Of a DNA stretch of 64,000 nucleotides, positions 1-64,000 are shown one piece after another. A program made the position numbers and the translations under genes. Source of the stretch: Diphasiastrum complanatum. Lineage: Eukaryota > Streptophyta > Lycopodiopsida > Lycopodiales > Lycopodiaceae. The DNA lies in contig CM055107.1 in the NCBI GenBank assembly GCA_029204225.1, forward strand, positions 14,132,900-14,196,899. Reading direction: 5' to 3'. The notes under the pieces are model-generated. The model was not told the origin of the DNA, searched no databases, and saw nothing but the letters and a program-made list of their open reading frames with translations. Position 1 is the stretch's first letter; every line of letters begins with the position of its first letter.

Positions 1-222
1 CATCCAATCCTATCTTTCATGCTAGGAGCAAGCATTTTGAGATACAATATCATTTTGTGAGGGAGCGTGTCATTGCAAAGGAGGTGGAGCTTCAACATGT
101 GTCTTCAAGGGAATGTGTAGCTGATATTTTCACCAAAGCATTGGGAAAAGACTTGCTCATGAAGCATAGGACTTCACTTGGAGTATTATCAAAGTCTATG
201 CTAAAACTAGTTGAAAAGGGAG
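1..222 (+). mobile_element. Copia RNase H C-terminal fragment
   Basis: Translation on the + strand gives the end of a Copia RNase H: a HARSKH-like motif, FVRE, ELQHV and ADIFTKAL, followed by the usual basic tail. The frame is open to about 222 and ends in a purine-rich stretch (GAAAAGGGAG) that fits a polypurine tract directly before an LTR. The rest of pol lies outside the window. This is the 3' end of a + strand element. Confidence 0.8.
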
Positions 223-790
223 TGTGAAAGATTCAACTAGTTTCATCACATTTTGCAATATTTCCATATTTGGCATATTGAGGCCAGAACTTGTTTTAGA
301 CTTAGAGGTTGACTTTTCAAAGTTCATTAGTCTAAATTTCATTTGAATAAACACTTTTTTGAAAGTGTGGGAAAGATAGAATGCGAGTTTGAGTAGATTC
401 AATTTGAATAAGTTGGGTACATTGAATCTAGACCCAAAATTGGTAGGGTTAGCATTTTGGTGGGAAAGCCAAGTGGCCAAATAGGGTTTGGACCTATTAT
501 AAAAGGATGTAACTCGTGGAGAGAGTCATCTTCTCTCTTCTCTATCTCATTTCATGCTTATACATGGTTCTCTTGGGTTTTACTATCCATTGGTGCACTA
601 TCTTGGTGATTGCTTGCAATTCTATGTGTAGAATGATCTATATTTGCTATTTTTGGATCCACACGTGTGAAATATAGTAGCTTGTTGGATTTGTACGGAC
701 AGCAACAGTACATAATCATTTCATTCAAGTTTAATCAAGTTCTACTAGTGTTTGCATCTCAAATTGTGTGTAGATGCTGATTTTTCTACA
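223..790 (+). repeat. 3' LTR of the Copia entering from the left edge
   Basis: Starts TGTGAAAGAT directly after the polypurine tract and ends ATTTTTCTACA, so the termini are imperfect inverted repeats (TG...CA). A TATA-like TATTATAAAAGG lies near 495, followed by a CT-rich stretch, as expected for a U3/R boundary. A CCACACGTGTGA palindrome lies near 660. No second copy is visible in the window, so the right boundary is inferred from the terminal repeat alone. Confidence 0.6.
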
Positions 791-834
791 TTGGTGAAAT
801 TGGTAGTGTATTTCTCTTTCTAACCAAAGATCAT

Positions 835-1840
835 TCAAGTAGATTGGATCTTAAGGATCTGAAATCTTTCACTAACCTTGCCCCTGATGTACTGATATCT
901 GATTTCAATGTGCTTACTCCTAGAGTGAAATCTATGGTTGGCCGATAAGACAATAGCACTATGATTATTACAGCATAAAATCGTAGGGCTATACTGATGC
1001 AGATTAATGTCTGACAGTAAATTTCTCAACCAAAATGCCTCCTTGATAGATTGAGAAGCAGCAATGTATTCTGCTTCTGTAGAAGAAAGTGCGATAGAAG
1101 TTTGCTTATGACTATTCCATGAAATAGGACCGCCATTGAAGAAGAATGTAAATCCAAATGTGGACTTACGATTGTCTACATCTCCTCCCCAGCTTGCATC
1201 AGAATATCCACTGAGCTAATGAAGATTGTCGTTGCTGACATCTCCATGACAGATGCATCGGTCCATTGTAGCTCGAATATATCTCATGACTCTTATGAGA
1301 GCCTTCCAATGGGTAATGCCAAGATTAGTCATATATTGGTTGAGTGAGCTTACTGCAAAAGAGATATCTGGTCTTGTACAGACCATTGCGTACATGAGAG
1401 ATCCAAGTATCGATCGATAAGGGTACTCTCTCATCTGCTCCTCTTTCTGCTTGGTTTGGGGACATTGGTCCTTTGACAAGTGCAGACTTGGATCCATCAG
1501 TGAATGAGCTAATTTACAATTCATTAGATTGTATCTGTTAAGAACATTGTGAAGATACCTTTGTTGAGTGATGTAAATCAGTCGTCTCACTCTATCTCTG
1601 TGGATCTGAATTCCTAGACAGAAGTGAGCTTCGCCCAGATCAGTCATGTCGAACTCTAAAAACAGCATCTGCTTAGCATCCTTGACCAAATTTGTATTGT
1701 TGCTGAAGAGCAATGTATCATCTGTTGAAATGGAAAAATAATCCATCTTGACTTTAGGCTTGCTACAAACATTGTACCATGCAAGTATGTTGTTCCATAA
1801 ATGCAAATGCCCAGTTTGGCCTAGATAGAACTCGAGCTAT
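835..1840 (-). mobile_element. Decayed Copia reverse transcriptase/RNase H fragment
   Basis: The minus strand from about 1,840 down to 1,216 encodes the second half of a Copia reverse transcriptase: TDDTLLFSNN in place of YVDD, DLGEAHFCLGIQI, SLMYAMVCTRPDISFAV and HWKAL. RNase H motifs follow at 1,029-835 (NNHSAIVLSAN, HSRSKHIEIRYQYIR). The stretch between holds an RNase H middle with stops. The usual YVDD aspartates are partly replaced, so it is inactive. It is probably the 3' half of the same minus-strand element whose gag and protease lie at 4,828-6,170, split by a + strand element. Confidence 0.75.
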
Positions 1841-1849
1841 ATGAATTTG

Positions 1850-2495
1850 TCATATCTAGTTTGATGGTTACAACTTGCATATAGATTGTAGACTTAGAAT
1901 TAACAAAAATATGCTAGTAGAAACTCGTGGCATTTCACGTGCATTAATTGTAAGTGATCCATAGTGACATGCAAGGACACATGCATGATGATTTGTACAT
2001 TTCTAGTTAGAACTAGGACACTTGGTAAAAGTAGGTAGAGATACATGCATGAGATGTGACAAATGTCACATAGACTCTAGTTTTCACTTTAGATGTCATT
2101 AAAAGGTGGATGGATGTGGTTCTACCTTGAGCTACCTCAAACTCCATAAATATGTGTAGCTCTTCTCATAATTTTTTATGAAGAACCAAAGCTTTGTACC
2201 TATCTCTTGCCATTTTGGATCCACACAATTTTTGCTTGATACCTCTCTATCTTTCTCTCTCTAACTCGTGTTGAGGCTAATGCTAATAAACTAATTTCTT
2301 GTACTTTTGCTCATTCATGATTCATTGCTATCATTCTCTGATGCTTAGCATGCTAGATTGTGATTAAGCCATAACTTCCGTACTAGATCTTGCTATTCAA
2401 TCTAGAATCAAGTTATTGTACTAATCATAAAGCTTAATTAGATCTTTCATACTTGTGGATCTTTCCCACACGTGTGAATTCTGGAAATTTTGTCA
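1850..2495 (+). repeat. Probable 5' LTR of a + strand Copia
   Basis: The right end is fixed by a primer-binding site beginning at 2,496; the LTR ends ...TTTTGTCA. It has a TATA-like ATAAATATG near 2,146, a CT-rich stretch near 2,240-2,265 and a CCACACGTGTGA palindrome just before its end. The left end is not resolved: minus-strand pol sequence is readable to about 1,840, so about 1,850 is only a bound. No partner LTR is present. Confidence 0.5.
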
Positions 2496-2508
2496 TGGTA
2501 TCAGAGCC
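2496..2508 (+). other. Copia primer-binding site
   Basis: TGGTATCAGAGCC is the standard plant Copia primer-binding site, complementary to initiator methionine tRNA. It marks the LTR/leader boundary. The leader runs from 2,509 to the gag start at 3,259. Confidence 0.85.
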
Positions 2509-3258
2509 AAATTGAGCTTTGCATGCTAACATCTCTGATTGTACAAGAATTTGAGAGCTTAATCAAGCAAAAAAGTAGTTATACATTTTTCTCACCTTTC
2601 TCTGAAGTGTGTTTGGATCAAATTAGATTGAAACTGAATTTTTAGGTCTGAAAAGTGGTAGTACGGAATTCTGGAGTTCCGCACGTGTGAAAATCAGTGA
2701 TTTTCAATCCCTTCTATCTCCTTGCTTGTAGATCCAAAGATAGTGGTGTTATAGCTTGATGGAAAGCTTATGATCTGTACTTTCCATAGAAATTAAACCA
2801 AATCAATCTGATGTGTCTATCAAGAGTTATAAGCTCTTAAAGAGGGTAGGGAGAGGTCCAAAATTCGAGTGATCACATTTTGATTTGATTCAACCTTGCT
2901 TTGTTCCATTGTTTTGAGCATCCTACACAAGAAACTGAAGATCAAGACTAAGTTTGAAGTGATTGAACACCCTTTGAGCCTTCTGTGTATCAATAGTGTT
3001 TTCTTTTGAAACATTTCACACGTGCCAAAAGTAGGATTCAAACTTGTCAAAGTGTCTCAATCCACTTTGTGTGTTTGATCTAGATAATCTTGTTTTGTGG
3101 AATATTTGAGATCCATCTCAAAGACAGTTGCAAGTTTTTCACATAGGAAGGTAGTACATCCTTGAAAATACCTATAGTGAAAGAGAGCAGCAACATTAAG
3201 TCTGATTGGAACAAGCTTAAACATATTGTAGTCCAATAACTAAGAAGTCTTCATCTAA

Positions 3259-4827
3259 TGGCACCATTGGGAGGATATCTTCTAGAAGCAAATGAAAGAC
3301 TAAATACTTCTAATTACTCAATTTGAAGTTCCAAATGGAGTCTATTTTGATACTCCAGGACGTTATGGACATTGTGCTTGGTGTTGAGGAGGAGCCTCAA
3401 GCACAGACTGAAATTTCTAAGTATAGGAAGAGAGCTAGAATGACTCTACATTTCATAAAAATGAATGTATCTAATGAAATTTTGAGAGAGATAGGACCTT
3501 GCACCACAGCCAAAGATACTTGGGATGCACTTAAGTCCATCTATGAAGCAAAGAATACTTCTAGAATACTCATTCTTAGGAATCGGATTTTTCAAAGTTT
3601 TCAAAGAAGTGAGGAGAGTGCATCAAACTATGTTTAGAGAGTTAAAGATTTACATAGAGAGCTTTCTTGTGTTGGTCTGACTATTAACTAAGATGAGCTA
3701 GTACAAGTCATTCTAAATGGCTTGAAAGATGATTATGATAATCTTGTTCAGTCTTTTGCCATTAAGGAGGAGTTGCCTAATCTAGAAACTCTCCAAGGAA
3801 TTCTTCTTTTCGAAGAAGCTAGGCAAAGCTATAAACTTTCTAGGATGAACAAGCTTGAGCATGGTGGAAGTGACAAAGCCCTCTTTGTCAAGGACAGGCA
3901 TAAAGGAAGGAGTAAGAACCAGTTCTCTCAAGCATCGAACAAAGACAAAGCCAAGGTCGAGACAAAGATGGTGAAGAGGATGATTCATCTCATCCTTCTA
4001 CGACCAAGAAGAAGAAAGTAAAGTGTTTCTTCTGTGGCAAGAAGGGGCACTATGCCTCTAATTGCTTTAAGAAGAAAAACCAACTCAAGCAAGCAAATCT
4101 CTCCAAAAATATTGAAGAAGATTTTGTTCCAAGTGAAGAATCACTCATGGTGTCTAGTTTTTCTTCATCACCTTTTAAGAAAGATGGAGCTTGGTACATA
4201 GATAGTGGAGCTTCTTCACATATGTGTTGTTCAAAGGAGTCCTTTGACTCAATTGTACCTTACAAAGGACTTAAGAGATCTATTTACACTGCTAATGATC
4301 ATGAATGCTCTATAGAAGGAATTGGCAACATTTCATTAAAACTTGCTTCTTCAAAATTTCTTGCACTTTCTAATATTCTTTTTATTCCAAAACTTACAAA
4401 GAACTTGATTAGTGTGAGAAAGTTGCCTGATAGTGGTTGTGATGTAAAGTTCAACTCCAATACTTGCTTTATCAAGAAAAATGATGAGGTCCTAGCTGAT
4501 GGATCTAGATATGGTGGAATCTTCAAGTTGAATTCTTATGAGAATGCAAACCTTTGTGAAGTTGCTTTTTTATCTAAAGAGGAATTGTGGCATAGAAGGT
4601 TGGGTCATCCTAACTTTCAGTCTATGTCTTCTATGGTCAAGAAAGTAAAAGCTATTGGCCTTCCAAAATCTCTTTCCAAAAATTTCAAGCCTTGTGAGGC
4701 TTGTGCCATTGCAAAATCACATAGAAAGCCATATCAAAAGTCTTTTATCAAGACTACTCATCCTTTAGAGCTTATACACTCGGATGTTCATTTTTCTTCT
4801 TCTAAAAGTATTAGTGGTGAAGGATAG
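3259..4827 (+). mobile_element. Broken Copia gag-protease-pre-integrase
   Basis: Gag begins at ATG 3,259 (GGYLLEANERLN), related to the gag at 44.2 kb. A one-base loss near 3,324 shifts the frame, and stops follow at about 3,635 and 3,690. A nucleocapsid zinc knuckle CFFCGKKGHYASNC lies near 4,022-4,063. The protease motif WYIDSGASSHM is at about 4,194, the GAG-pre-integrase motif LWHRRLGHPNF at about 4,585 with CEAC at about 4,690, and the first integrase residues LELIHSDVH end near 4,795. Coding homology stops at 4,827, where a minus-strand Copia begins. Integrase, reverse transcriptase, RNase H and the 3' LTR are missing, so the element is dead. Confidence 0.85.
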
Positions 4828-6170
4828 TCGAGATCAAGAACCATGGATGTTCAAAATAGATGCATGATTCACGTATCCTAAGCGATGATGCCACAGTAAT
4901 ACTAGAACAGAGGTTTTCAAGGTTTGACTAGACTCAAAATAACAGTAGGCCAATCTATATAAGTAATCATGTCTCTTGGTGAGTGCAAGGATCTTATCAT
5001 TCCTATCAATAATTTTGCATTGATCAGATTCAAATTCTACCTTATGACCTAAATCTGTAATTCTACTTACTGATAACAGATTTGTAGAGAGTATAGGAAC
5101 ATATCAGACCTTTGATAGTAATCTGAATTGATCATGCTGGAATCACAATCTTACAGTACATTCACCTTCAATAGTGTGAGTAATATTGTACCAAGATGAA
5201 CAAATTTCTTCGTGTTGTAAGGCGTATAGGAGTTGAAGATCTCACGTTGATTGGTCATGTGTTGAGTTGCTCCAGAATCAAGAAACCATGAATCATCCAA
5301 AAATGTGCTTTGATCTTTGACCATAAATATGCTTTCGTCCACTTAGACCTGGGGAGATGATGAAACTGTGTTTGCCTGTTGATCAGGTTGCTTGGCTGCG
5401 TTCTTTGCTTGGAGAACTTGACAATTCTTGATCTCATGGTTATTGCACTTGCAAAACTTCTTCTTCTTTGACTGTGGATTCGATGATTGTTCTTGACTTT
5501 GAGTTGGCTTCTGATTCGTTACAGCCTTCTTGGAGCCTTTCTGCTTCTGTCGCTTAGAGCCTTTGTTGACATATAGAGCCTGAGAGGAGGAAGCAAACGA
5601 TGTGTCTAAACTTCTTCTATTGTCTTCTTGTAGCAACATAGTGATAACTCTAGTAAGAGTTAAGTCTGAGTGTGTTGACATGATCATCACCCAGTTCTCA
5701 TATGTAGAGGGCAAGCTTGAACGCAATGTCATGACTTTGTCTTGATTGTTTATGACTGATCCGACAACGGCAATCTGTTGCAAGAGATTCTTAAATTGGT
5801 TAATGTGACTCTGAAGAGAATCACCAATAGACATCTGAATGTGAAGAATTTCCTTCGTAGATGTAACTTAGAAGTTACATCCCTCACATCATATAGTGAG
5901 TTCAGGATGTCCCAAATGTCTCTTGATGTTTTAGCTTCAACTATGTGTCCAATCTGTGTATATGATATATTGAGGATAATGAGAGCGAAAGCTTTATCGT
6001 CCTTCGATTTTCACTTTAAGTCGTCGTCTTCATGTTTGACTTCTGTACTTGTAACAACATCCCATAATTCGCTGGCGATTAGCAAGGTCTTCATCTTAAA
6101 TTTTCCACAAATGATACTTGGATCCATTTAGCTTGTCTACGATAAGACCAGCTTGACTTTGAGAATCCAT
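4828..6170 (-). mobile_element. Copia gag-protease-pre-integrase fragment
   Basis: Gag starts at ATG 6,170 (MDSQSQAGLIVDKLNGSKYH). The main gag body is at 5,834-5,343, with the motif LPSTYENWV and a degenerate zinc knuckle (CKCNNHEIKNC). Protease WFLDSGATQHM lies near 5,290-5,255, followed by a decayed GAG-pre-integrase ending LWHHRLGYVNHASI near 4,870. Frameshifts and stops separate the blocks. It is the same gag family as the fragment at 17.8 kb. It ends at 4,828, head to head with the + strand element. Confidence 0.8.
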
Positions 6171-6320
6171 CTGGAACTTAGTCTTCGATTGTATTGATGA
6201 CACTAAGATGTAGTAATGCCAACAATAGGAAATCAATTCTCTGATACTGAAAGGTTGAAAGGAATTGAAGAGTATGATATCAATTTGATATCGCAAAATA
6301 TATCAAGTATTAGAGATTTC

Positions 6321-6332
6321 GCTCTGATACCA
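6321..6332 (-). other. Copia primer-binding site (minus strand)
   Basis: GCTCTGATACCA on the + strand is the reverse complement of the Copia primer-binding site TGGTATCAGAGC. It lies between the gag start at 6,170 and the LTR beginning at 6,333. Confidence 0.85.
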
Positions 6333-6800
6333 TGTCGGAAAGAGGTACGTGAAAGATAGATTGAACTCGAAAAGAAATGAATGAAAAATATTCAAGTGAC
6401 AAGAATTAAAACTTTTCGTGCACAGTGGAATAAACTTATCTTTCTCTTTCTCTATGCATGACTACGCCTATCAATTTCGAACAAAACAATAGTGATAGAA
6501 ATCACGTTCAATCTTATAATAACTAACTTTGAAATCATCAGTACTACAGTTGTCACGAAGAATTACAGAAACGCATACATTCTGAGATGAAGCTGAACGC
6601 AATAGAAGATAGTATTGATTCAGTATGAAAACGAAACAGAAGTAAATGAGTGCAATAAGTTGCGGATCGAAGCCGCGTACTCTAAGCAATTTCTAAGCGG
6701 CTAAAATAAAAGTCTGAATTAAGCGCAATGCTGATAAGTAGTAGCACATTAGTAATCTCTAAACAACTCTAAGAAGTGAGCTAGATCCATGTCACTACGG
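6333..6800 (-). repeat. 5' LTR (part) of the minus-strand Copia
   Basis: Read on the minus strand it ends ...CTCTTTCCGACA directly before the primer-binding site. Long stretches match the LTR at 19,273-20,199: a GGCGTAGTCATGCAT block, a TTATTCCACTG block and a TAGAGTACGCGG block. The U3 end (TGTTGGATTATTC in the other copy) was not found, so the distal end is lost or diverged beyond about 6,800. Confidence 0.65.
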
Positions 6801-7269
6801 AATTTTACCAGAGTAGCTACAATAAGAAGTACTTTGTCATAGCAAAAAACAATTATCAGACCTTTTTACATGTCATTAACGTATGTCTCATGCCAATATG
6901 ACTGTTTAAATAGACATACGACCTGATACAAATATACATAACTGTGTTTTTTTTCTGAGTATCTTAATAATATAATCTTTTTAGGAGTGGAAAAATTACT
7001 TATACAAATACTACAAGCAATCATCCCATAAGTTACATCTACTGCTAAAAATTGTATGACTCGTGATCATATGAAAGTAAAATAGTCATATAATCTGGAA
7101 CATGTACATAAACTGTTTATAAGTTCATTTTTTCCCGTAGTATCTTATCAGTACATGAAAAATTGATACTCGAGCTGATGTATTATGGGAGAATATAAAT
7201 CATATTTACTGACGCAAAAAGACACCAGCCCCTAAATTTTGTACTCAAGTTAAATAGACTTATGACCCG
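6801..7269. other. Intergenic, AT-rich
   Basis: No coding similarity, repeat terminus or RNA gene is visible. It may hold the diverged remainder of the neighbouring LTR. Confidence 0.5.
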
Positions 7270-8310
7270 CACCAAATACGAAAATTGTACATAAGTCCAG
7301 CCTTTCATAGAGAACCAAGAGACACATCAACCAAAAAACAACATCCAAACAAATACAATACCTTTGAGTCAGAAACAAAAATCATACCAAGAACAATCAA
7401 AACACCCAAAGAAGCCCAAAAAGTAACAACCCAAAGCCAAAAACAACCAAACACCAACGAAGAAAACATAAAAGACAAGCAAAACCAAGGAAAAGACTAA
7501 ATGAAACAAGGACCCCGCACAACAAACCCACAAAAAACAAGTAAAAAAAACACAAACAGAACCAAGAGAACACAACCACCAACCACCGAAAAACCCAAAA
7601 GCAAACAAAGAAAGCAAAACACAAAACATCAAGCAAACGAGCAACATCCTAAACACTAAAAAACCAGCAACCAACCGAAAACTAGAGGGCAAAGGCAAAC
7701 AAAAAAGCAACAGAGAACCACCAGCAAAGCAACAGACAAGGCAGACACATACACCAAGGCATGAGAAGCCCAACAAGCAACAAAAACCAACACAAGCAAA
7801 AGGAACATACCTTAGGCAAAGCCATCAGAAACAGCAACACCCCACATTACCACAAAAGAAGAAACGGGAACAAACGACACTGCTAGAATACCAAAAGCAA
7901 AGAGGAGGAGAGCAAAATATAGGTGAAGCAAACCACCGACGCAACACAAAGCGCCAGAAACTAGCAAACCAGAGGCATCAGACCGCCACAAAAAAGCCTC
8001 CGAGACTCCGCCAAGCACACCCATCCCCAAGGGATAGACCACCAAATGCAACAAAAAAACCAAACGAATAGCGAAGGAGCATAAAAGAGTGAAAAAACAG
8101 CAAGGGAAGAGCGCCAAGCCCACTAAAAGAGAGAGGAGAGAAAAATGAGGGAAGCAATCTACCAACTGCAGACCACCTACGCCACAACCAACCCAAAAAA
8201 AAATTAAAAGACCTCAAGCCATCTAAAAAACCACCCAAGCGAAAACATACAACAACAAAAAAACCCAAAAAGAAAACCAACAAGCCCAAAGATCACGACA
8301 AGCATCAAAA
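7270..8310. repeat. T-depleted, A/C-rich low-complexity tract
   Basis: Over about 1 kb the + strand is mostly A and C, with some G and only a few percent T; 7,501-7,800 has roughly a dozen T in 300 bases. No exact repeat unit was found. Because A is rare on the complementary strand, stop codons are rare there and several long minus-strand frames of Phe/Leu/Cys/Val/Gly-rich peptide appear. These have no domain, no plausible composition and are not called as genes. The tract ends in an A run next to the (TA)n microsatellite. Confidence 0.7.
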
Positions 8311-8326
8311 AAAAAAAATGACCGCA

Positions 8327-8327
8327 A

Positions 8328-8416
<89 letters not shown>
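8327..8416. repeat. (TA)n microsatellite
   Basis: About 45 near-perfect TA units, with one interruption close to the left end. It is palindromic and likely unstable or cruciform-forming. The Ile/Tyr-alternating frames across it are artefacts. Confidence 0.95.
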
Positions 8417-8418
<2 letters not shown>

Positions 8419-9985
8419 CATACGGAATAAGAAAAATAAAGAAGCTCATGAGCAAAAAAACACCCAACAACAAACTCAAAATCATACCAGAGTCGACCTA
8501 CTCAACAAGACGAAGACTAAAAAATAAAAGGGAAACCACAACAGACTCGTTAACATTTGGTAAAGAAAGCAAGTACATAAATTGAAGTAAAGTACCGCCA
8601 AAGTATTTTCAGAATAAGTCATTCCATAATAACTTTATTAATAAATGACTCTTGCCATGGTCGTGAAAAAGTTAAAAAACATCCTATAGACATTTGAGAT
8701 ACTATTTACTACGAAAAGCAGCATTACTGATCCATAAGTCGTCATAAGATGTCAATCTATGACTTTCATATTTTTATACTCTACTTGAAGCCATTCAATC
8801 CATAAGTTCAGAATATGAGTGTCGGCAAATAACATACAATACCCTAACTATTTAAAACTTCATTATTTTCTTCCTTTTGCCCTTCTGGTCAATATTTTCA
8901 TTGCCATCTGGTTGCCTTTCTTTTTTGCATAGTTTTGTTGCCATCACGGATATCATAAAGTTAGTCTTCTAACCATATGACCATTAGCACAATAAGAAAA
9001 TGGTAAATGTGTGTGTGTGTTAACCTAACAAATCTAAACAAAAGTAAACTTCATCATCGCAATATAAAAAAATGGATCTTAAAATCAATAGAATTTGTAC
9101 ATACACATTACAGTATCTACCAGCAAAAGCTTCAAAATGAGGATAATATCCTCACTTCCATCCATCCATAATACCAATGGTGTTAGACATGACAATTTAT
9201 GTGGGAACTACATGTCGGTCATTGAATTCTCTTTCATGATCTGGTCATCGTACTCCAATAGCTACAATGTAACAGATATTTGTGTTCTTTCTCTCTTTAT
9301 TTGATAATCTTACTTCCATAGATTAATGTATAATATCTAATGAAGGTATCTCACCAGAAGCCTAATGTGACACCTACATGGGTAGCATAAATTATTACCA
9401 TGGTTGAAAGGTGTGAATACGTAGCTGGTATTAGGGCACGTCTGTGCCATGCTAAAAAAATCCTTGTACTTGTTTTGCACACGCAAAAAATGGTTTTGTA
9501 CTGCTATATTCAGTTCTGGACAAACCCATGCTATATAGAATGTTAGATTCAACCCATGGTATACAGGGCTTCGTTTTGGATAGGTTTAGTTTATTGCTTA
9601 TGAGGGACTTCCAAGATTTTTACCAGGTATTAGGGCATATCCATGCCATTCTAATCCTTATGTAAAAATCTCGTATCTTACGTATGTCCATGCTGTCTAA
9701 TCTTAATTTTGGATCTAGGCATGAACTACTCAAAATTAGTGTGAAAGAGTCGTTAGACTGGTTTTTAATAAGATTTGAAGGCATATTAGTCAAGTTTAAG
9801 CTTGAATGTCATTATATATGAAGCACAAATTTGCAATGATAGTTAGATATGTAAATATAATGGAAGACTTAGAATTTGCTTTGCACAGGAACACAGATCA
9901 TGCTACACAGTAACACAGACAGAAAAACACTCTCCACAACAAGCTCACATAGCAACTGTATTTCTCAAAATGAAATTACACTGTA
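8417..9985. other. Intergenic, no gene seen
   Basis: AT-rich DNA. A phrase of the type GGTATTAGGGCA(C/T)(G/A)TC(T/C)(G/A)TGCCAT occurs twice (about 9,429 and 9,627), suggesting a short diverged duplication. No coding homology was recognised. Confidence 0.5.
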
Positions 9986-9989
9986 CATA

Positions 9990-11962
9990 TAGTTGTTCAC
10001 TTAGGCAACCCATGCATGACCCAGGTTGCCGTTGGCTGGATGCGTGTCCCGTCGACTTGCCTCGTGGCGAGGCCAACTGATCCTTATCAACTGATAGAAC
10101 CCACAGTGCAGTAGCACAATGATGTGTTTAGTGCCTTCCAATGCGTTTTCGTAGGTGCTGCCATAAACTGACTTACAATGCCAACAACATAGCATATATC
10201 TGGTCTAGTTGTGGTAAGGTAAATCAAGCTCCCTACTAACTGCTTGTATAGTGAAGCATCAAATGACTGTGACTCATCAAGCTTGGAAAGCTTTTTACCT
10301 GGTTCAATAGGAGTATTCACTGGTTTGCAATCCCTCAACCTAAACCTGTGCAACAACTCTTTGACATACTTCACATGTGTTAAACCCACTTCGTGTCCTT
10401 TTTGCCACACCTCTACTCCAAGGCAATAATGCATCAGGCTAAGATCTATCATCTCAAATTGTTTCATGAGGTCTTTCTTGTTCATATCTATCATCTCTTG
10501 ATTATTTCCCGTAATAATCAAGTCATCAACATAAAGAGCAATCAAAGCAACCATACCATCAAAGCATAAGACATATAGATTTGGATCAGAATGTGTTCTC
10601 ACCATCCCCTTTGAATGAAAGTAGGCATCAATCCTGCTATACCACGCACGTGGTGCCTGGTTTAAGACCATAAAGCGCTTCCTTCAAGCGACATACTTTA
10701 TTTTCATGTCCCTTCGTTACAAAGCCTTCAAGTTGATCCATGAACACCTCTTCTTCTAACTCACCATTTAGAAAAGCAGATTTCACATCCATCTGATGCA
10801 AAGGCCAACCAAAATGTGAAGCTAAAGCAACAAGTAGACGTAGAGTATTCCACTTACATACTGGCGCAAAGGTCTCCTCATAGTCAATGGCTTTACTTTG
10901 TGCATACCCTTTGATCACCAATCTTGCCTTGTGCTTTGCTATACTTCCATCTGCATGATACTTAGTCTTGTATACCCATTTGCAACCAATGGGTTTCTTG
11001 CCAACTGGTGGTTCTACTAAGTCCCATGTGCTATGCTTAGCAATTGACTCCATCTCCTCTCCCATGGCCTTGACCCAAATGCCATCATCCTTCGCTTCAC
11101 CATAAGTCGAAGGTTCTTTGCTTTGAATAATGCTAGATAGGAGAGCATAATTTGCCTCATACCTTTCAGGTTGTGTCTTCTCTCTTGTTGATCTTCATAG
11201 CTCTCCCTGACTAGATGATCCTGGAAAGTCATCCATGTCGCGGCTCTCCAACAGTCTCTCAAACCACTTAGGGAGCTTCTTGTCAGGTGATCGGCTTCCT
11301 GGTGAAAATGTATCCCACGGTACATCCTTCTCCTTGCGTTTCAACACCTGCAACTTCAATCCTTCTTGCACCAAAAGGTTTGTCCCTACCTCTCCAACTT
11401 GTCTCTTGAGGTTGAGTAGTAGTATCTTGAGATGTATCCTCTTTTCATCACTTGGAAGATCAATGAATGGATCATCATCAGGTGGTATCCTCACTATACC
11501 ATCTTTTCCACTGGATGTATTTATCTTCTCAGCATCCTCGTCTTCATACATCTTGGATCCATCAAAGATAACATCACGACTTACATGGATTTTGTTTTCC
11601 ACTGGATCAAAACATCTGTAGCCCTTCACACGATCATCATATCCTAGGAATATGCACTTGATAGCTTTTACATCAAGTTTACGTCTCTCTTCCTTAGGAA
11701 CGTGTACAAAGGCCTTACATCCAAAGATTTGCAAGTGGTTCACGTTTGGCTTCTTCTTCGTGAATGCTTCCTCAGGTGTTATCTTTGGTATGGCAATGGT
11801 AGGACTTCTATTTTGAAGATAGACTGCCGTACTGCATGCTTTTGGCCAAAAAACTGTTGGTAGTTTCATCTCAGCTAGCATAGATCTGGCACTTTCCACA
11901 ATCGTACGATTCTTGTGTCCAATGAGGCAACTTGCAAAAGCTAAGAAACTATTATCCAACAT
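9990..11962 (-). mobile_element. Copia integrase-RT-RNase H fragment
   Basis: Reads from mid-integrase at 11,962 (GHKNRTIVESARSMLAEMKL) through the integrase C-terminus (FGCKAFVHVPKEERRKLD, HVSRDVIFD) to reverse transcriptase at 11,065-10,637 (TWDLVEPP, KARLVIKGYAQ, MDVKSAFLNGELEEE). After a frame break it continues at 10,671-10,087 (QAPRAWYSRI, LYVDDLIITGN, SLIYLTTTRPDI, HWKAL). A degenerate start of RNase H is readable to about 10,000. The YVDD catalytic motif is intact. Gag, protease, the integrase N-terminus and both LTRs are missing; the right end abuts a + strand gag. Different Copia family from the 40-44 kb element. Confidence 0.85.
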
Positions 11963-12159
11963 GGACCAACATGCAACTTATTATCAAGATGCACTACAAA
12001 AGAAAAATCATAGTGCCACTAGGCTTGAGTGTAAAGAATTTGGGCCTCAGGGCCACACACACACACGTACCCACACGAGCCGCATACTGGGATCCCAACC
12101 CTAGTCACCTAGCCACCCACCATCTGCCTAACCCCCAAAAGGGCTGGTACCAGAGGATA

Positions 12160-13164
12160 GAAGATATAGAGAAGCCCCAACTTATATATGAGAGAGTTCA
12201 AGGCAAGTAGTTACTTATGGGACATTGAGAATTCTCAAGGCCTTCACTGAGGGCAAGTGGGAGATGTGTGATGGGCAGGCATTAGCCTCCATTATTTTGA
12301 ATTTATGGGATAATGTAATTATCCATGTAAGCCATACTAAAACCTCTAAAGAGGCATGAGACATCTTGGTCGAGACCTTTGAGTCTCAAGATGTTAATAC
12401 CTGACTTTTCCTACGAAAGTTGTTTTTTCAAATGAAAATGCCAGATTCAGTTAGCATGGCAAATCACATTAATACTTTTAAATCCTTAATGGGGCAATTA
12501 GCCGTTGTTGGATCTGCTATTCAAGACACTGATGTTGCTATGATGCTCTTAGGAAGTCTTCCTGAGACGTACGAAAATCTTGTCGTGTTGTTAGGCACAC
12601 AGGCAGGATTAACCTTGCAGATATTGCAAGAAGAAGTTAGAAGAAAAGATATGGGAATGTCCAATGAGACACCCATAGCTCTTTACGGCGAAGCCAAGAA
12701 AAACAAATTTAAAAAGAAATTTGATGGCAAGGATCAATCACAATCCTCTGGGAAGATGATTATAACCTTCTAAGAAGAAGGGCAAATGCAACTATTGCAA
12801 AAAAGAGGGGCATTACATTAAAGAATATAAGAAGCGAATTGCCAATGAGAAGAAGAAGGCTGAAGCTTCCAACATTGAGCCCAAAAAATTGTTTTCGGCC
12901 ACTACGTCCTCGAACACTTGTCTCTTTACATGAGACACTTCTCATTGGTACATCGATTTTGGAGCTACCCAACACATGACTTCGAAGAAGGAGTGGTTAT
13001 CTTCTTTGAATGAAGTTTCCCAAAAAGCGAAAATCTTATTTGGAGATGACAACAACCTTGACATAAAAGGACATGGAGTTGTTCATGTGATGCTGTCTGA
13101 TGGAACTTTTCGATCACCCTTCATCTGCTTTTACTTGCAAGATCCAAATCCAATTGCAAATTAG
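12160..13164 (+). mobile_element. Copia gag-protease fragment
   Basis: Gag readable from about 12,160, clearest at 12,420-12,773 (HINTFKSLMGQLAVVGSAI, LPETYENLVV). A zinc knuckle CNYCKKEGHYIKE follows near 12,787, with its last Cys replaced by Tyr, and then a protease segment WYIDFGATQHM near 12,950, in which Ser of DSGA is changed to Phe. Stops lie at about 12,771 and 12,932. Upstream, 11,963-12,160 holds a short CA-repeat stretch and is the junction with the oppositely oriented pol fragment. Confidence 0.8.
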
Positions 13165-14660
13165 ATATGGTTCCATAAATGGATTATCTGACTTGCCAAT
13201 CACTTTTTTCTTAGAATCTTCGATTTCTCGAAAGTCTAATAAAACACTGGGGAAAAGGAATCTAGATTTCCAAAGGCAGTTTTCTAAATTAATTCCCAAT
13301 TGTATCTCACTTGCTATTACTTATTCTTTAGGAATTGAAAGTAAATAAATTAAAGGCTTACTTGGACAACCAATCATCTACTCATCATGCTTCCTCTCTT
13401 TCCTCCCTTCCAAAAATGGTTCAGGCAGAAAGCCCCAAATTTGTACTATGAAAAAGTTCAATTTGGTATCAGTAGTACTTTAACTACTAATCAACCAGAC
13501 AATTTTGATTGTTCAACAAATTAAGTGTCGCACTCAATTACCAGCAAATCCCCTTATGGATCAACATAAAAATGGTTCCAATAAGATTTGCATTATTCCT
13601 GGTCTTTATTGATCTCAAAACACCAAAAAAATGTTTCCATTAGTTGACAAATTCAAAAATCTTCATCTAAAAGTGAAAGGTACAATAACCTTATAGACTG
13701 ACCGATTTCAACTCAGTACGGTCATTTACTTTATAAGCAATTTTTGTTTGATCAATAACCAACTTTGAACAAATCCAAAACATCTGTGGTTACTTCAAAT
13801 TTTACGTAAGCTGGGATTTTCAAATCCCGTCCGATATGGACCTAAACTGTGAAAATCGATCTAAAGCATCGACTTGGCAGTTTCACAGTTACCATCACAA
13901 TTTGAAAGGATTCTGAAACAGACTTGACATGCAATGATTTCTAAAAAACTCAATTTTTTTCTACGTAAATTGCCTAGAAACTAGAAAATTAGGCTTTTGA
14001 ACTAGAATTGGTAATGAATAGCCTCATCACTGTTTTCATTAGTGATCGGGACATGACCCACTATCATCATATCAGTTGGGCACTGCTCCCGTAGCCGTCT
14101 ACTTGGGATAGCTAAATAGCCACACATAAAGAAATTAGCATGTACAATATATTTTTGACAGCACTTGCTATACTCAAGGGCATGTCCAGAGTTTGTTAGG
14201 CTTTTGGCCCATGTTGGGCCTATTAGTTAGACATGTCATGCATGTCGAGCCCATGCATATTGGGGCTTTTACTATATGTACAGTTTTCTCTTTGTAATAA
14301 AAAACTTTTGTTGTGCTATCTTTGAGAGCTTGTGAGGACTGGCTATGGTGATTGATTGATGTGATATGATCTGTATACAACATTAGATCCTATTGGAATT
14401 TTAACTAAATGGCCACTCAAATGCATGAGCTACTCGATTAGACATTGATCAGACATCTTCTACCTATCATTTTTTAACACAATAAGGTTTAGAAAACCAA
14501 CAATGGGAGATATTGATAGTACATTGAACAAACAAGTTATTTTAGAAGAGCAACTTTTGCATATGATCAACTTTGATGTCACAATCATGTATACACACAC
14601 ACATAAACAGGAAATATACCAAAAACACATTGCAGAGTATCTTTGAAGAACATACATTAC
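13165..14660. other. Intergenic, possible LTR remnant
   Basis: No gene recognised. The stretch of about 14,160-14,382 has a terminal-LTR look (GTAATAAAAAACTTTTGTTG followed by an end in ATACAACA), but no partner, primer-binding site or target duplication was found. Confidence 0.35.
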
Positions 14661-14664
14661 AAAA

Positions 14665-15195
14665 ATGCCCATGAAAACAAATGCATTAAACAAGGTGGAA
14701 ATGAAATCATGGCTTGAAGATCATTCGTTCCACCAATTAGAGAAAATTGCAAAAAATGCAAAAGTGATGATTCTTGCAAATCTAGATATACAAAGTGAAG
14801 TTGTCAATGGAGCAATTGGAACAATTAAAAATTTCATGGGGTTAAAAAATGCCAAAGAAATAAATTGTATTATTATAAAAAATCGATGCATGTAATATAA
14901 AAATAAAAATTACTTCATCAACTATGCGAAAAATGAGATACGATTCAAAAAGTACTATAAATGTATATTTCCACTAACATTAGTATATGCTATCACAACT
15001 TACAAATCTCAAGGCACAACAATCCATGGCACCACCATAATTGACATTCACGAAACATTTTGTCCAAACCTAACCTATGTAATATTATCTCGAGTCACAA
15101 AATGAAAAAACATATTGATAACATGTAAATTAACTCTTGAAGATTTTAATACAATACCTAATTTTATAACTCAACAAAACGTTTTATTTACATAA
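14665..15195 (+). pseudogene. Pif1/Helitron-type helicase C-terminal fragment
   Basis: One reading frame carries KVMILANLDIQSEVVNGAIG, the usual Pif1-family motif before the C-terminal RecA fold. Downstream it has FPLTLVYAITTYKSQGTTIH, matching the helicase motif with KSQG, and then TYVILSRVT, matching motif VI (xxALSRV). Two in-frame stops interrupt it: TAA at 14,893 and TGA near 15,103. The Walker A/B half is absent. Pif1-type helicases in plant repeats usually derive from Helitron Rep-helicase proteins, but no Rep domain or Helitron end (5' TC, 3' CTRR hairpin) was found here, so the source is an inference. It is non-functional. Confidence 0.65.
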
Positions 15196-17019
15196 TTTCT
15201 ATCTGATCAATACAACTTCAACTTCATACCATTCGTCAAAATGAAATAGGTATGTGCATATTTTCGGTTTATTTTCAACATTTATTTTTGGTACATGGTA
15301 TCTAAAGCACACTACAAGAAGTTTAAGAAGCTAAAGAAGTACATCAGTTCCGTTTTGTTGATTTTGTTGATTCGTGAAATGAAATGTCCAAATAAAAATA
15401 TTTCTAGCTATTTAGCATTTCTATCCGCAAATTAAAAGAGAAAACCAAAATATTACAAGCTTCAACCTACGAGCAAGTTGACGAGCTATGTATTTGTCCT
15501 TCGAGACGTCAAATGTTCCTCTTGAATGCATGTGGCATTGAACCAAGCGGATACAAAAACAACTTCCATAGTAGTTACACAATGAGCACTTTCATAACTA
15601 CACAAAAACATGCAAGAAAGGCTTACATCCATGAACATCATGGAAACAAGATAAACAATGTTATTTCTTTTGTTTTTGTCCATTTTGTACCAGATTTGTT
15701 ATTAGCATTTTCATCTTATAAAAATGGCATGATTGTTATGTTGTGTTTCCAAGATTTTTGAAACATTTCTACAACTTAGTCACAATTTCAACTCTGAGTT
15801 CAATATAGACAAATAGAGCATCAATACAATATTTTGAAGCTCATTTGGACAAAGGCTATTATGCAATACGAATTTTTATTTTGGCTATTCTATCATTGTT
15901 TCTGAGTGGAGAAGCATGTCCCTCGCAGAATTGAATGCTATCAGCATTGATCTCGGTAAACAACTTGGACACATCTTCGAAATAGGAGTGCGACTCAATG
16001 ATGGTCTGATATTTAGTGAAAGTGTTTTTAAGATCCTAGAGAGAGCTCCATAAATATTGTTAGACATCTAAATACAAATTGCATATTGACAAATAATTGC
16101 ACACGGGTCTTCAAATGTTGAAATGGACATCACAACCAACATCTTCCAGCATAGAGGTATGCCAATATTCAAACTTTGTTCTTCAATTCAACATGAATAG
16201 TATTTTATCATGAAGCAACTAATAATCAAAATGTCATACTTCTTGCATGCCTCCCCCCTCAAAACGGCTCCAAACAACTTCATGACACTCTACATTATAG
16301 TATTGTGAATCTAGCAGCTAGTGTATGTCAAACACCCAATATCTATAGACATGTGCAAGAACATGCTCGTAGACCACCAAGACCCATTGAGTTTTAAAGT
16401 TGTCATAAAGTCCATAAACTTGATAAGTTTTCTCTTATTATTTAAAGTGTTGTAATCCACTATTTAAAAGAGGTGGAAACTTTTGATGAATAATATTTCA
16501 TATTTCCTTTGAAAGCCTGTAATATGTCAAATTGAAGTGGGAATCCCCACTAACCTAATTGAAGTTTGAAGCTCTTCACTTGAAAAAAAAATTGCAATCA
16601 TGAAGATCACAAAATTTGAAATTTGTCAATAGCTCAAAGTTATGAAGTTTAAAATTGAGGTTTGTTAAGGAGAGAACATTTTGTCAATGCAAAATTTTAG
16701 TTTGAAAGGCTATGAAAAAATCAGCCCTAGTCAATGCATGTTTAAAACTTCATAGGTGAAAACTTGCCTTATTGCTATAATTTTCTGAAGTTTCCTAATT
16801 GTGACAAACGATAGTAAAAGATGACAATATTTTAGAATGAAGTTTCTATCACATATTGCCTTTAACCTTACAAAGTGATATTGGTGCAACTTTAGAATGA
16901 AGATTCAGCACATCTAAAAATGTTGAAGTAGCTAAAGAATCTTTTTTCTATTAAAGAACAAATCTTTTTTTTAGAGCATTGATTTTTTGTTGGAGGTGTC
17001 ATAATGCATGATAGATGTA
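15196..17019. other. Intergenic, no gene seen
   Basis: AT-rich DNA following the helicase fragment. Short open frames at 15,513-15,761 and 15,885-16,067 show no recognisable domain. It could include the rest of a degraded DNA transposon, but nothing supports a call. Confidence 0.45.
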
Positions 17020-17196
17020 GGGAGAGTGTATTCCACACCACCACTGCCATGGCAGTGACAATGGTGGTGCAATGCCCATCTAATGGAGATGGGCAATGGT
17101 AGCACTCCTTTTGTTAAGCAATGCTATCATTGCCCGCCTTTAGATATGTGGGCCACCGCCACTGTTGTGGTAGTGGTGGTGCGGAATAACTCTCCC
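17020..17196. mobile_element. MITE-like foldback element (about 177 bp)
   Basis: The left end GGGAGAGTGTATTCCACACC and the right end read in reverse (GGGAGAGTTATTCCGCACC) match over about 28 bases with few differences, giving clear terminal inverted repeats. The interior is itself palindromic: a GCCCATCT...AGATGGGC hairpin around 17,073-17,094, and mirrored GGTGGT/ACCACC tracts. It has no coding capacity. The flanks suggest a short TA-type target site, but no exact duplication could be confirmed, so the superfamily (Mariner or Harbinger-like) is open. Confidence 0.65.
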
Positions 17197-17649
17197 ATAG
17201 ATCTACATGGTAATACATTGATGATTGCATTGTAAGAAAGCATGTAAATGAATAGATCCCATGATACACAAAAAACAAAGCTAATTATCATGTGAAGAAA
17301 TTATGTAGCGAAAGCATGCTGTAGTGATTTTTAAGACATGACGTAAAAGCTCTAGCAAAGTTGTCCTTATGGGAGGGTGTTGGCAATGTCAATTGGTCAT
17401 GCCACTTTGTTGGCTTTTTGTAGACATAGTTGAAATGTACTTATTAAGATGTGATAAAGGCCCAATGAGCCTCTACCAGAGTAAGTTATTCTTATCGCCC
17501 TCCTAATGTGAATATGGTTGATCCTAAGCCTTATTTGTGAAGAGGCACAACCTCCTCTTCTCCTCTCTTCGTATGGTGTAGTTCTCCTCTTGAATACAAG
17601 CATTGAGTGTTTTTTGTCCATCTTTCTCATATATGGCTTGACTTCTTAC

Positions 17650-18177
17650 AACATGCTTCGATTTCAAGAGGATACACATACTCTTATCATTACCAGGGAT
17701 GTAACTTTTGATGAGATTGGTAAGAATAAGGAAAACAATATAACTCATAAATTCTTGGAGGATAGTGTGAGTATCAAAATTAAGAAAGAAGCCGAGTTAG
17801 ATGTGAACAGATGGCCGCTCTCACGGATCAATCATCGACAATCAAGACGCAATCATGACATTGCTTTCAAGCTTGCCCTCTACATACAAGAAATGGGTGA
17901 TGATCATATCGACACACTCAAATTTAACTCTTACTAGAGTTATCACTATGTTGCTACAAGAAGACGATCGAAGAAGTCAAGGCACTTCGTCGACTTTATC
18001 ATCTCATGCTCTATATTTCAGCAAAGGCTCAAAATGATAGAAGCCAAAAAACTCTAAGCAGTCTGCATCAAATCAGAAGCCGACACAAAGTCAAGAACAA
18101 TTATCAAATCCACAGTCGAAGAAGAAAATGTTTTCTAAGAATCGCAAACGCACTAATCATGAGATCCAAGATTGTAG
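17650..18177 (+). mobile_element. Copia integrase C-terminus joined to gag
   Basis: 17,659-17,720 encodes the end of a Copia integrase (HTLIITRDVTFDEIG). From about 17,809 the sequence switches to gag of the same family as 5.3-5.8 kb (NQDAIMTLLSSLPSTYKKWV, LTRVITMLLQED), ending in a degenerate zinc knuckle (KRTNHEIQDC) at 18,177. Reverse transcriptase, which should follow integrase, is missing, so the order is abnormal and the piece is a recombination product. Stops and frame changes make it inactive. Confidence 0.7.
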
Positions 18178-18770
18178 TGTTGGATTATTCTCCTTCTTAC
18201 TAATCGACTAATCAGTTTTAATCCTCATCCATTGTTGATCCAGTTCTGCAGATTTTCTTGTGTCTTTACAGAGTCTGCAGATTTACAAGTGTTTTTACAC
18301 AGTCTGTAGAAATACACAGAGTTTGACAACAGTGTCGCATTTTCTCTCTCTACAATCCAGACAATGTCGCATGTTAGGAATTACGTGTAAAAATGCAGTG
18401 TCGTCTTTTTCGCATTTTTTGTCTGTCAGGATTTGCGAGTAAAGCTGCAAAGTCGCATTTTTTGCATTTTTCAAAGTGCCTCGAATGTTAAGGATTTCTG
18501 AGAAGGAACTGGATGAATGCCTGCGGACACCAGCCAACTGGCAATCGCATTTGACGACCTAATTACTTAGTATAAATCAGCTGTTCATACATCTCTTTTC
18601 AAGTTCTGAAACAACGAATCAATATTGTGAATTGTGAAGGAGTTAAGTGTTATTACATGACGTTTCCTGTGCTCTTATCAAGCAGATCATTCATAATCAA
18701 AAAGTATTGTTGTTAGCTCTCTATCAAGCTTTCAAGCTTGAACTCTCTTTTGCGTTTGTTATGGAGCAGT
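18178..18770 (+). repeat. LTR-type segment (5' copy, truncated)
   Basis: Begins TGTTGGATTATTCT, matching the start of the LTR at 19,273, and shares its TTTTTACACAGTCT(G/A)(T/C)AGAAATAC block and a TATA box (AGTATAAATCAGCTG, near 18,570). The match fades towards 18,770. It lies abnormally between gag and an RNase H fragment, consistent with a truncated nested element (LTR, deleted interior, RNase H, LTR). Confidence 0.65.
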
Positions 18771-18779
18771 CGACAACGA

Positions 18780-19265
18780 CAAGCTCAATATCCTTATTGA
18801 TTATTTAGATGCAAATTGGGTAGGAGATGTAGACACTCGTAAATCCACTTCTGGATTTACATTCTTCCTCAACAATGGTCCTATTTCATGGAACAATCGC
18901 AAGCGAGCTTTTCTACTGAATCAGAGTATATCACAGCCTCTCAAGCTACAAAAGAAGCAGTATGGTTGAGAAACTTACTTTCAGATGTTTGTCTGAAACA
19001 ATATGCTCTGACAACTTTATTTTGTGATAATTAAAGTGCTATTGCTTTATCAGCCAACCCTAGATTTCATTCTATGAGTAAGCACATTGAAATTAAGTAT
19101 CACTATGTCAGAAGCAAAGTTCTCAACAAAGAGGCGAACTTGTAGTACTGTCGAACGCAAGATATGACAACAAATGTTTTTACTAAAGCATTAAGCTTGG
19201 ATGCACACATAAAGTTTTGTGCAGAACTAAGTTTGAAGGTCAAAGCATTCATGGATTCAGATTAA
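18780..19265 (+). mobile_element. Copia RNase H fragment
   Basis: Carries the RNase H start (DANWVGDVDTRKSTSGFTFF) and, after frame breaks, SANPRFHSMSKHIEIKYHYVR and TTNVFTKALSLD. A polypurine tract AAGAGGGAG lies at 19,264-19,272, directly before the LTR. Several stops and a frameshift near 18,905 inactivate it. Confidence 0.8.
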
Positions 19266-19272
19266 GAGGGAG

Positions 19273-20199
19273 TATTGGATTATTCTACTATCGGAGTGAT
19301 TCATCTGAATAATCGATCTTTAATTTTCATCCATTTCTCCAGTGTTGCAGTTTTATTTGTGTTTTTACACAGTCTACAGAAATACTCGGGAATCGCTCAA
19401 AAAGTGGCTCCGACATATTGGACATTATCCGACTTATCGACGACGTTGACGAAAGTCGAAAAAGTGGACCATGTCGAAGAAGGACAATTATTGTTCCACT
19501 TGATATGAAGCTAAAGACTTGCCCTAACCGCTTTGCAAGTAAATTTTTGAGAAGTCCTAACTGGATGGATGCTAGCGCATTACGGCCAACTGACAAGTGT
19601 GATCTGCGACCTAATAGTTGTCCTACTAAATACACGTTAATTGTTTAGTATAAATAGCTGATCATCAAATGCTTCTTTAGTCTCTAGAAAGTTTCTTTTT
19701 CACAGCTCTACTAGAGTATTGCTATTTGTGCTTATTGCTTATCAGTGGAAGTGCATCGGATAGAGTTTTCGGTTACTCAGAGATAGCTTAGAGTACGCGG
19801 TTTCATCCGTTATTGTTTTGTGCTCTCATCATTTGATTTGTACATTCTACTTACTGAATCAATCTATCTTCTTATTGTGTTTAGTATCATGTCAGAATGT
19901 ATGCTTCTTTGTAATTATTTGTAACTGATATATCTCTTATTGTTTCGTCTCATCTGTTGAATACTTCAAAGTTGTAATATTCAATACATTATTGTTTGGC
20001 TACAAAATCACTTTAGTGTTAATGATTTCAATGTTAGTTGCTAAAAGATTGAACGTGACTTCTGTCATTATAGCTTTGTTCAATTATTGATAGGCGTAGT
20101 CATGCATTAGGAAAGAAGGCTTATTCCACTGCGCTCGATAGGTCATTCACAGCCTTCGACTTATCGAATCGACTCTCGTTCACTTCCCTCTTTCCAACA
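19273..20199 (+). repeat. 3' LTR (about 927 bp)
   Basis: Begins after a polypurine tract (TATTGGATTATTC; the canonical TG is mutated) and ends CTCTTTCCAACA, which matches the CTCTTTCCGACA end of the minus-strand LTR at 6,333. A TATA box AGTATAAATAGCTG lies near 19,650. It is the longest copy of this LTR in the window. The flanks do not give a matching target duplication with the segment starting at 18,178. Confidence 0.75.
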
Positions 20200-20279
20200 C
20201 ATATAGAAGTGCCTCTGCCTTTGGGCCCATCTCCAAAGATTGTGAATTATTTGGAAACTCATGGCATTATATAATGCCT

Positions 20280-20800
20280 TCAAATTCAAACTGCATAGAT
20301 GAACTAAAATTTCTTCAAGAACAATCCCTATTTTTTTAACTCTATTTTCTTCAAGCAAGGGGCTTGCTTGTGGCCAATCGACGAACTCCACACAACTTTT
20401 ATCACCATTGCCACATATTGCTAGGAGAGGAGTGATTTGGCCACATGTCAATAAGTGGTCAAAACTTAATAGGTGTGGTGCCTGGTCTTCCCACGTGGCT
20501 TAGAGACATGTATTAGTATCAATTGTCATCGCTCAATAATAATGCATAGGTGAACCTAAATTTCTGCAATCATGATCCTTGTTTTTTAAATTTATTTTGT
20601 TCCATCTTAACTTTACCAAAAATGAGGAAGGGGCTTGCTTGAATGCCACACAACCTTTACCACCACATTTAGATGCTTACCACATGTTGCTAAGAGAGTA
20701 GTGATATGGTCCATGTCAATGAGTGGTCAAAACCTTAACAATATGGGCAGCGCTTGGCCTAGCCACATGTTTAGAGATATGTATTCGCTACAACCTATTT
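20280..20800. repeat. Diverged direct duplication, two units of about 240 bp
   Basis: Units at about 20,280-20,515 and 20,545-20,785 share ordered blocks: AAGGGGCTTGCTTG, CCACACAAC(T/C)TTTA, CACAT(A/G)TTGCTA(G/A)GAGAG, GAGTGGTCAAAAC or AAGTGGTCAAAAC, and CCAC(G/A)TG(G/T)(C/T)TTAGAGA(C/T)ATGTATT. They are non-coding, imperfect and probably old. Confidence 0.6.
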
Positions 20801-21460
20801 GTCCATACCATTGTTCTTTATGCGCGTGATGAGATCCTTAAGAGTTCACTCTGATTCACGCCACGCCATATTTTGCAATGTGTCAATGAGAGAAACTAAC
20901 ACGTGCAAGAATTAAAATATTATGTGGAACGTGAAATAATGACGGGCCATAGTGTGGAAGAGCATGGCGATAGGCTAGGCCTCTCCAACCAACTGACTTA
21001 GAAGCATTGGCACATATTTCATCGTCATCGTTGATTATGCAATGTCATAAGATGAAACAACATCGTGTGGACTAAGAAGCTAACAAGCGGCAAGATTGAA
21101 ATACTTAGACCATTGTATGAAGTTAGAGGCAGGGGATGAGTTTCAATTGCCACGCTTGAGTCATGCCATGTCATAAAATGAAAATGTTTGTAGTTGACAC
21201 AGTGTGAGATTTAAATAGTTAGACTGATGTGAACTTGGAGATGGCTTAGAGATACGACATGGATCATTCGCATGGCCTCGGCACGAGATCAAATTCAATC
21301 ATCACACACACACACCCGATTCATGCTGTCTCATTACATGACAATGCATCGCTTGGCGCCAATAAAACATGGCGCAGATTGGAATACTTAAGATCAGGCA
21401 CCCGCCGGATTTGAGTTAGCGCCATTAGATGAATGCCAAGGGACAAGGAAAATGCAAAGT
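20800..21460. other. Intergenic upstream of the PP2A gene
   Basis: No gene or element recognised. A short CA-repeat stretch lies near 21,304. Confidence 0.5.
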
Positions 21461-21469
21461 GTCAACCTA

Positions 21470-22226
21470 GAGGCCTAACATGTTGCAAGATGTAAGTAGG
21501 TAGACCAGGAGACCCTGGTCTCGGATCTGATCCGGGTCGGGATACAGATCCGGTTCCTGAACTGGGTCTGGGCCCGGACCTGAGCCAGCCACATGGAGGG
21601 CCCGGGGGGAGGGAGGGAGGGGTGATGATGGCTATGGCGGAGAGAGGGTTTGCTTGACTCAGACTGAGCTTCGAAGGTTTGTCCACAGCGATCTAGGATC
21701 GCGATCCACCATCTCGCCGCACACGGCCATCCTCCTGTGACAGGCTCATGCCCAGCAAAGGCGGTGCCGCACCTCCTATTTATCTCTGGCAGCACCCCTG
21801 ATAGTTTGTTTAGGTCAAGGGTTTGCTGGCACATCTGCGAGCAAGGGTATTGCAGCTCGAGAGCGCTCGCGCAGTGGCGGCAAGATCCGTTCGGATCTGT
21901 TACAGTCAGCTAAGAAGCTTTGTGGTTTGGAAACGCAGTCGAAAGATCGGCATATCAGGGAACAGCAGAGTTTTATCTGATACATCTAAGATATCATATA
22001 AGTGATGGCTTCAAAGAAAATGTAGATTTACATGCAGAGCTTGCTGTTTTCTTATGGATCTGAAGGCTATGGATGTCCCAGTCAAAAGATAAGCTTCCAA
22101 AAAGTGCATCTGTGTCTCTTGTGGCCAGGCGGATCTGGAAGAAAGCAGTGATAAAGCATTGAATCTTGATAAAGGAAAAGAAGCCCTAGAAAAATTAGGT
22201 TGTTTTTTGTAGAAATAGCCTTAGCC
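21470..22226 (+). promoter_or_regulatory. GC-rich promoter / 5' UTR region of the PP2A gene
   Basis: From about 21,500 to 21,870 the base composition turns sharply GC- and CpG-rich (GGGCCCGGGGGGAGGGAGGG near 21,600), unlike anything else in the window. It lies 0.4-0.7 kb upstream of the start codon of a widely expressed gene, so a TATA-less promoter plus 5' UTR is likely. A six-codon upstream frame (ATG 22,005 to TAG 22,025) would lie in the leader if transcription starts before it. The transcription start and any leader intron cannot be placed from sequence alone. Confidence 0.5.
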
Positions 22227-29275
<7,049 letters not shown>

Positions 29276-31600
29276 GATTTGTTGGCTGTCTAGTGTTCAT
29301 TTCAAGATAATTATGTATAATTCTTAGCAAAAAGTATTTTTTAGAGGAAAGTTGAAGACATTTTTTCGACATGAATCCCCTTTCTTATGTCAAGTCTTCG
29401 TGGAAAATTAAAGTCATTTTTTAAAAATTCTGGACAGAAAGCTTTGTAAAGATTCATTCATTGCAATCTGTTTGTTTTGAGTACCTTGTTGCGAAGTTTT
29501 TTCACACTGCTTTTGGAGAGTGTTTTGATTTAAAGTTTGATTTATTTTATAAACTAGAATATCGATTCATCTGCTGCTCAGACTCCACTGATCTTCAAAC
29601 ATGAGGATGTGGCGCACTTCGAATAATCGTTACAAATTTAACACAACATTGATGTGAAGTAAGTTTTAAATAATTGTACATGCTGCAACTTCCCTGTAAT
29701 CCAACTTCTGCAGGGGTTGTTGGAGGTATTGTAATTGCATATAATTATTTTACATCTTAAACCTCTTATATGTATTAAATTGGACTCGATGTTTCTGATC
29801 CACCAAATATTGCTTCGAGCAAGGATCTTGATAAGTTGCTTGCTCCCAATGCACTGGTTCAAATCAATGATCTCTTTCTGTTATGGATGGAGCTTGGTGT
29901 TTGAGCTCCATTTCAAGCCTGAGATCTTTTGTATTAGTTAGCACACAGCCTTCACCACTGGTCAACAATTTGTTGATATTACAAGGGATTTTTTGTCTGT
30001 GAGAATTTTTGTGAGCTTTGAACAAGCAGAGATGTGAAGAGTCGGATCAGAGCAAAGACTTGGTCTATATGCTTTTAGTTATACTTTTAAATACATATAT
30101 TACTAATTCCCAGGAGATACAACTTGACTCGATTCGCATGGGTTAAATATGATTAGGACATGAAATCAAGCTATTACAAAATGATTCTACAAAATCATGT
30201 AAAGCTCCCAAAAATATTGAAAGAAAAATTAGAAAAATAGAAGAATTCTCAATTTGAATGCAGGATCACTTCAAATCTGTTCAAAGAAATTTCAAAAATC
30301 AAAGAGATGAGACCTTTTAAAACTATTTTTTCTTCATGTCCTATGTTGTGGCAAAGTGGAGTTAAACTCTGTACTTTAAGGAGAACACAGCTGGTTTTCA
30401 CCAGCACACTACTTATTGGTGGGCTTAATGCATATGATCAGGTGATCGAACATGTTTGCTATGTTTTTGAGTTTGTGGGACCTTATAGGGTTGAAGATTG
30501 CATGTCTCCTTTGTTATGTCAGGTGTTATCCTAGACATGCCATTGACGTGTGTGTGTGTGTGTGTGATCACTACTCATTTTACGCTGAATTGTTGAACAT
30601 AAAATTATGGTGCCCTTTGGTGTTATGACACTTAGAACATGTATGGATGGATCACTGAAATCTTGATGCTCATTCTTTCACATAGATCTTCTGGTGCATC
30701 ATGTAGTGAGAACTTTTTCAAATATATATAATGTTACATTATGGAGCCTTAAGTAGGAATTGAGGTTGCATTCCATGTGATAATCTAAATGTTGCTTATT
30801 TGCCAATATGGGTCATATATTCATAGATTTACATTGTTTTATGACTGGATGTCACAATGGAGCTTTCAAAGTTGTACATTTTGAAGTTAAGTTTTCAAAT
30901 TAGGGCATCTATGTTTAAGCAACTTGTATTTTGGTGCTTTTTAAGACCATAATATACATTATGGATAAAACCACATATATTATAAGTCTGGAAAATTTGT
31001 TCCCATTGTTGATGCTAGTCTTGTTGACCAACTGGCTAATAAATACAATATGGATAATGGGAATGGTATTATGAGAGCAAAAAGCAAAATAGTTGATCAT
31101 ATCCCTAGTAAAGAAAACACACAAATATAACAATGAATATACTATGGAAAGTGATTTTAAGTGGTTGATTTTCTTGTCACAGGTTTTTGTATACAACCTT
31201 GATCATGTATATGTTGTACTCTCTGTTGCTCCCTACTATGAAAAAAATAATTGGTGCAAGTATTGATATGCTATTACTGCTCTTCACTTGACAAGATAGA
31301 ACCAAGAAATTTGATTTGGGTGGATCTACCTTACTTCCCACAACGTCAATATGGTTTTTAATGATGTTCTACTACATTAGTTAGAGTCACAATATTCACT
31401 CTTGCAAAAAAATTTGTATTTTTTGAATGTTATAAAGCTTGCCTCGGTAACTCAACAAGACCAGTTGATGAGGCCTGCCCTTCCAACTCATCACTGCCCG
31501 AAGAGACAAAAAATATTGAAAATGAATATGACAGATGGTTGAGAAGAGAAAATCGATGTACCATTAATGTATATGCATTATCAAACCATGATTAACAGGG
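29276..31600. other. PP2A 3' UTR and intergenic
   Basis: The first few hundred bases should hold the PP2A 3' UTR, but no single poly(A) signal stands out. A (TG)n microsatellite lies at 30,548-30,566. No gene is recognised in the remainder. Confidence 0.5.
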
Positions 31601-31742
31601 ATAACTAGAGTTAATTTGTGGCGCCAAATAGATCCGTTTTTCAAATTTTCGCCAACACTCTTTCTCAGATTCATGGCCTTTTGTCTATGCAAATTTTCAG
31701 ATTCATAGTTCATTGTCTCAGATTTTTGCATGCAAATTACGA

Positions 31743-33087
31743 ATGGCGCCATCAAGGAAGCCGTGCTCCTCAATCGACTCTGTGCTTCTATTCAACGAGA
31801 TAGATGATAATGGATTATGGGTGCCAAGAAAATATTCAAAAAACTCCTGGGTCTTGATGCATCCATCATCAAGAGGAGCATTTCGAAAAAGAAAAAGGTT
31901 AAAACTATCATTTCGATCTTATTGGAAGGCCAAAATTTTGGATTTCAGAACATCATCAGGAGGAAAATCTATTTCTGAAATTCTAGTCCAACATGTATAT
32001 ATGCATTCAGAGATAAATGTGCAAGGATTCAACCGTCAGGATCACAAAAAAAGCAACTGTGAGTATTGATATTTTTGATACTTTCATTTTTGTCATTTCT
32101 AAAGATCTAATAGTAAACTTGCCAATCTGGTCATTTTTCTCTGACAGATTTATATCCATCCAACATAAATGAATGGGAGCCGAGTGGATCTTTAGCAGGT
32201 GTGTTAGATGTTATTCACACTGATATTGGACAGCTGCAATATCGAGGTAGAACGGCAAAAGATCTAGCTGATAGTGGAATCTTTTTTTATGAATCAATGT
32301 ACATTCCTGATACAAAAGGAAATTTTGGACAAATAGTACCAATTCCATTACCTAGTTTTGAAAGTGATGAATGGATTGCACCAGTTGCTATAGTTTCAGA
32401 ATCATTTCGTTGCAAGATATTTAATGATGTAAAAAATTCATAAAAAATGAGCACGAGATAAAAAAATAGTCAGATTGAGTTGGTTTATTTCCTTGAATAT
32501 ATTTGTGGATTTCTTTTCAAGTGTCAATGTTCACAAAACCCCAACGATGTTTGTATGCAAAAATTTATCAGATAATTTATTATCTGAACTTATGGATGAA
32601 GGCTGGGACAAAAGATCAGATGGAGAAATAGAATGCAGAATTAAAATGTCTTCCATGTGCTTCCGTTATCAAATTGAAAAACAAATGTCAAGCTTATGCT
32701 TCCATTATCAAAGATGGAAAAAAAAAATAAAGGTAAATGGGTGCCACTCGATCAAGACTTGGAAGCCAGTGGACATTCAAAATGAAAAAATATTGAAATT
32801 ATATACAGTGATGTTGTTTTGACATGTGTTGAGGTGGAAGAAGATTGGAGTCTAAACTACATCCGGCGGGAACTATTGCTCCTACAAGATGATGTACTTT
32901 TGGACTTCATATTCATTTTCAATGGTAAACTCGTAAGTAACTGTAAACACTCGATCTTTTATGAATAGTTTCAATCAAAACTTTCTAATACAATTTCTCT
33001 ACTAATTCTAACTAACTTTGTATTAGTTTTATGCAGGTACAATGCAGAGATATTGGCGAAACAATCCAACTTATGGAAGAACATTGA
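31743..33087 (+). pseudogene. Decayed multi-exon gene of unknown family
   Basis: ATG 31,743 opens exon 1 (to 32,058). A GT-AG intron joins it in phase to exon 2 (32,148-32,443), together 203 codons ending at a TAA. Beyond it, frames look equally protein-like: 32,547-32,715 (NLLSELMDEGWDKRSDGEIE), then, after a frame change in an A-run near 32,717, KGKWVPLDQDLEAS and EVEEDWSLNYIRRELLLLQD to a donor at 32,932. An acceptor at 33,036 leads to 17 codons ending at 33,087. An in-frame TGA lies near 32,780. Charged, mixed composition and phase-consistent splice sites argue for a real ancestral gene. I do not recognise the family. It is convergent with the minus-strand gene ending at 33,291 and may be its partner in one mobile element. 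Confidence 0.5.
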
Positions 33088-33290
33088 GATTCACTATCAG
33101 CAAATACATGCCAGTCATCATGTCTTTTTATCATTATAGAAAAATTGCATTCCATTATTAGACTATGGACACAAGCTGATTGTAAGAATCTATTTGATAT
33201 CAATAAAAAAAAACCCATAAACGGGTTGTTTACGAGTAAAATAATTGTATCTTTTTTTTTTTTTATATCTCTCTATTTACAAATAGATCT

Positions 33291-34005
33291 CTATTCAATC
33301 AATTTTTCTATATTTTCTATATCATTATTAGGAACTGATAAAGCAACAACTCCTTTATAATCTCCCCCTCCTCTGTTTCGGGAAGGGCCTCAATGCCTTT
33401 TAAGGCAAGAGGAATATCTGCTACAAAATTTCCTTTCAGGAAGAACTTTTATTCTTTTTTGATCATATAAAATAAGATCTGCATCCTGAACAATCTGAAA
33501 GGTTGTTAAGGCAGGAGCAGATTCCTTTTGAGGGCCCTCGATTGCAGGTGCAACGCTTACACCGTACTGGGCAAAGGTTCTGATCAACTCTTGCCGAAAT
33601 CTATATACATCATCAGGAGTATACGGCTCAAGAGTGAACTATCATCACAAAACACGAGAATCAGCAAATTACAAACAATGATAATAATAAAATACGAATC
33701 AAAATGAAATGAACTACAAATGAATAGAATATTACCTTTTCAATATCTACATCTGTTTGTAAATCATACCATTCAAAAAATAGCTTTGTATTGTATGAGA
33801 CGAACCATGCACAACTAAAAGCGTCATTCTGTTGTACACACTGCATATAGAGAACAAAAATTAGTAATATTATGATAGAAATTTTATTTATGCTATGACG
33901 ATACATTTGATTTAAGAAAAGGAATACATGCATATCAGAGATAAATTGAATATACCTTCAGAGATTTGATGGTTATATCTCCAATTGAAGTTGCCGTTGT
34001 CGGTA
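33291..34005 (-). pseudogene. Ulp1/C48 cysteine-protease-like gene, C-terminal exons
   Basis: Three minus-strand exons, all phase 0 with GT-AG borders: about 34,005-33,956, 33,840-33,736 and 33,638-33,291. The middle exon contains VQQNDAFSCAWFVSYNTKLF, which fits the C-terminal catalytic block of Ulp1/SENP proteases (Gln six residues before the catalytic Cys, then a hydrophobic segment). The last exon begins YTPDDVYRFRQELIRTF, like the closing helix. The His and Asp of the triad should lie upstream, where Copia leader DNA now starts. A TGA at 33,390-33,392 interrupts the last exon, and a competing frame (GNFVADIPLALKGIEALPE) suggests a one-base change in the A-rich stretch before it. Ulp1 domains are common in plant DNA transposons. 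The family call rests on the motif alone. Confidence 0.45.
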
Positions 34006-34182
34006 TTTTCCATACATGTGGACAGTACGGATTTGGACCCCTACCAAGTTTGGGATCAAATTTCCTCACCAAAATCAAGATTCTAGCTTGCCCTCTCAAT
34101 ACTAGTTTTTAGCACCAAAACTTGCTAAAAATGGATTTGCATTAGATCAATGGATTATGCTCTTGTACTTGCTCTGATATTA
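34006..34182 (-). mobile_element. Copia 5' leader with decayed primer-binding site
   Basis: Matches the leader of the 40-45 kb element (44,640-44,796) block by block: ACAGTACGGATTT, AAGTTTGGGATCAAAT, CAATACTAG and GCACCAAAAC(T/C)TGCTAAAA. It ends in GCTCTGATATTA, a decayed reverse complement of the Copia primer-binding site. Its left side breaks abruptly into the Ulp1-like exon. Confidence 0.75.
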
Positions 34183-34854
34183 TGTGAAAGTACTGTACTT
34201 TAGGACCATAGATGGATCTACAAAAGATCCACAAGAGTGATTGGATGCTTGCTTAACAATCTATCAAAAAACTAGACACAAAAAAGTTGATCTAGATTGG
34301 CAATTTGACAACAAGCATTAACAATTAAAAGCGTTGATCAACATTGAAATCCAAGACCACACGTGTGTACTATAGGCTGTAGTACGGCCTTCAAGTAGGA
34401 ATTGATTTGGTTGCATTTGGATAAAAAAAACTCAATGTACATAATGAACTACCTTGAGATTGCCAATGAGCTCCAAAAATATTCTATTTTCTCACTATGG
34501 GAGCCTGGAATACATAGCAAATTTGACTTCCTTTGTGAAGTTAGGTGGATTTCCAGCATGTAATAAGGAAGTTAACTCAGCCTTTTTGCCCAAAAATGAA
34601 ACCCTAGTCTATTTCCTAGAGTCGTGCTTGGTAGATAGCTAGTTGGTCAATTTTTCACCTTAAATCTAGGATTTAGGTCCTATAAACTAGGAATCACTAC
34701 CAAAATGACATGATCAACCCTATGAACTTGACCTAACCTACATTAGGAGTGAGTTTCCATGTGGCATCTTGTCCTTCCATGTGTGGAACCCAATTATACC
34801 AATATTTACAAAGTTCTACATGGCTAAATTTGTCAAAATAGGCTATTTTTCACA
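34183..34854 (-). repeat. Old LTR of the 40-45 kb Copia family
   Basis: TGTGAAAG...TTTTTCACA, 672 bp, clearly homologous to the LTRs at 39,490 and 44,797 (shared GGATC(T)...GATCCACAAG, CCACACGTGTG, GGCTGTAGTACGGCCT and TCTCACTATGG blocks) but much more diverged. The left neighbour is a leader with primer-binding site and the right neighbour is a polypurine tract/3' internal end, so this one LTR serves two internal regions. Confidence 0.85.
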
Positions 34855-36157
34855 CTCCTCCTCAAATCTAGCCTTGGAAACAAGAATGTATCTATATACA
34901 ATTTTAAGACCTGATCTTAACATCAGAATTGAATCATATTCAGGTTTAGAAGATGACATGATCTATCACCATATCCAAGATAGAGCTTCTTTGATCTTGA
35001 TCTCCTCCAAGATGAATTGAAGAGTCTTGATTCTTCCTTGCACCTTTGCACTTGATTTCTTCCATGTTGAGTGAAGATGCATGAACTTGAAACTTGCTCC
35101 TCCTTGATCCTGATTATCTTTGAAAGAAATATGATGTCTCCATGTCTTGTGAAAATCACATTGATCAACATCACAAAACATGTACTTGCTACTATTACCA
35201 AGATTTATCATGCTAAAATGACTAGTCCACAAACCATTGAAAGTAAGCACGATTTTTCTAATCTTGTAATTATAAGTGATCTTGAACTTCATGAAGCTAC
35301 ATACTTGCTTATGGATATAAGTATCCTTCAAGGATGTTTCACTTATTCTCATAAGAAGCTTACAATTTGCCTCTCCAAAAGAAAAAACACATTTTTCAAA
35401 ACAATGAGTGATTAACTCATAATGCCCCTTCTTTCCACAAAAGAAGCATTTTTGCTTTGACTTGTCCTTTGAGCTTGATGCATCATCCTCTTTTTTGGCC
35501 TGCTTCTTCTTTCCATTTCCATCCTGCAAAGACAAGGAACCCATCCTAGATTTTGCATGGAGCATCCTACACTCTTCAGCCACTAATACACTGTGAAATT
35601 TTTCTATAGTTGGCAAAGTGCCTTGGATGGCAAAACTTTGGACCAAATTTGCAAAGTCATCTCCTAGACCATTAAGAACAATTTGTACAAGCTCTCGATC
35701 ATGAATCTTCTCTCAAATGGAAGCCAACTCCCTATTTAGAGACTTGATTCTGAGTACATAATCTTGTGCACTCTCCTCACTTCTCCTCATGCTTTGCAAA
35801 ATCTGATTTCTAAGTATGAGTACTCTTGAAGTGTAACTAGATTCATAGATTGATTTTAAGACTCCCAAGCCTCTTTAGCACTAGTACATGCTAATACTTT
35901 TCTCAACAAATCATTGCTCACATTTATCTTCAAACAATGAAGTGCAAGCCTAGATCTCTTCTTGTATCTAGAGCTAACTCCTGTGCACCTAGAGGTTCAT
36001 TTTCATCTTCAATCAAGAACTCATAAAGGTCTTGGAGCACCAAGAGTGACTCCATCCTAACCTTCCAAATAGCATAATTTGTAGAATTCAATCTCTCACT
36101 AGCTTCTAGAAGGTATGCTCCAGCAGTTCCCATCTTACTATTGACTTCTACAAACAA
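34855..36157 (-). mobile_element. Internally deleted Copia with gag and a novel tail
   Basis: Gag starts at ATG 36,127 (MGTAGAYLLEASERLNSTNY) and runs, with stops and frame breaks, to a zinc-knuckle remnant CFFCGKKGHYE near 35,440. Protease, integrase, reverse transcriptase and RNase H are absent. Instead the gag frame runs on, without a stop, for about 130 codons of unrecognised sequence (35,400-34,966). It then reaches a short segment identical in kind to the 3' internal end of the full element (CAAATCTAGCCTTGGA, 34,863) and a polypurine tract. This is a non-autonomous derivative that could have been mobilised by the full-length family. Confidence 0.7.
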
Positions 36158-36177
36158 GAAATATATTTGATTGACTT

Positions 36178-36525
36178 GAAGCTCACAAAGGTCTCACACT
36201 TGTAGTGTTTCACTCAAATTTGATTTCTAATCCAACAAATGGACTTATAAAAACACTTCTATCACTCCCTCACAAAGCTGGAATGAAGATAAGATGAAGT
36301 GAAAACTAGTTTTAAACAAATCTTGCCAAGAAATGGAATTGACTGTCTCTAGAAACTCACTAAGGTCTCTCTCTTGTAGTGTTTCACTCGAATTAGATTT
36401 CTAATCCAACAAATGGACTTATAATCTCAGTTCTAGCACTCCCTCACAAAGTTAAAATGAAGATAAGATGATGTGAAATCTACTTACAATTCCAATTATA
36501 TTTTATGACAACCTTCCAGCTCAAA
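36178..36525 (-). repeat. Tandem duplication in the Copia leader (about 174 bp x2)
   Basis: Two units about 174 bp apart share TTGTAGTGTTTCACTC, TTCTAATCCAACAAATGGAC and CACTCCCTCACAAAG. The full-length element has one copy of this leader block near 44,240-44,340. Confidence 0.8.
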
Positions 36526-36544
36526 GTTTGGCTAGCAATTTGGT

Positions 36545-36735
36545 TTTTATGCAAGGATCAAGCATATTGAGGTTGCACATCATTTTGTGAGGGATCAAGT
36601 GTTGGCAAAGGAGGTGGAGCTTCAACATGTTTTTTCAAAGGAATGTGTGGCCAATATTTTCACTAAATCATTGGAAAAGGACCTATTTATAAAGCATTTA
36701 TCACATCTTGGAGTATGTTCTCCGTCTCTTTCTAC
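36545..36735 (+). mobile_element. Copia RNase H C-terminal fragment
   Basis: A + strand frame encodes KHIEVAHHFVRDQVLAKEVE, a VANIFTKSLEKD motif and a short tail, close to the fragment at 1-222. It directly abuts the oppositely oriented leader at about 36,530. No reverse transcriptase or LTR can be placed around it. Confidence 0.7.
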
Positions 36736-36739
36736 ATAA

Positions 36740-38271
36740 TCTCTCTCTAAAGTCAAACATCTTAAAGGGCCCATTTTGGGCTCAAATTTTCCCTAATGAG
36801 ACTAGGAGTTTGGCTATATCAAATTAGGCTTTTAATCTATCAACAATACCATCATATTTATACTTGATTATGCATATCCATTACAGCAATAACCTTTCCT
36901 CCTTTCCAAAGAATCTGACTACATCTAAATTTGGTTTTGAATTATAGATACAGATCTTCAGTCATTGTCTGTTTCAACTACTCCATCTTTTTGCTCAATA
37001 ATGCTTCTAGAATGGAAATTGGTTCTTCAATAGCTATTTAATAAACAAGATTATATAATTCTGAGGTGAAATTCGAACTATACTTGACCTCTTTAGTATG
37101 GATTAAATTTTGGATTTGGTTCCATATAGCTAAGCCACTCAAAATTTCATTTATTGGATCAATTGTTCTTTCACTTTAATTTGAAATCTATTGAAAATTA
37201 AGTTCATTTCCAGGTTCAAAATATGTTCATGATTCAAAGTTTGTTCATAATTCAAATCTACTACTCTCCCTTGGTTTGTTCATGATTCTAATATATTGAA
37301 AATTGGATTCATTTCTAGGTTCAATATATGTTCATGATTCAAAGTTTGTTTATGATTCATATGCACCATGATCTTGTTTTATTACCATTTTTCAGAATTG
37401 TACAACTTGTAGCATTTACGATCCAAGTTGTTACCAATCAAAATTGTACTGATACTTGATTGATGCAGATTCTTTCTTTGTTGGACACAAATTTGGTGCA
37501 ACATCAAATTATTAAATGATTGGTAGTAATTATGGGTTCAACGCAAAAAAGAAAATAAATAAATTGGTAGCTTACGTGCTTTTAGCACACTATTCAAAAG
37601 GGTTCTATTCCTTAACTCTACAATGCCATTTTTTAGGAGTATTGGTTTGCAATGTCTCAAGGTGTCTCTATCTCGACACTGTTTATTCATTTTAATTAAA
37701 ATGTACTCTCCCCTTGAATTGGAATAAATGACTTAAAATTTCTCATTTGTCCTTTGGCCGATTTAAGATATTGTTTTAAGTTTTTTTTGGGGCAAACATC
37801 ATGATCATAAATCTCAAAAAGTCAAAGCCATCTAGAATACCTCTAACCAAGATTTGTTGATTGTCATTATTGACAATGCATTGGTTGAAGTCGAATGCAA
37901 TCTTTAGTTTCATATATACAATTGTGTTGAATGAAAGTGAATTTTTCATCAAGCCAAATATATAAACACATGAGATAGCATAATACCTTCTCAGTTGACC
38001 TTGTGTGAGCCACTATCTCCAAGATGCACTTCCTTGCCATCATCTTTCAATCATGAGACTTTTTGAAGAGGAAACAAACATTCATTAATCCGATGTCCCA
38101 TTCTCTTAAGTCTATAACTATTGAAGTAGATATTTTACTGGTCAGCATAGCTGGATACATGTTTATTAACATACGTAAGTTTTTGTCTCTTATCAAGTAC
38201 TAGTAGATTTTTTATGTCAGATTATATACTGGAGCTTACTTTGTTTTTAATCATTTCAGGAAACAATTTTA
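36740..38271. other. Intergenic or decayed element, no gene seen
   Basis: AT-rich. The phrase GTTCATGATTCAAAGTTTGTT(C/T)AT(A/G)ATTCA recurs around 37,226 and 37,327, a local duplication. Nothing coding is recognised. Confidence 0.4.
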
Positions 38272-38652
38272 CTTGATGATTTTGCAATTCGTCGAGGAGG
38301 GCAAAGATCTTCTACGGGAGAATTTTCAAGAGATCATGCACTCGGGCACTATCTAAAGTCCTTCAAGAATAATGAGATAAGTGTTGCCCATTCAAAGTTT
38401 CATCAACATGGTGAAACTGTGATTATGGCAATCAAGGCACTGTCTCATTTTCTTGGAGGACATAATTTTAATAAGGTGCATAAAATAATTTTTGTAAAGA
38501 AAACTATTGCAGTTAAAATTTTAGGATATGGACCAGTGAATTCCATGCTCAGATCATCTCATTTTGTAGTGTATGCTGCTTACGTTGATCTTAGTAAGCA
38601 TCAAAACTATGATTCCACTATTTCTTGCAAAGAATGTCGAATGATGTCGTAA
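38272..38652 (+). pseudogene. Unrecognised exon-like open frame (126 codons)
   Basis: Begins directly after a good acceptor (pyrimidine-rich TTTTTAATCATTTCAG) with ETILLDDFAIRRGGQRSSTG and stays open to a TAA at 38,650-38,652. The first 75 residues (SRDHALGHYLKSF, HSKFHQHGETVIMAIKALS) have the mixed composition of real coding DNA. It lies on the + strand, like the unknown gene at 31.7-33.1 kb, and inside what would be an intron of the minus-strand Ulp1-like gene. The family is not recognised, and no initiator or partner exon is assigned. Confidence 0.35.
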
Positions 38653-38752
38653 TATGTGCTGCATGTCATAAAAACACAATCTAAATCAGTACCAAAAGTA
38701 TCTAATTTAATTGCACATATTTGTCTATGGTAGTGTAAAATCAAAATCTTAC

Positions 38753-39136
38753 CATATAATGTAATATATGATCAACACCCCATGCACTCTGAACTGCATC
38801 CACAAATTCATTGGTTGTTTTTTGTATCATTTGAACATCAGTATTTGAAAATTTATCTTTTCTCAAGTATTTCACCATGTTGTCTAACTTTTTCCAAACT
38901 TCTACTTTGTGTATACGAGTACAACCTTCTTCTTCGAAATCTTGAGTTGCTGCAATAATCTCTTTCCAAACCGTGTATTGAACCTTAGATTGTTTGCCAA
39001 AATAATTTGATAAAAATCTTCGAGCTTTAGATCCTCCAATGCTCGGCTTGCATGGAATATTTCCTGTTTTACCTGATAGCTTGTCATCTTTTTTAATTTT
39101 AATGTGGCCTTTGATTGAAACACACTCAAATGAAGT
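38753..39136 (-). pseudogene. Exon probably belonging to the Ulp1-like gene
   Basis: A minus-strand frame open for 128 codons from 39,136 to 38,753, ending at a good donor (ATG|GTAAGA) in phase 0. This is compatible with the phase-0 exons at 34,005-33,291. The reading frame is strongly protein-like: SKARRFLSNYFGKQSKVQYT, then WKEIIAATQDFEEEGCTRIH, then EVWKKLDNMVKYLRKDKF. No start codon is found, so at least one upstream exon is missing; a TGA at 39,137-39,139 and Copia-like leader DNA adjoin it. A longer frame in another phase (38,902-39,210) is less protein-like. Linking it to the protease exons is an inference from strand, phase and proximity. Confidence 0.4.
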
Positions 39137-39139
39137 TCA

Positions 39140-39489
39140 GTAACCTCACAAACTAGAGATCCAATCAAAATTAGGGTTTTGACAAAATCACAAAAAATTG
39201 AATATCTCAAATTCTACATGCAATTTCTAGAAACTTGGTATATCTTCTTGTAGACTCCAATGAGACCTTCCTAATGCACCAAAAATCATCTAATTCCAGT
39301 AAACCAAGTGTGAAATTGGAATTGATCAAGTATCTAACCCTATATTGAGTTTTGACCTACAAAAGATCAATTCTACACATGCAAAAATGCTGATTTTTGA
39401 GTAGAGATCAATCTAGCATGCTCTAGCATTGGTAACTCCTCCAAATCCTTGCTAAAGATGGCTGATCCTTTCATAACCTGAAACACAAG
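39140..39489 (-). mobile_element. Probable decayed Copia leader
   Basis: The last 120 bases before the LTR weakly match the leaders at 34.0 and 44.6 kb (CTAGCATG-CTCTAGC, CTTGCTAAAGATGG). They end in CTGAAACACAAG, where an intact leader has the reverse primer-binding site CTGATACCA. If correct, the LTR at 39,490 has a leader on one side and a 3' internal end on the other. Confidence 0.4.
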
Positions 39490-40179
39490 TGTGAAAAGTA
39501 CAGTACTAAGGACCATAAATGGATCTTTGAATGATCCACAAGGTGATTGTATGCTTGTTAAACAATCTATCAGAAACTAGTCATCAGAAAACAAGATCTA
39601 GTTTAGCAGCTTGATAGGAAACAAGTAGAGACAATCAAAGCATTGATCAAATAGTCTAATCCAACTCCACACGTGTGGAAATAAGGCTGTAGTACGGCCT
39701 GTAGACAGTGTTTACAAAGTGCCAAAGCTGGGTTTCATTGGAAAAATAGAGTAATCACCATACAATGAGAGGAAACTCGAGTTTCTCCTTGAGGCTCCAA
39801 AAAGTTTCTATCTTCTCACTATGGAGAATGGAAATACATAGTAAAACACACTTCCTTTGCAAAGTTAGGTGAAAATCCAGCATGTAATAAGGAAGTAGAC
39901 TCCACTTTCTTGCCCTAATGTGAAAACCCTAGCCTAGATCCAAGAGTCATGCTTGGTACGTGCATGGTAGGTACAAATCTCATCATAAATCATGGTCTAG
40001 ATCCTACAAGTAGGAATCACTACCAAATAGACACAACCACTCTTCTTGACTCGTGGTAACCTACTTTAGGTGTGTATGTACAAGTGGCACTTTGGCCATT
40101 CAAGTAACCAACAAACAATATTGACAAAATGTACAATATTCTACATGGCTAGATTTGCCAATGTAGGCAATTTTTCACA
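39490..40179 (-). repeat. 3' LTR of the 6-kb Copia
   Basis: 690 bp, TGTGAAAAG...TTTTTCACA. Contains CCACACGTGTGG and GGCTGTAGTACGGCCT. It differs from the 5' copy at only about six positions. Confidence 0.92.
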
Positions 40180-43100
40180 TCTCAAATCTAGCCTTGGAGA
40201 TCACAATGCTTTTATCAATAACTCCAATTGAAGATCTAAGCTTGACAAATGAATCTTTAGGTAAAGGTTTAGTAAACAAATCAGCCAAGCAACTTGATGA
40301 TGGCACGTGTTGGAGCTTGATCTCTTTAGCTTGCACTTTTTCCCTCACAAAATGATGAGCAATTTCGATGTGTTTGCTCCTTGCATGGAATGTAGGATTA
40401 GTTGCAAGTGATTGGGCTGATTGGTTGTCACAATAGATGATAGGGATCTCCTCCTCCATGACATGAAGCTCCACCAATAGCCTTTTGAGCCACAAGACCT
40501 CCTTGCATGTTGATGTCAAGGCCTTGTATTTCGGATTCTGTGGAAGATAGGGAGATGGTATCTTGCTTTTTGGAAAGCCATGATACTACTCCATCACATA
40601 GAAAGGTGGCAAAGGCACTTGTTGATCTTCTATCCACTTTGTCACCTGCAAAATTCGAGTCACTATAGGCTCTTAAGCCAAGATTAGTTCCTCTATACAA
40701 AATACCAAAATTCTTAGTGAATGAAATGTATCTAAGAACTCTTTTGGCCATCTTCCAATGTGAAACTAGAGGACTTTGCATGAATTGGCTTAACTTTCCA
40801 ACACTATAACTAAGATCAGGTCTAGTTATAGTTAAATAGATCAAGGAGCCAATAAGCCTTCTATATAATGTGATGTCCTCAAAGGATGCTTCATCACAAC
40901 CAATAGATGCTTTTACATATTGCTCCATTGGTGTCTCAATGCCTTTACAATTCTTCATTCCAAATCTATCTAGGATGGATGTAGCATATTTAGATTGACA
41001 AATGAAGCTAAAATCACATCCTCTAATAACCTCTATTCCAAGAATGAAGCTCAATAGGCCGAGATCTACCATCTTAAACTCTTTTGCTAAAGCAATTTTT
41101 ACATCTCTAATTCCATCTAGATCATTACCACTCAAGATAATGTCATCTACATACAAAACAAGAATAATGATCATGCCATCATGAAAACTTATATACAATG
41201 ATGGATCATAGGCACTCATTACAAAATTGATGGAAATGAGAAAAGAGTTTAGCCTAGAGTACCATGCTCTAGGTGCTTGCTTGAGCCCATAAAGGCTCTT
41301 CTTCAAAAAACACACCTTTCCTTCATGCTTTGCCTTGATGAAGCCCTCGGGTTGCCTCATGTAGATCTCTTCCTCCAAATAACCATTGAGGAATGCATTT
41401 GTGAAGTCAAGTTGGAATAGCTCCCAATTGAAGGTTGTAGCAAGACTAATGATCAACCTGATAGTAACAAGCTTAGCCACAGGAGCAAAAGTCTCATCAT
41501 AGTCAATGCCTTTGGTTTGTAAAAAACCTTTGGCAACAAGCCTACCTTTATGCTTGCTTATTGATCCATCTTGATTATACTTCAATCTAAACACCCACTT
41601 GCAATCAAGAGGTTTCTTCCCTTGAGGAAGATCCACAAGATCCCAAGTATGATTCTCAATAAGAGCATCATACTCTACTTGCATAGCATCCATCCAACTT
41701 TTAGACTTACAAGCATCTTCATAGCATGTTGGCTCATCTAAAATTGAAGTAAGAAAGGTGTAAGATGTGAAAGATGACGAGCCTTCCCTTCGATCACCTT
41801 GACCATCATAGGTGAGCCTTAATGGCTCGGATCTTGCCCTTGTAGATCTTCTTGGAGTTCTTGGAGTTCTTGGAGTTCTTGCATCTTGAGGTGGATCCTC
41901 AAGTTCTTCTTCACTTGGAAGCTCCTCCTCCATCCTAGCATGATCTTTGGCATCAAGATGATTAGTAGCATTATCATCCAAATCACAAGCATGTCCTTCA
42001 TCAAAAATAACATCCCTACTCACTATCACCTTGCTAGTGATGGGATTGAAGACTCTATAACCTTTGCTATTCTCACCATATCCCACAAAGATGCCTTTGA
42101 TGGATGTTGCATCATCCTTCCTTCTCTTATCCAAGGACTGGTGTACATAGCAAGTGGATCCAAAAACTTTGAGATCTTTGAGATTGGGCTTCTCTCCAAA
42201 TAGAGCTTCAAATGGTGTGATTCCTCCAATGGCTTGGTTTGGCAATCTATTGCACAAATAGTTAGCACAAGTTATTGCTTCACCCCAAAATGGTTTGGAT
42301 GGAGAAGCATCTAGCCTTAAGGCCTTAGCACACTCACAAAGAGATCTATTTCTTCTCTCACTCACTCCATTTTGTTGAGGGGTGTATGGACATAACAACT
42401 CCCTCTTTATGCCATTAGAAATACAAAAGTCAATCAACTTATTGGAGACATATTCACCTCCATTATCACTCCTTAGTATCTTAATCTTGGTACTAAGTTG
42501 ATTTTCTACCAAAGTCTTGAACTTTACAAAAGAATCAAACACCATTGATTTGCTAGACAAGAAGTACATCCAACAAAATCTAGAATAGTCATCAATGAAG
42601 ATTACATAGTACTTGGCACCACCATTAGACTCATGTGAAAAACTATGAACATCCGAATGGATGAGTTCAAGAGGAGAGTTTGATCTTGATGTAGATCTTG
42701 AGAAGGGTAGCTTGTGAGCCTTTGAGAGGCTGCATGCTTCACATCTCTTCCCACACTTTGACAAATGCTTGGGGAGTCCAACTGCAAGCTCCTTTGTAGC
42801 CATAGATTCCATGGCTTTGTAGTTGGGGTGGCCCAACCTTTCGTGCCACAGTTCCACCTTTGATAGCTCCACCTTTGCCAAGTTAACACTCTCCACTGCA
42901 ATATTAGCATCAAGCTTAAACAATCTACCTTGCTTAAAGCCTTTGGCTATACATTCATCATTTCTAAGGATGGAACAAACTCCATGCTTAAATTGTACAT
43001 CTAGGCCATTATCCATTAACTGGCCAACACTAAGAAAATTCTTGGTTAACTTAGGAACATAAAGAACATTATCTAGATTCATCCTTTTGGATGATCCCAC

Positions 43101-44165
43101 ATACAAGGGGGTTCCTATTCCACTTATCTTACATTCTTGACTACTTGCAGTATAGATTGATCTATGTAAGTCATTGTAAGAAAGTAAGGTGGAGAATATG
43201 TCCTTTTGATATGTCATGTGGGAACTTGCCCCACTATCAATCCACCAAGAATCATTGGTGTTGCTCTTGGATGATGGTGGTTTGTTGGAAACCATCAAGG
43301 ATGACTCTTCATCCTCCTCTTCCTCCTGATGTGCAATGTTGCTTTGTTTGCTCTCTTGTGCCTTCTTCTTCTTGAGACATTCTGATGCAAAATGTCCTTT
43401 CTTTCCACAGAAAAAACATTTGTACTTGGACTTGTCTTTGATCTTGCCCTTTGAGCTGGAAGCCTCATCCTCCTCCGTGGTCACCTTGAAGTGCTTCTTC
43501 TTGCCATTGGTCTTCTTCTTGCTTTTGAATGAGAAATTAGCTTTTTCATCACCATCCTGCAGAGAAATAGCATTCATTCTTGCATTGGTATGCAACATCC
43601 TACACTCTTCAGCTACTAATACACTGTGTAGCTTTTCTATAGTAGGCAAAGTGTCTTGGATTGCAAAGCTTTGGACCAAACTTGTAAAGCCACTCCCTAG
43701 ACCATTTAGGACAATCTGAACAAGCTCACTATCTTGAATCTTCTCTCCAATGGAAGCTAACTCCCTATTAAGAGACTTGATTCTTAGCACATAATCTTGT
43801 GCATTCTCATCACTCCTCTTCATGCTTTGTAGAATCTGATTCCTAAGCATGAGAACCCTCGAAGTGTTACTAGACTCATAGATAGATTTTAAAGATTCCC
43901 AAGCCTCTTTAGCACTCTTACATGATGATACTTCCCTTAAAAGATCATTGCTTACATTCATCTTAATACAGTGAAGTGCAAGCCTAGACCTCTTCTCGTA
44001 TCTCACTAATTCCTATGCACCTAGAGGTTCATCTTTATCATCTATTAGAAACTCATAAAGATCCTGGAGCACCATTAGTGACTCCATACTCACTTTCCAA
44101 ATAGCATAATTGGTAGAATTTAACCTCTCACTAGCTTCTAGAAGGTAGGCTCCCACTGATCCCAT
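40180..44165 (-). CDS. Copia gag-pol polyprotein, disrupted twice
   Basis: Gag starts at ATG 44,165. A TAG about 40 codons in (near 44,014) replaces the Gln codon seen in the copy at 35.9 kb; the frame is then open for 1,192 codons from 44,006 to 40,428. Domains in order: gag, zinc knuckle CFFCGKKGHFASEC, protease WWIDSGASSHM, GAG-pre-integrase LWHERLGHPNY, integrase (FIDDYSRFCW, RSDNGGEYV, NGVSERRNRS), integrase C-terminus (VSRDVIFDE), reverse transcriptase (DFTNAFLNGYLEEE, LYVDDIILSGN) and RNase H (AYSDSNFAGD, SSTESE). One extra A near 40,527 shifts the frame; RNase H resumes at 40,519 (HARSKHIEIAHHFVREK, ADLFTKPLPKD) to about 40,175. A repeated RTP unit (period 9 bases, about 41,850-41,880) links integrase and reverse transcriptase. 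All catalytic motifs look intact. Confidence 0.93.
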
Positions 44166-44784
44166 CTTACTAGCAAGATTCTACACACAAGATATAGATT
44201 TGTTTGGACCTGAAACTCACAAAGGTTTCTAACTTGCAGTGTTTCACTCAAATGTTGACTTCTAATCCAACAGATGGATTTGTAATCACAGTTCTATCAC
44301 TCCCTCACAAGCTAGAATGAAGATAAGATGAGATGAAAACTACACTCAAGCAAATCTTGCCAATCTTGGCTATTCTTGGACAAAAACTAACTCTATCTCT
44401 CTCATTCACTTTGATGTACTTTCAAGACCTGGTTTCCACTTTAAGAAGGTCTGAAATCAGCCTAGATTAATTAGTTTTCATGAAACAAATTCAAAACTAA
44501 TCAATGGCAAGTGATCTTGGTAGCTTATCCTAGGATTTGCACCAAAAATTACATCAAACTGACACCATATGAATTTTCTATGATCCAATGAATATGGGTT
44601 ATTAAATGCTGGTTCAAAGATGCCCACACGTGTGAACAGTACGGATTTTGATCCTGAAAAAGTTTGGGATCAAATCCCCTCACCAAAACCTGGATACCAG
44701 CTCGCCCTTCCAATACTAGCTTTTTGCACCAAAACCTGCTAAAATTGGATTAGATTCAGACACAGATCAATGGCCTTGTACTTG

Positions 44785-44796
44785 GCTCTGATACCA
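44785..44796 (-). other. Primer-binding site of the 6-kb Copia
   Basis: GCTCTGATACCA, the reverse complement of TGGTATCAGAGC, directly adjoins the 5' LTR. The leader between it and gag (44,166-44,784) carries a CCACACGTGTGA palindrome near 44,625. Confidence 0.9.
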
Positions 44797-45487
44797 TGTG
44801 AAAAGTATAGTACTAAGGACCATAAATGGATCTTTGAATGATCCACAAGGTGATTGTATGCTTGTTAAACAATCTATCAGAAACTAGTCATCAGAAAACA
44901 AGATCTAGTTTAACAGCTTGATAGGAAACAAGTAGAGACAATCAAAGCATTGATCAAATAGTCTAATCCAACTCCACACGTGTGGAAATAAGGCTGTAGT
45001 ACGGCCTGTAGACAGTGTTTACAAAGTGCCAAAGCTGGGTTTCATTGGAAAAATAGAGTAATCACCATACAATGAGAGGAAACTCGAGTTTTTCCTTGAG
45101 GCTCCAAAAAGTTTCTATCTTCTCACTATGGAGAATGGAAATACATAGTAAAACACACTTCCTTTGCAAAGTTAGGTGAAAATCCAGCATGTAATAAGGA
45201 AGTAGACTCCACTTTCTTGCCCTAATGTGAAAACCCTAGCCTAGATCCAAGAGTCATGCTTGGTAGGTGCATGGTAGGTACAAATCTCATCATAAATCAT
45301 GGTCTAGATCCTACAAAGTAGGAATCACTACCAAATAGACACAACCACTCCTCTTGACTCGTGGTAACCTACTTTAGGTGTGTATGTACAAGTGGCACTT
45401 TGGCCATTCAAGTAACCAACAAACAATATTGACAAAATGTACAATATTCTACATGGCTAGATTTGCCAATGTAGGCAATTTTTCACA
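44797..45487 (-). repeat. 5' LTR of the 6-kb Copia
   Basis: 691 bp, TGTGAAAAG...TTTTTCACA, nearly identical to the 3' copy. The single-base length difference lies in a CCTACAA(A)GTAGG stretch. Confidence 0.92.
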
Positions 45488-46393
45488 GTGTTTTTGCCAT
45501 AGAATCAGAGATAAATCTTGAATCTCAATCTAGTCTTGATCTTGGTGCATCTACACACCTTAGGAGATCACAAGTACATGTGGTGGACAGTCCACATGTG
45601 TGAAATCAACAATATTCACTCCAACATATTTTCTCATGCTTCTCTTTCATTACTTGATGTACCATCTTGCTTTTACGAGGTTTCTACATCTCATAGTTGG
45701 AGTGAGGTAATGATTGTCTTGTATCATACCTCTAGTATGGACATATTACTTGTTATTCATTACTTAGAAAGCAAGTGGTTGAGTCATCAAGTGCATGCTC
45801 TTGGATTTAGTAAGAGCAAGAATGAGTTTGATACTCATAGTTTGAAAAATCATGTTTTTACATGGTTTGAGGCATTTTGTAAACCTCTCTTGAGATTAAG
45901 AATCATCCTTGAAGGACACTTACATTCTTGAGCAAGTGTTAGCCTCAAGAAGATCAATATTTCATTTGATATCAAGATTAGATCCATCATGGATACAGTT
46001 CATAGTATGTGGACTAGTCAAGCTAGAATGCTTAATCTTGATGATCAACACTTTTGCTCATCTTATGATCTTGATCTCTATGATCTTTGTGATCTTTATT
46101 AGGCATGGAAGCCTCTGATTTTGATCATGGTGCAGCCATCTCATGCAAATGGATTTTCCAAATCAAAGATCATCATCAAGCATGAAGGAAGCACATGGAC
46201 ATAGTGGCAAATTGGTGGAATGCTCTTCAAAGGTGTTGGAAAATGATTTCTACCAAAGAAATCTTATCATGGATATGGTGAGGGCGCTACTATGATGGAT
46301 CCTTTTGCTGGTTTTTTACTTCATATGCATACCAAAGGATCCACTCAAAAAAGTTTCACAAACTCCTTGATCTTACCAAGCTAGTTTTTTAGT
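45488..46393 (+). mobile_element. Retroelement fragment sharing the 35-kb 'tail'
   Basis: On the + strand, 45,890-46,290 matches, in order but with gaps, the reverse complement of 35,370-34,930: GAAGGA(T/C)ACTTA, GTGGACTAGTCA, GATCTTTGTGAT and CTTATCATGGATATGGTGA. Neither copy matches known gag or pol. It ends at 46,393, where an LTR-like TGTGAAAATTTGTC begins. It is most likely the 3' part of a non-autonomous Copia relative. Confidence 0.5.
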
Positions 46394-46800
46394 GTGAAAA
46401 TTTGTCAAAAATCTATCTTGGTTATTTTATGATTTTATGTTTGTGAGTACATTTCACATGTGTGGAGCATGTTTCCACATGTGTAAATTAGTTAAAAATA
46501 GTCTATAATGTTGACTTTAGGGGTATCATAAAGTCATAAGAGAGATGTGTTGGAAGGGTCCAATCAAAAGTGAGGGATGTTGCATCACACATCCAATAGG
46601 ATTAGAGAGGCTATGTTTAAGAGGTCCAATAGGAATTAAGCTTGGATCTCCACAAGTTTCTATATGTACTTTCATTCCCTTCTTTAATGTATGAGAGATC
46701 TATGAGGTTTTAGACTCAATTTGGAGATTTGCCAATTTTGCTTGTATTGCCTTCTCTCTCTTGTGTGGATTAAATAATTTCCCATGTTGATGATTGTCAT
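46394..46800 (+). repeat. Possible LTR remnant
   Basis: Starts TGTGAAAATTTG like other LTRs here, contains a CCACATGTGT(A/G) motif twice, and has a CT-rich stretch near 46,750. The end is not defined and no partner exists. Confidence 0.35.
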
Positions 46801-47160
46801 ACTGAGAGTCATATAATTCATCATCACTTTTGAATTGGCCTACACATTGAAAACCATTACTTTGATTTCTATACTATTTAAATTGGTCTTCATTGTGAAC
46901 CACATGCTGATCATTTATTCTAATCAATAATATATCATTCATAATTATCCGATTTTGGTTTGCCCACCTAGGTTCAATTTTTTGTGATCCCATAGGTTGA
47001 TCATACCAAAAATCATTCATAGTGATCTTCATTACAATTCTCATATTGATCTAATTGGTTGATATAGCAATTATCACTTGGCATTGATTATTCATTACAA
47101 TTATATTTATGATTTGAATCCATTTTTCATTATGAAGCAAGCTTGATATAACACATGCAA
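46801..47160. other. Intergenic, no gene seen
   Basis: AT-rich; no domain, repeat terminus or RNA gene recognised. Confidence 0.5.
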
Positions 47161-47297
47161 TTATTGGATGTTGTAGAGACTTGTGAGACGTCGATGATTG
47201 GGTAAATGTTTTACTAATGCATCTTGGTTTCCAAGGGGGGCTTCAACTTGGCACCAAAGAAACTCTGGACGAGCTACCCAACTGAGCCAACCCCGTT
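47160..47297 (-). mobile_element. tRNA-derived SINE (head)
   Basis: Read on the minus strand, GGGGTTGGCTCAGTTGGG holds a perfect RNA polymerase III A box (TGGCTCAGTTGG, 47,289-47,278; consensus TRGYNNARNNGG). GTTGAAGCC (47,247-47,239) matches the B box GWTCRANNC with one mismatch. The spacing between box starts is 42 bases, as in tRNAs. The rest does not fold as a tRNA, so this is a SINE head with a short body reaching about 47,160. The 3' tail is not identified. Confidence 0.6.
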
Positions 47298-47299
47298 GA

Positions 47300-48350
47300 A
47301 TGAATGTTTTACTACTACATGAACAAAAATATAAAATGGCAAATTTTATTATCATACTACATTTTCGATTGCCATTCTTTGACTATCATTTAAAGGCGAC
47401 TGATCACTTCATGATACTCATTTCCACCAAGATTTGTGGCATTATCCATATGAACGTGCATATGCCAAAGGAAAGTGTCTTTTCTTGTATGCTAGTAGGA
47501 AGAGCTCCACATATACTTATTCCTCCTCGGAGGCGTGATTTAGTTTCCAAGTCTCTATTGCTTGAACCTCTATTACTTTTTAGGTGTATTTGAATAACTT
47601 GAACAATTTTACTTAAGCACAATGGATTATTTCTTGAGCTTGCCAACTTGACTTCACTAGGCTCGTTGATGAATATAACAAAGTGAGAAGTCAATTTAAG
47701 ATTTCTTTTTGCTTTGTTATAGTAATAGATCATTGGTTTTTTTATTAACTTCCTTCCCTAGGTATGATTCAATTAACTAATCACTTCAAACTGATTGATG
47801 TAGCAAAGCTTGATCACAACTCTATTGATAGCAATTTGCTCCTCCAAACCCTTCTCTAATTTTGTGAACTACCCATATTTTTGGGTTATAGCATGGAGTT
47901 CAAAGCTAGCAATTCACTCTTACTTTGTTGAAGACAAATGTGATACCCATGTTACTTCAAGTGTTCCTTGATCATACACACTTGTTTTCATCCATGCAGG
48001 TGCACCATGAGGTACAGTCAACTAGCAAACCTGGTCCTGAAATTTTGGTCCCAATAAGACTATTCGTTACTCCAACAGAGTATTAATTGGATTTCGATAT
48101 TACTTTTGGAATGGCTTTTCAGTTGCTATTTAAAAAATATTCTGCTTTTTTTTAAAAGTGGCCTTTCTAATATCCGAATAATTGACTTTTTAAGTGATTC
48201 AGGATTTAATTGGACCCGTGTGGGAAGAACCACAAAATCAGACTAAGAGTTTCAGATAAACATGATTTTTCATTAGTTATAAGAAAATTGATTGTCACTA
48301 GAGCTTATAGTCACTCTAATTTATAGTGAACTTCAATCTTAGAATGAAAC
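47300..48350. other. Intergenic, no gene seen
   Basis: Several short open frames without recognisable domains. Probably decayed repeat DNA. Confidence 0.45.
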
Positions 48351-48354
48351 TAGA

Positions 48355-48600
48355 TGATATCCGGACTGGGTTTTGTACGAATCGGCCTAAACCCTGAATC
48401 GAATCCAATTGGATGAATGGGTTGCCGATTCGAATCGGGCCGATTCGTCCGGTTCGAACCAGATTTTTTTTAACGGTTTTTCTTCGTTCTTTTGGTTTTT
48501 TCCGGTTCGAACCGGATTTATGTTCGAACTAGGTCCAAACGATTTGAACAATTCAAACCATGGTTGAGGTTGAACCGCGGTTCGTGGTAACTATGATCGG
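48355..48600. repeat. GGTTCGAACC palindrome cluster
   Basis: Repeated self-complementary phrases: CGATTCGAATCGGGCCGATTCG near 48,440, CGGTTCGAACCAG near 48,455, CCGGTTCGAACCGG near 48,500, then TTCGAACTAGG and GAACCGCGGTTCG. Non-coding and foldback-rich; related in style to the cluster at 56.9-57.8 kb. Confidence 0.65.
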
Positions 48601-48887
48601 TTGAATCTCAATGAAATAGATAATTGAGAAACTATGGTTGCAAATGATCACTTTCTTTCCCATAAATATGGAGACCAAGAAATACATTCATGAATTTTTT
48701 CACCTAATCTTAAAATAACAATCTATTGTTTACAGAAAGATGCCAATGATTGGTTAGAGCCCACTCAAGCACTACAAGGTCAAATTACAAAATAAAGGCC
48801 TCCCTTTACTTTGCTTGTTCAAGGTGTTTGTTCTTTGAAGGGTGGAAAATATGTGTAAATTGCCATAAACACGATGGTAAAAGGTTA

Positions 48888-51800
48888 TCATACAGCATTC
48901 AAGGTCATATTTGGAATACTCCCCAGAAGCTCTAGCACTTGTTGCTTTTGATCAGCAGTTGTGCAAGAATTTATGAGAGTAGTCCTTGATACTTCATCGG
49001 GCTCAAAGCCATTACTAATCATCTCCTTGAACAAAAGAACTGCATTGTCAAAATTTTCACTTGCCCCATACGCACCAAGCAAGATTGTATAGACAACATG
49101 ATTCGGCTTAATACCTGCATTACGCATATCATTGTACGTCTTCATCATCTTATCTAAATTTTTCACATTCGCATAGCCCTTTATCATAGTACTATATGTC
49201 ATCAGATTGGGTTTTACAGCAAGAGTTTTCATTCTCGCAAATACTCGCTCAGCTTGTTCCATGTCAAGTATGTTGCTATAGGCCGAAATCAAGCACGTAT
49301 ATGACTGGACATTTGGTCGACACCTGATATCAAACATTACTTGTAAAATTAGCAAATGCAGCAGAGGGGTAGATTCAACAGAAGTTGGATATTTTTCATT
49401 AAAGAGGGGAAAACATACCTATCAGCATTCATCTCTTTGAAGACCATTTCTGCACCATCAATCACATGAGATTTGGCATATGCATCCATCAGAGCATTGT
49501 ATGTTGCTTTTGTTGGCCTGAATGTACAAACCCATCATGTTATAGCCAAAAAAGAGTTGATATATAAGCTCTTCCTTGCATGTTGATGCTCGAATGCAAT
49601 AGCAAAATACCAGGTCAAACTAGGTATGTACGTACCGAATCCCATAAGCCATCATTTCCTTGAATGCAGTTCGAGCGTCCTCAGGTTTTCTTGCCTTTGC
49701 ATAAGCGTGAATCAGTGAAGTATAGCTAACAACATCAGGCTTGATCTTGGATATTTGCATCTGGAAATATGACCAAAAATAAGCATCCAAGTCCAAATCC
49801 CAAGTTGTCACAAGGTATTCAAGGTGGATCTATCTCTAGTGTAAGCAATCAACACTTGTAAGGTTATGAGAAATTTCCAACAGCAAAAAGTTGTTGATAA
49901 GGACAGTATTTCAGAGTTAAGAGTCTCATTTGCAAGGTTATAACATCATACAGAGTAGATACAAGAAGATCATATTGCAACCCACTCCTAGCTTTAACAC
50001 GGGATACATAAAGAAGCATTGCTATTTATAAATGTTTATGCTTTTTCATGGAACAAATTTTCTTGCATGTTACTAATATTGCTACAATTCAGTTTATGCA
50101 ACTCTTCAATAAAGTTGCAACATGAAAAATGTTCTTGAAGAGGAGTATGTATCGTGATTTTAATCAGTTACTGGAGAGGATTTCGAGAGCCTTTTTGGTT
50201 TGATGCATACACAAGCCCAAGAATATGTGGCTTCAATGGAATTCAAGAAGAGATAAATGACCCAATTCAGCTCAACTACCAGATATGGGCCTGTACACCC
50301 ATCCCCCCCATGGCTGGCATAACTAACAACAGAATTTATAACCACCCCAACATCTCGTTGGCAAGGCCTTGGTCCCGCCGACCATGGAATTCCCTTGGCC
50401 ATTAGCCCTGATAGTTCTTCTTGAGCTAACAGCCACTACTAGCTGTTACACAATGACTTGAATAAATAACTGGATACTTGTCAAATAAGCTCATTCACTG
50501 ACATTTCTCTGACTCATACCAACTTTTTTGACGTTATCGATTATTAGCTGCTTATACGCTTATGTATTTACTATTAGCTTTCGTTTACATGTAGACAATA
50601 TGATATTGATTTGCCTGGGGAAGTGCAAGAAACATATTGGCTTGCAATAATTCCTTGTAATTCTTATGTAGTATCTAATAGAGGGGATTATGTCCAAGCA
50701 ACCAAATATTCTTGAAGGATAGCACTCAACTATCTTTGCATGTGATCTTATGCTCAATTCCATAATCTTTGGTTCTTGCAGTTGCCATTTGACTTAAATA
50801 GATTCAAACATTTTGTGTACAAGTTCGAATTACTCAATAGCAAAACAATTTGAGAAAACCCTTCAGTTTCCCAAAATTTCGAATAAAAAAACGAGAACAA
50901 TTTAGTTATTTTGGGAAATGAAGGCAATGTAGAATTTCTCTTCAATTTACGAAGTTATTCAAATTGGTTTGAAGGGCTTTGAAGCGTGATTCTTTGTTAC
51001 TATGCACTATCACTAACCCTCGAATTACTTCAAACTGACTTGAAGGGCTTAAAATCGTGATTCTTTGTTACTAAGCACCATCACTACACACTCATAAGTC
51101 CATGTAAACACTCATGAGGCTACAGACATGAAAACTTGTATGTACTTTACATCCCTTGGGAAACTATAGCTTTAGATGTTTCATTATAAGCGTCAATTCT
51201 AGCATACAATCAGAGCATATCATGTCCTTGTGAGTGTCGTTTATTAACATGGCATCGGAGCTTACTTGAATTCTAACATGGTATCACAACATGAACTATG
51301 TATGCCAAAATTTTGGCATTTAGGCCGTTTTAATATTTTATCTTTCATATTCAGGAGTATACTTTTCAGGAGTTGATTTCATTATTATGTTTACCCCTTT
51401 TGTAAATTGATATTTTAAGTTAGGGTGTGAAATTCCAGCCAGGACTAAGTGGCACGTCAGTTCTGTTTGCCTAGTTGATTGGCTATCTACAGGTCGAGAT
51501 ATTGCATATTCCTGCATGGGGCACGGCTACTTGTTATTAAACTTCCAGTTCGGGTTGTACATGTTTTACTTTGTATGTATGATACTTCTATAGAATATGC
51601 AGTCTCTTATACGATATTTAAGCCGCATTAGCATGACATGGCAGGGGGGCGAACTAGATACGATATGGACAACAGCTGCTTACCCTTTTACGATATTAAA
51701 ATATTGCAAGCCCCTTTGTCTCAAAGATTGGCTGGTAAAATTCCCTGAGTGGTAAGAATTGTAAGATGTGAGTCTTATTGTAATCCTCAAATTTAAAAGG

Positions 51801-54800
51801 CATGGGCTTACTTTAGTATGGTGAATAAAACAACCAACATCAATACCAATCAATTCTGGTAGTTCAACATGACGGACATTAAAGGCATTTAGAAGAAGAA
51901 TCACAAACATGAAGTTCAGTGATCTCAAAAGGATCACCTTTCGAAAGATGGCCTTGGCATCATCACTGTTAATTTGACAGGTAATCAAGCTGTTGAACGT
52001 AGTCACAGATGGAAGCACCCCAACAGATTTCATCTTTTTTACTAGTTCAAAAGCTTTCTCAACTCTGCCTGCTTTTCCATAAGCATGAATCATCAGATTG
52101 TACATCTTCAAATCGGGCTGGAGCTGAGCATCGCATGTGTTTACAGACTCAGTTTCTGAATCTGAACCCATCAAACTTGAAAACAACGTTGCTGCAGTAT
52201 CCAATTTTCCAGCCTGCCCAAAAAAAAATCACTATCCAGCTACAAAAGTTTTAAGTAATCATGGAATGAAAAAGAGTCAAAAAGACACGTAGCTTCACAA
52301 ACAGCACATGGATTGATCAGACACCTTCTCAATATCGCAGTAAATCAGCAATAGACAAATTCTAGTTGAAATACTAACACTAGAAAGATTGCATTAAACA
52401 TATGCAGAATCAAGTACAAAAAGCATATAGATATCGATGTTATCTCTTTGACATTACTCAAGTAGTTCATAGGGCCAGAATTTGGACATGCAAGTTTGCA
52501 TGTCTTGAGCCAGTGGGGCTGATACAGTATGATCAATTAGCAAACACGAGATTTTGATGTGTGATACCTCAATATATGCCTTCAGCATTGTCTGATAGGT
52601 AAGAATCGTTGGAGATGGACCAGATGCCAGCATTTTCTGAAAGATAATCTCTGCCTGATTGTACAATCCTTTCCTTGCATACGCCTCGAGAAGAGATGTG
52701 TAAGATGCAACATTAGGTGGAAAGCCAGAACTTTGCATTTTCTTCAACAAGTTGTCTGCTTTGACAGGGTTTCCATCCTTTCCATAAGCTGACAAAAGCA
52801 GGTCATAATCACTTTGATTAAAATCCCACCACTTCTCTGCCATCAGCCACTCAGCAATCTGGAAACATATTCTTTCACGTTTAGTCAAATTCCTGGTCTG
52901 AAATTGAGAGCAATATAATAAGTGCACAACAGAGAGGGTTTACAGTTTAAGGCTTTAAGGTTTAGGGATGACACGAACATCAAAAACTTCAATATATCTG
53001 AATTGCAATTGAAAACAAACCAATTAAATTGACTTGCAAATACGAGTTGATGAGACTCATATCTTGTCCAAAGGGGCTTCTCCTGAAAATAACGTCAAAA
53101 CCCAATTCTTTTTTACCAGAAAGCTTAAAACATGCACTTTTACTCTCTTTTCTTTGTCTCATATAGTACAATCCCCAAAATGGATACCACAAGCCAAGTA
53201 ATATTTATTTCTAAATTCTTTGGGGTTTGAGGACCTGTTAAGCCTGGATTGCTTTTGGACCTTCGACCAAGTGTCGCAATTACCAGCATATGAAAACGTT
53301 TTCAAAATGGCACCTCAAATATGCAAATGCGTACGGCGAATTTGAAGATACATACGAATGAATACACCACATCATCAAAGTTTTCAATAATTCTAACATA
53401 CATGTTACACATAGAACAAGAGGCAGGTGCTGTCCTCTAGTTTCTACTTCTAGAACACATATTAGATGTCTTTTCTAGTTTGCATTAGTGAGCTCCATCA
53501 CACACAGGACAAAGTAAAAAAGTTTTCTCTTTGAGAAATTAAGTTTTCTTTCAAACATGCAAGGCAAACAGTGCCCATACTGTTGGAAGAGGTTGCACAT
53601 GGCGTTTTAATTGTAAAGGCCACAAACATTTAGTATGCATTTTTGGCAATAGTTTAAAGCTGTACTCAAGGAAATATGGCATTTTTTTCGCAACTGAGTC
53701 TGTTGTTGGATCCTCGGTAGTTGAAAACACTTTGTAACTTAGGAATCAGGATATTCAAGGTGCTAGCAATTGAGTGGTTTCATAATACATACTGCTTCTA
53801 AGTTTGAGCCATTAAAGAGTGGGATATCAGTAACAGCCTGTTGACTTTAGAGTATAAATCAAACTGACTACCAAAGGCCTTCAATTAAAGCTTGGTTTCG
53901 TTTGACGGTGGTGGAGTAAGCATGGTCAGGGCCTGCTCCCATTGACTGCAATTAATACTCTTTTTTAAGGGAAATACATAACAGAATGTGTCGCCATTAA
54001 CTATTCTGGGTCATGGAAAATCCAGGCCATCAGGGATTATGGCCCCTACCCTGGCAGAGGTCACAGGCAACCAAGAAGTGTCTGAATCTGGCAATAGCAA
54101 GTCAAATTGGAGTGATGATCTCAGTCAGATCTATTAAATGTCAATTCATGATGGCCTTCTTTAGCAGGTCAGTTTGGCAAAGTTATATGTAAGTTGTAAC
54201 TTGTCAATAGCGATAACCTAGTCTTAATTCCAACCCACATGGAAAGATATTGCATTTACCTATTAGCAATTCATTAAATCTCAGGTCAATGGGAGTGAGC
54301 CCTTCATGAGGGGTAGAACCTGGACACAAAGTATAGGGATATTAACATGATTGAGCCAACTTAATTGAACATGGGTTGCTGGCTAGCGAGTTCTTGGACA
54401 AAAGCAGCCAACCTTATATTTGATTTTGAGCATGATAGTTTAGTATTGATGAAGAGACACCAAAATTGATGGTTACTAAAAGGATGAATCTGAGACAGTA
54501 AAGAAGTATTCCAGTCAAAAGCATGCCAAATAACCCAAATCACTTTATCTTTTAGAAACTAAGATTTCAATGTGGGACTTTTTCCACTCCAGACATACAG
54601 AACAATTTTGTTCCAAATGACGCATAGAAAGTTCTCTTACTTTTCTTATTGGTGATAAAAGAATTCGACATTTCTGTTATGTACTTATAGAATGAAATGT
54701 ATGGGGTGCAGAATGCTTCCAAATGGTGAAAACAGTATGTCTAAAACAATTGCTTGAAAATATGTATACTTGATTTCAACACATATAAACAGTTAGATTT

Positions 54801-55235
54801 CCAGTTTCCAGAATTATCATTGCTGGATGCCCAGAATTATGTTGGACTCACCTCAATCACCAAATTCCAGGCCTCCATCTGTTTGAACCTTACTAGTATG
54901 CCGATCAATGAGGTTCGTGATAGCTTTCTTTTCTTCTGCATCTTATTCTTCAACACTGCGACAGGAGACCCAGTCTCCTCAATTTCTCTCATCAACCTCC
55001 TCCACTCGGAGTTTTCACCAGAATAACTGTCATCTTGCTTTGCCAGTTGCTGTGCAAGTTTGCCTTTGGAGCTTTTTACAGCCTCTGCCTGTAAAGCCTT
55101 ACAAAGATATTTCCTTTTGTCCACAGACAAAGAGAGAGTTTCATATGGGCCCACGTTTGGACTCAGTTTTCCTCTGAAAAAAAAGTGACGAGTAGGACAA
55201 TCGGCAGTAGTTGTGTAATTGGTAGCTGTTAGCAT
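48888..55235 (-). CDS. P-type pentatricopeptide-repeat protein, six exons
   Basis: Exons on the minus strand: 55,235-54,852, 52,858-52,568, 52,213-51,938, 49,760-49,636, 49,517-49,419 and 49,323-48,888. All have GT-AG borders and join in frame to 1,611 bases, 536 aa. The first ~125 residues are a Ser/Thr/Asn-containing N-terminus resembling an organelle transit peptide and a basic helical region. From about residue 145, roughly ten 35-residue PPR motifs follow, such as YTSLLEAYARKGLYNQAEII, YNALMDAYAKSHVIDGAEMV and YTILLGAYGASENFDNAVLL. There is no E, DYW or SMR domain, so it is P-class: probable organellar RNA binding, stabilisation or processing. WLMAEKWWDF and the motif layout recall a conserved plant PPR with a chloroplast-targeted Arabidopsis member, but the orthology is from memory. 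The start is the first Met of the exon. No disruption is seen. Confidence 0.92.
49761..51937 (-). other. PPR intron 3 (2.2 kb)
   Basis: Contains no recognised gene. A direct repeat of CTTTGAAGCGTGATTCTTTGTTACTA(T/A)GCAC type lies near 50,978 and 51,048 (period about 70), marking a local duplication. Open frames near 50,150-50,400 are not supported by any domain. Confidence 0.6.
52859..54851 (-). other. PPR intron 1 (2.0 kb)
   Basis: No inserted element or gene is recognised in this first intron, which separates the transit-peptide exon from the first PPR motifs. Confidence 0.6.
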
Positions 55236-56035
55236 CCCTCCTTTGAATCTGACAAACAGTTAGCAGCGATCAGTCCCTCATTCTGAGCCTTGCAGTTAAG
55301 AAAGAAACAATCAGAGTATCAAATTTGCTTTTAGAGTCATACCCAATTTTCAGAAACAAACGGCTGAAGACTTAAAGAACTAAGCATGCACGGAATGAGC
55401 AGAGATTGAAGTCTGACAACCAGAGGGAGAAGACAGTTGAATATTTGATAGAGAAGCTAGTCAGCGGCTTTAAAAGAAGCATGTTAAAGAAGAAATTGAG
55501 TGTAGAATTTGATTTTGAGCAAGTACTACACCTTGACTAAACAACGTGCACTCTTGTTGTAATGACCAGTCCCTTATTCGATATTTGACATTGTGTGCTT
55601 TATGAAACGTAATCGAAGAATAATAGCAGCTCAAAAGGCACAAGCCTAATAGGAGCAGATCATGGTTGGAGGCCACATTAATTTCTGGTGATCCCTGCCT
55701 CAATCGAGTATGTATTAATAAACAAATAGCATAAAATTCAGAAGCCAGACCGTTTGATCACTGCCAATTAGTCCTTCAATGCTTAACAAGGGCTGTCAAA
55801 AGGGCACCTTTCCGCCAAGTTCCTTAACAGATGTGTGCTTGGGTCCATTCGGTCATGTGAGTTTTAGGAGTGAGTCCACAGCTGCCGATCCAGAGGCCTT
55901 TTCTTAGCTTGCTCAATGTGACACAAAAGAACATTAATTGACTGTTAAGTCGCATATTCCCATTCCATCAAGACTGTCAAGTCCCCACAGGTTGATTTGG
56001 TGTCAATAAAACCTTTAGCCAATCACCCTTAATAT
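55236..56035 (-). promoter_or_regulatory. 5' UTR/promoter region of the PPR gene
   Basis: Upstream of the PPR start codon. No clear TATA box was found at a credible distance, and no other gene is seen. The transcription start is not determinable from sequence alone. Confidence 0.35.
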
Positions 56036-56436
56036 TGTTAGAAGCTCCTCTCTCCAAGGCTACTCAGTGATGAGAATGAGGTTCATTCCCTGTAATGAAC
56101 TCAATCACATTAATTGGTATCAATGAAGAAGAACGGCTAAAGCCCTACAAGCAATAGGTAAGCATAGACGAGAGATCTCCCACGAAGAGCCCAAGCAATA
56201 CCTATTGGAAGAGACGGAATACAATACAATAATCTACCTACTTGCTGAATGACAGTCCCATACATATTTAGAGGCCCTTCGTGGAACCTTCTAGAGTTAG
56301 GAAAAAATTACGGTACTTGGGTCCCACCCGAACATGCCCTTACTGGTAATTGGACAAGTACCTGAAGGTATGCTAATTAGAGCAACTAGTTAGTTAGGCT
56401 TAGGGGAGGATGAATCCATAACACATAATAAAAACA
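56036..56436. mobile_element. Probable second solo LTR upstream of the PPR gene
   Basis: A 401-bp segment TGTTAGAAG...AAAACA flanked by a 6-bp direct repeat TAATAT (56,030-56,035 and 56,437-56,442). The length and TG...CA ends resemble the 403-bp solo LTR in the PP2A intron, although the sequences do not align clearly. AT-rich flanks make a chance 6-bp match possible. Confidence 0.55.
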
Positions 56437-56939
56437 TAATATGCTGGTTTTCCGCGGAATCTATTGAGGTAACACCGTGCTGGCCCGTGACTTCACCATT
56501 TCAGAACACATGCTGGCCCGCGACTTCACGATTCACAACAGCGAGCAGGAACTTAGCACCACATACGCAACAGCTCATTTTTATCGTTCGTCACTTCAAT
56601 TTCACAAGAGAATGATCATTCGTTGCATACTGCTAGCCTCAGATAGATTCCACTAGCCTCAGATAAAGCTTCAAATAATCTATCTTGGTGTCTTCTTTGA
56701 TAATTTTTTCTTACCTGATAGATACTGCTAGCCTCGGATAGATTCCGCTAGCCTCAGATAAATCGGATAAAGCAGATTCCGTTCTATCTTGGTGTCTTCT
56801 TGGATAATTTGAACAGGTAATAGAAGAACGGATCTTCTATAATTGATAATAATAATCAGGTAAAGCTTCAAAGAAAAAATAGAACGGATTACATATTAAA
56901 GTGTAAAAATCCTTTGTATAAAAAACTTTTTTTTCTTAA

Positions 56940-57830
56940 TTTTTTTTGAGGGTCCGTTCCAGAACGGAACGCGTTCTGGAACGCGTTCCATTCCGGAACG
57001 GGCAACTAAGTGTAAAACACACAAATCCACTAAGCATAATACATGAACTATAAAACAAAGTTGCACAGCGATCCGAATCGCGACCCTTGAATTGCTCAGG
57101 GGTCGCGATTTGAGATTCGAAAATAAATAAATAAAATTTTTGCTTCACAGAAATTTTTTTGGACTTGAATTATTTTTTATTGCTGGAATTGGGCCTACGA
57201 TTTTCTGGAATTGAACCTGAAAAGGCTCAATTCCAATGGGTTTCCAGTAGTTTCAGGTTCAATTCTAGAAGATTTTAGGTCCAATTCCGGTAGTAAAAAA
57301 AATTTAGTTCCAAAAAAAATTTCGGGAAGTAAGAACAATTTTCTTTTTTGCGATTAACTGCAGCAATCACGATTATGAGATTTGCAATTCGCAAATCGCG
57401 ATTCGCTGCAACTGTGCTATAAAATATGGCCCTCAATGGCAGAAACATAGAACCAACGGTTCTTGGAACTGTGGGTCCCAAGTACCGTTGGGTGAACCGT
57501 ACCATGGTCCATGAACCGTGGTACGGTTCTTGTAATTAATTAATTGATTTTTTTTTTCCCCTTTTCCCCCAAAACGCATTTCACTGTTTGTGGCCCTCGT
57601 TTCACTGTTTTTGGCCCTCATTCTGGTTTTTTTTGGCCTTATTCTGGTTTTTTTTGTTCCTTTTTTGGCATTTTTTTGGGCTGTTTTTGGGGGTGGTTAG
57701 TAAAAAACAAATTGATCGATTAATTAATTAATTATTGTACAGTTCACCACGGGTCACCATTAAAATCTTTGTGAACCGTACGGTTCTGAGAACTGTGGTG
57801 AACTTTTCACGGTTCTCAGATTCTATGGGC
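56940..57830. repeat. Palindrome-rich foldback cluster
   Basis: Successive self-complementary blocks: CCGTTCCAGAACGGAACGCG with its mirrored partner (56,953-57,000), GGTCGCGATT/AATCGCGA repeats (57,070-57,410), CTGGAATTGGGCC with mirrored forms, and GAACCGT/ACGGTTC repeats (57,450-57,820) around TTAATTAATTAATT. No coding potential. It may be several nested MITEs or one large foldback. Confidence 0.6.
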
Positions 57831-57839
57831 AGAATATAA

Positions 57840-60160
57840 AACTGAAATCCCAAATAAATGTATCTCCAATGTAGCTTCAAAAACGGAGATCACGAAACTA
57901 CAACAACATTGAAGGAAAATCGATATGCAGCAACTCAGGATGCCAAGGCACCAAAAGTGTATCACCCACCCTGACAAACAACAACTGGAATGGCATCCCA
58001 AGGTATCTGCAATGCCTCAGAATCATGAAGCATAAGAAGCATAGGTAGAGCATCCAATGTTGAACATATCTCAACGACCATGGAACCAATATTGGGAATA
58101 ATAGTAGCAATTGAAACAATTGGAATAAGCGAAGTAATCAAAGCTCTGGAAATAGGAATAGAAAATGAACAATGCTCAAGCTTCGCAGATATAGTAAGAC
58201 AAAGATGAGCAAAGTACTCAAAATTAGAGGAGCAGCACCAAGGCACACGACATTAGAATCAATGCATGCAACATCAACAACAACCTGTAGATGTGAATGT
58301 ACATCATAATCAACCTGTATATGTGACTCTCACACCATGTGATACTAAATCTATCGCATGTGTATCTCTCTCAATGTGTGATACTATCACTATCTCACCC
58401 TCACAAGAGGCAGCATCTATGGTAGACAAAGGATTAAGGGGGAGGACGAGGAATGAAAATGGTAGGAATAGGGTTTGGAAGTGGAAGAAGAAAGAGGGAA
58501 ATGGATTCAAGGAGAGCATGCAGAGCGGATATTTGAGATGGAAGGGTGTGCAATAGAGTGGTGTTAGTGTGCCATAGGGTGGTTTTACAACTGATGCGAC
58601 CTGAAGATCATCGTGTGAGAACGAGGCAAACGAACCTGCATTACGCATAGAGAGGGGCACGGGGGCACAACACAAAAATTTTAACGAGCACAAGAACAAA
58701 ACAATGAAAAGACATCAGTAAATCTTTTTTTTTCTCTTTTTTTTTTAAAGGTAAACGAGAATCAAGTAAGACTGAAAACAAAAGTAACTGAAAAAAACCA
58801 AGATATTAATCGAAAAATGAATGATAGAAAAGGAACATAGGCAAATGATGTATAGAAACAAACATGATATTAATTTTTTTCAACAAAACCAAATGTGGGT
58901 AAAATGGCAAAGAAACAATCAAAACTTTTTTTAAAAAAGGAAAAAAAAAGAGATTATAGGCAAGCTAACATGTAGGCAGGTAGATCGTAGGTAGAAGGTG
59001 AGGTAGGATCAGTGGAATGTAAGCAACGGGGTGTAGGGATGTAGATAGCTAGTTCAATTGTAGGGAGAGGAGAGGGACAATTCATGAGTGTGTTTATAGA
59101 AACTAGAATGGAATTGTATGTAGTGGTAGGAACTAGAAGGGAGCAGGAAGGCAGTAGGAATAGGCAGCAAGGAAAAGCTAGCTAGGGTAAGCACAACAAA
59201 CAAGACCTGAGTGAGCACAAATGGGACAAGTGCGATAGGAACGAGTAGGCAGCAAGTAGATGGGTGGAACTAGCTGTGCACAGATTGTGGCAACCAAGAT
59301 CATGGATAGCAAGGTGGACTATATGTGGCAGGCAGTGATGGAGGGGTATTTGGGGAGGCTGGGAAATCATTGTTAGACATGATAGGTAGCTAAAAGGGCA
59401 CGTAACGGTACGCTAGAGAGAGAAGAGAAGCACAGGAGAGGAGGAGATGAGACATAGGGAATAGGTAGGTAGAAAAGAAAGAGAAAAGAAAGAAAGAAAG
59501 CTTTATTAATGTCTTGTAGGTACCGTAGGTGCAAAAGATTAAATAAGTACTTATCAAGTGTGTCATAATCACAGGAGCGTAATAAAATGTCTCCATAAAT
59601 AACAATAAAAAAGATAACTAATCTACCATTGTAAATAAATAAATCAACATCAAACTAAGCTCTCCAAATAGGGCAAACTAAAGTACAATAACTAGATACA
59701 TCTCTATCCATCACTATCAATCACCCTCCTAAACAAGGATGTGATAGATTAGAAAATATGATAATATCTACTGAAAGGTCCGTGTACTGTGGGCCAGCGC
59801 TATCTGCTGACTAGGAAAATGTTCCCGGTGAAAAACAACACACTGCAATATGGATGTCTCTATACAAGCCTATTATCGTCCCTCTAAGTCGGATCCAAAG
59901 GGTCATCTCTAAACACAATCTCTAGTCCTCTCCAAAGAACATCTCTATAGGAAATCAAAGTGCCAAGATCCTTCTAACATTCAATCTCCATATACAAGAA
60001 GAAGAAGAAGAAGAAGAAGAGGGAGAGGGTTAGGCGCCCTCAAGGAGAGAGAAAGTAGTAGCAATGCTTGAAAGGGAATGAATTACAAATGAATAATGAG
60101 TACATATAAATAGGCCTTCCAAGGGCCTAGACTCTTCCAAACCCTAAGTTCTAGAACCTT
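57840..60160. other. Intergenic; purine-biased in part
   Basis: No recognised gene. The stretch of about 58,960-59,480 is G/A-rich on the + strand, with many GTAGG, GGAAC and AGCAAG words but no fixed unit. Open frames such as 58,266-58,556 lack any domain. A microsatellite lies near the right end. Confidence 0.45.
59997..60021 (+). repeat. (AAG)n microsatellite
   Basis: About eight uninterrupted AAG units. Confidence 0.9.
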
Positions 60161-60162
60161 CC

Positions 60163-60716
60163 TGTTAGATTTCTTATGTTCAAGTAATGAGCATCCTGAA
60201 AAACCGAAGGCCGACAACATATTTTTTGGCCTTTACATTTTTCCCTTCGAGATTTTCTATACCTTAGAAATCATTTTAAGGCACCTTCGCCTTTTTCGAC
60301 TTTTTCGCCACTGGCCAAGTTGCCAAAATACCTTAGAAATCATTTTTAATGTACCTTCGTCTTTTTCGCCTTTTTTGCTCCATAGCGAAAAAGACATTTC
60401 CTCTCTTGTAAATCTCTATATTAGCTGAAACAAACTATGTAAGTGTAAATTTTTGAATTTCTCTTTCAATCAAAGTTATCTGTAGCCAGCGTTATCACGC
60501 TCAGCAAGCTAAAGTTATTACTTCAAGCCATTGTACTCACTGTTGATATTTATCAAAATACAATTTTTGTCTCACTACTGCGTCGTTCATTTGCGCAAAC
60601 TGTATGAATTCTTCTACTTGAATATTTCTGCTGCTAACTGTTGCGTTTCCGTTCCTACACGCCTACGCTCTGAGCAACCGAGCCTCCGCTGTGCTCACGA
60701 CCACCGTTTTACGACA
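60163..60716 (+). repeat. 5' LTR of the right-hand Copia
   Basis: Begins TGTTAGATTTC and ends TTTTACGACA, immediately followed by a primer-binding site at 60,717. A TATA-like CTATATTAG lies near 60,416. No partner LTR is in the window. The left end rests on the TG and overall layout. Confidence 0.6.
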
Positions 60717-60731
60717 TGGTATTAGAGCAGG
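60717..60731 (+). other. Copia primer-binding site
   Basis: TGGTATTAGAGCAGG, the Copia initiator-Met-tRNA primer site with one C-to-T difference. Confidence 0.75.
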
Positions 60732-60860
60732 CATTTCAGTAATCTGCATTTCTACTGCGGATTATCAGTCTTGTTTCTATCAAGGCAACTTTTCAAGCAA
60801 ACGCGCAGCCAACAGTATTCAGACAATCGTTGTTTCTACCAACGATCTAATCCAACCAGA

Positions 60861-62610
60861 ATGGATCCATCATCCAGTTCATCTCTCATTGACAAACTCG
60901 ATGGAGATAACTGATCACCCTCAACATCAAGGACACTCAGATCAGCGGATCCTCAAGCTCTATATTCAAAAAATCAGAAGTTTAGATCCAAGAGATCTAC
61001 AAAGTCATGCTCTACTGACAAAAAGAGCAACATGCAGTCTGGACCGAATTTCGGTTCAGGATCGAATTCAAGCTTTTCATCATTCCAACTTATGCAGAAA
61101 CTATTCTGCAGATACTGTAAGAGGACTGGTCACGAAATCAAGGACTGCCGAACTTTGAAGTACAACAACGAAAAGAAGAAGCAGTTCCAACAACAAGCAC
61201 ATAGTGCTACAGCCAGTCACTCAAATCAGCAACAACAACAAGAAGAAGATGAAGCAGCTTTCATGACCAAAGTCGGAGAACAACAGGATATCGATTCCTA
61301 GCATCTAGACTCTGGAGCAACTCAACACATGACTCACCATCACGACTGGTTCAAAGACTACAAGTCGTTCACCCACTCTCGAGTTGTGCAACTTGGAGGC
61401 AACTCAACGCATTCAATCGAAGGTGAAGGAACAGTCAAGGTTGAATTCAAAAGGGGTGAAGTCAAGTTGCTGTCCAACGTTCTCCACGTTCCAAATCTGA
61501 CCAAGAAACTGCTCTCGGTTAGCAGAATCACCGATTCAGGTCGTAGGGTCGAATTCGATACAGAAGGTTGCACAATCCTTGACAAATCCCGGAAGATTCT
61601 AGCCTACGGAAGAAGAAGCGGCTATCTTTACGAACTCAGCCATTGCTATTCTTCTAACAGTCAAGCTCTTCACACAGCCACTTCTGAATCAACTGATATG
61701 TTGTGGCATTTCAGACTTGGCCATCTTAACTACAACAGTATTCAGCAAATGTCAGCTCAGAATCTAGTACAAGACCTGCCTTCAATCAACAAGCCAAATT
61801 CTCCATGCGAAAGCTGTATTATCAGCAAGCATGCTAGAAGTCCCTTCAGTTCAGACTCAGTTCATACATCCAAGGGCTTGCTTGACCTTGTACACAGCGA
61901 CATTTGTGGCCCGATGCAGACTGCTTCCACAGGGGGAGCTCTCTATATCCTAACCTTCGTCGACGACTTCTCTCGAAGGACTACAACCTACTATATGAAG
62001 AACAAATCCGAAGCATTCAAGTTCTTCAAGCAGTTCAAGGCGTCTGCAGAAAACCAGACCCAGAGGAAGATCAAGACTCTACGCACAGATGGAGGGGGAG
62101 AGTACATCTCCACAGAATTCAAGGAGTTCTACAAGGCCAACGGGATACTTCAACAATACACAACCAGCTACTCACCTCAGTCCAATGGTGTAGTTGAGCG
62201 GAAGAACCGGACACTCATCGACAGTGCCAAGAGCATGATGGCCCATGCCTCTCTTCCAAAGAAGTTCTGGGCAGAAGCTGTTACTACAGCTGCCTACTTA
62301 CAGAATCGACCCATCACCAAAGCCCTGAATGGCAAGACACCTTATGAGGTGTGGACAAAATCAAAACCATCACTCAAACGTATTCGAGTGTTTGGATGCA
62401 TCGCTTTCGCTCAGATCCCTGAGGATCTAAGAAGAAAGCTAGATGACAAGAGCAGGAAAACGATCTTCATCGGCTATTCCCAAAATCACAAGGCATACAA
62501 GCTCTACCGAGAAGGCATTCACCAGTAGAGATGTCATTTTCGTGGAAGACCAGTTCCTCGACCACAAAGGGAAAGCTGCTGGTAATTCCGACTCACGGAT
62601 CGACCAACCA
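60861..62610 (+). mobile_element. Copia gag-protease-integrase, gag internally deleted
   Basis: Gag starts at ATG 60,861 (MDPSSSSSLIDKLDGDN), hits a stop at once, and resumes as gag C-terminus with a zinc knuckle CRYCKRTGHEIKDC (about 61,106-61,147), so most of gag is deleted. A TAG at 61,299 sits where family proteins have Trp before HLDSGATQHM (protease). The frame is open at 61,329-62,528: LWHFRLGHLNY, the CESC pair, integrase FVDDFSRRT, RTDGGGEYI and NGVVERKNRT, and FGCIAFAQIPEDLRRKLD. A frame change near 62,505 leads into FTSRDVIFVEDQFLDHKG. Homology to this family ends about 62,610. The catalytic D-D-E residues are present, but no reverse transcriptase follows. Confidence 0.85.
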
Positions 62611-64000
62611 GTTGGATCAACTTTGGTGAACAAGAAGATCAAGCTTTCTTTGCAAAAGGCAAAGGCAAAGGCAAGTGGAAAGGAAAGCCTTCTTTCAACA
62701 CTTCCAAAGATGATCAAAAATCTAAGGAAGCTCAAGATCAAGGCTCCAAGAAGAAGGAAAAGTGCCACTATTGCAAGAAGATTGGGCATCACCTCAAAGA
62801 ATGTAGGAGGACGCTTGCGTATGAAAAAGAGAAAGGTAACCATACAAGTACCGCAATTTTTACTTTGGAACAACAATTTGGAAAGGAGGATAATCTTTTC
62901 AATAATGATTATGCTTTTGTCACTAATAATCTTATCTCTCCTCAAGACGAGATTTCTGCCACTTCAAATCTTGCTGGTTTTTCAGCAGAAAACAGCTCAT
63001 CTTCAGCTTTACAAGTTGCTGTTTTTTCATCTATTGATTGGGTGATTGATAGCGGTGTCACACGCCATATGACTTATCACAAAGAAGTCTTCACAAAGCT
63101 TGTGAAAGTGCATGATGGAAGCAAAGTTCAAGGTGTTACTAACACCTCTTATCCTATCAAAGGTATTGGAGTGATCCCCATTATCTTACCCAATGGTGAG
63201 GAGAAGTACATTCGTAATGTACTTTATGTTCCAAAAATAAAAAAGAATGTCATTTCGGTCTCTACAATTATGAACCAAGGATTGGTTGTGGAATTCAAAG
63301 ATGACAAATGTCTTATCAAAGACCCAAAGAGATCTCTTATGATCATTGCTTCGGGAACATTACGTGGTGGATTGTTCCTTATGGATACCTATGAGCGAAG
63401 AGCTTCCATCATCTTTTTGTCTTGTTGCATCAAGTTCACATTCTTTGGAGTTGGCTGAATTATGGCATGATAGGTTTGGACATCTCAACTTTGCTAGCTT
63501 GAAGATGTTGAAGAGATTCAATATGGTTGAAGACATTCCTAATATTGAGCATCCCGAAGGACATGTATGTGAAGGATGCATACTTGGAAAATTTCAAAGG
63601 CAAGCTTTTCCAATTGATGGAACTATTAGAGTTGATGGCAAATTTGATTTGGTTCATAGTGATGTATGTGGTCCAATGAGGACCGAATCCATTGGAAGGT
63701 GTAAGTACTTTGTTACTTTTATCGATGACCTTTCAAGATTTACATGGATTTATCCTATGAAGGCAAAATCTGAAGTTTTTCAACGCTTTAAGGATTTTCT
63801 AACAATGATAGAAAACCAGTTTGGGCACTCTTTGAAGATCTTACGTACCGACCGAGGAGGGGAATATATAAAGAATACGTTCGATACTTATCTTCAAAGC
63901 AAAGGTATCCATCATCAAATGACAACCCCTTACACACCTTAACAAAATGGTGTTGCCGAAAGAAAGAATCGCACTATCATGGAGATGGCTCGATGCATGC
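62611..64000 (+). mobile_element. Second Copia: gag C-terminus to integrase, cut by window end
   Basis: From about 62,620 a different gag appears (GEQEDQAFFAKGKGKGKWKG) with a zinc knuckle CHYCKKIGHHLKEC at about 62,765-62,806. Protease follows at about 63,036 (WVIDSGVTRHM; DSGV in place of DSGA). A frameshift near 63,385 precedes LWHDRFGHLNFASL (about 63,462), the CEGC pair and integrase FIDDLSRFTWIYP and RTDRGGEYI. A TAA at 63,940-63,942 stands where the family has Gln before NGVAERKNRT. The frame then continues to the window end. No LTR or primer site precedes it: it is joined directly to the integrase end of the previous element. Confidence 0.85.

Follow-up and report, generated by a model that had tools for sequence, protein, structure and literature searches.

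A probable DNA transposon fragment with a putative RAG1-like zinc-insert transposase in Diphasiastrum complanatum

Results

Remnants of the element in the window

Pieces of all four genes of one repeated element were located in the window, the whole 64,000-nt stretch of Diphasiastrum complanatum DNA analysed here. The window copy is a dead fragment, decayed and interrupted by Copia DNA, in which about 3.5 of 10.2 kb are left. Its features are as follows.

31,464-34,011, + strand: left transposon block, element positions about 200-2,777 (blastn against copies c4 and c1, 93.6-93.8%)
31,743-32,058, + strand: ORF1 exon 1; frame open, donor site read, 55.7% amino acid identity to family B
32,059-32,147, + strand: ORF1 intron 1, GT...AG, phase 1
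32,148-32,932, + strand: ORF1 exon 2, with the stop and frame lesions (tblastn with family B, 43% over 262 positions)
33,037-33,087, + strand: last ORF1 exon, ending in the stop codon; copy c4 has 24 bp more
33,291-34,015, − strand: C-terminal part of an Ulp1-like (C48) cysteine protease, three exon pieces; Q..C motif CVQQNDAFSC at 33,840-33,811
34,012-38,170, no strand given: inserted Copia-type DNA splitting the element; LTR-like piece at 34,010-34,922, gag-like at 35,510-36,329
38,171-39,112, + strand: second transposon block, c4 element positions 6,582-7,019 and 7,389-7,888 (96.3% and 96.6%)
38,260-38,612, + strand: last exon of ORF3, truncated (tblastn, 89.8% to copy c4)
38,613-38,657, − strand: TNP exon piece with the H-x4-H motif (HILRHHSTFFARNSG) (tblastn)
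38,753-39,112, − strand: TNP exon, region between CxxC and HxxxxH (tblastn, 91.7%; frame open to 39,136)
39,113-45,487, − strand: second Copia-type insertion, left end approximate

A preliminary description of this DNA had proposed a + strand gene at 31,743-33,087 facing a − strand gene at 33,291-34,005. Both genes are real and convergent with a gap of 204 bp, and the ends given for them are in-frame stops, TGA at 33,085-33,087 for ORF1 and TAG at 33,293-33,291 (− strand) for the protease gene. The GT-AG introns also held up, the first ORF1 intron lying at the identical site and in the same phase in families A and B when compared by eye. Exon 38,753-39,136, which had been tentatively attached to the protease gene, belongs instead to TNP, a second gene on the − strand. 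The + strand exon placed at 38,272-38,652 comes from a third gene, ORF3, of which it forms the last exon. Its end at 38,652 is a junction artefact, because a deletion in the second block fuses two c4 segments at 38,612/38,613 and so joins ORF3 (to 38,612) to opposite-strand TNP (38,613-39,112).

Copia-type DNA breaks up the locus at 34,011-38,171 and again past 39,112, as had been suspected. The Copia-like DNA lies only between and around the exons, none of which matched Copia or Gypsy interiors. The window copy lacks the first 200 bp of the element, left terminus included, and the remaining 2.35 kb or so on the right, up to and with the terminus, could not be located in the window. Both ends were probably removed by subsequent Copia insertions and deletions.

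Structure and copies of the element

A near-complete copy of 10,239 bp begins with 5′ CATTAG and ends with CTAATG 3′. Its intron-bearing genes form two convergent pairs, ORF1(+) with the Ulp1-type protease(−) and ORF3(+) with TNP(−), and the first pair was also found in the diverged family B. Copies of the + strand gene align across 31,743-33,087 at 92-95% identity. The left part gave at least 40 scored matches (the best 40 of 3,651 candidates genome-wide), 35 of which cover at least 1,341 of 1,345 bases, and the right end at least 40 (the best 40 of 1,880 candidates) at 95-100% identity; some rows in these copy lists repeat one site on a second contig (for example C2331/C5, C366/C1, C1131/C4). 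A proposal to treat the element as a 2.4-kb repeat was rejected, copy c5a being merely truncated there.

The preliminary description had recommended a search for multi-copy relatives with conserved ends, and dispersed copies with fixed termini and inverted repeats were indeed recovered. The left terminus was fixed to the same base at 8 distinct insertion sites, one of them with a base change; blind picking of loci had given a left end in 2 of 12. The right terminus was present in all 30 loci read, with 18 distinct flanks, and reads CTAATG in 23, CTAACG in 4 and ATAATG in 3. The terminal inverted repeats are imperfect, with 23-24 of 31 bp matching and the first 7-11 bp perfect in all three copies compared. 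An internally deleted copy of only 1,384 bp retains both ends.

Insertion sites

None of five insertions showed a target-site duplication of 3 bp or more, and a 2-bp duplication was seen in one of the five. A 5-bp duplication of the Transib/RAG1 kind was found in none of the five flank pairs. Four pairs have 1 bp in common; a 1-bp duplication is possible, but it misfits pair c4 and the empty sites. In two empty sites (L009 and L018), which carry the uninserted sequence, the left and right flanks meet directly, with a gain or loss of 0 bp; the junction pairs flanks of two different copies, the left from one and the right from the other. The bases flanking insertions vary at the left and right ends read. 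The element apparently inserts without target-site duplication.

ORF1, ORF3 and the protease

Between families A and B, ORF1 exon 2 has a dN of 0.29 and a dS of 1.57 (dN/dS about 0.18), with 74, 53 and 126 differences at the three codon positions. This codon-position bias indicates that ORF1 is a true coding sequence and did not arise by chance. Within family A the values were 0.042 (dN) and 0.023 (dS). ORF1 is thus under purifying selection between families, and the constraint is lost between copies.

Pfam was scanned with ten pieces of copy c4, four further sequences, three composites and two protease pieces, NCBIfam and PHROGs with two sequences each, and PDB by sequence with three. Across these scans a meaningful match was obtained for the protease alone. 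In agreement with the protease-like gene suspected earlier, the family B protease, assembled from manually joined exons and with Q put for one stop, matched Pfam Peptidase_C48 (E 2.4e-8) and Ulp1 in PDB 1euv (E 0.0033). The family A protease gave weak C48 matches below the Pfam cut-off (0.095 and 0.048), and a long family A composite gave no Pfam match. The catalytic order His-Asp/Asn-Gln-Cys can be read in both families as HWSL, LNS/MNS and Q.ND.FSC, with a stop within Q-Q in family B. The protease probably matters for the life of the element, because the Ulp1-like gene and ORF1 have stayed convergent in two diverged families.

ORF1 and ORF3 had no meaningful match to a known protein family in the profiles scanned. 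Weak Pfam matches to BLYB (0.00034) and to coiled-coil models fell under the models' own cut-offs and were discounted, as were PDB Pizza matches with 0 passing stretches. The predicted fold of ORF1 (pLDDT 37.6) was too low in confidence for a fold search.

The candidate transposase

TNP carries residues spaced D-x19-CxxC-x202-HxxxxH-x19-E, or D-20-C-3-C-203-H-5-H-20-E in residue steps on a composite. Copy c4 by itself gave the same steps, in a reading that spans one GT-AG intron and four TGA codons in frame. RAG1 is the enzyme by which human antibody genes are rearranged. Its corresponding series is D708-19-C727-3-C730-207-H937-5-H942-20-E962 (PMC4914335). The two agree within 0-4 residues over the stretch that runs from the second Asp to the Glu and takes in CxxC and HxxxxH, whereas the distance from first to second Asp differs more, 95 in TNP against 108. 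The likeness was spotted post hoc; a loose form of the architecture occurred in 1 of 5,000 shuffles, with the pattern picked after looking. Exceptions are K in place of E at one site (L023/L026/L027) and Y in place of the first C in copy c11. TNP is on this spacing a putative transposase.

No meaningful or above-cut-off match to TNP was found in Pfam, NCBIfam or PDB, and up to E 10 Pfam returned no transposase model, no RAG1/Transib model and no Transposase_21. The predicted structure of one half of TNP (pLDDT 37.1) was useless for a fold search. No TNP was found in the 10 kb beyond family B (L051), and family C was read at its own locus only. TNP may be tied to uncharacterised animal proteins. 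A Crypton reading, in which HILRHH resembles a tyrosine-recombinase box, was dropped because the residues fit a RAG1-type H-x4-H with a Glu 20 residues on; the inverted repeats also argue against it.

Discussion

The fragment in the window probably belongs to a genome-wide repeated family of cut-and-paste-type DNA transposons, with TNP as a RAG1-like zinc-insert DDE transposase. TNP would be a DDE enzyme of the RNase H type, with a RAG1-type zinc-binding insertion lying between the second Asp and the last Glu. It would bind the inverted repeats, excise the element and join it to the target with zero or near-zero stagger. The Ulp1-like protease, ORF1 and ORF3 may be accessory, for example in protein processing, de-SUMOylation or counter-silencing. 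The element would have spread and its copies decayed, with Copia insertions and deletions then removing the ends of the window copy.

Ulp1 protease genes are carried by Ginger and by some CACTA and MULE elements, and the Ulp1/C48 gene is a likeness to these; no integrase-like transposase, as in Ginger, was found here. Target-site duplications measure 9 bp in Mutator, 8 bp in hAT and 3 bp in PIF/Harbinger. Transib ends have a CACWRTG-type heptamer, which is missing from the ends of the element, and TNP has no detectable sequence similarity to RAG1 or Transib. Spy, of the PHIS superfamily, has inverted repeats and resembles the element in making no target-site duplication. Spy prefers AAATTT (PMC4482050), whereas the bases flanking the element vary, and no PHIS-type Pfam match was obtained. 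TransibSU makes a 5-bp duplication, CCAGG (PMC4411706), and Ginger one of 4-6 bp (PMC10741241), which the element lacks. Kyakuja has CA..TG ends, no TIRs and 7-bp duplications, and Zisupton an 8-bp duplication (PMC12730594); in this Kyakuja-Dileera-Zisupton group the CA..TG ends of Kyakuja are shared, but the element has TIRs and no Pfam match. The plant DNA transposon superfamilies are given as nine in the review PMC10741241, and RAG1/Transib is missing from those it names. As characterised there, none of CACTA, Tc1/Mariner, Sola, Ginger, Helitron and Replitron pairs inverted repeats with duplication-free insertion.

On classification, a serious though lesser possibility places the element, as a strongly diverged member, within the CACTA/EnSpm-Mirage-Chapaev-Transib clade. 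It would then be no superfamily of its own but an unusual CACTA-like plant element, working like CACTA with changed ends; this is compatible with the mechanism given above. The element exceeds 10 kb, its short inverted repeats start from CA, its several genes lie on both strands and contain introns, and TNP has the RAG1-type zinc spacing. CACTA elements are large with TIRs mostly below 50 bp (PMC10741241), and PlavakaB of the same clade has CATCA..TGATG termini (PMC12730594). Against this, CACTA/EnSpm termini are CACTA/G...C/TAGTG with a 2-3 bp duplication, whereas the element has CATTAG...CTAATG, empty sites with 0 bp, and a 3-bp duplication in none of five insertions. ORF1 and ORF3 matched no known family in the profiles scanned, and TNP lacks a Pfam transposase match up to E 10.

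Cryptons make no target-site duplication, and neither do Helitrons. The same absence at our insertions, and the lack of a profile match for TNP, would suit a real transposon in which TNP is not the transposase and which is mobilised otherwise, or by rolling circle or tyrosine recombinase chemistry. We consider this unlikely given the D-CxxC-HxxxxH-E spacing and inverted repeats at both ends, which Helitrons lack (PMC10741241). Helitrons have 5′-TC...CTRR-3′ ends and insert between A and T, in contrast to the variable flanks seen here. Among the Pfam matches there was no helicase or recombinase model, apart from a sub-cut-off match of a protease piece to the Phage_CRI replication protein (E 0.071).

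Several genes, a cysteine protease and inverted ends could also point to an integrated DNA virus or Polinton-like element with an Ulp1-type protease, a very improbable origin: a scan of IMG/VR with a TNP piece gave 9 pattern matches and 0 confirmed, PHROGs gave nothing below E 0.2 for two proteins, and no polymerase, packaging ATPase, integrase or capsid model was among the Pfam matches of the c4 pieces. A host locus wrecked by Copia insertions, which two ordinary-looking genes with introns and lesions had suggested, can be practically dismissed for this genome in view of the dispersed copies, their fixed ends and the constraint lost between copies.

Of the undescribed plant DNA transposon first suggested, the transposon is the best-supported part and "undescribed" is unproven. 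The element fits no plant transposon group compared, and its novelty is provisional, Repbase and GenBank proteins lying outside the comparison; no description of a CATTAG...CTAATG element was found in the literature by title. We tentatively suggest that it may represent a so far undescribed superfamily, marked by two convergent gene pairs, an Ulp1-type protease, two proteins of unknown family, a RAG1-type zinc-split transposase and duplication-free insertion. If this is true, RAG1-type enzyme architecture and an unusual geometry of target joining would occur together in a plant. If confirmed, the element would add a superfamily, account for part of the repeats of Diphasiastrum complanatum, and offer a plant system, related or analogous to the RAG1-type zinc DDE architecture, for work on zero-stagger joining.

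Dispersed copies and ends of the element

The window occupies G000:C16:14,132,900-14,196,899 in an assembly of 1.74 Gb. DNA of the + strand gene (31,743-33,087) was compared with the whole genome, and the best 40 of 3,651 first-look candidates were scored. All 40 were significant, with identities of 92-95% apart from the self match, and at least 1,341 of the 1,345 bases were covered in 35 of them; some scored matches were one site repeated on a second contig. These many significant whole-genome matches identify the sequence as a dispersed repeat, here called family A.

Five copies, each read out to at most 20 kb, were compared. All five began at the identical base, CATTAGAGAAACTTAGAGCCCGACGAG, and the DNA upstream differed. 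The left ends of C17, C3 and locus L029 agreed with them, C17 with one change. Copies c4 (G000:C4, 10,239 bp) and c1 (G000:C1, 13,992 bp, including about 5 kb absent from c4) ran to a shared right terminus, ...CTAATG. The terminal 500 bp of c4 were also used as a query, and the best 40 of 1,880 candidates, when scored, were 95-100% identical. In the 30 loci picked through this match the right terminus lay at the same base, followed by unrelated DNA with 18 distinct flanks; a stricter script filter retained 29 of the 30. The final six bases were CTAATG in 23, CTAACG in four and ATAATG in three. Terminal inverted repeats matched at 23-24 of the first 31 bases in c4, c1 and L029, the last being a 1,384-bp copy with both termini present and the interior deleted. 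Thus the multi-copy relatives with conserved ends for which the preliminary description proposed a search were found, as dispersed copies with shared termini and inverted repeats.

Loci L029, L030 and L031 had a common right flank (99.25% over 400 bp). The first two hold the 1,384-bp deleted element and L031 has transposase-candidate sequence absent from both, so that the three represent either a region that was duplicated or one insertion whose interior differs in length. Four CTAACG right ends on C10, near 26.8 and 29.2-29.4 Mb (L032, L036, L037, L046), shared a flank and are apparently duplicates of a single site.

Target site

A target duplication of 3-10 bp was seen in none of the five insertions with both flanks known; the flanks had 2 bp in common in one and 1 bp in four. 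The DNA to the left of copy c5a and the DNA to the right of copy L043 belong to one repeat, and in two uninserted copies of that repeat (L009, L018) these flanks abutted with 0 bp gained or lost. The simplest reading of these sequences is that the element would insert without target-site duplication. The joined flanks were drawn from two copies, c5a and L043, which are probably a single insertion amplified along with its host repeat, and a 1-bp duplication may occur at other insertion sites.

Genes and related families

The gene order in copy c4, starting at its left end, is ORF1 (+), a Ulp1-like protease (-), ORF3 (+) and TNP (-), the candidate transposase; all four were read as multi-exon. 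Profile searches gave no meaningful match for ORF1 or ORF3 and no useful one for TNP.

A diverged relative, family B, lies about 8 kb past the right end of c4 on the same contig (L019, 4592-5838 and onward). Its ORF1 and protease are convergent as in family A, with the first ORF1 intron at the same position and phase; no TNP was found in the adjoining 10 kb (L051). Copia-like DNA follows the two genes at L019. A second relative, family C, was seen at L033/L038. Its ORF1 starts there in the middle of exon 1, only a few bases from the end of a family A element, and one family member was apparently inserted into another.

The gene previously called protease-like is recognised as a protease from the motifs HWSL, KLNS/KMNS and Q.ND(A/S)FSC and, in family B, from matches to Peptidase_C48 (E 2.4e-8) and yeast Ulp1 (1euv, E 0.0033). 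The family A protease gave weak profile matches (0.048 and 0.095), and a longer family A composite gave none.

The copy in the window

The window copy is without left and right ends and is interrupted as follows.

31,464-34,011: transposon block, element positions 200-2,777
34,012-38,170: Copia-type DNA
38,171-39,112: two further element pieces

More Copia-type DNA lies past 39,112. The four features described earlier correspond to ORF1 (+), the protease C-terminus, the last ORF3 exon and a TNP exon (-). A deletion at 38,612/38,613 fuses ORF3 to the opposite-strand TNP exon, which bears H-x4-H.

Within the Copia-type insert, 39 bp (36760-36798) matched the transposon right terminus at 82% (E 1e-4), perhaps by chance or perhaps because a related element ends there. 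The Copia element at 39490-45487 is a young insertion adjoining the dead transposon: its LTRs (39,490-40,179 and 44,797-45,487) share 99.1% identity over 691 bp, and it has a 1,194-aa open frame (40,428-44,012, -). Elsewhere in the window we noted by eye exons resembling a PP2A-type protein phosphatase (22173-28362, + strand, far apart at 22.2 and 28.0 kb) and - strand open frames resembling pentatricopeptide-repeat (PPR) exons (48888-52939). Together with the Copia polyprotein frames, these look by eye like plant sequence. A 75-bp tandem duplication, 96% identical, is present at 24242-24391.

The candidate transposase

A TNP composite of copies gave the residue steps D1-95-D2-20-C-3-C-203-H-5-H-20-E. 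In c4 alone the steps from D2 to E were identical, across one GT/AG intron and four in-frame TGA codons. The RAG1 residues are given as D600, D708, C727, C730, H937, H942 and E962, with the zinc-binding pairs C727/C730 and H937/H942 inside the D708-E962 insertion (PMC4914335). The RAG1 steps are therefore 108, 19, 3, 207, 5 and 20, compared with 95, 20, 3, 203, 5 and 20 in TNP. When the residues of c4 itself were shuffled 5,000 times, a loose form of the pattern appeared once, and since the pattern was picked after looking, this count says only that it is not a common accident. The last E was retained in L012, L014 and L042 and replaced by K in decayed copies at the L023/L026/L027 site; in copy c11 the first C was replaced by Y. 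From this spacing we infer that TNP would be a DDE transposase of RAG1-type architecture. It is likened to RAG1 in architecture, and homology to RAG1 or Transib is not claimed.

Classification

The element resembles CACTA transposons in its size, introns and short repeats starting with CA, but is without the CACTA terminal motif and the CACTA duplication. Spy is described as likewise making no duplication, with AAATTT preferred (PMC4482050), and Helitrons as having no inverted repeats (PMC10741241). On these comparisons we filed the element as a TIR DNA transposon with no superfamily assigned; its novelty, judged on profile searches, published descriptions and two whole-genome queries, is provisional.

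Selection on ORF1

Compared over 260 codons, exon 2 of ORF1 gave dN 0.29 and dS 1.57 between families A and B, with 74/53/126 differences at the three codon positions. An earlier 142-codon pair gave 0.29/1.58. Comparisons with family C pointed in the same direction, though dS was saturated in three of four. Two family A copies of ORF1 gave dN 0.042 and dS 0.023, as expected of dead copies. Mobile elements usually show selection between active lineages and none on inserted copies. The ORF1 pattern, with constraint between lineages and not between copies, is that signature.
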